In this document: positions 1-54,460 of the stretch, piece after piece
Layout of the letters: each line of letters begins with the position of its first letter
Position numbering within the stretch: the stretch's first letter is position 1
Source: Pontiellaceae bacterium B12219
Lineage (GTDB): Bacteria > Verrucomicrobiota > Kiritimatiellia > Kiritimatiellales > Pontiellaceae
Length of the DNA stretch: 54,460 nucleotides
Direction: 5' to 3'
NCBI GenBank assembly: GCA_029432795.1
Contig: JARNMJ010000028.1
Span: forward strand, 1 to 54,460
Position numbers and translations under genes: made by a program
The notes under the pieces: model-generated
What the model was told of the DNA's origin: nothing
The model's input: only the letters and a program-made list of their open reading frames with translations
Databases searched by the model: none

Positions 1-127
1 TGAGCTGACTCTTATCGCTGACATCAACCGCGGGCTCCCACGCAATCGGAGCGGCGATTGCAGCCTGACCACCGATCAAAAGACCGGCCAAAATTCCACA
101 ACATAATTTACCTGTATGATTCTTCAT
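1..127 (-). CDS. Secreted protein of unknown function, N-terminal fragment
   Basis: Only the first 42 codons lie inside the window; the gene runs off the left edge. The ATG at 127 is preceded by a strong ribosome binding site (AGGAGG, about 6 bases upstream). The translation begins with a short basic region (MKNHTGK), then a hydrophobic stretch rich in Gly, Leu and Ala up to about residue 27 with an Ala-x-Ala type cleavage site. It continues with a mature part starting near APIAWEPAVDVSDKSQL. This is a typical export signal, so the product is probably secreted. It follows sulfatase S1 by 19 bases on the same strand and is probably the last visible gene of the sulfatase operon. The visible mature part is too short to assign a family. 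Confidence 0.7.
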   Translation of the reverse strand, partial: MKNHTGKLCCGILAGLLIGGQAAIAAPIAWEPAVDVSDKSQL

Positions 128-146
128 CGTTTTCCTCCTGTTTTGT

Positions 147-2030
147 TCAGCGCAGAGCTCGCAGTGCATCATCCGAGTATTGATTTTTAGATCTGTAATG
201 CACCTGACTGTTCACTGACGGATAGCTGACGAGGTAATTATTTTCGTCAATGATGTTAAAAATATAGTGCGTCGTTCCCGGCGGAAGAGTTGCAACAACC
301 ATTCCATCCTCAATCACGGCCGGCGCAGCAAACCACTCTTCATTCGGATCCCCTCCCAAAGAGGTAACCATCAATTGAGCCCGAACAACTTTTGCACCGT
401 TTTCCGTAAATTTTGCCCGAACGACATTTCCGTCCTGTTTTTCAGAAGAGAACACCGGCACACATTCCTTATACGGCAGGTCACCCTGATATTCCGGATT
501 AAAATAAGGGTAACGGGCATTCATTCCGGTCAGTATTTCAGTAAGCCTGGCATTCAGTTCCTGCGCTTTTTCCGGCATAGACAACGCCAGGTTTTGGGAC
601 TCTTCAATATCCACGCGCACGGATTTCCCCTCACGCGTTTCGTAAAGCCGGTAAAGCTCCAGCTCGGTTTTAACCTTCGGATTGTTGATGACATCATAAT
701 TACGCACCAGTTTGTAGTCGCCAACCCGAAGGGTGCTGTTCATTGCGATACTATTAGGGAAATGCCACATCATGGTATCGCGAACACGACCGTCCCGTTC
801 TTTGATGAGGGAGGGGTCTTGGGGAGACTGCGTGAGCAACGGAAACAAGTCACAGCCATCCAGCAGTTTATTCTCCGGAATCTCAGTTTCTGTCATCGAC
901 AAAATGGTCGGAAAGAAGTCCAGGCCGTTGGCTATTACATCGGTTTGTGTATTCGCCGGAATATTCGGCCCGACAATAATCAGCGGCACCCGGGTTCCTC
1001 CCTCCTCCAACCGAATCTTGCCCCCATCAAGCGGATAGTTATCCGTAATCACATCGCCCTTCAGCTGCTCCATCCCCCCATTGTCCGAGGTAAAAATGAT
1101 GTAGGTGTTTTCCCGAAGCGTATGGCCCGGCCACCGTGGATCTTCCGTCGTATCCAAATAGCGCAACAAATTTCCGACATAGTAATCAAACGACTCGATC
1201 ATGGCGCAATAATAGGGATTCCGCTGCCCGGGCAGTGCCATCGGTCCCGGTCCTTCCGGGAAAGGGATTCCGAGCTTTTTACAATATTTTTCCAACAGGG
1301 CCCTGCTGCGGATCTGAATTGGTGAATGCACCAGACGGGGCGCGCAAAAGAGGAAGAAAGGCCGCTCCTTAACCTCTTCCATAAACGTCACCGCATCCTC
1401 AAAAAGTTCATTTTTGGGGTATCCGTTTTCATCGAGTTGCCAGGGATCGTCGGATGCATCGGTTGAAAAGCCTTTCACACGGTTGGGCTTCATATCTCTC
1501 GCCACGCTCATACTTTCACGCGACCATTCAAATCCCACATCTTTAGGCACAGGTTCTGCCTTCGGCATAATATTCATATGCCATTTACCGCTATGCCCGG
1601 TCGCATAACCATTTGCCTGCAGCACCTGAGCGAGGGTTGCCCCTTCCACCGAAACCCGGGCCGTCTGCCAGGGTTCCATCACGCGCATACCCGTCAGATG
1701 ATACGGCGATGGCGGCGTGCCTCCACGGACACTGGTTTTCTGAGCACGTGCGGGATGAATACCGCTCAAAATGGCGCAGCGTGATGGGGCACAAACCGGA
1801 GCGGCGGAATATCCCTGCCAAAACATAACCCCCTCTTTCGCCAAACCATCAATATGGGGAGTTTCATAAGGCGAAGGTTCATCAATATCATAGCACTTCA
1901 CATCCTGCCAGCCGAGATCATCCGCGAGCAGCAATATAACATTCGGCTTCTCAGGACGTCCCTCTTCAGCGAAGACCGCGCTCGATATGAACGCAAACAA
2001 AAGCAGCTTAAACTTCATTTTTAACTTCAT
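147..2030 (-). CDS. Secreted S1-family sulfatase (S1), 627 aa
   Basis: This enzyme should hydrolyse sulfate esters on a carbohydrate. A signal peptide (residues 1-21) leads into the alkaline-phosphatase-like fold of type I sulfatases. Metal ligands D37-D38 sit in LLADDLGW. The catalytic Cys80 in CAPSR would be converted to formylglycine. A GKWH motif and SDNGG follow further on. The C-terminal 100 residues form an extra beta-rich domain shared only with S4 (5219-7378). The ATG at 2030 has GGAG 7 bases upstream; an internal ATG at codon 5 is the alternative. It is last but one in a minus-strand operon of four sulfatases, 100 bases after S2. S1 and S4 share the segments around LGWQDVKCYDIDEPSP and SRCAI, so they are recent paralogues. 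The substrate position and SulfAtlas subfamily cannot be read from the sequence. A formylglycine-generating enzyme must be encoded elsewhere. Confidence 0.93.
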   Translation of the reverse strand: MKLKMKFKLLLFAFISSAVFAEEGRPEKPNVILLLADDLGWQDVKCYDIDEPSPYETPHIDGLAKEGVMFWQGYSAAPVCAPSRCAILSGIHPARAQKTSVRGGTPPSPYHLTGMRVMEPWQTARVSVEGATLAQVLQANGYATGHSGKWHMNIMPKAEPVPKDVGFEWSRESMSVARDMKPNRVKGFSTDASDDPWQLDENGYPKNELFEDAVTFMEEVKERPFFLFCAPRLVHSPIQIRSRALLEKYCKKLGIPFPEGPGPMALPGQRNPYYCAMIESFDYYVGNLLRYLDTTEDPRWPGHTLRENTYIIFTSDNGGMEQLKGDVITDNYPLDGGKIRLEEGGTRVPLIIVGPNIPANTQTDVIANGLDFFPTILSMTETEIPENKLLDGCDLFPLLTQSPQDPSLIKERDGRVRDTMMWHFPNSIAMNSTLRVGDYKLVRNYDVINNPKVKTELELYRLYETREGKSVRVDIEESQNLALSMPEKAQELNARLTEILTGMNARYPYFNPEYQGDLPYKECVPVFSSEKQDGNVVRAKFTENGAKVVRAQLMVTSLGGDPNEEWFAAPAVIEDGMVVATLPPGTTHYIFNIIDENNYLVSYPSVNSQVHYRSKNQYSDDALRALR

Positions 2031-2056
2031 TTAAAATCTCCGACCGTCTTCTGTTT

Positions 2057-2134
2057 TTACTTGTTGAATACGGTTTCTCGCTTCATCGCATTGAGTTTGC
2101 AGCGTTCAATCTCTGCATCCTTTAAATCGCTCAC
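2057..2134 (-). CDS. Possible 25-codon ORF coupled to the end of sulfatase S2
   Basis: A GTG overlaps the TGA stop of sulfatase S2 (GTGA) and opens a 25-codon frame ending in TAA. It encodes a charged, helix-compatible peptide (starting VSDLKDAEIERCKLN). It could be a translationally coupled micro-protein, the remnant of a longer C-terminus lost by frameshift, or chance. There is no clear ribosome binding site and no homologue that I recognise. I list it because the composition looks coding-like. Confidence 0.15.
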   Translation of the reverse strand: MSDLKDAEIERCKLNAMKRETVFNK

Positions 2135-3693
2135 GATTTCTTATTCTTTCGGCCGGTTGACTTCGCCTTTTTCACGGGCGGCAAGCCGTCGTCCGGCTGA
2201 TCTGAAAACCGATATGGATCGTCATGATTTCGCATTTCTTCAAGCAGAAGCCGTTTCATTTCCTGCAGTTTTTCCGCATAAGCCGGATTGTCGGCGAGAT
2301 TGGTTTCCAGCAGTTTCGGTGTATATCCGGTAAGGGCGATAATTTTTGGATCGTGATGTTCCGCCACGAGCTCATTCGGATTCTCGGCCAGATTAAAGAG
2401 CTGCGTTGTGTTCACACCTTTTTCCGGGCACTCATAGCGAATCAGTTTCCAATCGCCTTTCTTAACGCAACGCATGCCCGGTGTGTTTTTAGCCACATAC
2501 GCTCCGTACAGCACATCGCGCACGGTCTCTTTTTCACCCATCAGCACAGGCTTAAAACTGATCCCTTCGCAGGTTTCCGGCGCATCGATTCCGGCAAGAT
2601 CGCAGAGGGTGGCCAACGCATCGAGATGATAAATATTTCCCAACGCCCGCGATCCCGGCTTAATACCCGGACCTTTAACAATATATGGAACCCGGTAGGT
2701 GTGCTCATAAAGGTTCTGTTTGCCCTGCAAACCATGCCGGCCAATCGCCATTCCGTGATCGGCCGAATAAATGATATATGTATTTTCCAGCTCGCCCATG
2801 GCTTCCAGCTTTTCAAGTACGGCACCGATTTGAATATCGATGTTTTCGCTGCACGCGAATTCACGCCCCAACTCATTACGGATTGTCCGTTCATCACGGT
2901 TTTTCCAAACTCCGGAAACCGCCACTTCATCGCGCACCGTCATTTCCGTATTATCAAACGGATGAACACTCAGATAATTAACCGGCAATTTCGGTTGTTT
3001 CTCATTCACCGGAGGAAGGCTGACATTTGGGTCGCTATGATTCACCGCACCGTATTTAGCCAACAGCTCCGGTTTCCCGTTGCGAGTGTCATGCGGATGA
3101 GAAAATCCGAAGTAGATCAGGAACGGATCCGAATCCTTGGCCGCTTCACGCTGATTGAGATACTCCAGCACCTGCTTTGCATGCCACGCGCTTCCGGTCT
3201 CGTCCGTGCCTCCGCGCTTGGTGGAATCATGAACCACCGTAAACTGCTGATTGGCGGGGGCGTAACTGTTTCCCCTTTTACAGGTTCGCATCGTGTCATA
3301 TCCCGCCGCATTGAAAACAGCCGCCATCGAACTCTTCTCCAGATGAGCCGGTACGTATTTCGGATTGGAAGCCAACGGGTTTTTTCCGGGCGCGTGCCAA
3401 AGCGTCCGCCCCGTCATGATCATCGTGCGCGACGGCGTGCACACCGCGCCGACCCACGCACCCATTTCATGCGCGCCATCTAAAACCATTCCGTCCGCCG
3501 CCAGCTGATCCAGCACCGGCGTATCCAAAATGGAATCAGGATTATACATTTTCAAATCATACGGCGATTGGTCATCGGCCATAATAAACAGAATATTCGG
3601 GCGCTTTGCCGCTGGTGCCGCGCTGCACAGGCCCGCAGCCCATACCGATACGGCCCCGAGGACAAGGATACGTTTAAAGGTGTGTCGTTTCAT
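2131..3693 (-). CDS. Secreted S1-family sulfatase (S2), 520 aa
   Basis: This is a type I sulfatase. It has a signal peptide (residues 1-24), metal-binding D40-D41 in IMADDQSP, the formylglycine site Cys85 in GAVCTPSR, and a late SADHG motif that supplies further metal ligands. The DDQSP signature and the context HEMGAWVGAVC place it in a different subgroup from its operon neighbours. The C-terminus is Lys-rich (ending KKAKSTGRKNKKS), which is odd for a secreted enzyme and might bind a polyanionic substrate. I chose the ATG at 3693 over one at 3717: the later codon follows the S3 stop by 5 bases and uses an AGGAAG ribosome binding site inside the end of S3. The earlier one would add eight polar residues before the signal peptide. 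The tight spacing implies co-transcription and possibly translational coupling with S3. Confidence 0.92.
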   Translation of the reverse strand: MKRHTFKRILVLGAVSVWAAGLCSAAPAAKRPNILFIMADDQSPYDLKMYNPDSILDTPVLDQLAADGMVLDGAHEMGAWVGAVCTPSRTMIMTGRTLWHAPGKNPLASNPKYVPAHLEKSSMAAVFNAAGYDTMRTCKRGNSYAPANQQFTVVHDSTKRGGTDETGSAWHAKQVLEYLNQREAAKDSDPFLIYFGFSHPHDTRNGKPELLAKYGAVNHSDPNVSLPPVNEKQPKLPVNYLSVHPFDNTEMTVRDEVAVSGVWKNRDERTIRNELGREFACSENIDIQIGAVLEKLEAMGELENTYIIYSADHGMAIGRHGLQGKQNLYEHTYRVPYIVKGPGIKPGSRALGNIYHLDALATLCDLAGIDAPETCEGISFKPVLMGEKETVRDVLYGAYVAKNTPGMRCVKKGDWKLIRYECPEKGVNTTQLFNLAENPNELVAEHHDPKIIALTGYTPKLLETNLADNPAYAEKLQEMKRLLLEEMRNHDDPYRFSDQPDDGLPPVKKAKSTGRKNKKS

Positions 3694-3698
3694 CGTTC

Positions 3699-5162
3699 TT
3701 ACTTCCTGCTCTTCCATAGTTTGATCTCTTTCACATCATTTTCTGATTCAGGCCCCTGCGTACTGCGACCGCGGTTGACATCGGCTTCCAACTGTTTCAG
3801 CAACCGCTCGACCACCTCCGGATGGCTTTCATACAGATTGGTGGTTTCGCCGGGATCCGCATCCATGTCATAGAGCTGCGCAACGGGGCCCCGTTTCGAA
3901 GCTTCTTTTTCTGTAGGAGAACTCCACCCGCCGGAACCCTTGGCAAGCAGAAGTTTCCATTTGCCCTGCCGGTACGCAAAGTGCCCGCTAATGGAATGAT
4001 GGATCACTCCGGCACGGGTAGTCACAATCGTTTCCCCCGATAATGCAGGCAGAAAACTGATACTGTCTTCCGCACTGCCTGCGGGCAGTGCTTCCCCCGT
4101 TAATTCAGCCAGTGTGGCAAAAAAATCGGTCAGGCAGATCAACTGATCCGACGACGAAGCGGGCGCCACCTTACCGGGCCAGCGAACAATAAACGGAATG
4201 CGGTGGCCGCCATCCCACAAATCCGCTTTGGAACCGCGCATGCCCGCGCTCACGCGGTGCCCCTGTTTCGCGAGTTGCGGAATATTTGCCGCCTTCGAGC
4301 ATCCGTTGTCGCTGCTGAAGATGACCAGCGTGTTATCCGCCAAACCATTACGTTCCAAGGCATCGGTAATCGCACCGACCCCGGCATCGGTCTGCATCAC
4401 AAAATCAGCGTAGGCTCCGAGCCCGCTTTTTCCCTGCCACTCCGGCGAAGGAACTATCGGTGTGTGCGGCGAACCAAACGGCACATAGAGGAAAAAGGGG
4501 GTCTCTTTTTCCGCTGCACGCGCATCAATATATTCAACCGCTTTACGCGTCAGGCGCGGCAGCATATTGATCTCATCTTCATGAGCGATGACGGTATTAT
4601 TCTCGATCACGCCCTTCATATCGCCCGCATGATGAAAGCCGTGATAATAATCAAATCCGCGATCAACCGGTCCATCCGGAATCGTTGAGCCGACGGGAGC
4701 GAGCGTTTTCTTGCTTTTCCGTTTGATCGGCATGCCCGATACCGGATCCAGATATTGGAAGTTGAGATGCCACTTCCCGATAATCGCGGTGTGGTACCCC
4801 TGCGCTTTCAGGAAGTCTGCCACCGTCAGACGATCTTCAGCAATCAAGTTAGGCGCGAAACCCTGAACCACTCCGCGCTGCAGCGTTGTGCGCCAGCTGT
4901 AGCGGCCCGTCATCAACCCGTAGCGCGTCGGCGTACAAACCGATGAACCGGAATGCGCGTCGGTAAAAATCATGCCCTCGCCGGCCAGCTTATCAACACA
5001 CGGAGTTTTGATTTTACCGTACTCCGGGTTCAGGCACTGCACATCGCCATAGCCCAGATCATCGCAGAGAATTAAAACGATATTCGGTGCAGCTTCCCCC
5101 GCAAGCACTGCACTCGAAATCGCCAGCACACCGATCATTAAATATATTGCACATCTCTTCAT
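3699..5162 (-). CDS. Secreted S1-family sulfatase (S3), 487 aa
   Basis: This type I sulfatase has a signal peptide (residues 1-21), metal ligands D34-D35 in LCDDLGYGD, Cys76 in GSSVCTPTR as the formylglycine precursor, GKWH and SSDNG motifs, and WDGGHR typical of arylsulfatase-A-like enzymes. It resembles S6 (24920) and S9 (52387), which share SALNP/LNP, SVCTP and RYG.LTG. That pattern suggests related substrates in three separate gene clusters. The frame is open upstream to an ATG at 5207. I prefer the ATG at 5162 because the hydrophobic signal segment starts right after MKR; an ATG at 5177 is also possible. A degenerate copy of the TTCCAA-N3-TTGGAA palindrome (5182-5197) lies just upstream of the start. 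S4 ends 56 bases before it. Confidence 0.92.
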   Translation of the reverse strand: MKRCAIYLMIGVLAISSAVLAGEAAPNIVLILCDDLGYGDVQCLNPEYGKIKTPCVDKLAGEGMIFTDAHSGSSVCTPTRYGLMTGRYSWRTTLQRGVVQGFAPNLIAEDRLTVADFLKAQGYHTAIIGKWHLNFQYLDPVSGMPIKRKSKKTLAPVGSTIPDGPVDRGFDYYHGFHHAGDMKGVIENNTVIAHEDEINMLPRLTRKAVEYIDARAAEKETPFFLYVPFGSPHTPIVPSPEWQGKSGLGAYADFVMQTDAGVGAITDALERNGLADNTLVIFSSDNGCSKAANIPQLAKQGHRVSAGMRGSKADLWDGGHRIPFIVRWPGKVAPASSSDQLICLTDFFATLAELTGEALPAGSAEDSISFLPALSGETIVTTRAGVIHHSISGHFAYRQGKWKLLLAKGSGGWSSPTEKEASKRGPVAQLYDMDADPGETTNLYESHPEVVERLLKQLEADVNRGRSTQGPESENDVKEIKLWKSRK

Positions 5163-5181
5163 ACTATCTATTTCCATTCTC

Positions 5182-5197
5182 TTCCAAGGATTGGGAA
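5182..5197. repeat. Degenerate copy of the TTCCAA-N3-TTGGAA palindrome
   Basis: The sequence is TTCCAAGGATTGGGAA, with one extra G in the right arm. It lies 20 bases upstream of the chosen start of sulfatase S3. Confidence 0.6.
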
Positions 5198-5218
5198 ATC
5201 GGTTCATAGAGCCAACGG

Positions 5219-7378
5219 CTACATCTCATCAGAAGTAACGACGCCATCCCCGTTTTTGTCATAGGCATTATCGAACTGCCGTTCATAAATGGTTGCGAAC
5301 TCCTCGCGAGTCAGTTGGCCGTTTGCATCGTGGTCCGCGCCTTTAAATGATTTATGGGTATGCTCATCCGGGGTGAGAAGTCCGTCTTGATTGGTATCCT
5401 TCTGATCAAATTTCGAAGCAAAAAAACCAACATACTCCGCTTTGGTGACCTGCCCGTCCCGGTTGGCATCTTTTTCCAACAACACGGCAAACGATTTCGA
5501 TTGTTTCACCGGGGTCTTCGACTGCTTAGAGGACGATTTAGCCGCCCCTGCCGCGATTGCCGTTTTTGAATAGGGCTTCTTTCCCACCGTTGGATAACTG
5601 CGCATAAAATTATTTTCATCAATCACATTGATGTAATAGTGCGTTGTGCCCTCCGGCAGTTCCGCGGACACACGGGACTGCGACAGCACGGTTGCCGGCG
5701 CCCGGAACCACTCTTCATAGCGATCGCCGCCGTTGAGCGTGTAGATCAGGTCGGCCCGCACCACCTCGGCCCCGTTTTCCTGAATACTGAATTCAGCCAC
5801 GCCCCCATTCTGCTGATGGGAAAGAACAGAGCATGCCTTCTCTTTATTCGGAAGATCCCCCTTAAAATCAGGATTATAAAAAGGATAACTGGCGTTCATT
5901 TCGGTCAGCATCTCCGTCAGCTTCCGGTTCATCGACTGCGTTTTTTCCGGCATAGCTGCGGCCAGGTTTTCGGACTCTTCAATATCAACCCGAATCGGCC
6001 TGTTGCCTTGTGTTTTATACAACTGGAAGAGCTCAAGCTCCGGCGTAGCATCATCGTTCACATGGTCGTAGTTCCGTACCAGCTTGTAATCGCCGATCCG
6101 GATGGTGCTTTCCTTGGCGCTTCCATGCGGGAAATGCCACATCATGGTATCGCGTACCGAGCCATCCGCCTCTTTGACCAACGCGGGATTGGTCGGGTCG
6201 TTGAGCAGCAGTCCGGAAATATCCAAACCGTCGAGGTTCTTTCCCTCCGGCAGCTCCGAGCCGATCAGCCCCAGAATGGTCGGATAAAAATCGAGTCCGT
6301 TCACCATCACATCCGACTGCACGCCGCGGGGGATTCCGGGGCCGGTGATAATCAGCGGCACACGCGTCCCGCCTTCCATGGCGGAAATCTTTCCGCGAGC
6401 CAGCGGTGCATTGTCGGTATAGCGTTCTTTACCGCTTCCCTCCATACCGCCATTGTCCGACGTAAAGATAATGTATGTGTTTTCGCTGAGCATATGTCCC
6501 GGCCAGCGCGGGTCTTCGGTGGTTTCCAAATACTGGAAAACCTGCCCCACATAATAATCGAGCGATTCCACCATGGCGCAATAGAAGGGGTTCAGCTGCC
6601 CCGGCACCTCTTTCGTATTGGTGTGCTTCGGGTCAACACCCAGCTTTTCCACATACTTGTTCAACAGCGCTTCGTTACGCGTCATGATCGGGGCATGCAC
6701 CAGCCAGGTGGCATAATACAGAAAGAAGGGTTTATCCTTGTTATCGCGGATAAACGTCAGTGCATCTTCATTGTTCTGATGATAAGGAAACCCGTTTTCA
6801 TCGAGACGATAGGGATCATCTTCTGCATCCGTTGCAAAACCGCTCAGGCGATCTTTCATTCCTGAATGGGCTCCCCGATCAGAACGTGTGTAATCGAATC
6901 CGACATCTTCCGGCTGCGGGAAAGAATGATGCTCCATCGCAATATGCCACTTGCCGCAATGACCGGTCACATATCCATTTTGTTTCATCGCTCTCGCCAG
7001 GGTAAAGGTATCCGCCGGCATCCGGCCGCTGTACCACGGATCCATCATTCGTCCTCCCCCGGTATGGGGCGGTGCACCGCCGACCACATGCGTTTTCTGC
7101 GCCCGTGCCGGATGATTTCCACTCATAATCGCACAGCGTGAAGGCGCACAGGTCGGAGCCGGCGAATAGGCCTGCCAGAACATCACGCCTTTTTTCGAAA
7201 GCGCATCAAGGTTCGGCGTCTCCATCGGAGACGGTTCGTCGATGTCGTAACACTTCACATCCTGCCAGCCGAGATCATCGGTCAAAAGCAACAGGATATT
7301 CGGTTTCGCCGGACGCTCGGCATAGGCACAACAGGAAGCCATCAGGCCAAGCAGGATGAGAGACTTTATTTTTAACAT
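5219..7378 (-). CDS. Secreted S1-family sulfatase with C-terminal EF-hand tail (S4), 719 aa
   Basis: This is the first gene of the four-sulfatase operon and a close paralogue of S1, with the same LGWQDVKCYDIDEPSP core and the same beta-rich extension. It has a signal peptide (about residues 1-20), metal ligands D34-D35, Cys77 in CAPSR and an SDNGG motif. After about residue 620 it has a Ser/Lys linker and four EF-hand-like loops: DANRDGQVTKAE, DTNQDGLLTPDE, DHDANGQLTREE and DKNGDGVVTSDE. The protein ends one residue after the last loop. These loops should bind calcium and may stabilise the enzyme in seawater or mediate protein or surface contacts. S1 lacks them. I chose the ATG at 7378, with GGGGAAA upstream, over the ATG at 7402, which has no ribosome binding site. 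A 14-bp palindrome (7394-7407) lies just upstream. Confidence 0.92.
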   Translation of the reverse strand: MLKIKSLILLGLMASCCAYAERPAKPNILLLLTDDLGWQDVKCYDIDEPSPMETPNLDALSKKGVMFWQAYSPAPTCAPSRCAIMSGNHPARAQKTHVVGGAPPHTGGGRMMDPWYSGRMPADTFTLARAMKQNGYVTGHCGKWHIAMEHHSFPQPEDVGFDYTRSDRGAHSGMKDRLSGFATDAEDDPYRLDENGFPYHQNNEDALTFIRDNKDKPFFLYYATWLVHAPIMTRNEALLNKYVEKLGVDPKHTNTKEVPGQLNPFYCAMVESLDYYVGQVFQYLETTEDPRWPGHMLSENTYIIFTSDNGGMEGSGKERYTDNAPLARGKISAMEGGTRVPLIITGPGIPRGVQSDVMVNGLDFYPTILGLIGSELPEGKNLDGLDISGLLLNDPTNPALVKEADGSVRDTMMWHFPHGSAKESTIRIGDYKLVRNYDHVNDDATPELELFQLYKTQGNRPIRVDIEESENLAAAMPEKTQSMNRKLTEMLTEMNASYPFYNPDFKGDLPNKEKACSVLSHQQNGGVAEFSIQENGAEVVRADLIYTLNGGDRYEEWFRAPATVLSQSRVSAELPEGTTHYYINVIDENNFMRSYPTVGKKPYSKTAIAAGAAKSSSKQSKTPVKQSKSFAVLLEKDANRDGQVTKAEYVGFFASKFDQKDTNQDGLLTPDEHTHKSFKGADHDANGQLTREEFATIYERQFDNAYDKNGDGVVTSDEM

Positions 7379-7393
7379 CTTAAATTTCCCCGT

Positions 7394-7407
7394 CACTGAC
7401 ATCAGTG
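7394..7407. promoter_or_regulatory. 14-bp palindrome upstream of the sulfatase operon
   Basis: CACTGA-CA-TCAGTG is a palindrome with perfect 6-base arms, centred about 22 bases upstream of the first sulfatase start. It could be an operator for the four-sulfatase operon or an mRNA hairpin. No second copy was noticed in the window. Confidence 0.35.
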
Positions 7408-7437
7408 GTTTTCATGAAAAGTACATACATAAAATTG

Positions 7438-7455
7438 CCCCGGAAAACTCCGGGG
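7438..7455 (-). terminator. Terminator after the PEP-CTERM gene
   Basis: CCCCGGA-N4-TCCGGGG forms a perfect 7-bp GC-rich stem with a 4-base loop. On the minus strand it is followed by CAATTTTATG. It lies between the PEP-CTERM gene stop and the start of sulfatase S4, so it separates the two transcription units. Confidence 0.7.
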
Positions 7456-7479
7456 TACTGAATCGTTCAACGCATACTG

Positions 7480-8172
7480 CTACATTAGAAACAGACGGCG
7501 AATAAAGAGCAGGCCGCCGCCAAAAGCCGCAATCAACCCCATCGTCGCCGGTTCCGGAATCGTATTCACCGTAAGGTTATCCAGAACAACCGTGTTTCCT
7601 GTACCGGTGGAAGGATCGTTGCTGTTGGCAAAAACCAGACCGATATACTGGTCTGTTCCGTTATAGTTAAAGGTGAAAGTCGCAGTACCGTTGGCGTTAA
7701 TGTATTGTTCTGCCCCCAGCGCACCGATTGTTGCTGTTCCGGTTGCAATCGGATCGGCTCCGGTAGACTGGGCTCCATGAAGATCCAAACTTACCGAATT
7801 TGAGGCATCCACACCCGTCGCAGCGTATGCTTGAAAAATCGCTTCTGAATCCGTGCCAGCTGAAAAGTCCGCCGCAGCAACCTTAACAGTAACGAGTCCG
7901 GTGGCCCATCCGGCGGCATCGAGCCAGATGCCGGAACCCCGGAACCTATTCGCAGAAGTATTACCAAGCGTCAGGACATCATTGTTAACACCCACACCAT
8001 TGCTTGAACCAAACCACTCGTTGGTAGAGATATCCGGCGTAGCGCCGCCCAGTACGAAAGCACCGTTACCCGAATTATACGGCACACTGAAATCAGTGCT
8101 ATACACCAGAGACGCCTGTGCAAGGCCCACCACCATCATGGCAACTCCTGCTGTCCATATTGTTTTTTTCAT
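7480..8172 (-). CDS. PEP-CTERM sorting domain protein, 230 aa
   Basis: This is a small exported protein. It has a signal peptide (residues 1-20), a mature part rich in Gly, Thr, Asn and Asp predicted to be all-beta (about 21-200), and a C-terminal PEP-CTERM signal. The signal is PEPATMGL, then a hydrophobic segment (about 210-223), then Arg-Arg near the end. By family knowledge, such proteins are processed by an exosortase and often end up in the exopolysaccharide or envelope; the exosortase is not in this window. The ATG at 8172 has GGAGG 5 bases upstream. It lies between two hairpins that look like terminators, so it may be transcribed alone or by read-through from the upstream 777-residue protein. 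Its function is unknown; the fold could be a jelly-roll carbohydrate-binding module. Confidence 0.9.
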   Translation of the reverse strand: MKKTIWTAGVAMMVVGLAQASLVYSTDFSVPYNSGNGAFVLGGATPDISTNEWFGSSNGVGVNNDVLTLGNTSANRFRGSGIWLDAAGWATGLVTVKVAAADFSAGTDSEAIFQAYAATGVDASNSVSLDLHGAQSTGADPIATGTATIGALGAEQYINANGTATFTFNYNGTDQYIGLVFANSNDPSTGTGNTVVLDNLTVNTIPEPATMGLIAAFGGGLLFIRRLFLM

Positions 8173-8197
8173 TTTTCCTCCGTTTCTTTTTAATACA

Positions 8198-8229
8198 GGA
8201 CATGCCCGTGCCTATCACGGACATGCCCC
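8198..8229 (-). terminator. Hairpin between beta-helix and PEP-CTERM genes
   Basis: GGACATGCCCGTG-N5-CACGGACATGCCCC can form a 13-bp stem with two wobble pairs. It sits in the 78-base gap between two minus-strand genes. The following U tract is poor (TGTATTAAAAAG), so it may be a weak terminator or an mRNA-stabilising structure. Confidence 0.45.
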
Positions 8230-8250
8230 ATTGATTATTCATTAAATGCG

Positions 8251-10584
8251 TTAGTTCTGCTGAACTTCCAATTGGATAAACTTCGAATTCGGCGTGGCTT
8301 CGGTGCGGTTGGTCACCGTCTTATAATTATCAACAACCGCCGACTCGCCCACGAAGGATACATCGCCCGTGTCCCAGATCGGATCAAAGGGCAGCGAGGT
8401 TTTGGTTCCCAGCGAAAAGGACAGAGAGGAATCTCCGGCACGCTGATCAGAAACAATATAGAAATAATCCGTTCCCCCGTCATCGGCCGTGTAGGTTTTA
8501 GGCGAAACCTCAGCGGCATCGTCAATGGTCGGATTTCCGCCCAGCGCGTATTCCATCAGATTATTGAGTCCGTCGGGTTCCACATCCGTTTCCGGAAGCG
8601 CATCATCACCGGTCAGACCGAATTCCTGAGCCCAACCGAGAAACCCATCGACCGTGATCGTGAGAACAGCGGTATCCGTCTCCATATCCACCGTAATTTC
8701 CGCGGTGACGCCGTCGGCAAAGTTGGTGATGACGTAGGGAGTTGAATTCGTCGGGAGAGAGTTAATACTCCCGGTAAACAGCGGAATTTCGGCGCTTCCA
8801 CCATTATAGTTTGAACCGTCCACCAGAATCGTGCCGGCCGCAAGCTGAACGTAGGTGGGGCAGTTCACCGCGCTCAAAGCAGAACCTCCACCGGGCGCAA
8901 ATTCAAACACAAAATCAGGAGCAATATTTAATCGTTGAATCGAGATGGATGCCGCATCCCCGATGACTTTAAATTCACCGGAAAAATGGTTTCTTCCAGT
9001 CAGTGCAACCGTTCCGCCGCTGATTTCAACATCGGGGGTAAATGTCAGCACATCACCGCCGGCCGATCCCGTGCTGCTCCAGGTTCCGGACTCCAGGGTA
9101 AGAAGACCATCACCAGTAATGAACATATCGTTATCATCGGTGGTATTGTAGATCAGTGTTCCGCCGTTGATAACCATTTGACCATTCGTATGGATCGTAC
9201 CGTTTTCGCGGGTTGTCAGCGTTCCGCCCGACAACGTGTAGACCGAGTTTGATGCGGAAACTCCCGATGCATGACCGATATCCAATGCCGTGATGTCAAC
9301 AGAACCCAACGTCTGATTCACAAAACCATAATTATCCGAAGCCCCGCCGAGTGTCATATAATCGGCATTCAGGAAATCAGCGCCAATGTTCAATATCGAA
9401 CCGTCGCCCCGAACAATTGTACCCCAGGAAAACTCGCCCGTGAAGTTCGTGATCACATCGACCACAGATGCGCCCTGAATGAGGGCCTTGTCAGCAGCCA
9501 ATGTGCCGGGAACACGTCCCAGATTCCAGTTTGTCGCAGTGCCCCATGCTGTACTTTCATAACCCCGGAATGCATTTGCCTCTCCTGCCGGGAAGCTAAT
9601 TGATGCACTGATCGGCATAAAATTCGTTCCGCTTGTTCCCCCGCCGGTTTCAGTCCATGCAAAGGCAACCAGCCCGGTGGCCATTTCGCCGGCCGTCAAA
9701 TTAGCAACTGCATTGTCAAACTTGAACGCCAATTCGGTCGTTCCGTCCGGCAGCGTTTGCGGCGTTGCGGAAACAACACTAAAGGCTCCGACATCCGATT
9801 CGTCTGAAATGGTAATAGTCACATCCACGGTCGTATCAGATATAACGACTGCATCGACCGTTCCGGTGGTTGAGCCCGTTCCAATGACATGGGACATCGT
9901 CAATTCCTCCGGAGTAAGCAGAGTTGTCTGAACACCGGTAATCGGCGCGCTATGCAACGCGAACACTAAATCAGCAAGAACATTCGTACTCGCTTCTTCG
10001 AAGGGGAGCCCGCCTGTTGCCGGCAGATTGTCCTGAACCAGTAATTCCCCTCCTGCATAGCCTCCGGCCGCGTTATCGGCCCACCAGATACGGTGGTCCC
10101 CCTGGTCCGGCGTAGTCCAATAGAGCTGGAACGCATAGTCACCGGCAGGCAGCGACAAAGCAGAATCAAGATTGAATGTATAATAGTTTCCATCGCTGAA
10201 TGTGAAACCGGCCACGTCTATAGAGGTAAGAAGGCTCGTGGCGCCCACCACATGATTGCTTGCTGTTGTGTCGTCATAACTTCCGATCCATAACTCCAGC
10301 TCATGGGTGCCTGAAGCCGCGATCGACTTATTCCTGCCGACCCCCATCTGAATGGTGATGGCCGCCAGCGTTTCCGGGCTGGATAAGGTGAAACTTTGGC
10401 CAGCGCCAACATGCAATGTATCTTCATTGCGCATAATCTGCGTGCCACCATCCGTAATCTGCTGCGATTGGCCGGGAATTATATCCTGCGTTGGAAATGC
10501 TGTATTTTCCTGAATTGTTACCGCCTGAGCGGTCAACCCGCTCAATAGCGCGGCCAGTGTGGATAGAACCAGTGACTTTTTCAT
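8251..10584 (-). CDS. Large secreted beta-helix / autotransporter-repeat-like surface protein, 777 aa
   Basis: A signal peptide (residues 1-21, ending AQA) is followed by an N-terminal all-beta domain (about 25-210), a short Ig-like region (about 215-330), and a long stretch of Gly/Thr/Asn-rich repeats (about 335-620). These repeats resemble the stacked turns of parallel beta-helix or autotransporter passenger proteins (segments such as LSGGTLTT and VINGGTLIYN). The last 130 residues begin WAQEFGLTGDDALPETD, followed by DGLNNLMEYALGGNP. I recognise this C-terminal module from secreted proteins of Kiritimatiellota, Verrucomicrobiota and Lentisphaerota. There is no PEP-CTERM motif, although the neighbour has one. 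A good AGGAG site precedes the ATG. The probable role is adhesion or glycan contact at the cell surface. No catalytic motif is visible. Confidence 0.85.
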   Translation of the reverse strand: MKKSLVLSTLAALLSGLTAQAVTIQENTAFPTQDIIPGQSQQITDGGTQIMRNEDTLHVGAGQSFTLSSPETLAAITIQMGVGRNKSIAASGTHELELWIGSYDDTTASNHVVGATSLLTSIDVAGFTFSDGNYYTFNLDSALSLPAGDYAFQLYWTTPDQGDHRIWWADNAAGGYAGGELLVQDNLPATGGLPFEEASTNVLADLVFALHSAPITGVQTTLLTPEELTMSHVIGTGSTTGTVDAVVISDTTVDVTITISDESDVGAFSVVSATPQTLPDGTTELAFKFDNAVANLTAGEMATGLVAFAWTETGGGTSGTNFMPISASISFPAGEANAFRGYESTAWGTATNWNLGRVPGTLAADKALIQGASVVDVITNFTGEFSWGTIVRGDGSILNIGADFLNADYMTLGGASDNYGFVNQTLGSVDITALDIGHASGVSASNSVYTLSGGTLTTRENGTIHTNGQMVINGGTLIYNTTDDNDMFITGDGLLTLESGTWSSTGSAGGDVLTFTPDVEISGGTVALTGRNHFSGEFKVIGDAASISIQRLNIAPDFVFEFAPGGGSALSAVNCPTYVQLAAGTILVDGSNYNGGSAEIPLFTGSINSLPTNSTPYVITNFADGVTAEITVDMETDTAVLTITVDGFLGWAQEFGLTGDDALPETDVEPDGLNNLMEYALGGNPTIDDAAEVSPKTYTADDGGTDYFYIVSDQRAGDSSLSFSLGTKTSLPFDPIWDTGDVSFVGESAVVDNYKTVTNRTEATPNSKFIQLEVQQN

Positions 10585-10788
10585 TCTCTTCTCCTTATTA
10601 CGTTAGCTTTACAGTACTGCGCCTCAGTGCTCTCGCTTTCTCGATTTCATAACCCAATCTACTCTTCCCCATCCTGTCGTCTATAAGGCATTCACAGGAT
10701 GCTTTAATCTGCTCGTTCGCAGATCGGTATCTAAGAAGTTCCCCCTCAGCAGCTTCGCGACAGAGGATTTGATAAAATGACTTCGCCC

Positions 10789-10798
10789 GAAACGTTTC
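10789..10798. promoter_or_regulatory. LacI-family-like operator upstream of the beta-helix gene
   Basis: GAAACGTTTC is a perfect 10-bp palindrome with a central CG, the shape typical of LacI/GalR-family operators. It lies about 205 bases upstream of the minus-strand beta-helix gene, in a region that must hold its promoter. Which regulator binds is unknown. Confidence 0.35.
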
Positions 10799-11202
10799 AC
10801 TTCACAGCACAACAAAATACAATTTTCATATTTTTATATATATTAACTTTAAAACAAAGAAAGAGCACCGCTTATATTTACAGACAAAAGTACTGATATT
10901 TTCACTATCCCGTATTTGACGGATACTCATGCCGCAAAGCCCAACTTAAAATATCTGTTTTCAAAACCATGAGAACAACAGAGGACACGATGAACCTGTT
11001 GTGGGTATTCACGGAATTTGGTGCCATTGTAATGGCGTCGCATAGATGTCAGGAGAGAGGCGACAACCGAGAAGGAATTCAGCATTCTGAAGCCGGGCGA
11101 GACTATTGCTGTAGTGGAGTAGACGCGGTTTTCTTAAAACTGAACATCAACTCTTCAATAAAATCCAAACCATAAAGTAGGGCTGTTCCATACGCAGTTT
11201 CG

Positions 11203-11211
11203 TGATATAAA
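11203..11211 (+). promoter_or_regulatory. Extended -10 promoter directly before the kinase start
   Basis: TGATATAAA matches an extended -10 element (TG-N-TATAAA). The expected start of transcription, 6-7 bases downstream, coincides with the ATG at 11218. There is no Shine-Dalgarno sequence, so the mRNA may be leaderless. The -35 region is poor, as is common for extended -10 promoters. Confidence 0.45.
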
Positions 11212-11217
11212 AAATTA

Positions 11218-13230
11218 ATGCGTGCAATTCCAACATCCGTGGCAGTGCTTGTTCTGGGAGGAATTTTTACGGCTTTGGCCGGTTCCCGGCAGATATCCCC
11301 TTTTGAAAAGCTGCCTTTTCAAGAGCGATCCCGGGCTTTCCTGGAAAACCGACTGTCGAAAATCGATTCCGAATTGGCACAACTTGCCCACTACAGCCTC
11401 GGCGGTGGCGTCGGAGCCATTGGTTATCGGTCCGAGCCCCAGGAGACCTCCGACCATCCGGAATGGATTGAAATCGATTTCGGCAAAACAGTGCCGCTCG
11501 ACGAAGTCATGCTGGTGCCGGCCATCCGCCGCGATACGGCCAACGAATTCCAGGCCGATGCCTTTCCCAATGCCTTTCGCCTGATTGCCGGAACCGCCAA
11601 GGATCGTGTCGGAACCGTTGTGGCCGAATATGACTCCAGCGAAGATAATATTCTTCCCCGCATCGCCCCGTTCGTCATTCCGTGCAACGGTATTGCCGCA
11701 TCCTGGATCCGGGTCGAAGCCGAACAGCTTACCCGCCGTGCGGTCGACCAGCGTCTAGTCTTCCAGCTCTCGGAAATTCTGGCGTTCAGCGAACAGGAAA
11801 ACATGGCGCTTCGACGCCCCGTCAAAACCTCATCAAATGTGCCCAGCCCGTCGGGTGCGTGGGACGAGCGTTTTGTCGTCGATGGTTTTGTGCCTTATCT
11901 AATGGATGCTGCCAGAGGGGAGCAGAGTGTGGCCTATCTCGCCCGAATCGGTCTCGAGGAGCATCCGGTTCTAACGCTGGATCTGGGAATGGCCTATCCC
12001 GTCTCCGGCATCCATCTCCATGCCCCGGAACAAAGCGATACTCTGCCGCAGGCCTATGCAGGCGATATGGGAATACCAAAGCGAATGCGCATCGAAGGGG
12101 CGAATCAGTCCGATTTTTCAGATTCAATTACCCTGCTCGATCTGCGCCATGAAACCGCCTACGACTCGGGACCGATCATCATGTGGCCCTTCCCCGAAAC
12201 TGCATGCCGCTACATTCGCCTCCGCGTCATCGATCCTCCCCCCGCCTTGCCTTTCAGCAAAGTCCCCCCGCTGTTCGGGTTTACCGAAATCGAGGTCTTA
12301 TCCAAAGGCAGGAACATCGCCCTCCATAAAACGCTCACTTCCAGCATCATAAACGCCAGAAAAACCCGCCTCCCTTCCAGCCTGACCGATGGACGGAATA
12401 TGTATGGCAATATCCTGCCTATCCGCGATTGGCTGAACCAGCTCGCCCTGCGCCACGAACTGGAAACCGAACGTCCGCTCGTGGTGGATGAGCTGAACCG
12501 TCGCTATGCCCTCCAGAAAACCAATCTCAGAAGAATGAGCTGGCTGGCCGCGCTGCTCGCTGCCGCAACCGGATTCACCATTTTGATCGACCGAATCCTC
12601 CGGCAGCGCACGGTCTTTCAAACCCGCGAACGAATCGCCGCCAACCTTCACGATGAATTAGGCGCAAACCTTCATGCCATTGGACTGCTGGGTGATTTCG
12701 CAAAAAGAATAGTCGACCGGAAAAATGCCCGAGAGGAGTGGCCGGAACTGATCGACACCGTCGACGGAATCCGCACCCTTACTGAAGAAACCGGTGCAAC
12801 GGCCCGCTATTGCACCAATATGCTGGAAGCGGAGGGACTCTATCAGGATTTGCCCGAAGAAATGAAACGGATTTCTGCGCGCCTGCTCGCTGACCTCGAA
12901 CACGAAATCACTTTCTCGAACGAGGAAGTTCTGCACCGGCTTAAACCGCGCAGGCGCATCGATTTATTTCTCTTCTACAAAGAATGCCTCACCAATATCA
13001 TTCGTCATTCCGGTGCCACCGAAGTTCGCACACAACTCATTGCAGGCAGCAAGCAAATCAGGCTCATCATCGCCGACAACGGTCACGGCATGAACGGGAA
13101 GGTTCCCGCCTCGCTCAAGCGCCGAGCACGCTTACTCGGGGCGCAGGTGATTGCCGAAAAACCGGACTCAGGCGGCACCTGCATTATATTGAAACTTAAA
13201 ATCCGGAAATGGAAAAACCTGACAATATGA
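11218..13230 (+). CDS. Membrane sensor histidine kinase with galactose-binding-like ectodomains, 670 aa
   Basis: This is the sensor half of a two-component system. An N-terminal hydrophobic signal (about residues 5-21) is followed by an extracytoplasmic region of about 400 residues containing two discoidin-like (F5/8 type C) beta-sandwiches (about 60-190 and 200-385, with IEIDFGKTVPLDEV and LTLDLGMAYPVSG). A transmembrane segment lies at about 440-460. Then come the HisKA_3-type dimerisation helix with phospho-acceptor His478 in NLHDELGAN, an N box (about 592-597, ECLTNIIRHSG) and a G box (DNGHGMNG, about 620-627). Such ectodomains bind sugars in other proteins, so I infer that it senses a glycan. 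Its stop overlaps the start of the response regulator by four bases (ATGA). There is no Shine-Dalgarno site and the ATG follows an extended -10 element directly. The neighbouring GH35 carries similar discoidin modules. Confidence 0.9.
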   Translation: MRAIPTSVAVLVLGGIFTALAGSRQISPFEKLPFQERSRAFLENRLSKIDSELAQLAHYSLGGGVGAIGYRSEPQETSDHPEWIEIDFGKTVPLDEVMLVPAIRRDTANEFQADAFPNAFRLIAGTAKDRVGTVVAEYDSSEDNILPRIAPFVIPCNGIAASWIRVEAEQLTRRAVDQRLVFQLSEILAFSEQENMALRRPVKTSSNVPSPSGAWDERFVVDGFVPYLMDAARGEQSVAYLARIGLEEHPVLTLDLGMAYPVSGIHLHAPEQSDTLPQAYAGDMGIPKRMRIEGANQSDFSDSITLLDLRHETAYDSGPIIMWPFPETACRYIRLRVIDPPPALPFSKVPPLFGFTEIEVLSKGRNIALHKTLTSSIINARKTRLPSSLTDGRNMYGNILPIRDWLNQLALRHELETERPLVVDELNRRYALQKTNLRRMSWLAALLAAATGFTILIDRILRQRTVFQTRERIAANLHDELGANLHAIGLLGDFAKRIVDRKNAREEWPELIDTVDGIRTLTEETGATARYCTNMLEAEGLYQDLPEEMKRISARLLADLEHEITFSNEEVLHRLKPRRRIDLFLFYKECLTNIIRHSGATEVRTQLIAGSKQIRLIIADNGHGMNGKVPASLKRRARLLGAQVIAEKPDSGGTCIILKLKIRKWKNLTI

Positions 13231-13895
13231 AACGAAAAATTAAAATCATGCTGGTGGAAGACAGCCCCGCCTACCGAAAAGTTATCGAGAGCGCACTCAA
13301 AGGCGACCCGGACCTCACGCTTATCAGTCAGTTTGGAACGGCGGAAATTGCTCTCCGCAGCCTTCAGGACCGATCGACCCGCAGCGTTCCCGACCTTATC
13401 CTGCTCGATCTGAACCTGCCGGGCATGTCCGGAATCGAAGCCCTTCCCTACTTCAGGAAAACGATCCCCGACACAAAAATCATCGTGCTCACCCAATCCA
13501 ACCGCGAAGCGGATGTACTGGCCGCAATCACAGCAGGAACATCCGGCTATCTCTTAAAATCGAACACGCTCGACCAGATCACCGAGGCCGTCATTACCGT
13601 CATGGAGGGCGGAGCCATGCTCGACGACAAGGTGGCAAAGTTCATTCTCGATACCCTCAAGAAAACAACACCCAAGAAAGCAACTCCGCATAAAGCGCTC
13701 TCACCGCGGGAACTCGAAATTCTCGCGCTGATCGGGGAAGGCCTGCTCAAGAAGGAAGTTGCAGCACAACTCGGCATAGGCGTAAAAACCGTCAACACAC
13801 ACGTCGGCCATATCTTCGAAAAGCTCGAAGTGAATAACGCCGCTTCCGCAGTAAACAAAGCCTATCGGCTTGGAATTTTCTCTTCCGGGGCCTGA
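13227..13895 (+). CDS. NarL/FixJ-family response regulator, 222 aa
   Basis: This is the partner of the upstream kinase. The receiver domain (about residues 4-125) has acidic residues E11-D12, phospho-acceptor Asp61 in LLDLNLPG, a conserved Thr in VLTQS and Lys in YLLK. A Lys/Thr/Pro linker leads to a LuxR-type helix-turn-helix (about 158-216, SPRELEIL through VKTVNTHVGHIFEKL). The ATG at 13227 overlaps the kinase stop (ATGA), favouring this start over the ATG at 13209 inside the kinase gene; coupled translation is likely. Targets are not known. The convergent GH35 gene and the nearby fucose genes are candidates because of proximity. A weak hairpin with a short T run follows the stop. Confidence 0.94.
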   Translation: MKRKIKIMLVEDSPAYRKVIESALKGDPDLTLISQFGTAEIALRSLQDRSTRSVPDLILLDLNLPGMSGIEALPYFRKTIPDTKIIVLTQSNREADVLAAITAGTSGYLLKSNTLDQITEAVITVMEGGAMLDDKVAKFILDTLKKTTPKKATPHKALSPRELEILALIGEGLLKKEVAAQLGIGVKTVNTHVGHIFEKLEVNNAASAVNKAYRLGIFSSGA

Positions 13896-13896
13896 T

Positions 13897-13930
13897 CCGA
13901 TTTGTAATGCAGCAAACCGCATCGGCTTTT
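13897..13930 (+). terminator. Possible terminator after the response regulator
   Basis: CCGAT pairs with ATCGG across a 19-base loop and is followed by CTTTTAAA. The stem is short, but the position between convergent genes fits. Confidence 0.35.
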
Positions 13931-13955
13931 AAACCACAGCCCTCGCTGAGCTCGA

Positions 13956-16376
13956 CTATTGATCCGCTTCCAGGCCCTGGAAGAGCTGCTTCGATGCGTA
14001 GATAGTGTATGCCTTTATTTTACCCGGATTGGCACCGTTACGCGGCAGATACCGCAGCGCACTGAAGGATTGCACCGCACCTAAATCAATAACGATCTGA
14101 TGCGGGTGAGCGGGGGCTTCACCTCCTTTATATTGCGTGTGCCAGAATGTTACCGGTTGATTGTCTATCACATTGCTTCCGGAAGAAGGTTCAGCAACAA
14201 TTTCCTCGCTGTCGGCATAGATCACCTGCCAGCCATCGCGGTCGAGCCACTGATCATGAGCATCGATCAAATGCAGTTCGGCTATCGTTGCATGATTATC
14301 CCCGGATTGAGAACTGAGCGATTCCACACAAATATAACGCGCCTCGATCGTCCTGCCGAAATCAACCAGCTGTGCTTCGTCGCCGTCCAGGAATGAACCG
14401 GACGCAACCTTCTGTTTGTCGGATAGCCTGATGGTTTCGCCGGCTTTGCGGTTATAGCTCAAGGATTCATCGACCTTCAGCCCATAGATAAATTCCGTTA
14501 CACCACGGATGGACTGATGTCCGGTGGGTTCAATATCCATCACGATCACTTCATTTATGCCCTCTTTCATCCAGCATCCCGGCAGGTAGAGCGTGTATTG
14601 CGGACCGACATCCCAGAAGCGGCCCAGATTGATCCCGTTGACCCATACCATGCACTTCCCCCACCCGGTCATATCAAGCAATGTGTCGCCCACTTCATCC
14701 ACGTAAAATTCGCCACGGAAGAATATCGGCATGGGAGAGGCAGCCGGTTGCCCCTCGGAAAATTCCAGCGAAGCAATATCTTCGAGCTCAAGCGGGAAGG
14801 TATAGACCGTCCAGTCCTCCACCGGCTTTCCGTCGAGCTGCACCTCGCCAAGCCCTTTGCGGTCTTTCATCAATTCGCGGGAATAATTAAGATGTCCCAT
14901 ATTTTCGAGCAGAATATCCAGTTGAACATCTCCGCCCGGAAGCGTAACCGCCGCAGCCGATTGCTTGAACCGACGGTCGATTACCGCAACGCGTTTTCCG
15001 CTAACCATCACAATCGCGCGGTCCTTCAGCTCGCTGAACGAAAGGCCAAATGTTCCAGCCTTTGGAACTTTAACCGTGGCACGGTAGAGCGCCAGCCCCT
15101 GATTCAGATCGAGCGCTTCCATGTGAGGAGCGTTTTTCGATTTATATGGCGTACGTATTAATTGATCGAACGCCGCCGTCTGCTCCAATGAAAACTCGGG
15201 CACTTCGATACGCTTGATCTGCGCGGGCGGTTCCGGAAGGTCATAGTCGGCCGGCAGATATTTTTTGATGGTATCGCGGAAAATGAAAAACTTTTCAGTA
15301 ATGCGTCCTGTTTCATCCATCGGCGCATCATAATCATAACTGGTGGTATCCGCGCTGTATTGCCCCGACGACCAGTTGGCTCCCGAGTTGAAACCGAAAT
15401 TACTGCCGCCATGCAGCATATACACATTGAATGAAACAGCATGATCGAGCATCCATTCAATCTGTTTAATGAAAGGGGCCAGCGCTTTGGTGTGATGTTT
15501 TGCACCCCAATGGTCAAACCAGCCCACCCAATATTCGCCGCACATTTTCGGCATACCGGGATATTCCTGCTCAAAAAATTCAAACGCCTTATCCGCACTG
15601 CCGCCAAAATTCATTGTGGTATAAACCTCATCCAAATGAGCGGTTCCAATGGTCTTTTTTTTCGGCCAGTCGCAGCGGATAAACATGGTATCGAATCCGG
15701 CCGCCTTCAATTGCTCGTAGATAGCCCGGTTATACTCCATATCATCCGGATTGTCCGGACGACCGAACTGACCGTATTCATTTTCAACCTGCACCTGAAT
15801 AATCGGTCCGCCATGCGTCACCTGCAACGCTTTCAACTGCTCCCCTACCGCATTCATATAGCGTGCGGTGGCTTCCAGAAATTTCGGATCATTCGTTCGC
15901 ACCTGCATTTCCGGATCTTTCAACAACCAGGCCGGCATCCCCCCGAAATCCCACTCGGAACAGATGTATGGTCCCGGCCGAACAATCAGCCACATCCCCT
16001 CTTCCTGACAGATCCGTGCAAATTCGGCGATGTCCAGATTTCCCGAAAAATCGAATTCCCCCGGCTTCTTTTCATGGGCATTCCAGAAGACATAGGTGCC
16101 GATGCAGTTAAATCCCATGGCCTTCGCTTTCTGTATACGGTCGCGCCAATACGCGCGGGGAACACGGGGATAGTGAATCGAGCCCGAAATGATTACGGCC
16201 GGCTTTCCATCAAACGTGAAATGCCCGTCTGCCTCTCCAAATACGGGTTGCTCCTGTCCTGCCGGATTAGGTTTCGGAGGCATTGGAAGTGTCTTGCTTT
16301 GGGCGGTGAATGCCAGTCCGGAAAAGGTTGCAAGGGCAAAACAAACTCTCAAACAGATCGGTAGATTACGCTTCAT
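13956..16376 (-). CDS. Secreted GH35 beta-galactosidase with C-terminal discoidin-like domain, 806 aa
   Basis: The enzyme should remove terminal beta-galactose from the polymer or its oligosaccharides outside the cytoplasm. It has a signal peptide (about residues 1-25) and a GH35 TIM barrel (about 45-380) containing SGSIHYPRVP, the acid/base Glu200 in QVENEYG and the nucleophile Glu281 in CGEYWVGW. Beta-sandwich domains that assist catalysis follow, including a TGWGKCMVWVNG segment, and the last 160 residues are F5/8-type-C-like. The frame opens at 16466, but I place the start at 16376. There GGAG lies 8 bases upstream and MKRNLPICLR begins a proper signal peptide. It lies downstream of fucU, separated by a terminator hairpin and a TTCCAA palindrome. 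It is convergent with the two-component system. The galactose link supports a galactofucan-type substrate. Confidence 0.95.
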   Translation of the reverse strand: MKRNLPICLRVCFALATFSGLAFTAQSKTLPMPPKPNPAGQEQPVFGEADGHFTFDGKPAVIISGSIHYPRVPRAYWRDRIQKAKAMGFNCIGTYVFWNAHEKKPGEFDFSGNLDIAEFARICQEEGMWLIVRPGPYICSEWDFGGMPAWLLKDPEMQVRTNDPKFLEATARYMNAVGEQLKALQVTHGGPIIQVQVENEYGQFGRPDNPDDMEYNRAIYEQLKAAGFDTMFIRCDWPKKKTIGTAHLDEVYTTMNFGGSADKAFEFFEQEYPGMPKMCGEYWVGWFDHWGAKHHTKALAPFIKQIEWMLDHAVSFNVYMLHGGSNFGFNSGANWSSGQYSADTTSYDYDAPMDETGRITEKFFIFRDTIKKYLPADYDLPEPPAQIKRIEVPEFSLEQTAAFDQLIRTPYKSKNAPHMEALDLNQGLALYRATVKVPKAGTFGLSFSELKDRAIVMVSGKRVAVIDRRFKQSAAAVTLPGGDVQLDILLENMGHLNYSRELMKDRKGLGEVQLDGKPVEDWTVYTFPLELEDIASLEFSEGQPAASPMPIFFRGEFYVDEVGDTLLDMTGWGKCMVWVNGINLGRFWDVGPQYTLYLPGCWMKEGINEVIVMDIEPTGHQSIRGVTEFIYGLKVDESLSYNRKAGETIRLSDKQKVASGSFLDGDEAQLVDFGRTIEARYICVESLSSQSGDNHATIAELHLIDAHDQWLDRDGWQVIYADSEEIVAEPSSGSNVIDNQPVTFWHTQYKGGEAPAHPHQIVIDLGAVQSFSALRYLPRNGANPGKIKAYTIYASKQLFQGLEADQ

Positions 16377-16472
16377 GGTCTGATCTCCATCGTATTCACG
16401 AAATACGGCAATGTAGATCTTTCCCGCCTCGGTTGCAAAACCTAGTTGGGAAGAAGACCTGTGCATGAAAAA

Positions 16473-16497
16473 AGCCGACCCCCTTAAGGAATCGGCT
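16473..16497 (-). terminator. Rho-independent terminator after fucU
   Basis: AGCCGA-N13-TCGGCT forms a stem followed on the minus strand by six T residues. It ends the fucP-fucU transcript upstream of the GH35 gene. Confidence 0.75.
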
Positions 16498-16505
16498 CAT
16501 TCGTT

Positions 16506-16520
16506 TTCCAACCATTGGAA
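16506..16520. repeat. Perfect TTCCAA-N3-TTGGAA palindrome (intergenic)
   Basis: TTCCAACCATTGGAA lies between the fucU stop and the downstream terminator. It is one of six perfect copies in the window. Confidence 0.8.
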
Positions 16521-16549
16521 GATTGGTCAACCTGCTGCAGCATATCGTT

Positions 16550-16984
16550 TCAGCCCAGCGGTGTTACCCCTTTTTTAAGGATGATATTTCCGTATTTTGC
16601 CGTGGTTCCGGTGATCACACAGGCATAGGCCTTCTCAGCGCGATCATAGAATTCAAAACGGCCGATGCGTTTGACCTCCGGTGCGTCCGGCGCACTTTTT
16701 CTGATGGCAGCCATGTAATCCAGCTCAACCTGCGGATCCAGTTCATCGCCTTCAACCGCCGCCATCATGATCAGCGGATCATCGTAGCAGTCGAGTTCGA
16801 AAAGCGGAATGATTCCTTCGAGCAGGTCGGGAATCTGCAGACCATCTCCGCGCAGCACATTCTTCGGGCAGAAGGTGTGCCCCGGAAAATGAGCATCGGA
16901 AAGTACAATTTCATCGCCGTGTCCCATCTCTGCGAGCAGCTTCAACAGGGCCGGACTTACAATCGGGTTAATTCCTTTAAGCAT
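16550..16984 (-). CDS. fucU: L-fucose mutarotase (RbsD/FucU family), 144 aa
   Basis: FucU interconverts alpha- and beta-L-fucose in the cytoplasm so that imported sugar matches the anomer used by fucose isomerase. The protein has the family length (about 140 residues) and opens with [20 protein letters not shown] followed by [14 protein letters not shown]. His22 and Asp30 match the catalytic pair of the Escherichia coli enzyme. The C-terminal [16 protein letters not shown] is also conserved. I chose the ATG at 16984 (GGGAG 9 bases upstream) over a frame extension to 17026 that overlaps fucP. It follows fucP by 19 bases and is surely in the same operon. No export signal is present. Fucose isomerase, fuculokinase and fuculose-phosphate aldolase are not in the window. 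Confidence 0.93.
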
Positions 16985-17003
16985 CGTTATTCTCCCAAAA
17001 CAG

Positions 17004-18359
17004 TTATTCAGAAACCTGATCTTCAATTTTGTTCTTCTTCACGAAGAGCGCATAGGCCCCAATCACAATAAAGCAGACGAGCGGAACCACATAAGATTTT
17101 GCAGTCGCCAAGCCCATTGCTTCTTCGCCGCCGAACACGTCAATGAGTTTACCCTGCAGCAGCGTAAGCAGTGCGCCACCGAGAATCGCCATAATCAGGC
17201 CAGACGCTCCAAGCTTGGTGCCGTCGCCCAAACCGCGCGAACCGAGACCGAAGATGGTCGGGAACATGAGCGACATGAAAACCGAAATACTGATCAGGCA
17301 TACAACGCCGAGTGTGAACGGACTTGCCCCGACAAACGGGATATATCCAGTAAAGACCACCTTGTCGCCAGCAAAGATAACACCCAGTGAAGCAACAACG
17401 CCCAGAACAGATGCCAAAAACAACAGGGTGCTCGGTCTGAAGCGAACCATCAGACCGGTGAAGACCCAGCGGGAAATCGAGAACAGAATGATCGCAATCA
17501 TGTGGTAATTCATGGCTTCGCTGTTTTTGATGCCCAGCTGCCCGGTAATATAGTGGATCGTATAGGTCCAAACCGCAATCTGTGCACCAACATAGAAGAA
17601 CTGGGCAACCACCGCGAAAACATAGTTTTTGTTAGCGAAGAGCGCTTTAACCGTCTGACCGACATGGGCCTTGTGGTCGTGTTCCTTAACCTCCGGCATT
17701 TTCTTGCTGGTGGCGATGAGAACCCACAGCACAATCAACACGAGGGCCGCAATGAAGTAAGGCGTCATTACGATATTGAGCTGCTCAGTCTGAATAGCCA
17801 GCAAAGCATCAGCATCCATACCGTCGACCTTCTGAGCGTTGACCACTTCCAGTTTTGTCAGAATAGCGAATTTGCACACAAACAAGCCGATCAGCGAACC
17901 GACCGGATTGAAAGACTGTGCAAAGTTAAGGCGTTGCGTAGCGGTATCTTCCGGCCCCATGGCAATAATGTAGGGGTTGGCATTGGTTTCCAGAATGGAC
18001 AATCCACCGGCCAGAACGAAAAATGCCACCAGGAATGGTGAAAACTGAAGCATTAAACTGGCTGGATAAAAGAGCAACCCACCGAGAATATACAGGCCCA
18101 GTCCGGCAAGAACGCCTTTCTTGTATCCATACTTTCTCGCAATAATAGCCCCCGGGATACCCAGACAGAAATAGGCTCCGTAGAATGCATTTTGAATCAG
18201 AGCGGTTTGAGCAGTGCTCAGGTCGTCAAAAATATCCAAAAAGGCTTTTACCAAAGGATCGGTCATATTGTTAGACAGCCCCCACATAGCAAAACAGGTG
18301 GAAAGCAATATAAATGGGAACGCTATGCTTCTTGGAATGATATCTGATAATTTTTTCAT
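17004..18359 (-). CDS. fucP: L-fucose:proton symporter (major facilitator superfamily), 451 aa
   Basis: This cytoplasmic-membrane permease brings free L-fucose into the cell with protons. Twelve hydrophobic helices are visible. Asp34 in NNMTDPLV and Glu124 in [10 protein letters not shown] correspond to the two acidic residues essential in the E. coli protein (D46 and E135). The loop [10 protein letters not shown] followed by [14 protein letters not shown] is a family hallmark. The ATG at 18359 has AGGA about 12 bases upstream. It is the first gene of a two-gene operon with fucU. Related permeases of this branch also carry other deoxy or amino sugars, but the adjacent fucU makes fucose the best assignment. 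It provides the clearest evidence that fucose is the product of the surrounding glycosidases. Confidence 0.93.
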
Positions 18360-19185
18360 ATTTTTTTTAATCCTCTGATTTCCTTGTCTCGCTTATTCAT
18401 TATGGCCCGAAAAGCTGCAGAATTCACCCGGCAATTTTTTGTTAAACAATAAGTTTTATGAATTGCACTGCATTCTACTTTATCTTTTCAATTTTTACCG
18501 AAATTCAGCCCGTTAAAGTTGAAAAAAAGTCTAAATGCTCCACATAGTCAACTGCCACAGCACAACCTCCCAAACCCTTTTTCAAAGCTTTGTCTTATAA
18601 ACAACCCGTTTTACCAATGCAATTCTTCCTGACTAAATACTGACTGCGAAGACGGATTTCGAAGAGATTGCCCGGACCGAAACTCACGAGCAACGCAAGT
18701 AAACCTGCATCAAGATCCTTAACTTTTGCCAGCGATTCACGCGCCACCCCTCTGATCCTGCTGTTTCCCGAACAGTATATTTTCAGCCGCCTTAAACTCG
18801 GGACCGCTTGTAGTTCAAAATCCGAAACTTCCGCTGTGCTTTCCGCCTCCCTTCTCACGGTCAATATACGATCCGAAATGAAATACAGTATTAAATTATT
18901 ACCATCTGCCTATCCCCAGTTCACAGGATAGAAAGACTCTCCAATAAAATACGGAAGCGAGGGCAATATTGCACTGCAATGGCAACAGTTGAACAGGATC
19001 TCCTGTCAGCGGATGAACTGGAGCGGGATACCAAGGGGAATCCCGAATCATACGTTCTCTGAGTTTGCACAAGTCGATTTACAAGGTATCCCGGCCCTTG
19101 GAAGTTTTTTTCAATCGGGTATTGGACGCCCGTGTTTCTTCCTCTATATTCCGCCCTTTCCCAAATCAACAAAGGAAAAGGATTT
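18360..19185. other. Intergenic region between fucP and hisG (826 bases)
   Basis: The region holds the divergent promoters of fucP (minus) and hisG (plus). Only the hisG promoter (19122-19150) is clear. There is an inverted pair CGGGATACC (19024-19032) and GGTATCCCG (19085-19093) about 30 bases before it. Open frames at 18595-18864 (minus) and 18668-18931 (plus) overlap each other, lack ribosome binding sites and match nothing that I recognise. A short plus-strand frame ending near 19064 (MATVEQDLLSADELERDTKG) looks mildly coding-like and may be a gene remnant. Confidence 0.6.
19122..19150 (+). promoter_or_regulatory. Sigma-70-type promoter of hisG
   Basis: TTGGAC and TATATT are separated by exactly 17 bases. 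Transcription would begin near 19157, giving a leader of about 29 bases that contains the ribosome binding site. Confidence 0.6.
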
Positions 19186-20058
19186 ATGAATAAACTGGTT
19201 ATCGGATTGCCAAAAGGCAGCTTACAGGAATCGACCTACGCGCTTTTCAAGAAGGCCGGATTCACGATTAAAGGCGGAACGCGGTCGTATTTTCCGTCGA
19301 TTGACGACGAAGAAATTGAAATTCGCATTCTGCGTGCTCAGGAAATGAGCCGGTATGTCGAACATGGAATGCTTGATGCCGGGATTGCCGGGCTGGACTG
19401 GGTTGAAGCCAATGGTTCCGACGTGGTTGATCTGTGCGACATGGTCTACTCGAAACAGAGTAAACGACCTATCCGCTGGGTACTCGCTGTTCCGAACGAC
19501 TCTTCCATCAGCTCGGTGAAAGATCTGGAAGGCAAAAAAATTGCCACCGAAGGCGTCGGCATTGTCGAACGCTGGCTGGAAAAGAACGGTGTGAACGCCG
19601 AAGTTGAATTTTCCTGGGGTGCAACAGAAGTTAAAGTTCCCGATTTTGTGGATGCCATTGTCGACATCACTGAAACCGGCAGCTCGCTCCGCGCAAACAA
19701 TCTGAAGATTGTAGAAACGCTGATGGAGTCCTACACCAAGTTTTTCTGTTCCAAAGATGCCTGGGCGGATGACTGGAAAAAACAGAAACTCCAGAAAATT
19801 GCAATGCTTTTGAAAGCGGCGCTGGACGCTGACGACAAGGTTCTGCTTAAACTGAATGTTGAAGCGGCCAACCTCGAAAACGTAAAGAATTTATTGCCGG
19901 CCCTGCACTCGCCAACCATTAATTCACTGACTGAAGAAGGCTGGTTTGCCATCGAAACAGTGGTGGATGAATCTGTCGTTCGCGATATTATCCCTTCGTT
20001 GAAGGATGCGGGTGCTGAAGGAATTATTGAAATTAGCTTGAACAAAATCGTGGCGTAA
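19186..20058 (+). CDS. hisG: ATP phosphoribosyltransferase, long form, 290 aa
   Basis: HisG catalyses the first step of histidine synthesis, joining ATP and PRPP, in the cytoplasm. The N-terminal catalytic part begins IGLPKGSLQESTYALF, and the PRPP-binding loop is in VDITETGSSLRANNLKI (about residues 160-176). The last 75 residues form the ACT-like histidine-binding regulatory domain of the long (HisZ-independent) form, as expected for 290 residues. The ATG at 19186 follows AAGGAAAAGG, and a sigma-70-type promoter lies 36 bases upstream of the start. The gene is unrelated to glycan use. With the small ribosomal gene behind it, it interrupts the carbohydrate region as a housekeeping island. 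No other his gene is visible. Confidence 0.97.
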   Translation: MNKLVIGLPKGSLQESTYALFKKAGFTIKGGTRSYFPSIDDEEIEIRILRAQEMSRYVEHGMLDAGIAGLDWVEANGSDVVDLCDMVYSKQSKRPIRWVLAVPNDSSISSVKDLEGKKIATEGVGIVERWLEKNGVNAEVEFSWGATEVKVPDFVDAIVDITETGSSLRANNLKIVETLMESYTKFFCSKDAWADDWKKQKLQKIAMLLKAALDADDKVLLKLNVEAANLENVKNLLPALHSPTINSLTEEGWFAIETVVDESVVRDIIPSLKDAGAEGIIEISLNKIVA

Positions 20059-20098
20059 GTAACTTACCCACCCTTTTAAGACATAATCAGGAGACAAC

Positions 20099-20188
20099 AT
20101 GGGTACCATCAAGAAATGGCGTAAAACTAAAATGTCGAATCACAAACGTCGCAAACGCAGACGTGCAGATCGTCATAAGAAAAAATAA
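20099..20188 (+). CDS. 29-residue basic ribosomal protein, AURKAIP1/COX24 (bL38-like) type
   Basis: This tiny gene encodes a very basic protein (MGTIKKWRKTKMSNHKR followed by RKRRRADRHKKK). The pattern K-M-x-x-HKRRKR-x-R-x-x-RHKKK matches the short AURKAIP1/COX24-domain proteins of Bacteroidota, one of which has been described as ribosomal protein bL38. Its role would be to bind rRNA. The start is certain: AGGAG lies 6 bases before the ATG, 40 bases after hisG. A good terminator follows, so it is probably co-transcribed with hisG. It is easily missed by gene callers because of its length. The assignment rests on motif similarity only. Confidence 0.8.
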   Translation: MGTIKKWRKTKMSNHKRRKRRRADRHKKK

Positions 20189-20211
20189 GCTGGCTTAGCT
20201 TAATCAATTTC

Positions 20212-20235
20212 AAGGCGGAGTTTACACTCGGCCTT
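20212..20235 (+). terminator. Rho-independent terminator after the hisG unit
   Basis: AAGGC-G-GAGT-TTAC-ACTC-G-GCCTT forms a near-perfect hairpin, followed by GCTTTGTTTT. Confidence 0.75.
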
Positions 20236-20243
20236 GCTTTGTT

Positions 20244-20258
20244 TTCCAATCTCTGGAA
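20244..20258. repeat. Near-perfect TTCCAA palindrome copy (intergenic)
   Basis: TTCCAATCTCTGGAA has one mismatch to the TTCCAA-N3-TTGGAA pattern. It directly follows the terminator of the hisG unit. Confidence 0.6.
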
Positions 20259-20368
20259 ATCCGTGGAGGATGCGGTTTACAGAGATTGTTTTTTGTGCCT
20301 GCACGGCGCGAAGCTCAGCACAAACAATCCCCTCTTTAAACCACCGGTTTACTTACAGGCCCGTCCCC

Positions 20369-20398
20369 GCCTGCGATGTTCATTTCCGCATCGCAGGC
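20369..20398. terminator. Hairpin at the end of the anchored-protein gene
   Basis: GCCTGCGATG-N10-CATCGCAGGC is a perfect 10-bp stem, 17 bases past the stop of the minus-strand gene ending at 20415. No U run follows on either strand. It could be a factor-assisted terminator or a 3' mRNA-protecting hairpin. Confidence 0.5.
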
Positions 20399-20414
20399 AG
20401 TCGATATCAGTGCC

Positions 20415-22994
20415 TTATCGTTTTCTGAACAGGCCGGCCAGCACCACGGTAACGATCAGGGCGGAAGCAATGCCCACAATCAGAACATTATCCTGAATCC
20501 AGGATCTTTGCTGCTCAACAACCGGTTCTGTTTTAACCGGGGGTTCTGCTGCCGGTTCCTCCGACGGAACGTCTTCAACAACCACGGTCTCAACCTCTTC
20601 CTTTGAGGCGTCCTCGTTGACTTCAGGAAGAGCTTCCACCACTCCCGCCGGGATTTCCGGCTCCTCATTCCATGTCTTACACAAAACGATCGTGATGCCC
20701 GACCTCAGGTTAGCAACAGGGAACTTCACCAATTGACCGGAAACCAGATCTTTGGAACCGAGAAACTCCTCTGGAATATTCACCCGGAAGGTTTCCGAAT
20801 CGTCACAATTCATGGCAATGAAATAGGGTCCGTACGTCATGGTATAGAGTTGAGCCCTACCGGCCTGCAGGTGTTCGTCGCCGACCTTATAGTTATCATC
20901 GCCTTTCACCTTGGCAATGGGATATTCAACCCCCTCCATTGCCTGATAGATCCCCTGCTGCGTGTACCACCCCTCTTCACGACCACGGCTGAATTCCATA
21001 TTCGTTCGTTCGGGAATCGTATACACCTTCCCGCTGTCTTCAAAAACAGTTTCAATATTAACAATGGAGTCCCGCTCCATATAAGGCGTCATATAATGGA
21101 CACGCGCCAGATTATTGACGGCATGCCGCGCCCGCCAATAGAGTGATGCATAAAAAATCATTTCCCGATCCTTAAACGCCAGCACACCATTCCCCGGATC
21201 AGCAAACACAAAATCCGGCTGGCCGGGCGTCATTGGAAGGCGGTACGGCTGCGGCTCCTGTGAGGCAACGATTTCATACCGTTCCGGCACCCCCAGCAAA
21301 TAAGTCTTGGAATTGGTATGCCGGTGCGCCATCCGCTCTTTCACCGCAGCAAAAAACTGATTATCCTCCAGCATCTGCTGGCCATAGCCCAACAGCACCC
21401 GATCTCCGGTTGCCACCGCAACGTCGAATGCACCACCATCGCGGCCATTGGTCTGGTCGTATATCACCCCGCCCGGATATTTCCAGTCGCGCCAGCCGAT
21501 CAGGGCTTCCTGATTCATACTCCGATAGCCATCTTTATCCATCAACGGATAGCGGAAAGGCGCCCGCGCCCGGATCATCTTAATCAGCTGTGCTTTAATG
21601 CGCGGATCGCCCTCTTTATCCGGAGCCGGCTTGGTTGCTTCATAAATGGCCACACCGGAATCCGAAATAATTTCACCGTATGCCCCCACGTAGCCAAGCT
21701 CTTTTGTCAATGCCTGCTCGGTCAGAAGCATCTTGTTTTTACCCTCTCTCCAGTCGGGCCTCGCCCGCTCGTCCCAGCTTCCGCTGAACGGTTCCAGGCC
21801 CATGGCCTCATACAGCATCAGCCGCGCCTTCTCTTCCGGCCATGCTTTTGAGGGATAGATTCTGGCGATCGCCAGATTGCAATAATAGGTATTCTGGTCC
21901 TTGATCATGCACTGGTTTGTGTAGGAGCGACGGCCCTCCCCGGCGGCGGAACTGTTGTGATTCCGCGAGGCCTCCATCAGTTCCGCCCAGGCTTTCCGGC
22001 GCTTCCTGCTTGTGCCCGGCACATCTTCATCCAGCCAGGGCTCCAGGTCTTTATATCTCAACCGGATGGCATCACCGATCGGCCCCTTGAAAATCCACCG
22101 CACGCCCTCGATTTTCCCGTCATTATCGCGGAACTCCAGATAGTGGGCATCAATCGCTTCCACAATCCGTTCAAGTGCCAGCGGGTTCTGATACGCAGTA
22201 TTCCAGGAAGTTTCGTAGGCATACGCGAGGTACTGAATATTGTACTCATGTTTTCTACCGCCGCGGGCCATCTCCATATCGGACCGATCATTGAGTTCTT
22301 TCTTCAGCTCTTCGAGCACCTCAATGCCGGGTTCCGGACGTACCGGAATATCGACCGGCGGTGCACCCTGAACTTCATCTTCCAAGGGTTGGAAACAGGC
22401 ATCGGTATGAACATAGGCCCGATAGATCCCGCGCGACGGTTCAGTCATCTTATGTTGATAATCGTCAATCTTCGATGCATAGCCGTTGATGCCGCCCTGC
22501 CCTTCAATCGTAATCTCGATCTCCGTTTTGCCCTTGGTCATGTGAATCGGCAGTGGCCGGGTCGCGTATAAAAAACGGCCGGGATAGCGCGGGAGGTCAT
22601 ATTTCATGATGTCGAGCATGTCGATTGCACCAAGGTGGCGGGTCCCCAGCTGCTTCCCCTCCACATAGAGACACAACCGCAATTCGTGCTCATCATCGCT
22701 GCAGGTATCCCCGCCCCAGAACTTAGCCGTGAAATAGTTGGGCTTCTCCGGATCAACCTTCATCATGAACGTAATTTTTCCGCCCTGCCAGTTTGGCTCT
22801 GCTTCCGGCAGAAGCCGGCGCGCCTTTAACCCCAGTGCCCCGTCAACCACATCGCTCAGAACGGGTTCAATCCGATGTTCCTGCTCCGATGCTGAATTAC
22901 CGAACTGAACCGCATCCACCAGTCCTGACTCGGCAAAAACCACCGTGCTGATCGCATAGAAAAAAAGGAATAACCAAACGTGTAACTGCTTCAT
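20415..22994 (-). CDS. Secreted, C-terminally membrane-anchored protein of unknown family, 859 aa
   Basis: A signal peptide (residues 1-21) precedes an N-terminal beta-rich domain (about 30-215). A large, mostly helical domain (about 235-770) follows, with many aromatic and acidic residues (segments SRNHNSSAAGEGRRSY, QTNGRDGGAFDVA, ERMAHRHTNSKTYLL). Its layout resembles the alpha/alpha-toroid lyases and glycosidases, but I cannot name a family. After it come about 55 residues rich in Glu, Pro and Val, a single transmembrane helix (about 833-855) and the tail LFRKR. This is a stalk-and-anchor arrangement, so the enzyme would stay tethered to the membrane. A codon run in the middle (FQPLE) is an intact TTCCAA palindrome. 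It is last in the long minus-strand cluster, after S5 by 132 bases, and has its own promoter. I infer a role in glycan breakdown from context. Confidence 0.8.
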   Translation of the reverse strand: MKQLHVWLFLFFYAISTVVFAESGLVDAVQFGNSASEQEHRIEPVLSDVVDGALGLKARRLLPEAEPNWQGGKITFMMKVDPEKPNYFTAKFWGGDTCSDDEHELRLCLYVEGKQLGTRHLGAIDMLDIMKYDLPRYPGRFLYATRPLPIHMTKGKTEIEITIEGQGGINGYASKIDDYQHKMTEPSRGIYRAYVHTDACFQPLEDEVQGAPPVDIPVRPEPGIEVLEELKKELNDRSDMEMARGGRKHEYNIQYLAYAYETSWNTAYQNPLALERIVEAIDAHYLEFRDNDGKIEGVRWIFKGPIGDAIRLRYKDLEPWLDEDVPGTSRKRRKAWAELMEASRNHNSSAAGEGRRSYTNQCMIKDQNTYYCNLAIARIYPSKAWPEEKARLMLYEAMGLEPFSGSWDERARPDWREGKNKMLLTEQALTKELGYVGAYGEIISDSGVAIYEATKPAPDKEGDPRIKAQLIKMIRARAPFRYPLMDKDGYRSMNQEALIGWRDWKYPGGVIYDQTNGRDGGAFDVAVATGDRVLLGYGQQMLEDNQFFAAVKERMAHRHTNSKTYLLGVPERYEIVASQEPQPYRLPMTPGQPDFVFADPGNGVLAFKDREMIFYASLYWRARHAVNNLARVHYMTPYMERDSIVNIETVFEDSGKVYTIPERTNMEFSRGREEGWYTQQGIYQAMEGVEYPIAKVKGDDNYKVGDEHLQAGRAQLYTMTYGPYFIAMNCDDSETFRVNIPEEFLGSKDLVSGQLVKFPVANLRSGITIVLCKTWNEEPEIPAGVVEALPEVNEDASKEEVETVVVEDVPSEEPAAEPPVKTEPVVEQQRSWIQDNVLIVGIASALIVTVVLAGLFRKR
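22380..22394. repeat. Perfect TTCCAA-N3-TTGGAA palindrome inside a coding sequence
   Basis: TTCCAAGGGTTGGAA lies in the anchored-protein gene, where the sense strand reads FQPLE. Confidence 0.8.
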
Positions 22995-23073
22995 AATGCT
23001 GACATCGCCTCCAGATAGAAAAATTAGCGTACAGTGCTACCAGAGGAATCATACTTCAAACAGTTCGCAACGG

Positions 23074-23102
23074 ATTACACTGTTAACTTATCCACCGTTC
23101 AA
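23074..23102 (-). promoter_or_regulatory. Sigma-70-type promoter of the anchored-protein gene
   Basis: On the minus strand, TTGAAC and TGTAAT are separated by 17 bases, in the 132-base gap upstream of the gene starting at 22994. The leader would be about 70 bases. The last gene of the cluster can thus be expressed on its own. Confidence 0.5.
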
Positions 23103-23126
23103 CTGCCGCAGTTACATCCGTTTTTT

Positions 23127-24902
23127 TTAGAGCTTTTCAATGTAAAGATAGTAGGCCGGATGAACCCGGTTGCCGCTGTCGATCAGCTGCGCTTCGAGAT
23201 CATATTTTCCGGCAGGGATATGCCCTTTAAAGACCACCTCTTCCTGTCCGTCCCTGATTTTCTGCGACTTGGAAATGCTGGCCACATAGAGCCTGGCTTC
23301 CGTGAAATCGTCTTTCACACCGGCCGGAGCGGTCTGCTCCACTTCCAGCCGGCCTTCCTCTGCCGGGAACGTTGCATTAATTGCCAGGCCGCTTTCCCGC
23401 GGGAACCGACGCAGAGCAATCGAATAGTCGCCATCTTCAACAAATTCGATTTTCCATTTACCGGTCGATTGAGCCCCCTCAATCGCTCCATGCTGATGCC
23501 AGGCCGGTGTATAACGCCCCACAATCTGGTCATGTGCAGAAAGCCGGCTTGGATTTTCTTTCGGCGAACCCACTTTAATATAAGCATAGCGCTCGTCGAC
23601 CCCGTCTTCCAAAAAGGAATTCCACCAGGTTTCATAGCCTTCGGCCAAACGGCTTGCCACTTCCGGATGCTGATCGAATACATTGTTTTCCTGACCCCGG
23701 TCCTCGGAAATATTGTACAGTTTATTCCCGTCCACCAGACGCCAGTTGTCATCCATCACCACATATTTTTTATATTTGATCAGATTCTGTTCCCGCTGCG
23801 TATCAATATAAAGGATACGATTTTCCCACGCCGGATTTTCCTCCGTCAGCAACGGCTTCAGGCTTTTACCATCCAGCGGGTTCTTCGGATTAAACTGGAG
23901 TCCCAACAAATCCACAAAGGTCGGCAGCAGGTCATAGTTGGCCACCAGTTCATCAATATCCTTGCCGCCCGTCAGCTCCCCGTTCGGCCAGCGAATAAAC
24001 AGCGGCACCCGGTGCCCGCCATCGTACTGACTGCCCTTCCCGCCTTTCAGCCCGGCGTTATAAACTGAGCGTCCGGCCGAGGTCCCGTTATCTGTCGTGA
24101 AGATCAGAATGGTATTCTCCGTCAGCCCCAGCTCATCCAGCTTATTTTCCAAGATTTGAAAGTTATCATCGATGTTGGAAATCATTCCGTAGAATCGCAA
24201 CAGACGCGCATTCAGCTCCTTGTATTCCTCCCCCTGATACAGGTCGTAATATTCCTTCGGCAGGTTATACGGCGAGTGCGGCGCATTCAGCGAGAGATAG
24301 CAGAAAAACGGCTTATCCTTGTTGGTTTCGATAAACTTTATGGCTTCCGCGAAAAAGACATCCGTGCAATACCCTTCATAACTCTGCAGCTCACCGTTGT
24401 GCCAATAGGTATCATCAAAATAGTCATTTTCCCAATAGTCCGGACCCTGCCCGATACCCCCGCCGCCATGCATCACCACTTCATCAAAACCCCGGTCCTG
24501 CGGACGGAAAGGATAGTTATCGCCCAGATGCCACTTCCCGAACATGCCGTTCACATAGCCGTTCTGCGCAAAGACTTCCGGCAGGATCACCTCGTCTTCA
24601 AACAGGAGCGAGCGCCCATTGATCGTGTGATACACATTCACGCGATTGCAATGCCGCCCCGACATAATCCCGGCGCGGCTCGGTGCACAGGTTGTGCCCA
24701 CATGATAATTCGTAAACCGCACCGCCTGATCGTGAAATTTATCGATATTCGGCGTTTTAATATAGGGGTTGCCCGTACAGCCCAGATCGCCCATTCCCTG
24801 ATCGTCCGTAATCACAAACACCACATTCGGTTTTCCGCCGGCCGCCAGCAGAGAACTGCAACTGAACAGTGAAACAAAAGTAAGTAAGATAATCTTTTTC
24901 AT
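23127..24902 (-). CDS. Secreted S1-family sulfatase (S5), 591 aa
   Basis: This type I sulfatase has an N-terminal signal (about residues 1-21; LFSC at 12-15 could be a weak lipobox), metal ligands D33-D34 in VITDDQGMGD, and Cys72 in GTTCAPSR as formylglycine precursor. GKWHLGDNYPFRPQDRGFDE and a Gly-rich loop (MHGGGGIGQGPDYWENDYFD) form part of the substrate pocket; TTDNGT follows. The final 130 residues form an additional beta-sandwich (GKWKIEFVEDGDYSIAL through HPAYYLYIEKL). That loop and C-terminus set it apart from the other eight sulfatases, so it probably attacks a different sulfate position. I chose the ATG at 24902 (AAGGAAAAG upstream) over 24980, which overlaps S6. It follows S6 by 17 bases. 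Confidence 0.92.
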   Translation of the reverse strand: MKKIILLTFVSLFSCSSLLAAGGKPNVVFVITDDQGMGDLGCTGNPYIKTPNIDKFHDQAVRFTNYHVGTTCAPSRAGIMSGRHCNRVNVYHTINGRSLLFEDEVILPEVFAQNGYVNGMFGKWHLGDNYPFRPQDRGFDEVVMHGGGGIGQGPDYWENDYFDDTYWHNGELQSYEGYCTDVFFAEAIKFIETNKDKPFFCYLSLNAPHSPYNLPKEYYDLYQGEEYKELNARLLRFYGMISNIDDNFQILENKLDELGLTENTILIFTTDNGTSAGRSVYNAGLKGGKGSQYDGGHRVPLFIRWPNGELTGGKDIDELVANYDLLPTFVDLLGLQFNPKNPLDGKSLKPLLTEENPAWENRILYIDTQREQNLIKYKKYVVMDDNWRLVDGNKLYNISEDRGQENNVFDQHPEVASRLAEGYETWWNSFLEDGVDERYAYIKVGSPKENPSRLSAHDQIVGRYTPAWHQHGAIEGAQSTGKWKIEFVEDGDYSIALRRFPRESGLAINATFPAEEGRLEVEQTAPAGVKDDFTEARLYVASISKSQKIRDGQEEVVFKGHIPAGKYDLEAQLIDSGNRVHPAYYLYIEKL

Positions 24903-24919
24903 GATGACTTTTCCTTTTT

Positions 24920-26485
24920 TCAATCCTGTGGTTGTTCCTGCGTGTACTGCTCTTCCGTCATCCAGTTCAACGCCGGCCAATATCCTGTATCGTTCAGCTG
25001 GGCGGCTCCCGCCGTGGTTCTTCCGCTCGCAATGATTTCCGTGATGCGGTTTTTCAGATGCTGAACCGTTTCCGGATGAGCAGCGGCCACATTATTCTTT
25101 TCCGACCGATCCTTCGAAAGATCATAGAGCTCCATACCGGTTTCTTTTCCGGGCAACACGAGTTTCCATGACCCTTCCGTAATGGAATAGCGCTGATTAT
25201 TTCCATGGTTGATCAACGGAAGGCGCGTGTAATCCGCTTTCGGATCGAGCAGAACCGGAGCAAAACTTTGACTGTCTTCACCGGCCGTATCGGGCAGTTC
25301 AGTATTCAGCAGCTCCGCAAACGTAGCCATCAGATCAATCTGACCGACCGGTTTATCCCATTGCCGACCGGGCTCCGCAATGCCCGCCGGCCAGCGCACC
25401 AGAAACGGAACGCGGTGCCCGCCTTCATAAACCGATCGCTTGCCTTCCTTCAATCCACCGCGACTGTCATGCCCGAATTCCTTCAGCCGCTGCGCCCATG
25501 ATTTTTCCGGACCGTTGTCGCTGGTGAATACGATGAGCGTGTTTTCATCCAGTCCGGACGTTTTCAAAAATTCAAGAATCCGACCGATTTGATAATCGGT
25601 TTCAATCACAAATTCACCATAGGCCCCGGCTTCACCCTGGCCTTGAAATTCCGGAAGCGGACAAACCGGATAGTGCGGCGAAGTATACGGCAGATAGAGA
25701 AAAAACGGTGTGCCGTTTTCAACGCTGGCCTGTTGCCCTTCCATCCACTCAATCGCCTTATCCGTGAAACGCGTCAGGCACTGATTATCGACAAAGTCTT
25801 CCGCAATTTCAAAATTCTGCTTCACGGTACGCGTTGGATCTTTCGAAATGCCGGGCTCCGTTTCATAGGGCGGCATAATACGATAATCCATATGCCGCGG
25901 GTTTTTCTTTTTGTTGGTATACATCGTCGGCGGCACCTTTGCGTAGCGCCCCTCGAACCAGGCGAGAATGCCGTAATTCAACGAAGCGGGAATCCCGTAA
26001 AAATAGTCGAAGCCTTTATCCAGCGGCATGTCCTGCACGGGCAGAGTCCAATCACGGTCCTCCGGCGTACCCGGGAAATCCATACCCAGATGCCATTTTC
26101 CAACCATCGCCGTATGATACCCATTCTCCTTAAACAGATTCGCCAGCGTCATGCGGCCATCAACAATCATGCAGGGATGCTCGGCATGATAGACCCCGCT
26201 TTTCAGCTCCGTACGCCAGGAATAGCGCCCCGTCAACAGACCGTACCGCGACGGCGTGCAGACCGAATCCGAACTATGCCCGCGCGTGAAGGCAATGCCT
26301 TCGGCAGCCAGCCGATCCATATTCGGCGTTTTGAATTTGGCCTCGGGATTCAGCGCACTCACATCGCCGTATCCCTGGTCGTCCGTATAGATTACGATCA
26401 CATTCGGCTTTTCCGCCTGAACCAAACCTGCGGTCAGCAAAACACCAATCGCAACAACTCCCTTCCAAGGATTGGAAAAACTCAC
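24920..26485 (-). CDS. Secreted S1-family sulfatase (S6), 521 aa
   Basis: This type I sulfatase has a signal peptide (residues 1-24), metal ligands D35-D36 in YTDDQGYGDVSALNP, Cys76 in SDSVCTPSRYG, then GKWHLGMDFPG, TSDNGP and VYEGGHRVPF. It is closest to S9 (52387) and also to S3, sharing LNP, TPN.DRLA..G and RYG.LTG. The start is odd: codons 3-8 (FSNPWK) are a perfect TTCCAA-N3-TTGGAA palindrome (26463-26477), so the repeat sits in the beginning of the signal peptide. AGGTG lies 5 bases before the ATG. It follows the signal-less GH95 gene by 14 bases and precedes S5 by 17, so the three are one transcription unit. Confidence 0.93.
   Translation of the reverse strand: MSFSNPWKGVVAIGVLLTAGLVQAEKPNVIVIYTDDQGYGDVSALNPEAKFKTPNMDRLAAEGIAFTRGHSSDSVCTPSRYGLLTGRYSWRTELKSGVYHAEHPCMIVDGRMTLANLFKENGYHTAMVGKWHLGMDFPGTPEDRDWTLPVQDMPLDKGFDYFYGIPASLNYGILAWFEGRYAKVPPTMYTNKKKNPRHMDYRIMPPYETEPGISKDPTRTVKQNFEIAEDFVDNQCLTRFTDKAIEWMEGQQASVENGTPFFLYLPYTSPHYPVCPLPEFQGQGEAGAYGEFVIETDYQIGRILEFLKTSGLDENTLIVFTSDNGPEKSWAQRLKEFGHDSRGGLKEGKRSVYEGGHRVPFLVRWPAGIAEPGRQWDKPVGQIDLMATFAELLNTELPDTAGEDSQSFAPVLLDPKADYTRLPLINHGNNQRYSITEGSWKLVLPGKETGMELYDLSKDRSEKNNVAAAHPETVQHLKNRITEIIASGRTTAGAAQLNDTGYWPALNWMTEEQYTQEQPQD
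26463..26477. repeat. Perfect TTCCAA-N3-TTGGAA palindrome at the start of sulfatase S6
   Basis: TTCCAAGGATTGGAA covers codons 3-8 of S6, where the sense strand reads SNPWK, a different frame from the FQPLE copies. Confidence 0.8.
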
Positions 26486-26499
26486 ATGACACCTCTATT

Positions 26500-28764
26500 T
26501 TACATTTCAATGCGATGAACTGTTTCTTCTCCGGCCTTGAGTTCAAGCTGAACGTGCTGGCCATATAAAGAGTTCAACGTCACCACCTGATCCTTTCTGG
26601 ACACCAAGCGCACTTCCACTTTTTCAGCGAGGTTCCAATCGATGGAAACCTCAACGCCGCCGCGCGCCAGTAACCCTTTCACCGATCCTTTTTTCCAATC
26701 ACTGGAAAGAGCCGGAAGTACCGTAATTTTACCCGGCACGGAAAAGAGCAGCATTTCCTGAATCGCCGCCGACCAACCGAGATTGGCATCGATCTGATAC
26801 GGCGCCATCACAAAGTCGACCCCGATGCCGCTGTTGCGCCAGTCGTTATGCGTGGTGTAAAAATTATTCATCACACACGCCCGCGCCAGCAGGCTCAGGC
26901 AGTTCAAGGCCCGATCGCCTTCATTCATACGGGCATAAACATTCGCCATATGCGCCAGCGACCAGCCGGTCTGCGAACCGATCCCGATATCCAGCCGTTT
27001 GCGAATGGCGATTTCGAAGGCGTTGAAGAGTTCCGGATCGGATTCGCGCGTAACTTCCAATCCCGGGAAAACCGGATAGATGTGCGACTGATGGCGATGG
27101 TGATAATTATCGGTATAAAACGGATGCATCCATTCCTTCACCGCGCCGTCTTCATTGGTCTGATAAGCCGGAATCTTATCCAGCATCGCTTGCCAACGCG
27201 CGGGCTCATCGTCGCTTTCAATCAGATGCGTCAGGACCTCTTTGGCCAATGCAAAATCCATCGTCGCATTCATCGTGGTTTCCATCGAAACCATTTCCTG
27301 TGCGCCCTGCGTATGATTACCCGGATGATTTTCCGGTGAATTCGACGGTGCGCTCAGATAGAACCCATCCTCACCAATCGTGAAGAAATCTTCATAAAAC
27401 TGCGCAACTTCCCGCAGGTACGGAATACAGCGTTCTTTCAGGAAGGTCTCATCGCCCGTGTGCAGATAGTAGTCGTAATAATGCTGGCCGATCCAGGCGG
27501 CCGCCCCCGTCCAATGCAGAATGTGCGGTTGAATATCTTTAAACAGCCCCGACGGCGGCGTGGTGATGCATGAAATAAGAATGCCCCGGCAACCGTAAAG
27601 CTTGCGCGCGTTTTCACGGAAATCGTCCATCAGCCGGTCCACATAATCAAATACCGGCAGTGTAATCTCCGGCATATTGCCCGACATCGCCTGCCAATAA
27701 TTCATCTGCAGGTTTTCATTGGCCATATTAAAGGTCCAGTAGCCGCGATACGATCCGCACCACTTGCCCTGCAGTGGGCACGGCTGGCTGCCCTCCCGCG
27801 AACTGGAAATCAATAGGTAGCGGCCGTACGCCCACATTTTTTCAACCATCTCAGTTGAAACCTTGCCCGAATAGGCATCCATCAACAGTTCTTCGTTGGA
27901 ATGCGAATGATCTTCTGCTCCCAGATCCAGCGACACCCGATTAAACAATTCACCATGCAGTTCCGCGTGCGGCGCCAGCAAAGCGGCGTAGTTCGAATCG
28001 AGCAGGTCAATTTCAGTCTGAAGGCGCGGCCAGTCCTTTTTCCGCTCGCCCTTCACGAACATTTTCAAAACAACCAATGCCCGGTTCGTGTCCCGATAAA
28101 CGCGGGCCACCGCGCCGAAATCCGTGCCGTCGTCGTTGCGCGCGGCATACCGGATCCAACCGTCGGCATCCGTTTCAACGTCCAGCTCCACCGGTAGTTT
28201 CGGATCCTCCTGATCGCAGATATGCGCGTCGTTCCGGTCGTGTAAATCGAGGCTGATTTCGGCTTCCAAGGGTTGGAACCCGTTGGACATGATTTCCATT
28301 ACCACGCAATCCTGCGCACGGGAAACAAACACTTTTCGTTCGTATGCATTTTCGCCGTCCTTCCAGGAAACCGTCACCTCGCCCGTAGCCATATTCAGCT
28401 CGCGGGAATAGTCCGAAAACCCGATGCCCACCGGCATCTTAACTTTAAGGTCTCCCAGCGGAAGCGGCGCTCCGATGTCGGCTTCATAGCCGGCATCTTT
28501 CAGTGCATTCGTTAAAACCTGGTCCGCAACCGTCGCCTGATCGTCCAGCAACAGACGGCGAATTTCCGGCAGGCTACCGCTCACATCCGGCAGTTCATTC
28601 GTAACCACCTCGTGCCACAGATCATCGTGCGTCAGCAACACGGTTTCATTGTGCACCGAACCATACACCGCCGCGCCCATAACCCCGTTGCCCGAAGGCA
28701 GCGCCTCTTTCCACATATCCCCCTGCCAACCGGCCGGGAATTTCATCGTCAGTTTATTTTTCAA
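26500..28764 (-). CDS. GH95 alpha-L-fucosidase/galactosidase without signal peptide, 754 aa
   Basis: GH95 enzymes remove alpha-1,2-linked L-fucose (some act on L-galactose) by inversion. The N-terminal domain shows WKEALPSGNGVMGAAVYG. The alpha/alpha barrel shows NMANENLQMNYWQAM, SAPSNSPENHPGN and HHRHQSHIYPVFPG, all family landmarks. Length matches the family. It begins MKNKLTMKFPAGWQ with no hydrophobic segment, so it should act in the cytoplasm, unlike the second GH95 at 48281. The start is a TTG with AGGAG 6 bases upstream; the first ATG (28746) is about 24 bases from that site and less likely. Two palindrome copies lie inside the gene (28264-28278 and 26693-26707). It starts an operon with S6 and S5, following a long inverted repeat. 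Confidence 0.9.
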   Translation of the reverse strand: MKNKLTMKFPAGWQGDMWKEALPSGNGVMGAAVYGSVHNETVLLTHDDLWHEVVTNELPDVSGSLPEIRRLLLDDQATVADQVLTNALKDAGYEADIGAPLPLGDLKVKMPVGIGFSDYSRELNMATGEVTVSWKDGENAYERKVFVSRAQDCVVMEIMSNGFQPLEAEISLDLHDRNDAHICDQEDPKLPVELDVETDADGWIRYAARNDDGTDFGAVARVYRDTNRALVVLKMFVKGERKKDWPRLQTEIDLLDSNYAALLAPHAELHGELFNRVSLDLGAEDHSHSNEELLMDAYSGKVSTEMVEKMWAYGRYLLISSSREGSQPCPLQGKWCGSYRGYWTFNMANENLQMNYWQAMSGNMPEITLPVFDYVDRLMDDFRENARKLYGCRGILISCITTPPSGLFKDIQPHILHWTGAAAWIGQHYYDYYLHTGDETFLKERCIPYLREVAQFYEDFFTIGEDGFYLSAPSNSPENHPGNHTQGAQEMVSMETTMNATMDFALAKEVLTHLIESDDEPARWQAMLDKIPAYQTNEDGAVKEWMHPFYTDNYHHRHQSHIYPVFPGLEVTRESDPELFNAFEIAIRKRLDIGIGSQTGWSLAHMANVYARMNEGDRALNCLSLLARACVMNNFYTTHNDWRNSGIGVDFVMAPYQIDANLGWSAAIQEMLLFSVPGKITVLPALSSDWKKGSVKGLLARGGVEVSIDWNLAEKVEVRLVSRKDQVVTLNSLYGQHVQLELKAGEETVHRIEM
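26693..26707. repeat. Near-perfect TTCCAA palindrome copy in GH95
   Basis: TTCCAATCACTGGAA, one mismatch from the pattern, encodes SSDWK on the sense strand. Confidence 0.6.
28264..28278. repeat. Perfect TTCCAA-N3-TTGGAA palindrome inside GH95
   Basis: TTCCAAGGGTTGGAA is read as FQPLE, the same residues as the copy at 22380 in an unrelated gene. Confidence 0.8.
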
Positions 28765-28802
28765 AAGTTTCTCCTAACGCGACGTTGCTTCAGACCATTC
28801 AG

Positions 28803-28878
28803 GCAAAATGATTGAATGCAAATATGGGTCAATCAACACACGTAGCCGAAACCAATATTTTGCATTCAATTATTTTGC
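28803..28878. repeat. Long AT-rich inverted repeat between GH141-like and GH95 genes
   Basis: The arms lie at 28803-28824 and 28856-28878 (about 22 bases each) and are complementary apart from one mismatch and one single-base bulge. The loop is 31 bases. The repeat fills most of the 121-base gap between two minus-strand genes. As RNA it would fold into a long hairpin without a U tract. It could limit read-through, protect mRNA ends or bind a regulator. Confidence 0.7.
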
Positions 28879-28885
28879 TCATCTA

Positions 28886-31771
28886 CTACTCGACCGACAG
28901 TTCCTGGAACGCGGAATTTTCTCCCCGCTCCGTAACCGGCGATGCCTGCCAGACGATCCAGCGGAATGAGCCCAGTGTATGACCCTTGCCAGCACGCAGT
29001 GTTACTCCGGTGAATGCACCCTGTTTCATTTCAGTGGTGTCAAATGAGCCCAGCGGAACAAATTTTGAACTGGCACTTAGATTCCAACCGGGATTTTTTT
29101 TCAAAGCACTGCCATAAAGCGTGACGCGCTGCGCACCACGGCTGCCACTCTGATTATACGTCCAGCTGGTAATTGCTGAAACCGGTTTGACGCTTCCAAG
29201 GTCCAGCATATACGCACCGCCGGATTCTCCATTGGCAAAAACGGGTCCGTAGCTTTCGGCCAGTTCGCCATCAACCAACACGGTCAGGGCATCATTTTTC
29301 GTGGGTTTATTGGCGGTCACTTTTCCAGCGGTTTGAACCGGTTTACCCGATGCTTTGACTTCCACAAACGGAACGTTCTTCAGGATCATTTCCTGCTCCT
29401 GCTGATTGCGAACGAACTTGATCGTATACGGCACATTACCGGCGGCCGTGTATGCCGTCAGAAGATCATCAATGTCTTTTACCTTCGCGCCGTTGAATCC
29501 CTGAATCAGATCGCCTTCCTTGAATCCGGCTTCGGCTGCAGCGGAGTTTTCCGGCACGGAAATCAACGCCACACCGCCATCTTCTTTACGTGTGCCATAC
29601 GCCGAAAACTCTTCCCCTTCCAGACCGTGCAACCGGACACCCAGCCAATGATAGCCAAGCGTCAGGGCCGTCGTTTCCGGAGGCTGACGCGGCTTGGTGG
29701 GTTCAAAAACCAACTCCGGAATCACCGGCGTTTCAGCAATCGCTTTGAGCGAAGCCTTCTTCACCCCAAACTGATCCATCGGAAAATTCTTAAATCCGAT
29801 TTCGAATGCGGGCGACCCGGCTTGAACCTGGAAATCACCGGCGGCCGGATCCACAAACAACGGATCGCCATTGATTGAATTCACGTCCCATTTGGACACC
29901 AGATACCGGTCTTTTTCATCAGGATACTTGGTGAAAAAGAGGTTTTCATCCACGCGTTTTCCTTTGGCTGTTTTACTTGGAACACTGGCCCCGCGCGGTG
30001 CGCGCATCACGATGTTCGCATAAAATTCGTCGCCGCTGTTGTTGTACCAGACATGCGGATGGAATCCGTTATTGATCATGATGTTGTTCCACGCCCGGCG
30101 GCGGAATCCTTCGCGGAACTTGAGCCCGCCATTGAGCATCAGATTGTTGTAGATATCATAATTGCTTGAACCATCGTCGAGGTCGATATCCCAGCCGTGG
30201 TCACAACGCCAACGGCTGTTGCGGATGGTTGTGGTATACATTGCATCGAGAAACGGAAGATCAGGTTCTTTGTCGATCACCCGCTGCGATTCGGAGCGAT
30301 CGCTATGCCAGAACCGATCCCGCCCCCACGAATTGAACGAACCGTGGTCGTGCGTTTCCAGCACCGTATCAAACACATCGCACCCTTCAATCAGATGACC
30401 GCCCCAGCAACCGTCGCCGATATTTATGCCGGCTCGCGCAGTGTCATACACCGAGCAATCCCGGATCGTAATTTTCATGGCCATTTCAATCTGCACTCCG
30501 GCAGGCTGACGCTCAACGCGGCCGATACCATGAATCAGGCAGTCTTCCACCAGACCGTCTGCCGGATAGTTTTCGGTCTTCGGGCCGACCGTACGATCGA
30601 TTTTATCGAGGTCGTTTTTCTCGCGGTATTCAAACAGCGGATCGCGCACGGCATCGGGATCGCCGACAAAACAAACGCCGCTTGCTCCGGTGTCGTGAAT
30701 ATGACACCCCCGCACGACTGTGCCGCGATTGTAGTTATTCACGAAGATCGCGTTGCCGCCCACCTGATCAAACTCACAGTCGAGAATATAAATATGTTCC
30801 GTTCCGGTCAGCATAAATGCGCCGCCACGATAGATCGCCCAGTCCGAACGCAGCATCTGCTCATCGGTTTCCATGAAGGTGCGCGCGGCATGGCGCACCA
30901 CAAATCCCTGCAGGGTGATATGTTTAACCGGCTTCTCAATGGAACCTTCAAACTCCACCAAATGACGCAGACGGACCACTTCAACGGTTGCTGATTTCAG
31001 ATCCGTTCCGGCTTCGGGCATATAATAGAGCGTATCGGTTTTTGCATTGTGGAACCATTCGCCGGGCGCATCGAGCTCCTCGAAAATATTTTCGACCATA
31101 CGGAACTCATCGTGCATGCCCATTTTGCGGTTGTTCTGCCAACCGCCTTCGTAGGTCACTTCGCCGTTCGAACCTTTCCCGGTGATTCGATAATGATATC
31201 CACCCCAGCGTGCCCGGTGCATGGCATGAATATATCCACCGGTCGGGTCGGCCCAGTTTGCGGCGCGTTCCTTGGAAAAGGCGTCGGCCGCATAGCCCTG
31301 ATAGGCGGCGGTGGTTTTGCTCGCATCGTAGTTGGGATAACGCGCCATGCGCTGATTTTTGCCATTGACGAAAAGCTGATCAATCTCCAGCCCCTTCGGG
31401 GTTTTGGCCTGAACGATTCCATCTTTATACGGTGTCCATTTCAGATCCAGTATCGATCCTCCGCTGAGAACCGCTCCGCCTTCGCTCTGCGCGATGTAGA
31501 CCACCGGAGCGGATTCAGTTCCGGAATCGGCCGGCGTGAAAACGAGCGTCTCCGGCAGATAATATACCCCGTCCGCCACATTCACCTGAACCGGTTCTTT
31601 TCCAACCCTTGGACGGATCAGATCGCGGGCCCTCGCCAGCGATGCCACCGGAGCATGCTCCGTTCCCTGATTCGAATCATTACCCGTTGGGCTCACATAA
31701 ATTTGCATTGCACTTACCGTACCGGAGGCAGCCACCAGGCCAACCGCCAACCACTTTGTTTCTTTTCTCAT
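28886..31771 (-). CDS. Secreted GH141-like parallel beta-helix enzyme with an internal PDZ domain, 961 aa
   Basis: A signal peptide (residues 1-21) is followed by MQIYVSPTGNDSNQG, the usual start of secreted right-handed beta-helix enzymes. The segment LFVNGKNQRMARYPN and repeated motifs such as DCEFDQVGGNAIFVNN up to about residue 650 resemble family GH141, whose studied members include an alpha-L-fucosidase and a xylanase. With fucose genes nearby, fucosidase is the better guess. Around residues 700-790 is a PDZ-like domain (GVALISVPENSAAAEAGFKEGD, then LIQGFNGAKV), normally found in proteases and not in glycosidases. The last 150 residues resemble a discoidin-type module (YMLDLGSVKPVSAITSW). 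AGGAGAA precedes the ATG. The gene lies 113 bases after the beta-propeller gene. The GH141 assignment is by motif and is tentative; a lyase or another beta-helix hydrolase is possible. Confidence 0.75.
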   Translation of the reverse strand: MRKETKWLAVGLVAASGTVSAMQIYVSPTGNDSNQGTEHAPVASLARARDLIRPRVGKEPVQVNVADGVYYLPETLVFTPADSGTESAPVVYIAQSEGGAVLSGGSILDLKWTPYKDGIVQAKTPKGLEIDQLFVNGKNQRMARYPNYDASKTTAAYQGYAADAFSKERAANWADPTGGYIHAMHRARWGGYHYRITGKGSNGEVTYEGGWQNNRKMGMHDEFRMVENIFEELDAPGEWFHNAKTDTLYYMPEAGTDLKSATVEVVRLRHLVEFEGSIEKPVKHITLQGFVVRHAARTFMETDEQMLRSDWAIYRGGAFMLTGTEHIYILDCEFDQVGGNAIFVNNYNRGTVVRGCHIHDTGASGVCFVGDPDAVRDPLFEYREKNDLDKIDRTVGPKTENYPADGLVEDCLIHGIGRVERQPAGVQIEMAMKITIRDCSVYDTARAGINIGDGCWGGHLIEGCDVFDTVLETHDHGSFNSWGRDRFWHSDRSESQRVIDKEPDLPFLDAMYTTTIRNSRWRCDHGWDIDLDDGSSNYDIYNNLMLNGGLKFREGFRRRAWNNIMINNGFHPHVWYNNSGDEFYANIVMRAPRGASVPSKTAKGKRVDENLFFTKYPDEKDRYLVSKWDVNSINGDPLFVDPAAGDFQVQAGSPAFEIGFKNFPMDQFGVKKASLKAIAETPVIPELVFEPTKPRQPPETTALTLGYHWLGVRLHGLEGEEFSAYGTRKEDGGVALISVPENSAAAEAGFKEGDLIQGFNGAKVKDIDDLLTAYTAAGNVPYTIKFVRNQQEQEMILKNVPFVEVKASGKPVQTAGKVTANKPTKNDALTVLVDGELAESYGPVFANGESGGAYMLDLGSVKPVSAITSWTYNQSGSRGAQRVTLYGSALKKNPGWNLSASSKFVPLGSFDTTEMKQGAFTGVTLRAGKGHTLGSFRWIVWQASPVTERGENSAFQELSVE
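31600..31613. repeat. Partial TTCCAA palindrome copy in the GH141-like gene
   Basis: TTCCAACCCTTGGA lacks only the last A of the 15-base pattern. Confidence 0.5.
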
Positions 31772-31884
31772 AAAATTCTCCTATTCGCAGACAGACTATC
31801 GGCAATACCGGACCGATTGCTATCCCATTTATACACTACAACATTCTGATTTTGCGTGTCTTCCGCTAAGGCGTGTCGAAAATA

Positions 31885-33033
31885 TTATTCCGCATCAAGC
31901 GGCACCACAATGGCCCAGGTGTTGGATCCATTGCCGAAACCGCCCGGCCCGTCCATGACTGCAAAACTGAGATGAGTCAGTTCGCCGTCTTCCACCAGGC
32001 CCTGCACGCGTTCGAGCTGGCCCATTTCAACCGTTGTCCCGTCATCCCATTTAATCTCTTTGGAATAAGCGACCGGATGTTCATCCACGGTCCAGTCCAG
32101 ACCGTTTTCTGAATGTGCCAGAATACCGCCGTGGCTCACACCGCCCACGGTTCCATTCTGGTCCTTTGCCAGCATGTGGTATCCATCTTCATCTTCCCAA
32201 AGATAGGGATCTTCCACCACGCCGAAACGGGTTTCACTGAAAACCGGTTCATCCGTCACCACGGTATAGGGTCCTGAATAATTCGGAGCGGTGGCCACCC
32301 CGATCATCATATCGCTGTGATAGGGAAACTGTTCATTGTAGGTTCGGGATTTAAAGACCAGCAACACGCTGCCGTCTTCATGGATCACGGGGGTCGGATT
32401 GGAGGTTAAAAAACTGTAGTAAGTGTCCGGTTTTGTATCCAATACCGGTTGGTCCATTCGCGTCCACGGTCCGTACGGACTTTTGGAAGTTGCCACACCG
32501 ATCCGCTTATTTGAACGGCCGACAATGGAATACTTTGAGTTCAGCGTCACCTCTTCCGGATGATTGACCGCATCGTCGAACGGATGGGTGGAACCCATGT
32601 AGAACAGGATGTAGGTATCGCCATGCTTAAATACTTTGGGATTGTGCTGTGTACATCCATCCCAATACTGCGGGTGGCGTTTCCCCAGGGCCACATCGCT
32701 GAAGGTATAGGGTCCAACCGCCGTATCGGAAACCGCATGAACGATTTCAGATGCCACCATCCAACCCGGATGAAACCTGAGAGTTTTCGGCCAACGTGAA
32801 ACATACATGTGGTATTTCCCGTCATCACCTTTAATGACGGAGCTGCCCCACACCCAATATCCATCCTGCCTGAACCCCCCATCAACCGGCACCACCCCTA
32901 ACCGATCGTGAATCGGGTTTCCCGCCGGTACGGATTCATTTGCAAAACATGATACACTCAAAAGAGACAGCAGCACTGCAGCTCCCGCACGGAGTATCCC
33001 TCCTGTTTTATAAAATCTGCAATTATCCTTCAT
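31885..33033 (-). CDS. Secreted five-bladed beta-propeller glycosidase-like protein, 382 aa
   Basis: A signal peptide (about residues 1-32, ending SCFA; LSVSC could also serve as a weak lipobox) leads to a domain with the rhythm of five-bladed beta-propeller glycosidases (GH43, GH32, GH117 and relatives). Blade motifs include GSSVIKGDDGKYHMYVS, NPKVFKHGDTYILFYMG, NPTPVIHEDGSVLLVFK and EDPYLWEDEDGYHMLAKD, which carry the acidic residues used in these folds. I cannot choose a family. GH117-type 3,6-anhydrogalactosidases and GH43 arabinosidases or galactosidases are options. The ATG at 33033 (GGAG 6 bases upstream) is preferred to 33045, which has none. It lies 58 bases after the large heparinase-like gene in the minus-strand cluster and probably trims oligosaccharides that the lyase releases. 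Confidence 0.82.
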   Translation of the reverse strand: MKDNCRFYKTGGILRAGAAVLLSLLSVSCFANESVPAGNPIHDRLGVVPVDGGFRQDGYWVWGSSVIKGDDGKYHMYVSRWPKTLRFHPGWMVASEIVHAVSDTAVGPYTFSDVALGKRHPQYWDGCTQHNPKVFKHGDTYILFYMGSTHPFDDAVNHPEEVTLNSKYSIVGRSNKRIGVATSKSPYGPWTRMDQPVLDTKPDTYYSFLTSNPTPVIHEDGSVLLVFKSRTYNEQFPYHSDMMIGVATAPNYSGPYTVVTDEPVFSETRFGVVEDPYLWEDEDGYHMLAKDQNGTVGGVSHGGILAHSENGLDWTVDEHPVAYSKEIKWDDGTTVEMGQLERVQGLVEDGELTHLSFAVMDGPGGFGNGSNTWAIVVPLDAE

Positions 33034-33091
33034 ATCCGTCTCCATTATTCAACGTATTCTGCTTCCCATCCCGCCAGTGTGTTCCGCGCGC

Positions 33092-36000
33092 TTATTTGGA
33101 ATTGCTTTCCTCTCTCACCAGCTTCCCGTTCATGAACTCCCGAACGGAGATGTTTGCTTCGCCGGTTTCGCCGTCGAGATCGGCAATGGTAATTTCCTGA
33201 ACCCGGCCATCGGTCAGTTCAACCACCAGCTCGTTGGCACTATTTGCCGTTACCGATTTAACCATCGAGTCCGTTTCATACGGCTCAATAACCGACAGAT
33301 ACCGCGCATCCTTTCCGGTGCTGCGAACCGCCATGGTTTTACGGCGTTGCGACTCATCTCCCATCGGAAAATCTCCGCCGAGCGTGGCTTTAAATGCCAC
33401 AGCATCCATACCGGAAAGGTCAAGGGCAATCGATCCGGATGCCTTGCTGTTTTTCGGTTGGCCCGGCAGCGAATGTTCCATCAACTCACCCTGAATTTTA
33501 ACCGGCCCGCCATAATAATCTTCACCGGCTCTTTTCGGTTCGATAATGTTTTCATTCTTTACCGGAAGCGATGCAATGAACACCTCGCTTCCATCTTTCA
33601 GAATTAACCGGGCATTGCCCCAGAAGATTGTGTTGTTGCGGGGATTTTCCGTCTTTGTGGTCAGGACCAATTCCTTCTTCCCGGTCAGGTCCGCACTCAC
33701 TTCTTTGGCTCCCAGAATCCAGGCTCCGGTACTGTCGTCGACCAGCGTTTCCCCATCGGCTGTCACGCTGTACCATACGCGTTTGTTAACGCGGAAACTC
33801 TCCGCCGCCGTTCCGATCATGATTTCTTTCTGTTTCGGCCAGGCACTGAAGATATCCGTTTTCAGCACACCGTCTTCACAGAAATAGGTGCGGCATCCTT
33901 CGTTATCCGCCCCTTCTCCCCACCGCATCTCAAAGGTGGTGCGAGAGGTTCCGTCGACCTGATACCAGTCGCAATCCGTAATGAACTGTGCGGCGCCCAA
34001 CGGGTCGGTATTCATCTGTCCGTCATGCCGGATCAGTTCAGCATTTCCACCGGTAATTCCACGAAACCCTTTCATCTGCATCAACCAGTCAAACGTATGT
34101 TCTTCCTCGGCTTTCTGATAATCCGCCAGCACGATATAGTCATCCATCATAATCATCAGGCGGCGCTGCAGGATATCCTCCGTAAAGTCGGTACAGAGGC
34201 CATATTCGGGCGCATCGTCGGGCACAAAGATCGAACGGTTTTCATTTTCCGTCTGCTCTTTAAAGCTCATGCCGTACCGGTCGGAATAGGTCATCCCGCC
34301 ATAGGGCGGATGACTCCATTTGGAGATACTTTCCACCGCTGCCGCCTGGAAGAGATCGCCCGTGTAATACAGTTTGCGGAAGCTTTCTCTCGGCTCCTGC
34401 ATTTTCTGATCAACCACCACCATATTCTTCGTCATCGAGGTTTGAACCAGGAATTTGTAGAGATACGAACCGTAGCCGTACCAGAACATTTCCGGGTTAT
34501 AGAAACTGCGCCCATAGCGCATCATACTGATAAAATTCAGGCGGTCGAAATGTCCGTGGTGTCCACCGTGTGAACCATAGTGCAGTACCGCCTGAATCTG
34601 TTCGCGCTGCTCACGTCCCTTCGTCTGGGAACGCAGCTGCACGGCTCCGATATTGTCGGCATAGGCGGACTGTTTCATCTTTTCGGAAGTGACCTGCGGC
34701 AGATCGGGAACACCATAGAGCAGATCCCGCGAATCGCCGCGATTGATGACCGCCGCATATTCCGGGTCGCGATAAAGATAGTACGCCAGCTCATACGGTT
34801 TTCCGGTCACCTTGTCTTCTTTGGCATCATTCACCCCGAAAAGTACTCCGCGATAATCCAGAAATGGAATGACCGCATCCCACATATCTTTAATGCCGAT
34901 ATTGTTCTGGTTGATGGAGCCCCATTTCTCGAACTGCATACCATGCAGACCGCCTTCGCGCCGGCTTTTCTGCAACGAGAAAAACGGCGTGGTACCAATC
35001 AGAAAACGTTGGTCTTTCAGATTCATGCCCCAGGGTTCGAGCGCAATCGCCACTTCAGAAAATTCGCTGGCAACCCAGAGATTATACCCTACGGCACATT
35101 CGTACCACCAGCCATCACCCATGACGCCGTGATAGATCTGTGCATAAATTCCTGAGGGCGCGTTGAGAAGCTGATCGGCCAGATACCAGTCCTGTAATGC
35201 CAGAGCACAATAAAAGGCACCCACCAGTTCCGCCACATTCCAGTTGCTGATTCCGCCGCGTGTATTGCCCTTAAGCGTCCGGTTAATATAGAGGCGGAAA
35301 GTATTTTCGACGAGTTCATGCTCTTCCGCCGTCAAGACACCGGAGTCGCGGATCATATCATAACTGCGCGCTGCGCCCTGGAAAAAGACGCCTTCCGCCA
35401 CAAACGAATTACCACCGCCATGCAACGTGACCGGATAGCCATCCTCCAGGCTGATCAAGCGGCGGAACAGTTTGGCACATTTTTCGGCATAGGCCTCATT
35501 GCCGGTCAACTGATAGGCAATGCCGGTCTCGTATAAGCGGTCGCCCTCGCCCTTGCTGAAAATCGGGTTATGTTCGCCGGTTCCCTCGATTGTAGAAACG
35601 GGCGCACCGGCAGGGACCTTCCATTCCGAGGCTTTTTTCTCATAGTCGGCCAATCCTTTTTTTGCCCAGTCATAGTTTGCGATTTTATCTTTCACTTCCT
35701 GCCACTTGTCGGCGGTGAAAACAATATTCGGTGTCGGCACCCTCACGGCCGTAAAAAATTCAATGGATACAGCTGCAGACCCCTGCCCATTGGGTACTGC
35801 AGTAATGATCTGTTTTTCACGTGCACCTTCCGGCAGAGAAGCGGGGATCGCAACGTCAATCACAACGGTTTGCACCGCACCGGGCGCCAACTCAAAAACG
35901 GAAGGCTCCATCGAAACAATCATCGATTCCCAACCCAGTTTTTCAACAAGTAATTGAACACCCTGTTTTTCATCCGTGGTATTCCCGACCTCCATCGTAT

Positions 36001-36589
36001 ACCGAACCGTGTCGCCCGCCGGAGCTGCGCGCCCCTGCACCGCCGATTCAATCGCAACCCGTTCTCCTTTAGTCAGTTGAACCGATCTTATTTTCAGATT
36101 TTCAGTTACATCCGAGCTAACCGCAATCTCCAGTTCTTTAACCGCCTGCAAGGCGTTCCCCAGCTGACCGTCATCCACATCAAAAAGCTTCCAGGGCAGA
36201 AAAACCGGTTGCCACCCCTTTCCCTGAATCAGGACCTTGGCCGTACTGGCGGCATTCAGCTCCGAGTGATCCGCCGGATCCGTTTTGAATGTGGCCCTCA
36301 CCTCAACCGGAGAACTCTTATCCAGATACACCTCAAAGGACAGCCCGGCATAATCGTACCAGTCCGCCGCATCCCCGCGAAAATCACGCATCAACCCCGG
36401 ATAAACGCGGTTCATATTTTCATACGTGTACGAAATGGGCTCGCCGCTGTTCAAAATCGCTGCGCCCTTTTTGACTTTTTCAATGCCGCTCCAATCCGAC
36501 CAATCCTCTGAACCAACCGGTATGCGCAAAGCGGCCTGAGCCATTAACGGCAAAAGAAGGGCTAAAAAAACAGTTCTGGTTTTCATCAT
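33092..36589 (-). CDS. Large secreted heparinase II/III-like polysaccharide lyase, 1165 aa
   Basis: This is the longest gene of the window. After a signal peptide (about residues 1-19) come a jelly-roll-like domain (about 20-190) and an Ig-like segment (about 190-300). An alpha/alpha-toroid follows (about 310-650, with WNVAELVGAFYCALALQDWY and GDGWWYECAVGYNLW), then the heparinase II/III beta-sandwich domain, which begins near HYGSHGGHHGHFDRLNF at about residue 676. The His-rich segment and following Tyr residues would act in beta-elimination at a uronic acid. The Trp- and Tyr-rich toroid lines the cleft. Two adjacent ATG codons (36589, 36586) follow AGGAG. A 131-base gap separates it from S7, so it may have its own promoter. 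The presence of lyases implies uronic acid in the substrate, unless these act on an atypical polymer. No PL family can be assigned by eye. Confidence 0.85.
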   Translation of the reverse strand: MMKTRTVFLALLLPLMAQAALRIPVGSEDWSDWSGIEKVKKGAAILNSGEPISYTYENMNRVYPGLMRDFRGDAADWYDYAGLSFEVYLDKSSPVEVRATFKTDPADHSELNAASTAKVLIQGKGWQPVFLPWKLFDVDDGQLGNALQAVKELEIAVSSDVTENLKIRSVQLTKGERVAIESAVQGRAAPAGDTVRYTMEVGNTTDEKQGVQLLVEKLGWESMIVSMEPSVFELAPGAVQTVVIDVAIPASLPEGAREKQIITAVPNGQGSAAVSIEFFTAVRVPTPNIVFTADKWQEVKDKIANYDWAKKGLADYEKKASEWKVPAGAPVSTIEGTGEHNPIFSKGEGDRLYETGIAYQLTGNEAYAEKCAKLFRRLISLEDGYPVTLHGGGNSFVAEGVFFQGAARSYDMIRDSGVLTAEEHELVENTFRLYINRTLKGNTRGGISNWNVAELVGAFYCALALQDWYLADQLLNAPSGIYAQIYHGVMGDGWWYECAVGYNLWVASEFSEVAIALEPWGMNLKDQRFLIGTTPFFSLQKSRREGGLHGMQFEKWGSINQNNIGIKDMWDAVIPFLDYRGVLFGVNDAKEDKVTGKPYELAYYLYRDPEYAAVINRGDSRDLLYGVPDLPQVTSEKMKQSAYADNIGAVQLRSQTKGREQREQIQAVLHYGSHGGHHGHFDRLNFISMMRYGRSFYNPEMFWYGYGSYLYKFLVQTSMTKNMVVVDQKMQEPRESFRKLYYTGDLFQAAAVESISKWSHPPYGGMTYSDRYGMSFKEQTENENRSIFVPDDAPEYGLCTDFTEDILQRRLMIMMDDYIVLADYQKAEEEHTFDWLMQMKGFRGITGGNAELIRHDGQMNTDPLGAAQFITDCDWYQVDGTSRTTFEMRWGEGADNEGCRTYFCEDGVLKTDIFSAWPKQKEIMIGTAAESFRVNKRVWYSVTADGETLVDDSTGAWILGAKEVSADLTGKKELVLTTKTENPRNNTIFWGNARLILKDGSEVFIASLPVKNENIIEPKRAGEDYYGGPVKIQGELMEHSLPGQPKNSKASGSIALDLSGMDAVAFKATLGGDFPMGDESQRRKTMAVRSTGKDARYLSVIEPYETDSMVKSVTANSANELVVELTDGRVQEITIADLDGETGEANISVREFMNGKLVREESNSK

Positions 36590-36641
36590 AAATACTCCTG
36601 TATATTTCAAAAATTCATCCGAACTAAATGGGTTAATTACT

Positions 36642-36695
36642 GTGCTGTTGTATGGTTTTTTACGCGCCGAAACTCCGCCTCCCCGCAAACAGCAC
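36642..36695. other. Inverted repeat between S7 and the large lyase gene
   Basis: GTGCTGTT (36642-36649) and AACAGCAC (36688-36695) are exact complements across a 38-base spacer, in the 131-base gap between minus-strand genes. It may be a terminator-like hairpin after S7 or a regulator site for the lyase gene. Confidence 0.35.
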
Positions 36696-36720
36696 TGCAT
36701 ATATCTCTACACTCTACGCA

Positions 36721-38172
36721 TCATGGAAGCGGGCCGTCTTTCAGTTCAATGTGATCGTAGTTGACGTTCCAGATCGGCATGCCCGCCTCATCCACTCCAA
36801 CCGCCTGCGGTTGCAGCAGATGCTCAGGCGCCTGACCGTTATTCATCATCCGGGCCGTCAATCGCTGCATCAATGCACGGACCACGTCCTGATTTTCAGG
36901 AGCATCGTAGACATTCAACATTTCTGCCGGATCATTTTTCAGATCGTACAGTTCCCAGCAATCAAAGCTATGGGCGCACAGTTTCCAGCGATCGGTGCGC
37001 AACATGGCACCGGCGCCAAAATGGGTCGGCCCGTGCGGCGCGCGCAGATTGACGCCCGGAATCGGTTCATGCCGGGGTGCCAATTGCAATCCTCCTTCTG
37101 CATACACATCACCACGCGGCTGATAGTCGGGCGTCAGCAGCGAATAGGCCCGACTGCCGTCCGGCTGCGGTACACCGCAGAGATCCATGATGGTGGCGAA
37201 CACATCCGATGCTTCGACCAACTCCCCGTTCTGACCCTTAGGAATTTTACCGCTCGGATCCCACAGCACCATCGGCACGCGGACCATCGAATCGTAGAAC
37301 GCCGCCATTTTATGCGTCACACCGTAGTCTCCGAGAAACTCGCCGTGGTCGCTCCAGAAAAGGACAATGGTTTCATTCAGAATATCCAGCTCTTCCAGTT
37401 TATCCAGCACACGCCCGAGCTGGTCGTCCACATAGCGAATCTGCCCGCAATACATCGCCATCGCTTTTTTAAAATCCTCTTCCGATGCTTCATCGGAACG
37501 GGAGTTTTTGCGCCACAGCGTCATGCGTTCCGGCTCGCCGCCTTCAGCCTCGCGGCGGAAGTTGGAAGGCAGTTCAAACTGATCCGGCGAGAACATCGTG
37601 TCGTACGGTTCCGGCGCGGTAAAATAGGGATGCGGATCCTGATAGTTCAACGTCACAAAAAACGGTTGCCGCAAGGTGGAACGGCGGTCGATGTAGTCCA
37701 GCCCGGCCGTGGTCAACCGTTCCGTCAGGTTCCAGGGACTGGAAGTTTCCAGCGGACCAGAGCTCCAGCTGCGTTCATACGCCGGATGCCGGTCCATATT
37801 GCCGATGCAGAGGTCTTCGCCTTCGTCATAAAGCAAACCGATGGCGTCGTCGGCAACGATATGGTCCTTGCCGAAGAGCGCACGGTGATAGCCCGCTTTT
37901 TCCAGACCTTGGAAGATATTGGGATGCTTCGGATGCATGCGGCCGCCATAGTTGCGAATGCCGTGCTCCGAGGGATAGCGCCCGGTGACCACGGAAGTGC
38001 GGCTGGGCCCGCACATGGGACACGCCACAAATGCTTTTTCAAAGTTGGTGCCCATGTTGGCGAGCCGGTTCAGGTTTCCGGTTTCGATGAAGGGATGTCC
38101 GTTCGGCGTCATATAATCCCAACGCATCTGATCGGGATTGATCACCACAATATTATATCTATCACAACTCAT
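36721..38172 (-). CDS. S1-family sulfatase without signal peptide (S7), 483 aa
   Basis: The product begins MSCDRYNIVVINPDQMRWD with no hydrophobic leader, so it should be cytoplasmic. It has the type I sulfatase fold, with metal-binding D14-Q15 (the DQ variant of the usual DD pair), Cys54 in CPMCGPSRTSV as formylglycine precursor, GKDHIV in place of GKWH, and WSDHGEFLGDYG with the Asp-His ligands near residue 300. Such DQ-type sulfatases often act on small sulfated saccharides. The ATG follows AGGG by 8 bases and starts 7 bases after the beta-helix gene stop. It therefore belongs to the SSS-S8-dehydrogenase-beta-helix-S7 unit. An intracellular sulfatase needs a maturation enzyme active in the cytoplasm. 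A near copy of the TTCCAA palindrome lies at 37900-37914. Confidence 0.92.
   Translation of the reverse strand: MSCDRYNIVVINPDQMRWDYMTPNGHPFIETGNLNRLANMGTNFEKAFVACPMCGPSRTSVVTGRYPSEHGIRNYGGRMHPKHPNIFQGLEKAGYHRALFGKDHIVADDAIGLLYDEGEDLCIGNMDRHPAYERSWSSGPLETSSPWNLTERLTTAGLDYIDRRSTLRQPFFVTLNYQDPHPYFTAPEPYDTMFSPDQFELPSNFRREAEGGEPERMTLWRKNSRSDEASEEDFKKAMAMYCGQIRYVDDQLGRVLDKLEELDILNETIVLFWSDHGEFLGDYGVTHKMAAFYDSMVRVPMVLWDPSGKIPKGQNGELVEASDVFATIMDLCGVPQPDGSRAYSLLTPDYQPRGDVYAEGGLQLAPRHEPIPGVNLRAPHGPTHFGAGAMLRTDRWKLCAHSFDCWELYDLKNDPAEMLNVYDAPENQDVVRALMQRLTARMMNNGQAPEHLLQPQAVGVDEAGMPIWNVNYDHIELKDGPLP
37900..37914. repeat. Near-perfect TTCCAA palindrome copy in sulfatase S7
   Basis: TTCCAGACCTTGGAA differs by one base from TTCCAA-N3-TTGGAA and lies within the coding sequence. 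Confidence 0.45.
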
Positions 38173-38179
38173 ATTTTCC

Positions 38180-39820
38180 CTACTTCAGCTGGGTGATGCG
38201 GTTATTCGACCCCTTGTCTTCAACCGGACCCAGCGACTTAATTTTGCAGTTCCGGACATTGGGTTCCAGAATCAGCTTGGCCGAGGTGTAGTTTTCAATC
38301 GTTGAATCAATGAGCGGTTTTCTGCCGCCGCAGCTCAGCACATTGATTTCCTCGGGAAGCGGCTTAGTGGTTCCATCACGAAAAATGAAGGTGCTTCGAT
38401 CTCCGCAGATGATGCCCAGGCTGGATCGGGGAGTCGGTTGAAATCCCTCCGGCGGATCGAGCACCGTGAGTTCGAATTCCGCCTTATACGGCAGATCGCC
38501 GCGAGTCAGGTTAAAGACCGGATTGTAGGAAAGGTCCGCAAAACAGTTTTTCATGACCACATCGCCTTCATCGCCGACGCTCAGGTCATAGGCAAAATCA
38601 CCGGCCTCTCGAACGGTTACATTTTCCAAAATCACATCGCCTTCCGGACACAGCAGCTGGAAGCATCCGCGAAAACGTTCAACAGTGGTATCAATCACGG
38701 TTACATTCCGTACATCGTTATAGGCACGGATCCCGTCTTCGGTCAGCGGAATCATCCAATCGCGCGGAATCGGTTGCTTGGAACGGTATAACATTTCAAA
38801 GTCGTTATCGACCGCACGTCCGGCCTTCTCTTTAAAGATATCGTTCGTCGGCCGCAGCGTTCCGGAAAATAAACAGTCTTTCACCAGCACCCCGTCCACA
38901 TTATGCAAATGCAGACCATGCCCGAAGGACTGCTGATAAATCTTACAACCGATCAACTCGGTATCGTTTGCATTCAGAATACTCATAAAGGAGTGTTTGT
39001 TCAGCCGCCCGTAGGAACCGCTTCCTTTCCCGTAAAAATCGGTATACCCGAAAGGTATCGATCCCTTGATTACAAAGGTGCAATTTACAAACCGGTTGCC
39101 GTCATTACAGATTTCAAATTCGCATTCGGTCACCCTGTAATCCGGATAGGGCTTATCAAGCACATTCCGGAAATACCCGCCGATGAAGGTATTGTTCGCG
39201 CCGTTGATGTGCCAGGAGTCGGCCACGTGTGCCTTTCCCGACATCGTGCCCTGCAACGAAACGGGTGTTTCAATCACAACGCCGCGCAGATCGAAATAGT
39301 TATTCGATCCGGTAACGGCAAAGATGTGCTCCTGCGGGCTCACATCCGGCCCCCTCCCCGTGCTCTCTGCTTTGTGGATAGCCGTGAACACAATCGGCTC
39401 GTCAGTTTTTTCGGCCCGGTAAACACCGGGTTTCATCCGGATCTTCAGCCCGTTTTTTTTGATCGCCGCACGAAACTGATCCAGCGAATCGATCAGAATA
39501 TAACCGGGACGGACTTCAAAATCATCCGTCACCGGCTCCGGCTCGGGAGCCGGAGTAAAGATCAGTTCCATCGGCGGATTTTCCGCCAGCTGCAGTCCGA
39601 CATTCTTCTCCGGTTCCGGCGGTTGTTCCGGCTCAGGAGCAATCTCCTGTTCCTGCACCGGTTCTGCTTCTTTTTCCATCACACTTGCAAGCGGTTCTTC
39701 CAGAATCGGCTCAGACTCCACTTCTGCAACAGAAACCGGTTCCTGCTTTTGTTCCTGCTGCTTCAGCACAAAAACTGCACCACCGGCACAGACCGCCACA
39801 AGTATGAGGAATTTTTTCAA
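38180..39820 (-). CDS. Membrane-tethered parallel beta-helix protein, 546 aa
   Basis: The N-terminus (residues 1-20, MKKFLILVAVCAGGAVFVLK) is a hydrophobic anchor without a clear cleavage site. It is followed by about 75 residues very rich in Glu, Pro, Gln and Val, a TonB-like extended stalk. From about residue 105 a right-handed beta-helix begins (DSLDQFRAAIKKNGLKIRMK, then GVYRA) and runs to the end. Repeated coils include ANDTELIGCKIYQQSFGHGL and NVDGVLVKDCLFSG. This layout would hold an enzyme at the outer face of the inner membrane, reaching into the periplasm. Lyase, epimerase or sulfated-glycan hydrolase activity is possible; no family is certain. The start is TTG with GAAGG 9 bases upstream, inside the end of the preceding dehydrogenase gene (4-base gap), so translation is probably coupled. 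Confidence 0.8.
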   Translation of the reverse strand: MKKFLILVAVCAGGAVFVLKQQEQKQEPVSVAEVESEPILEEPLASVMEKEAEPVQEQEIAPEPEQPPEPEKNVGLQLAENPPMELIFTPAPEPEPVTDDFEVRPGYILIDSLDQFRAAIKKNGLKIRMKPGVYRAEKTDEPIVFTAIHKAESTGRGPDVSPQEHIFAVTGSNNYFDLRGVVIETPVSLQGTMSGKAHVADSWHINGANNTFIGGYFRNVLDKPYPDYRVTECEFEICNDGNRFVNCTFVIKGSIPFGYTDFYGKGSGSYGRLNKHSFMSILNANDTELIGCKIYQQSFGHGLHLHNVDGVLVKDCLFSGTLRPTNDIFKEKAGRAVDNDFEMLYRSKQPIPRDWMIPLTEDGIRAYNDVRNVTVIDTTVERFRGCFQLLCPEGDVILENVTVREAGDFAYDLSVGDEGDVVMKNCFADLSYNPVFNLTRGDLPYKAEFELTVLDPPEGFQPTPRSSLGIICGDRSTFIFRDGTTKPLPEEINVLSCGGRKPLIDSTIENYTSAKLILEPNVRNCKIKSLGPVEDKGSNNRITQLK

Positions 39821-39824
39821 TGGA

Positions 39825-40808
39825 TTAGGCCTTCGATTTTACCGTTTCAAGATCGGCGCCATATTTCAGCGGTTCCCCGGCGATCAGCCGCTTGAGTTCT
39901 TCAACCATATAGTCGGCCATGCGGCGGAATTCGGTTCCTTTCGAACCGGCAATGTGCCCGCTCAAAAGGATATTCGGAACCGAATACAATTCAGAGTCAT
40001 CCTCCGGCGGTTCCGGATGCTGAACATCCAGCAGGGCCGTCAGATCCGGGCGATCCTTCATGACCTGAATCAGTTCCGGTTCATTCACCTGACGGCCACG
40101 ACCGACGTTAATGAACGAAGCGCTGTCGATCATACTCGCAAACAACTTGCCGTTGAAGACGCCGACATTATCGTCGCGGTCGGGGAACAGGTTAACCACA
40201 GCAAAGGATGTTGAAAAGGCCTCTTCCAGGGAAATGGTCCGGTTGGATTCGCGGGACGGAACCACAATCACTTCCAGCTTATGATGAGAAAGTAATTCCT
40301 GAAGGTGGTTTGAAATGGTGCCGTTCCCTAGAATGGCAACGCGATTGTCATAGTTTCCATGTCCGCGATAGTTGTTTCCCATAAAGGTGGAATCTTTATC
40401 GACGCACTCCCGGCTGTTGCGCCAGAACCCCGCTCCGGCCAGAAGCACCTGTGCCAGGGCAAATTCAGCCACCGGCACACCGTTGGCTTCGATGGCACTG
40501 CTCACCTGAATGCCCCGTTCGAGATACGGAAGTGCAAAGCCCTGTACCGAACCGGCCGCGTAGAGCACGGCTTTGAGGTTCGGCATTTTGTCGATCTGCT
40601 CATCCGTTAACATCGGCATACTCCAGGTGGCGAAGATCACTTCCAAATCCTGGAGGTTTTTGACTTCCTCATCGAAGTTTTCAGGTCTGACGATCACAGG
40701 ATGCAAATCCGTCAGCTCGCCAATGAGTTGCTGACGATCCGCGAATACACTCTCGACATTATCCAGGTTCCCCACGGGATCCACTGCGTTAAAAAATGCT
40801 GCTTTCAT
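39825..40808 (-). CDS. D-2-hydroxyacid dehydrogenase-family protein, 327 aa
   Basis: This is a cytoplasmic NAD(P)-dependent oxidoreductase of the D-isomer-specific 2-hydroxyacid dehydrogenase family. The catalytic Arg lies in FINVGRGRQVNEPELIQVM, the Glu in DVQHPEPPEDDSELYSVP, and the His in NILLSGHIAGSKGTEF. The nucleotide-binding loop is unusual: VAILGNGTISNHL has G-N-G-x-x-S instead of G-x-G-x-x-G. That may weaken cofactor binding or change its preference. GGGAG lies 8 bases before the ATG. It lies between sulfatase S8 (31 bases) and the tethered beta-helix gene (4 bases). In a sugar-breakdown operon it might reduce or oxidise a keto-acid or hydroxy-acid derived from a uronic or deoxy sugar. 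The substrate is unknown. Confidence 0.88.
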   Translation of the reverse strand: MKAAFFNAVDPVGNLDNVESVFADRQQLIGELTDLHPVIVRPENFDEEVKNLQDLEVIFATWSMPMLTDEQIDKMPNLKAVLYAAGSVQGFALPYLERGIQVSSAIEANGVPVAEFALAQVLLAGAGFWRNSRECVDKDSTFMGNNYRGHGNYDNRVAILGNGTISNHLQELLSHHKLEVIVVPSRESNRTISLEEAFSTSFAVVNLFPDRDDNVGVFNGKLFASMIDSASFINVGRGRQVNEPELIQVMKDRPDLTALLDVQHPEPPEDDSELYSVPNILLSGHIAGSKGTEFRRMADYMVEELKRLIAGEPLKYGADLETVKSKA

Positions 40809-40839
40809 AGTTTTACTCCCAGTTGATGTAACTTAAAAA

Positions 40840-42375
40840 TTAATTACTCGGTTTCTTCGATCCTACGCTCAAGACATACGGATCATGTGGATGATAGGCC
40901 GGCCAGATACCCCTCTGCCCCTGCACTTCATTCACATGAATGACGGAACCCAGATAACGGGAAACCGTTAACCAGTCCAACATCGCAGCCTTGAGTTTCA
41001 GAATTTCCAACTCATAAGCCGGATCCTTTGCAAGGTTGTGCTCCTCCCAAGGGTCGGCCTCCATGTTGAAGTATTCTTCTTCTTCCTGTCCTGCATAATA
41101 AATCAGCTTCCGGTCTTTGGAACGCACCATAGTCAGATAATTGTCCTCACAATAAACCCGCTCCGGCACTTCACTCCGATCGCCTTCTGTAAAGCGTTTC
41201 CAATTGCTGGAACCGTCCAGACGCGCGGGCACATCCAGTCCCAATGCCGTCAGAATCGTCGGTCCGATATCCATTTGAGTAAACAGATCGTCATCAACCG
41301 TTCCGCCACGCAACGCACCGGGCAGGCGGGCGAGCATGGGCACATGCAAGGCCTGATCGGTCATGAGCCATTTATAGATCATCTCATGATCACCCAAATT
41401 ATCCCCATGATCCGATGTGAATAAAATCAGGGTATTCTCCATCAGGCCCCGCGCTTCAAGCGCGTCGAGGATCCTGCCCACCTGATAATCGATGCCGGTG
41501 ATCTTCGCGTAATAATGCCGCCGCATCCGTTTGAGATCCTCTTCGGTTTTGTCCGTCAGATCAGTCGCCCACACCCCGTAAGGCGGTGCGGCATCAAAAC
41601 GGTTGGGATTGCGCGAGGCCTCCATAAAGCGCGCATATTGCGGCGGGCGGGCTTTCAATCCGCCTTCATCAAAATGAGGCAGCGGCACATCGCGCCCCTC
41701 GTACATATCCAGAAAGCGTTTCGGCGGATCGTATGGATCGTGCGGCCCCTGAAACCCGATGTGCAGATAGAACGGTTCATCGCGGTCGTAGTCGTTAATC
41801 CAGCGGGTCGCCATGCGCCCGACATATTGATCCACATGGTGCTTTTCCTCCAACGGAAATACATCGGAGGTGCATTTCGACATCCACTTGCCATCCTGCG
41901 TCAGCAGCTTGCACGGGCTTTCCAGCCCTTCGGCTTTAAGATAATTGGCATAGTCGTCGTGCGAGGCTTTCATGTTCGGGAAGTTTTCGGTGTAGAGGCG
42001 TTCCCTGAATCCCATCATGTCGGTTTCCGGAAGATGGTGCACCTTGCCCATCGCCGCGGTGTAGTACCCGGCATCCTGAATATCGCTGACCCAACTGCGG
42101 TTCTGCGTCCATTCATCGAAGGCATAACAACCGGTATTATGCGGAAACTGCCCGGTATAAAATGCCCCGCGCGAAGCCACACAGGTGGCACCGCAGCAAT
42201 AGGCATTGCTGAACGCAACCGACTCGCGAAACAACCGGTCCAGATTGGGCGTAATCATATGGGGATTGCCCAGCGCGGCGATGGTGTCCGCCCGTTGCTG
42301 ATCGCTCTTAATGACCACCACATTGAGAGGCATCCCGTCTTTCAGGGTCGCCCTTCTGTTAATTTTTGTGCTCAT
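40840..42375 (-). CDS. S1-family sulfatase without signal peptide, C-x-A-x-R type (S8), 511 aa
   Basis: This second cytoplasmic-looking sulfatase begins MSTKINRRATLKDGMPLNVV. The metal site is D25-Q26 in VIKSDQQRAD. The formylglycine precursor is Cys65 in GATCVASRGAF, where the usual Pro of C-x-P-x-R is Ala; the accepted type I motif allows Ala. GKVHHLPETDMMG and TSDHGDNLGDHEMIYK complete the site. GLRGIWPAYHP-like C-terminal residues (GQRGIWPAYHPHDPYVLS) differ from S7. The ATG overlaps the symporter stop (ATGA), with AGGAA 6 bases upstream, so transporter and sulfatase are translationally coupled. This suggests that the transported compound is a sulfated sugar that the enzyme then desulfates. 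A near-perfect TTCCAA palindrome lies at 41198-41212. Confidence 0.92.
   Translation of the reverse strand: MSTKINRRATLKDGMPLNVVVIKSDQQRADTIAALGNPHMITPNLDRLFRESVAFSNAYCCGATCVASRGAFYTGQFPHNTGCYAFDEWTQNRSWVSDIQDAGYYTAAMGKVHHLPETDMMGFRERLYTENFPNMKASHDDYANYLKAEGLESPCKLLTQDGKWMSKCTSDVFPLEEKHHVDQYVGRMATRWINDYDRDEPFYLHIGFQGPHDPYDPPKRFLDMYEGRDVPLPHFDEGGLKARPPQYARFMEASRNPNRFDAAPPYGVWATDLTDKTEEDLKRMRRHYYAKITGIDYQVGRILDALEARGLMENTLILFTSDHGDNLGDHEMIYKWLMTDQALHVPMLARLPGALRGGTVDDDLFTQMDIGPTILTALGLDVPARLDGSSNWKRFTEGDRSEVPERVYCEDNYLTMVRSKDRKLIYYAGQEEEEYFNMEADPWEEHNLAKDPAYELEILKLKAAMLDWLTVSRYLGSVIHVNEVQGQRGIWPAYHPHDPYVLSVGSKKPSN
41198..41212. repeat. Near-perfect TTCCAA palindrome copy in sulfatase S8
   Basis: TTCCAATTGCTGGAA, one mismatch from the pattern; the sense strand reads SSNWK. 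Confidence 0.55.
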
Positions 42376-44144
42376 TGGTTTCCTTTCTTAATTTTCCTGC
42401 CCACCCAGCCGAGCAATACCCCCACCGCAACGACAAACCCGCCGCAAATGAGTATCAATACCCGATCATTCATTTCATTCGGAACAGCCAGAAGCAGGAG
42501 CGTCAGAAGACCGTAAGCCAGACACAGCTTACTCAGCACAGCATATTGCCGAGTATCGCCTTCGTAGTCCGGTTCGTGATCCAGAGAACGGTCAACCGGT
42601 CTGTTGAGTTCTTCAAAGAAGGTCTCAACCTGTTCGGTATATTCCGACTTTTCGTCTTTATAAAAAAGCATGGACGCAAAATAGAAAATGACGCAGACGA
42701 TGAAGATCGATCCCGTTGTGAGCGCAAGATTCAAATCCGCCGATTCATATTTTGAAAGGACTTCATGTTGTCCCCAGACCTGCTGCATCCACGCCTTTGT
42801 GAAGCCGAACTTGGCAATGACCGCCATGACAAAACCGGCCACCATGGTGCCCCAGCCCGCCCACTCCGGCGTCTTCTTGAAAAACATGCCGAACGTCAGC
42901 GGAATGGCCGTCGGCAAACCGATCATTGCCGTGGTTTTCAGGATCAGATCGAACAGCTTGATCTCTTTCATATCTTTCAGACTGAGCGCAACCAGCATCC
43001 AGATGAGGCCATAGATGAGAATAAAGATACGGCCCACCAAAATCTGTTTGAGTTCCGAAGCATCCCTGTTGACTTTCCTGATATAGAAGTTGCGTACAAA
43101 TGTGCCGGAATAGACATTCAGCAAACTGTTCATCGAAGTCAGACTGGCTGCAAAAATTCCGCACACCAAAAGCCCCAGCAGTCCCTGCGGCAACAGCTCC
43201 ATGGCGATGGCCACATAGGCCGCTTCATTCGCATTATTCAATTGCGAAAACTCTTCCATTCCGGCCAGATCCGGGAACAGCACCGCCGACCCCATAGCCG
43301 GAATCATCCAGATCGGCGCCAGCAGCAGGAATCCCGCAATGGAAATCAGCACCGCTTTTTTTGCATCTTTTCCATCCTTCACAAACAGATAGCGCGCCGC
43401 ACCGGTCAGCATACTGTTCATCATCGTGATCTGATTAATCATCAATGTAATCGCAAATACGGCAATGATCCACGGGCGTGCCAGATCGGTCCACTGAAAA
43501 TGATAGTCCGGCACCTTTTCCAGCAGCCCGTTAAAACCGCCGATTTCGTTATGCCGCAAGGTTAATACCGCCATGCTGATTGTGATGGTCAACACCACCA
43601 GCATCTGAACAAAATCGCCGGCGGTGGCCGCCCACGATCCGCCCAGCAGGGTCATCCCGATCACAACGACCGCCATGACCACAATAATCACGCCCATCGG
43701 CAGACCGAAAACACCGGACATAAATACAGAAATGGTATAGAGCATCACACCGCCCATAAACGTCTGGAAGACCAGCGGCAACCAGGTGTAAACCTGCTCA
43801 CTCACATCGCCGTAGCGTTTACGAATACCCTCCACCGCCGTCACAACCCGCATTTGCCGGAACCGGGCCGCGGTTAAAAAATAGCAGAAAATCAGCGCAA
43901 CAATATTACAGCCGAAAAGAATCAGAAAATAGGTGCCCATCTCATAGGCCTTCGCCGCACCACCGGTGAACGACCAGGCCGAGAATGTGGTCATAAAGGC
44001 ACTGCTGCCGACCACCCACCAGAGCATACCGCCGCCGCCCCGGAAAAAATCACTGGCTGTTTTGCTGAAGCTCTTATAGATCGGTCCCAGCGAAAGCATG
44101 AACACCAGATAAACGCCAATTACAATGTAATCATAAATCGTCAT
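42372..44144 (-). CDS. Sodium:solute symporter (SSS / SLC5-like family), 590 aa
   Basis: This multi-pass inner-membrane transporter has about 14 hydrophobic helices. It opens with YIVIGVYLVFMLSLGPIY. Family features include GGGGMLWWVVGSSAFMTTFSAWSFTGGAAKAYE and the segment GSWAATAGDFVQMLVV. A cytoplasmic loop of about 60 charged residues precedes the last two helices. SSS members import sugars, sugar acids and similar solutes with sodium. AGGAAACT precedes the ATG, 6 bases after the lipoprotein lyase. The stop overlaps the start of S8 by 4 bases. Its neighbours (a lyase upstream; signal-less sulfatase and dehydrogenase downstream) suggest import of sulfated mono- or disaccharides. It is a different uptake system from FucP, so the locus appears to import at least two kinds of product. 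Confidence 0.93.
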   Translation of the reverse strand: MTIYDYIVIGVYLVFMLSLGPIYKSFSKTASDFFRGGGGMLWWVVGSSAFMTTFSAWSFTGGAAKAYEMGTYFLILFGCNIVALIFCYFLTAARFRQMRVVTAVEGIRKRYGDVSEQVYTWLPLVFQTFMGGVMLYTISVFMSGVFGLPMGVIIVVMAVVVIGMTLLGGSWAATAGDFVQMLVVLTITISMAVLTLRHNEIGGFNGLLEKVPDYHFQWTDLARPWIIAVFAITLMINQITMMNSMLTGAARYLFVKDGKDAKKAVLISIAGFLLLAPIWMIPAMGSAVLFPDLAGMEEFSQLNNANEAAYVAIAMELLPQGLLGLLVCGIFAASLTSMNSLLNVYSGTFVRNFYIRKVNRDASELKQILVGRIFILIYGLIWMLVALSLKDMKEIKLFDLILKTTAMIGLPTAIPLTFGMFFKKTPEWAGWGTMVAGFVMAVIAKFGFTKAWMQQVWGQHEVLSKYESADLNLALTTGSIFIVCVIFYFASMLFYKDEKSEYTEQVETFFEELNRPVDRSLDHEPDYEGDTRQYAVLSKLCLAYGLLTLLLLAVPNEMNDRVLILICGGFVVAVGVLLGWVGRKIKKGNQ

Positions 44145-44150
44145 AGTTTC

Positions 44151-46952
44151 CTAAAATTCAACGTTCATCCGTTGTGCAGCCGGCACCGTCATTTTACGCC
44201 CTGCGATGCTGAGAATGATTTCTTTATCAGAACTGTAGAAATAGGTATCGCCGACTTTTTCGAGGGAGGCGCTCACGACCTGCCCCTGCCCGTCGATACC
44301 CTCCCCGTCTTTAATCAGGGCCCGGCCGCTGCCCAGATAGAACGACTGAACACCGGCTTCATTTTCAGCAATAACCCCATAGGTTCCCATGAACAGGATT
44401 CCTTCGGCAGCAACCTTTGCGGCATCGTCGGTGTTATTGAGAATATACTGCGTTCCATCCGTTTTGGTTTGCACTTTCAGTCCCACAAAATCGCCGGCGG
44501 GCGCTTTGGCTTCCAGGGTCTGGATGTTTCGGAGCGCGCTGCCCTCCTCCTTCAGATAGGGTTCAAAGACCGCCACAAAAGGTTTATTCCAGGCTTCGCC
44601 ATCCTGCCGGACAATCAGCGTCGGCACCGGCAGCTCCGCCAGCTCCCGGGGAACGGAACCCTTCGAAACCGTGCGGGCAACCGGCGAGTTGGCCGAGAAT
44701 ACGGTCCGTCCGTTTTCCCCTTTCATCCACATACCCATGCAGGCATCCGCGCCCTTTTTCAGGTCGATACTAAACCTGGCAATAAAATCCCGGTTCCAAT
44801 CATTGGAACGTTTATCGGTGAAATAGTTATAGGCCTTATGGTCCCCGGCGTCGCTGCTCAGCTCCTCGGTCGGTTTCATGAGAAGCGGCTTCCCGTTCAT
44901 ACCGAACAGCTGCACATTCTGCCCGACGTTGTGGTAGATATACTCATGCTTCTTATCGTCTCCGTCTCTCCGCCTCGAGCGGAAGATATCAACGTAGTAA
45001 CCGGTCGATGCGGAAGGCTTAACAATAGCCAGCACGCGGCGTTGCAGCGCATCGGTTTTCGGCTCCACAAATTCGGTATCGCTGAACGAGAATGCTTCCG
45101 AAAGCGCATCATAACTTCCGGGCTTCGGCTCAATGCCGACGATGTCAAACACAACGGTGTCATGCACCGGGTTGTAATCGGAGATTCCATCCACTGAAAC
45201 CGTATTGTGAGCGGCAAAACGGGTATAAAATGCGCCATGACTTTCGGTCCAATAGCTGGGTCCGCGGCCGAAGTCGGGTGCCATCACCATGCCCTTGCCA
45301 TACAGCTCCATCGCCATGCCATTGGCCTGCACATGGCTGCCTTTGGTGCCCACCAGCGAAATCATCAACCCGTCATCTTCATTCTGCGCATTGCGCTGCA
45401 CCAGAAAGTTCAGACTGTCCGCATAAAATGTGCGGGTGCGCAACGGTTCCTCCGGCTCCCCTTCGGGGATTTTTTCCACATAATTCGTGAGCGCGAGCAA
45501 GGTCCCCACGGAATCCCGGCGATAACCGTTCAACGCCATCTGCTCTCTCAAAATGGACGCCACCTGCAGTTCCGCATCGAATTGCCCCGTCCGACGAAAG
45601 CGCGCCAGCAAAAGTTCCATCGACTGATTATAAGGCACCTGATGATACGTATCGCCGAAACCGACCATATAGCCGTTCGGGAACAAAAACTGGGCCGAGA
45701 CCGTCGCCGCCGGAACAATGATCGGATACATTTCGAGCACATCCTGGCCGGACGCATTATAAATGACCTGTGCCAGGCGCAGAATGGAATCGGTCACACT
45801 GAACGCATAACCGGGGGCTTCCGGCCAAACGCCGTCCACCGGGTCGTATTTTTCAGGGACGACATCCTGCAGCCCTTTCTGATTTTCGGTGGTCACCGAG
45901 GTAAAACTGCGCAGATAGAATTGTTTGCCCTTGCCATCGGCATAGGCCTCGTCGTCCTCCAGCGCCAACCCCATATAAACAATATGCCGGGCCTGATTGA
46001 TGTTCCAGTTTCCCTCGGAACCGCCGCCTTCAATAATGCGATCGGACCAGCGGCGGAACAGATCCTGCGCCAGTTTTACATCCCGCCCGGTTTCAATGAG
46101 ATAGTCGTACAAATAGTCATACGCAACAGCCAGCGGAATGGTAACGCTTTCGTGAATAACCTCAAAGGTCGCCAACCCGATGATCCCGGCCTTGGAATGA
46201 TCCTCCACCGTAATCGGATTGCTGCGGTAATACATGCCTTCAACATAGGGCCACATGACATCCGCCGCGAACTTCGCGTATTTTTCTTCGCCGGTATACC
46301 AATAGAGAAATGCCGATTTTTCCGCCAGCCCGATAATATGGGCATTGATTCGTTCAACCATATGCCCGGTATCCCGATAAGGCGCCCACTCCCATGGTTT
46401 GCCTTCCTTCTCGCCATTGCGGGCCCAAATGCCGCGTTCATCATCAGAATAGGGCTGAAGCTCTTCCAGCTTGGGGGTCATATAGGGCGATGCCCAATCG
46501 CGTTCCCCCGCAAAACGGACAGTCGGCACCGGCGCCTCTCCATCACCGTGCGACCAATGCGATCCATTCACATACGTCTTTGCATATTTGGTTTTCCAGT
46601 GCATCTGCAACCGGGAAACCATCCATTCCGGATCGGTTACATGCTGATCAACATACGGTTCGACCGAATCTTTAATCCGTTTGAATACCGATGCCGCCCA
46701 CTCAACATTGCCGACTTTCTCGATCAGGGCAGGCCGGGTTGCATCTGTTCCATAGATACAGGGATGCGGGCGGACCGTTTCAACAGCGGCGCCCCCCCTG
46801 TTTTCAGGGATATGCGCCATCCCCTCGGTGGACGGTATCGAAACAATCGACCGTTCGCCGGGCTGGTTTTCAAGCGTTTCCGAAGAGGCCTTCCCCTCCT
46901 TGCAGGCGGACAGAAATCCCAGCATCAGTAAACTTAAAAGTATATTTCTCAT
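44151..46952 (-). CDS. Heparinase II/III-like lipoprotein lyase, 933 aa
   Basis: The N-terminus MRNILLSLLMLGFLSACKEG has a clear lipobox (LSAC, Cys17), so the mature enzyme is lipid-anchored. An alpha/alpha-toroid follows (about residues 80-480, with SEGNWNINQARHIVYMGLAL and a DPVDGVWPEAPGYAFSV segment). A heparinase II/III beta-domain comes next (LVGTKGSHVQANGMAMELYG and ESHGAFYTRFAAHNTVSVDG) with the His and Tyr residues used by this lyase fold. It would cut uronate-containing polysaccharide at the cell surface by beta-elimination. It lies 140 bases after the lacI-type gene and 6 before the symporter, so it opens the intake operon. A promoter-like pair is at 46996-47023. A perfect TTCCAA palindrome lies in the gene (44794-44808, read SNDWN). 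The PL family cannot be assigned by eye. Confidence 0.87.
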   Translation of the reverse strand: MRNILLSLLMLGFLSACKEGKASSETLENQPGERSIVSIPSTEGMAHIPENRGGAAVETVRPHPCIYGTDATRPALIEKVGNVEWAASVFKRIKDSVEPYVDQHVTDPEWMVSRLQMHWKTKYAKTYVNGSHWSHGDGEAPVPTVRFAGERDWASPYMTPKLEELQPYSDDERGIWARNGEKEGKPWEWAPYRDTGHMVERINAHIIGLAEKSAFLYWYTGEEKYAKFAADVMWPYVEGMYYRSNPITVEDHSKAGIIGLATFEVIHESVTIPLAVAYDYLYDYLIETGRDVKLAQDLFRRWSDRIIEGGGSEGNWNINQARHIVYMGLALEDDEAYADGKGKQFYLRSFTSVTTENQKGLQDVVPEKYDPVDGVWPEAPGYAFSVTDSILRLAQVIYNASGQDVLEMYPIIVPAATVSAQFLFPNGYMVGFGDTYHQVPYNQSMELLLARFRRTGQFDAELQVASILREQMALNGYRRDSVGTLLALTNYVEKIPEGEPEEPLRTRTFYADSLNFLVQRNAQNEDDGLMISLVGTKGSHVQANGMAMELYGKGMVMAPDFGRGPSYWTESHGAFYTRFAAHNTVSVDGISDYNPVHDTVVFDIVGIEPKPGSYDALSEAFSFSDTEFVEPKTDALQRRVLAIVKPSASTGYYVDIFRSRRRDGDDKKHEYIYHNVGQNVQLFGMNGKPLLMKPTEELSSDAGDHKAYNYFTDKRSNDWNRDFIARFSIDLKKGADACMGMWMKGENGRTVFSANSPVARTVSKGSVPRELAELPVPTLIVRQDGEAWNKPFVAVFEPYLKEEGSALRNIQTLEAKAPAGDFVGLKVQTKTDGTQYILNNTDDAAKVAAEGILFMGTYGVIAENEAGVQSFYLGSGRALIKDGEGIDGQGQVVSASLEKVGDTYFYSSDKEIILSIAGRKMTVPAAQRMNVEF
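44794..44808. repeat. Perfect TTCCAA-N3-TTGGAA palindrome in the lipoprotein lyase gene
   Basis: TTCCAATCATTGGAA is read SNDW on the sense strand. Confidence 0.8.
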
Positions 46953-46995
46953 AGCTCTTCAGGCACTCCGCTCCACGCCTCTCCCCAGCAACGCA

Positions 46996-47023
46996 GATAT
47001 AATTTACATATTATTTACATCAA
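46996..47023 (-). promoter_or_regulatory. Promoter and direct repeat upstream of the lipoprotein lyase operon
   Basis: On the minus strand TTGATG and TATATC are 16 bases apart. The spacer holds TGTAAAT-AATA-TGTAAAT, a direct repeat with an 11-base period (about one helical turn), which could bind an activator or the upstream LacI-type regulator. Confidence 0.4.
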
Positions 47024-47092
47024 TCTAGGGTTTTATTCTCAGAATTCAATCGTTTTTCAGTACATTCTGAAGGCGCGGCGGATATTCCCTGC

Positions 47093-48139
47093 TCACTTAC
47101 GAGAAGGCAACATGCCTCCATCAACCCATATTCCATTAATATGGACCTCGCTCTGACTGACCGGAATTCCAATGCTCTGCTCGGAGAGCAAGCCGATTAA
47201 TGTACGTGCGGCGGCCCGGCCGATTTCAAACGGATTCTGATCGATTCCGGCATCAATCGGCGTGTCATGAATACTGGTTGTTGCCAGCCCGATATCCTCC
47301 GGAACACGTATCCCCAGATTTTTCAGCATATACAGGGTTTCGCCGTTATCCGTCAGAATGGCATCCGGCCGATTCCTGAGAAGCCACCTTTCAAAGACCG
47401 CTTGCTGCTGTTCAAAATCATCAGCCGGATTCAAGGCGAGCAGCGGAAGCTGTCGGGAGGCGGGAAGTTCCTGCTGCGCCCATAAAAACCCGACGCCAAA
47501 GTGCCGGGTTCGCACAAATTCACTCACAAACCCGATGCGCTTATATCCGAGCTGATGAGCGCGTTCAAATGCCCGCATGGCATTGGAAGCCTGTGCGCTG
47601 CAGACAAAATGTGCTTTTGCGCGCGGCAGACTATATCCCAAACACACCGTTGCATAATCTCCCCATGGAAAGGGATCCAGGCCGTCCGGCAGATGCTGGA
47701 CAGGCGGAATGATAATGCCCTGAATCGTTCGGGCCTTCAGAATGGAATCGATTCGCCGGAGCGGAAGTTCCGCTGTGGCAAACTCCTCCAGCCGATACCC
47801 CACCCGCCGGGCCGCTTCGTTGGCCCCCTCCCAATACAGGTTGAATTCATTAATCTTCCGCAGGTCCTTCGGATTCTCCCAATCATTAATCCAGGCGAGC
47901 GCCGCCTGCGTCGGCTGGTTTTTAATTTTGGTTCGGTAATTACAGAGCGCCGAAAGCATAGGGTCGCGGACATAACCGAGTTCCTCCGCTTTCTCCAAAA
48001 CGAGCTGCGTTGTTTTTTTTGAAATGCGCGGATTCTTTTTCAGCGCGAGCGATACGGTCGCATGCGATACGCCCACACACCGGGCAATATCCCGAATCGT
48101 TACTCTTTTTTGCGAAGATTCGCTGTTTTCACCCGTCAT
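47093..48139 (-). CDS. LacI/GalR-family transcription regulator, 348 aa
   Basis: The N-terminal helix-turn-helix (about residues 12-60: RVTIRDIARCVGVSHATVSL and the hinge ELGYVRDPMLSALCNY) binds operators. The periplasmic-binding-protein-like part (about 65-340) binds a small sugar effector. Motifs include GYKRIGFVSEF, RPDAILTDNG and PEDIGLATTSI. It is transcribed divergently from the exported GH95 gene (141 bases between start codons) and lies upstream of the lyase operon on its own strand. It is thus placed to control both arms of the locus, most likely as a repressor released by a fucose or oligosaccharide signal. A candidate operator, AAGCGCTT (48205-48212), sits between the two promoters. 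The ribosome binding site is weak. Confidence 0.93.
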   Translation of the reverse strand: MTGENSESSQKRVTIRDIARCVGVSHATVSLALKKNPRISKKTTQLVLEKAEELGYVRDPMLSALCNYRTKIKNQPTQAALAWINDWENPKDLRKINEFNLYWEGANEAARRVGYRLEEFATAELPLRRIDSILKARTIQGIIIPPVQHLPDGLDPFPWGDYATVCLGYSLPRAKAHFVCSAQASNAMRAFERAHQLGYKRIGFVSEFVRTRHFGVGFLWAQQELPASRQLPLLALNPADDFEQQQAVFERWLLRNRPDAILTDNGETLYMLKNLGIRVPEDIGLATTSIHDTPIDAGIDQNPFEIGRAAARTLIGLLSEQSIGIPVSQSEVHINGIWVDGGMLPSRK

Positions 48140-48192
48140 AGCGTTCCGTGTTTTACAAGTTGCGTGACAGTGTAACCTGAATGAAGTCTGAC

Positions 48193-48221
48193 TTTCAATC
48201 CGGGAAGCGCTTAACTGTTAT
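48193..48221. promoter_or_regulatory. Divergent promoters with a LacI-type operator (AAGCGCTT)
   Basis: On the plus strand TTTCAA and TGTTAT are 17 bases apart (for GH95). The complementary TTGAAA on the minus strand is 18 bases from TACACT (for the lacI-type gene). The 8-bp palindrome AAGCGCTT (48205-48212) lies between the GH95 -35 and -10 elements, where a bound repressor would block transcription. Confidence 0.45.
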
Positions 48222-48280
48222 TTTAATCAGATAGGCGTCGCATCAGACACCTGACCCAAGAGACAACCGAGGATCGATCT

Positions 48281-50665
48281 ATGAAAAAAAACACTATATT
48301 ATCCACCGCATTCCTCGCAATGGCAATTGCGGGCCCCACGTCTGCCGCCAGGCATGCCGCGGATGAATCAAATAACCCGAAAGCAGATATGAAATTTGAA
48401 AAAGAAGCGCAGGCACCGGCAGAACCGCTCACCCTGTGGTATCGGAAACCTGCCGTTCATTGGGAAAATCAGGCGTTGCCGGTGGGCAACGGTCGTCTGG
48501 GCGCAATGGTTTTCGGCGGCGTAAACCAGGAACGTCTTCAGCTCAACGAAGAAACGGTCTGGGATGGCGAACCCACCGATTACACCAACCCGGAAGCGCT
48601 GGAAGCATTGCCCGAAGTGCAGCGTCTGCTTTTCGAAGGCAAAAACGTCGAAGCCAAAAAACTGGCCGCCGACAAAATGATGGGTCGTCCACACAGAATT
48701 AAATCCTATCAACCCCTATGCGATCTGCTTCTCGACTTTGAAGATACCGACAGGGTATCAAACTACCGGCGCGATCTGGATCTGACCACCGCCATCAGCC
48801 GCGTTCAGTACACGATCGATGGTGTTGAATTTGTTCGTGAAGTTTTTGTGAGCGAACCCGACCAGGTCATTGTGGTGAATCTGCAGGCTGACAAACTGGG
48901 TAAAATCAACTTCACCGCCCGACTGGCCCGTGAAGGCGATACAGCCACAACGGAATCCGCTTCCGGCAACCGCCTGATTCTCAAAGGCAAACTGGGCATT
49001 GAATATGAAGCACAGCTGTTCCCGATTGTATCCGGAGGCACGGTTCAATCGAAAGACGGCATCCTGACGGTCAGCAATGCCGATGAAGTGACCCTGCTGG
49101 TTACAGGTGCAACGAGCTATATCAGCGCAACCGATATTTCCGGCGATGCCACCGCGCGTTGCGAAGCCTACCTAAAGGGCGCCGGCAACAAACAATATAC
49201 GGATATCCGGGCCGCACACATTGCCGATTACCAGAGCCTGTTCAACCGGGTTAAACTGGATCTGGGAACGACCGACGCGGTAAACAATCCCACCGACGTG
49301 CGTCTGCAGGCCATTAAAAAAGGCGCCTTCGATCCGCAGCTCGAAGTGCTCTATTTCCAGTTCGGCCGGTATCTGCTCATCAGCAGTTCCCGCCCCGGAT
49401 ATCTGCCCGCCAACCTGCAGGGCAAATGGAATCAGTATCTAAAAGCTCCGTGGAACAGCGACTACCATTTTAACATCAACTTCCAAATGAACTATTGGCC
49501 GGCGCAGGTCTGCAATCTTTCGGAATGCTCGCTGCCCTATTTTGATTATGTGGAAAGCCTGATGCCTTCCGGAGCCAACACGGCAAAAGTACATTACGGT
49601 GCCGATGGCTGGACCATTCATCACCTCTCCGACATTTACGGCATGACGGCTCCCGCCGACGGCGTTCACGGCGTCTGGCCGTTCGGTGCCGCCTGGGCCA
49701 CCCGCGATATGATGGAATATTACCGTTTCTCCGGCGATAAAGTATTCCTCGAAGAGCGGGCATATCCCGCCATGAAAGGCGCCGCGGAATTCATGATCGA
49801 TTTTCTGGTTGAAGCCCCCGAAGGAACGCCGGCCGCCGGCAGACTCGTAACCAACCCTTCCCACTCTCCGGAAAACTTCTTCATGATGGCAGATGGAACA
49901 AAAATTGAATTCACCTATGCCGCCACCATGGATCTTCAGATCATTCAGGACCTGTTTAACAACCTGCAGGAAGCAGCCCTCGCGATTGATCCTTCGGGAA
50001 ATTATGACGCGGAATTCCAGGCCGAACTGCAGGCCACACTGGATCAGCTTCAGCCGGTTCAGATCAGCGAAAAAACCGGGCGTTTAATGGAATGGGTTGA
50101 GGACTATGAAGAGTTCGATCCGAATCACCGCCATACCTCCCACCTCTATGGACTGCATCCCGGACATTCGATCACAAAAAATGAAACACCGGATCTCTAC
50201 GAAGCCGCCCGTAAATCCCTGATTGCCCGCGGCGACGGGGGCAAGGGCTGGAGCATGGCCTGGAAGGTGAATATGTGGGCGCGTTTCCATGACGGCAATA
50301 AAGCCTATCAGCTGCTGACCAACCTGCTCACCAAAATGACGCTGGACAACCTGTTCGACACCCATCCGCCGTTCCAGATCGACGGCAACTTCGGCGGTAC
50401 CGCAGCCATTGCTGAAATGCTGCTGCAGAGCCATGACGGCGAAGTGAATCTCCTGCCGGCCCTGCCGGACGTCTGGAAAGACGGTTCCGTGGAAGGTCTG
50501 CGCGCCCGCGGCGGTTTTGAAGTGGACATGGCCTGGAAGAACGGTACGTTAATCAGTGCGAAGATTCTATCGCTGAACGGCAACCCGTTGACCATCCGCT
50601 ATGGCGATAAAACCGTTGAGAAGAATCTCGCAAAAGGTAAAGCCTATACCTGGAACGGGAAATAG
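48281..50665 (+). CDS. Secreted GH95 alpha-L-fucosidase/galactosidase, 794 aa
   Basis: This exported GH95 enzyme should release terminal alpha-L-fucose (or L-galactose) by inversion. It has a signal peptide (about residues 1-22) and an N-terminal beta domain ([20 protein letters not shown]). The alpha/alpha-barrel has [29 protein letters not shown] and [16 protein letters not shown], the usual family landmarks, and [15 protein letters not shown] near the end. GAGG lies 8 bases before the ATG. It opens a three-gene operon with an acetylesterase and a sulfatase, divergent from the regulator. It complements the signal-less GH95 at 26500, so fucose can be removed both outside and inside the cytoplasm. 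A strong terminator-like hairpin follows. Confidence 0.95.
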
Positions 50666-50675
50666 GCCTTGAGTC

Positions 50676-50724
50676 TCCAACGCCTTCCTGATCCCGTCCG
50701 TCGGGGTTTCAGGAAGTCGTTGGA
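50676..50724 (+). terminator. Long hairpin between GH95 and acetylesterase genes
   Basis: The arms at 50676-50691 and 50709-50724 pair over 16 bases with about two mismatches, with an inner CCCG/CGGG pairing. ATAATTTTC follows. It could be a partial terminator or an RNA-processing site that lowers expression of the next two genes relative to GH95. Confidence 0.65.
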
Positions 50725-50758
50725 ATAATTTTCATACGCGTTTTGAAGAAGGAAGATA

Positions 50759-52354
50759 ATGATGTACATACGAAAAAAGGTGATTCTCTGGAGTGCGGTT
50801 TGCAGCGTGGCAGCAGTGTGGGCCGATGTAACAATGCCTGCCCTTTTTTCTGACGGCATGGTGATTCAACGCGAAACCAAAGCACCGGTATGGGGATTGG
50901 CCGATCCCGGAGAAGAGATTCTGGTGGAAGCCTCCTGGGGCGCAAAAGCAACCGGCATTGCAAACGCGGATGGTTCGTGGCAGGTAAAACTCCAAACCCC
51001 GGAAGCGGGCGGTCCGTTCGCGATTACGGTTTCCGGAAACAATACGATTCAAATCAAAGACGTCCTCTCAGGAGAAGTCTGGATCTGCACCGGGCAGTCG
51101 AATATGGAATGCAATATGGCTTTCTTTACAAAAGCGGCCCGCAATCCGGACGATCAGCCCGCGGCAGATTATATCCGGAATGAAATTAAAACAGCCAACG
51201 ATCCCCTGCTTCGCCAGATCAAGGTTCCTCAGAACGCGTCTCCCTATAAAAAACAAAAAGATTTCAAAGGCCAGTGGATATCGGTCCATCCTGAAACCAC
51301 CGGAAAAATGACCGCCACCGGATACTTCTTTGCCCGCGAACTGCGAAAACAGTTGAAGGTGCCGGTCGGTCTGGTGCTCTGCGCCTGGGGCGGAACCCGG
51401 GTGGAACCCTGGATTTCCCGGGAAGCCTATCAGGCAATCCCTGAAATGGCGGTGTATTACGATGCGGAAATGGCTTCGCTGAAAACAAAGTCCGATGCGT
51501 ACTCTGCTGAAGCGGCCAGAAAACAGTTGGCGAGCGCGCTCGCCAAATGGGAAGCCAATGGGAAAAAAGGGCGGAAACCCCGCCTGCAGGCCGATCCGGC
51601 GGCCGACAAACAATGGCCGGCCACCCTGCATAACGGAATGCTCTCCGCAATCATCCCGTATGCCATTCAAGGTGCAATTTGGTATCAGGGCGAATCCAAT
51701 GCAAAATATATGACCGACGCCTACCAAGACCGTTTCAGCACACTGATTACGAGCTGGCGCAACGAATGGAATCAGGGTGATTTCCCCTTTTACTGGGCTC
51801 AGCTGGCCTCCTTTAAAGCGGCCAATGCCGAACCGTTGGAAGACGATGGCTGGGCGACCATCTGTGATATGCAGCGTCGCTGCCTGACGCTTCCAAACAC
51901 CGGAATGGCTGTACTCAATGATATCGGTGAAGCAACCGATATTCATCCGCACAACAAAATGGATGCCGGCAAACGGCTGGCGTTGTGGGCGCTGGCAAAG
52001 GATTACGGTTTTGATCTGACGTATAGCGGCCCGCTCTACACCGGGTATTCAATAGAAGGAAACTCCGTGCTGATCACATTCGACCACGTCGGCTCCGGAT
52101 TGATGGCGGGCCATAAAAACGGGCTCGAAAAAACGGTGGAATCAGATGAACCGCTCAAGCGTTTTCAGATTGCCGGTACCGACCGGGAATGGAAATGGGC
52201 GGATGTTGAAATCGTCGGAACGGACACCCTTTCGGTTTCACATCCTGATGTGCCGAACCCCACCGTGGTACGCTATGCCTGGTCGCCCAATCCGGAAGGA
52301 GCCAATCTCTACAATAAAGAAGGCTTGCCCGCATCCCTGTTTACGACGGAATAA
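50759..52354 (+). CDS. SASA-family (sialate O-acetylesterase-type) carbohydrate esterase, 531 aa
   Basis: This secreted esterase should remove acetyl groups from the glycan before or during chain cutting. A signal peptide (about residues 1-22) is followed by MPALFSDGMVIQRETKAPVWG, a typical SASA N-terminal beta-sandwich. The SGNH-like catalytic domain has the Ser nucleophile in ICTGQSNMECN, Gly/Asn support in IWYQGESNAKYMT, and the Asp-x-His pair in GEATDIHPHNKMD. A charged helical insertion (about 225-275) is larger than in many homologues. Two adjacent ATG codons (50759 and 50762) follow AAGGAAG. It lies between the GH95 hairpin and sulfatase S9 (32 bases). The name sialate reflects the family; acetylated fucose or galactose is a more likely target here. 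Confidence 0.9.
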   Translation: MMYIRKKVILWSAVCSVAAVWADVTMPALFSDGMVIQRETKAPVWGLADPGEEILVEASWGAKATGIANADGSWQVKLQTPEAGGPFAITVSGNNTIQIKDVLSGEVWICTGQSNMECNMAFFTKAARNPDDQPAADYIRNEIKTANDPLLRQIKVPQNASPYKKQKDFKGQWISVHPETTGKMTATGYFFARELRKQLKVPVGLVLCAWGGTRVEPWISREAYQAIPEMAVYYDAEMASLKTKSDAYSAEAARKQLASALAKWEANGKKGRKPRLQADPAADKQWPATLHNGMLSAIIPYAIQGAIWYQGESNAKYMTDAYQDRFSTLITSWRNEWNQGDFPFYWAQLASFKAANAEPLEDDGWATICDMQRRCLTLPNTGMAVLNDIGEATDIHPHNKMDAGKRLALWALAKDYGFDLTYSGPLYTGYSIEGNSVLITFDHVGSGLMAGHKNGLEKTVESDEPLKRFQIAGTDREWKWADVEIVGTDTLSVSHPDVPNPTVVRYAWSPNPEGANLYNKEGLPASLFTTE

Positions 52355-52386
52355 TAAAGCGCCCGGTTTAATGAATGGAGATTCAC

Positions 52387-53868
52387 ATGAAGAAACATAG
52401 CGTAAACAGCGTTCTGGCCATGGTTGCAATCTGCGCTTTTTCAGCAAACCGGGCATCCGCCAGCCCCCCCGAAAAATTGCCGAACATCGTCTACATTCTT
52501 GCTGACGATATGGGCTACGGCGATGTGAGTGCCCTCAATCCGGATTCTGAAATACACACCCCGAACATTGATCGCCTCGCCAAAGACGGCATGCGGTTTA
52601 CCGATGCGCATTCGGGTTCTTCGGTCTGCACCCCGACCCGATATGGTATTTTAACCGGGCAATACTGCTGGCGCACCCGACTGAAAAGCCAGGTGCTGTG
52701 GAACTACGACAACAGCCTGATGGATCCGGACCGACTCAACGTGGCCTCCTTCCTGAAAGCGCACGGATACCATACGGCCATGATTGGAAAATGGCATCTC
52801 GGAATGGACTGGGCCAGCAAATCAAATCCATCGGGAATCACCGACATAGAAGCCGATGTCGATTTCACAAAGCCCTTCCGCAATGGCCCCATCGATATGG
52901 GCTTTGATACGTTTTACGGCATCAACGCCTCGCTCGATATGCCTCCCTACATTTTCCTTGAACAGGACCGGGCCGTCACGCAACCGAATGTGAAAATAGA
53001 TAAAACTGAATTTGGCCGTCCGGGCATGGCCGACAAAGAATTGAGTGCGGATGACTTCCTGCCCGCCTTCACCCAACGGGCCGTTTCTTATATTAAAGCG
53101 CAGGATCAAAACACCCCCTTCTTTCTCTATTTTCCGCTGAATGCGCCGCACACCCCCATTGCGCCATCGGAAGCCTTTAAAGGCCGCAGTAAACTGGAGG
53201 GCAAGTTAGGGAACTATGCCGATTTCTGCATCGAAGTGGATGACACCGTGGGACAGGTTCTCAATGCCCTCGACGAAAAAGGCCTGAGCGAAAATACCAT
53301 TGTGATTTTCACCGCCGACAACGGGTGTGCCTATTATATCGGAGTAAAAGGTTTTGAAGAAAGCGGTCATTTCCCAAGTGCCATCTACCGCGGCTATAAA
53401 GGCGGCACCTTTGATGGCGGGCACCGCGTCCCCTTCCTGGTGCAGTGGCCGGCCGTCGTTAAACCCGACACCAAAAATGATCAACCGATTTGTCTGACCG
53501 ACCTGCTGGCCACCTGTGCAGAACTCATCGGTGCGGAACTTCCCGAAAATGCCGCCGAAGACAGCCTCAGTTTCCTCGCCGCACTGAATGGAGAGGACAT
53601 CGACACCTCTTCCCGGGAAGCCGTGGTTCATCACGACTTCAAGGGCAATTTTGCCATCCGTAAAGGGAAATGGAAACTGCTGAACGATGCCAATGCCGGA
53701 CTCGGTTATAAAGAAAAACAATTTGCTCCGGGCATTCATTTATACGATCTGGAAACAGACCCCGGCGAAAACAACAACGTGGCCGATCAGTATCCCGAAA
53801 CCGTTCAGGAACTCACGGCACTGCTGGAGCAATACCAACGGGATGCGCGCAGCGTTCAGCTGAACTGA
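52387..53868 (+). CDS. Secreted S1-family sulfatase (S9), 493 aa
   Basis: This type I sulfatase has a signal peptide (about residues 1-25), D40-D41 in ILADDMGYGDVSALNP, Cys81 in GSSVCTPTRYG, GKWHLGMDW, TADNGC and FDGGHRVPFLV. It is closest to S6 and S3, sharing SALNP and SVCTP.RYG, so the divergent operon carries its own member of that subgroup. The ATG at 52387 has GGAG 6 bases upstream; an ATG at 52375 overlaps that site and is less likely. It is the last gene of the GH95-acetylesterase-sulfatase operon and ends at 53868, 26 bases before a perfect TTCCAA palindrome. Confidence 0.94.
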   Translation: MKKHSVNSVLAMVAICAFSANRASASPPEKLPNIVYILADDMGYGDVSALNPDSEIHTPNIDRLAKDGMRFTDAHSGSSVCTPTRYGILTGQYCWRTRLKSQVLWNYDNSLMDPDRLNVASFLKAHGYHTAMIGKWHLGMDWASKSNPSGITDIEADVDFTKPFRNGPIDMGFDTFYGINASLDMPPYIFLEQDRAVTQPNVKIDKTEFGRPGMADKELSADDFLPAFTQRAVSYIKAQDQNTPFFLYFPLNAPHTPIAPSEAFKGRSKLEGKLGNYADFCIEVDDTVGQVLNALDEKGLSENTIVIFTADNGCAYYIGVKGFEESGHFPSAIYRGYKGGTFDGGHRVPFLVQWPAVVKPDTKNDQPICLTDLLATCAELIGAELPENAAEDSLSFLAALNGEDIDTSSREAVVHHDFKGNFAIRKGKWKLLNDANAGLGYKEKQFAPGIHLYDLETDPGENNNVADQYPETVQELTALLEQYQRDARSVQLN

Positions 53869-53894
53869 TTCCCCTCAATTAACCAGATCACCAG

Positions 53895-53909
53895 TTCCAA
53901 CCCTTGGAA
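53895..53909. repeat. Perfect TTCCAA-N3-TTGGAA palindrome (intergenic)
   Basis: TTCCAACCCTTGGAA lies 26 bases after the S9 stop. Confidence 0.8.
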
Positions 53910-53973
53910 AAGAAATTAACGCTACGATGCAAAGACAGCAGCGGAAGGCACAGCGGATGATACCGTTAGTTTG

Positions 53974-54036
53974 AACCACGGAAGTCACTGAATACACAGA
54001 ACAAGCGTGCTGAAAGGTTCCGTGTATTCTGTGGTT
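53974..54036. repeat. Interspersed-type AACCAC...GAATACAC inverted repeat
   Basis: GAATACACAGAA (53990-54001) pairs with TTCCGTGTATTC (54018-54029) with one mismatch, and AACCAC (53974) pairs with GTGGTT (54031-54036). Sequences of the type AACCACGGAATACAC recur in many environmental bacterial genomes, in my recollection. Only this copy was seen here. Confidence 0.5.
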
Positions 54037-54137
54037 AGTTTTTCTTTCGTGCAAAGGGTCATGAACGAAGAAATAAACAATTAAGTATAGATAATTCTGT
54101 AAAAAATAAGAACCACAAGTTCCGGTCCAGTTATTTC

Positions 54138-54221
54138 ACCTTGGTAACGCCAAGGTAGCTTGATTACCTGCCATCAAGCAATATCGCCATCTCATCAGCA
54201 GTTAAATGACTCAATCGAGTC
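54138..54221. repeat. Three consecutive small perfect hairpins
   Basis: ACCTTGG/CCAAGGT (54138-54156), GCTTGAT/ATCAAGC (54158-54179) and GACTC/GAGTC (54208-54221) follow one another within 84 bases. The first two are almost adjacent. They could form a structured RNA or mark a recombination site. Confidence 0.45.
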
Positions 54222-54460
54222 AAAAAACTCGCGGGAAATACACTTCCAGACCAAAATCGATCTTTTTTTACAGACCCATAAACCCTTACCGTTTCTTCTT
54301 GCTAATACATTGACAGAACATGAATTTGGCGTATTGCTAGAATATTTGTATTTGTTGACGTAAATACCTAGCAGTCTGTCGGAGTTAACACCCAGACACA
54401 GGCCCAATTTTCTGCGGACCGGCCAATTATCCGGCGGCAACCGGTTTGTGAAACGAAAAA

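Follow-up and report, generated by a model that had tools for sequence, protein, structure and literature searches.

In the lyases of family PL8, to which the hyaluronate, chondroitin AC, and xanthan lyases belong, Asn349 functions as the neutralizer, His399 as the base, and Tyr408 as the acid (PMC11496695; His399 is that of the pneumococcal enzyme). The PL40 ulvan lyase employs a histidine of its β-domain as the base and a tyrosine of its toroid as the acid, and its catalytic set comprises an asparagine with the residue next to it, the tyrosine, and the β-domain histidine (PMC12915356). The protein under study here, P0001, is probably a secreted lyase that acts on uronate polysaccharides and belongs to an undescribed family distantly related to PL8, as we infer from its predicted fold class, its sequence relation to PL8, its conserved motifs, and the genes that surround it. 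It is encoded on a 54,460-nucleotide stretch of DNA, referred to as the window, which constitutes a whole contig of the 4.75-Mb draft genome of Pontiellaceae bacterium B12219. The features of the gene are listed in Table 1.

Table 1. Features of the P0001 gene and its product (positions are those of the window)
Feature	Position	Strand	Assignment or basis
859-aa protein P0001, ATG start	20415..22994	(-)	candidate founding member of an undescribed polysaccharide-lyase family
Signal peptide, residues 1-21	22932..22994	(-)	hydrophobic leader, end VFA/E (cut between A and E)
N-terminal β-sandwich, residues 22-200	22395..22931	(-)	model strands and hhalign to GH127-like β-sandwich
α/α-toroid, residues 215-580, PL8-like motifs	21255..22352	(-)	models, fold searches, hhalign to PL8
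Asn360 (followed by Gln361), candidate carboxylate neutralizer	21915..21917	(-)	conservation, loop shared with PL8 TGAN motif
Tyr439 in ELGYVGAYGE, candidate catalytic Tyr	21678..21680	(-)	aligned with PL8 GxYG
Arg477 and Arg481 (ARAPFR)	21552..21566	(-)	aligned with PL8 GRxxSR
C-terminal β-sheet domain, residues 590-773	20676..21227	(-)	models
His633 (RVHYMTP), near-invariant, in C-terminal β-sheet domain	codon 21096-21098	(-)	23/24 members
Glu/Pro/Val-rich spacer, residues 775-836	20487..20672	(-)	composition
C-terminal transmembrane helix and RKR, residues 837-859	20418..20486	(-)	hydropathy

The open reading frame was confirmed as real and is exactly as the first-pass annotation had described it, namely one encoding an exported protein with a Glu/Pro/Val spacer, a single transmembrane helix, and a terminal RKR. 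A ribosome-binding-like GGAGG lies 13 nt 5' of the ATG, and the third-position GC content is 0.62 as compared to 0.59-0.64 in the adjoining genes. The core of P0001, which consists of the ~750 residues between the signal peptide and the spacer, displays 31-74% identity over ~750 residues across many genomes. This conservation, together with the matching third-position GC, places the reading frame far beyond chance. The gene had also been credited with its own promoter, a claim that found no support: a consensus scan of positions 22900-23250 revealed no sigma-70-like site, and a co-directional sulfatase gene lies 132 bp ahead. A search for a terminator belonging to the gene itself found none.

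Searches with P0001 of Pfam (at E 1), NCBIfam, PHROG, and the PDB sequences yielded no family match, in keeping with the original statement that it falls into no recognized family. No description of the family was found in a literature search, CAZy itself lying outside that search. Judged by its sequence, P0001 is a member of a real and widespread family that none of the protein databases searched names. The family extends over the Kiritimatiellota, Verrucomicrobiota, Planctomycetota, Sumerlaeota, Bacteroidota, Pseudomonadota, and the haloarchaea. Full-length relatives of the core were located in eight GTDB-species contigs (from Pontiellaceae, Verrucomicrobiota, Planctomycetota, Sumerlaeota, Bacteroidota, and Betaproteobacteria) and in about a dozen of the 289 genomes of its own phylum, where six of the 19 genomes listed match weakly or via the N-terminal domain alone (five GH127-like cases). 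Core relatives occur in one or two of the 296 genomes of the phylum of Ohtaekwangia and are also carried by plasmids of Sphingobium and Halocatena. On the haloarchaeal Halocatena plasmid, three very divergent members are arranged in tandem (L063, 11827-23261). No relatives were found in viral contigs or phages.

The AlphaFold2 model of the whole core, constructed with nine sequences, consists of a β-sandwich, a helical toroid spanning residues ~225-579, and a C-terminal β-domain spanning residues ~595-773 (pLDDT 75.6, pTM 0.72), and that of the catalytic part alone has a pLDDT of 75.0 and a pTM of 0.73. The α/α-toroid that had been put forward for checking by structure prediction is indeed found in these models; according to the models and Foldseek, it is accompanied by an antiparallel β-sheet domain, a combination of the PL8 type. 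With the whole core as the query, PL8 lyases took the best 15 places in Foldseek (E 1e-5 to 2e-4). With the catalytic part, the best 35 PDB matches were polysaccharide lyases of families PL35, PL8 (mostly), PL33, PL39, and PL17 plus one uronyl epimerase, dermatan-sulfate epimerase, and unrelated proteins appeared below rank 35. VIA-align gave Z values of 12-15 against PL17, PL38, PL40, PL33, PL39, and GAG lyases, values that alone are not decisive because other toroids reach 10-14. The TM-scores lie low, at 0.3-0.4, which a different placement of the two domains may explain, and the active site loops are poorly modeled (pLDDT 35-50 around residues 425-442 and 496-520). Among full two-domain lyases, the best Foldseek match to P0001 is the PL35-type GAGase 8khv, and the best VIA match is the chondroitinase 9o3q. 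The GAGase-type glycosaminoglycan lyases 8khv and 8khw are those that we take to be PL35. These lyases and 9o3q differ from P0001, however, in that they contain ~580 residues, lack the N-terminal domain, and display no sequence match to it.

For the profile comparisons, PL8 was represented by 18 proteins from the same phylum and the P0001 family by 23-28 clean members. Match states were the columns of the query sequence, GH127 proteins were removed, and decoys and control families were added. A comparison based on an alignment that contained GH127 proteins was empty with one member set and gave a match with the other; it was rejected as unsafe because those proteins share the N-terminal domain alone. 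With hhalign, the family matched PL8 with a probability of 84-92 and E values of 8e-6 to 5e-7 in both full-length and catalytic-domain comparisons, and with a probability of 78 for the smallest toroid-only set, the match spanning residues about 234-466. The toroid profile scored a probability of 0.1 with reversed PL8 and of 0.1-0.6 with the toroids of GH88, heparinase II/III, and GH127. Part of the score against PL8 stems from a single helical block (LAxAYxxxW...), whose own similarity lets block-shuffled PL8 decoys climb as high as 61.

The N-terminal domain is related to the GH127-like β-sandwich (hhalign probability 97.5-98.0, E 8e-12 to 3e-13). The β-L-arabinofuranosidase-like GH127 proteins carry a β-sandwich homologous to that of P0001, whereas their toroid shows no sequence relation to the P0001 toroid. 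With PL8, P0001 has in common the toroid and β-sheet domains as well as the toroid profile match, but it possesses the extra N-terminal β-sandwich. The Pfam models for PL8 (Lyase_8 and relatives) matched neither P0001 nor any of nine family members. Because these curated models miss the family, and because the defining PL8 histidine is absent from it, the family is regarded as related to PL8 and not as a member. The two-domain architecture is also shared with the PL40 lyase Uly1040 (9vtk), PL17, and PL39; phmmer and profile searches against PL40, PL17, and PL39 chains among the PDB sequences, including 9vtk and 7bm6, gave no match.

In the hhalign alignment, the conserved family motif GYVGxYGE is positioned on the catalytic-tyrosine motif of PL8, YxGxYG. 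The family ARxxFR motif falls on GRxxSR in a less certain extension of the alignment, and the arginine pair has the same spacing as in PL8. Differences from PL8 include the glutamate that follows GxYG and ~20 extra residues between the asparagine and the tyrosine. Position 439 is a tyrosine in 20 of the 24 aligned members, the remaining four being likely inactive paralogs, position 360 is an asparagine in 21, and position 361 is a glutamine in all 24. Asn360 shares the loop before a helix with the PL8 asparagine (TGAN), offset by about three residues and not column-exact. The catalytic histidine that precedes the PL8 tyrosine is absent from the family, which displays L-T/S-K/R-E as compared to QH or an equivalent histidine in PL8. 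His633 is found in 23 of the 24 members, and the Sphingobium homolog has a tryptophan at this position. The spacing of Asn360-Gln361, Tyr439, and His633 is similar to that of the PL40 catalytic set, although the metal-site partners of PL40 were not identified in P0001. By analogy, His633 could act as a PL40-like base. Given the tryptophan of the Sphingobium protein, the tyrosine might also act alone, and there is a tension here in that this protein is the very homolog with the best lyase context.

Four paralogs (L016, L017, L029, and L035), retained at full length in genomes of the same phylum, are likely inactive. Of 59 columns that are invariant among 19 reference members, these proteins break only 6, 10, 11, and 4, whereas P0001 retains all 59. 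Tyr439 is replaced in all four (by Asp, Arg, Arg, and Cys), Asn360 in three (by Lys, Asp, and Asp), and Arg477 in two (by Glu in both). A loss centered on the equivalents of the PL8 active site, as these sequences suggest, would be the pattern expected of enzymes losing activity. In the tree, three of the paralogs form one clade and the fourth is separate, and so there were at least two independent events. One genome carries two paralogs without Tyr439 along with one intact copy.

The window contains genes for nine sulfatases, two GH95 enzymes, one GH35 enzyme, a GH141-like β-helix protein, a weak GH43-like protein, a sialate-esterase-like protein, sodium/solute and MFS transporters, and a LacI regulator; the sulfatases and glycoside hydrolases bear out the first-pass annotation of a sulfated-glycan locus. 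A 933-aa protein encoded at 44151-46952 (-) resembles Uly1040, the PL40 ulvan lyase, with a phmmer E value of 8.6e-45 to 9vtk. Pfam barely detects it, with Hepar_II_III_C below the cut-off. In Pontiellaceae B1224, which provides a second locus of the genus, the family homolog also lies near a PL40-like gene. The close relative B12227 keeps the order GH95, sulfatase, P0001 gene, without the second sulfatase of the window. No genes for KduI, KduD, or GH88 were found within the window; elsewhere in the genome, a different contig carries KduI and GH88 genes no more than 5 kb apart.

The neighbors of the Sphingobium homolog include a TonB receptor, an unsaturated-glucuronyl-hydrolase-like GH88, KduI, KduD, a LacY-type symporter, a LacI-like regulator, and a ROK kinase. 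The KduI matches the NCBIfam equivalog for 5-dehydro-4-deoxy-D-glucuronate isomerase, and the KduD is likewise an equivalog match. This GH88-KduI-KduD set is the route by which unsaturated uronates from lyase action are processed; a second lyase was not recognized in the Sphingobium stretch. Near the Ohtaekwangia homolog are GH97, GH39, and a heparinase-like protein, with a GH88 two genes downstream. The tandem members of Halocatena adjoin sulfatases, an α-L-fucosidase, and a GH172 protein.

Several other products of the window deserve mention. The 1202-aa protein encoded at 33092-36700 (-) gives weak FixG_C, NPCBM, and alginate-lyase matches; it may work together with P0001, since its relatives lie directly beside family members in two other genomes. 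The GH141-like parallel β-helix protein (28886-31771 (-)) is similar to BT_1002 (5mqp) and contains a DegP-like PDZ domain (residues ~706-797). The pairing is unusual, and the protein is conserved in B12227 and B1224. No Pfam match exists for two proteins, of 777 aa (8251-10584 (-)) and 546 aa (38180-39820 (-)), that are exported or linked to the membrane; relatives of the latter are found near family members in B1224. After hisG, a 29-residue, very basic reading frame is located at 20099-20188 (+) (MGTIKKWRKTKMSNHKRRKRRRADRHKKK), which presumably resembles the small proteins of the AURKAIP1/COX24 type.

The emphasis originally placed on the stalk and anchor of P0001 is misplaced. The 62-residue spacer is composed of 15 Glu, 11 Val, and 8 Pro among others, with a net charge of -15, and the helix that precedes RKR is strongly hydrophobic (mean Kyte-Doolittle 2.78). 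Within the window and the relatives retrieved, which define the scope of the survey, the spacer and helix are present in only two of the 24 aligned members, namely P0001 and a protein from Pontiellaceae B12227. The tail is thus not a family feature; the other full-length relatives are without it, and most stop near residue 773. In the tree, P0001 and the B12227 protein are sisters and the tail-less B1224 protein adjoins them, which suggests either a recent gain or a loss in B1224. As in PEP-CTERM proteins, a transmembrane helix is followed by basic residues at the C-terminus, and the genome encodes at least 11 PEP-CTERM proteins as well as an exosortase. The tail differs from theirs, however, in lacking the PEP motif, as was correctly observed before, and in matching no NCBIfam sorting-signal model. 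A 230-aa protein encoded at 7480-8172 (-) has a typical PEP-CTERM tail (IPEPATMGLIAAFGGGLLFIRRLFLM). The P0001 tail was also considered as a genome-wide sorting signal, an idea that was set aside when a tail search, a weak test for low-complexity sequence, found no second protein. The stalk and helix are a local addition that probably anchors the enzyme in the inner membrane, where in this species it would face the periplasm.

The predicted fold, the active-site motifs, and the neighboring genes indicate that seaweed-type polysaccharides are cut by elimination next to an acidic sugar, as in the hyaluronan and chondroitin lyases. A glycoside hydrolase built on the α/α-toroid, with Glu432, Glu396, and Asp366 serving as acid and base, would account for the strict conservation of these carboxylates, which exceeds that of Tyr439 or Asn360 (both glutamates in 24/24 members and the aspartate in 23/24). 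Moreover, toroids of GH88, GH105, and GH78 enzymes turn up farther down the VIA lists, and the locus is rich in glycoside hydrolases. We nonetheless regard a hydrolase as unlikely: there is no sequence link to the GH88 or GH127 toroids, the full toroid and β-sheet architecture fits lyases and not these hydrolases, and the paralogs that have lost Tyr439 and Asn360 retain the carboxylates.

Uronyl epimerases have the lyase fold and the Tyr/His chemistry in common with the lyases. An epimerase of the dermatan-sulfate-epimerase kind would abstract the C5 proton and leave the chain intact, and human dermatan-sulfate epimerase 1 is present in both fold lists (Foldseek rank 34; VIA Z 12.8). The family gene, however, resides in breakdown loci with sulfatases, GH95, GH88, KduI, and KduD and not in biosynthesis loci, which renders such a function quite improbable. 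It is hardly credible that P0001 is a non-catalytic surface glycan-binding or scaffold protein on a lyase fold. Some paralogs do seem to be without an active site, and the P0001 copy is predicted to be membrane-tethered, but every invariant residue is kept in P0001, and no Pfam glycan-binding family matches it.

For a uronate lyase, the preferred reading, we infer the following substrate, residue roles, and location. A uronic-acid-containing, and probably sulfated, polysaccharide would bind in the cleft that separates the toroid from the β-sheet domain of the putatively membrane-held enzyme. The substrate carboxylate would be neutralized by Asn360/Gln361, with Arg477/Arg481 nearby, and the bond on the uronate would be cut by β-elimination to yield a 4,5-unsaturated uronate end. 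Tyr439 would provide the proton to the leaving oxygen. The C5 proton may be removed by Tyr439 or by His633 of the β-domain, both of which are proposed as the base because the PL8 histidine is absent. In light of the sulfatases and the PL40-like gene, our best guess for the substrate is a sulfated, uronate-containing algal polysaccharide. The earlier suggestion of an undescribed glycan-active family is upheld by the toroid, the profile match, and the gene context, whereas the substrates proposed with it, sulfated fucans and galactans, need correcting because a lyase-like family should cut next to a uronic acid.

We consider the chances evenly balanced that this is a new family joining the toroid tyrosine motif of PL8 with a base from the β-sheet domain (or with the tyrosine alone), with natural inactive paralogs, and that its marine bacterial and haloarchaeal members act on sulfated uronate polysaccharides and its soil bacterial members on uronate polymers from plants or microbes. 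If the lyase reading is right, a family of unnamed function would gain an activity that can be tested by absorbance at 232 nm, as well as residues to mutate, and it would sit between PL8 and the PL17/39/40 lyases. Substrate screens with fucans or galactans alone could then miss the activity. The enzyme might also serve as a tool for analyzing uronate-containing algal polysaccharides, and it would supply a missing step in their breakdown by the sulfatase-rich Pontiellaceae and their relatives.
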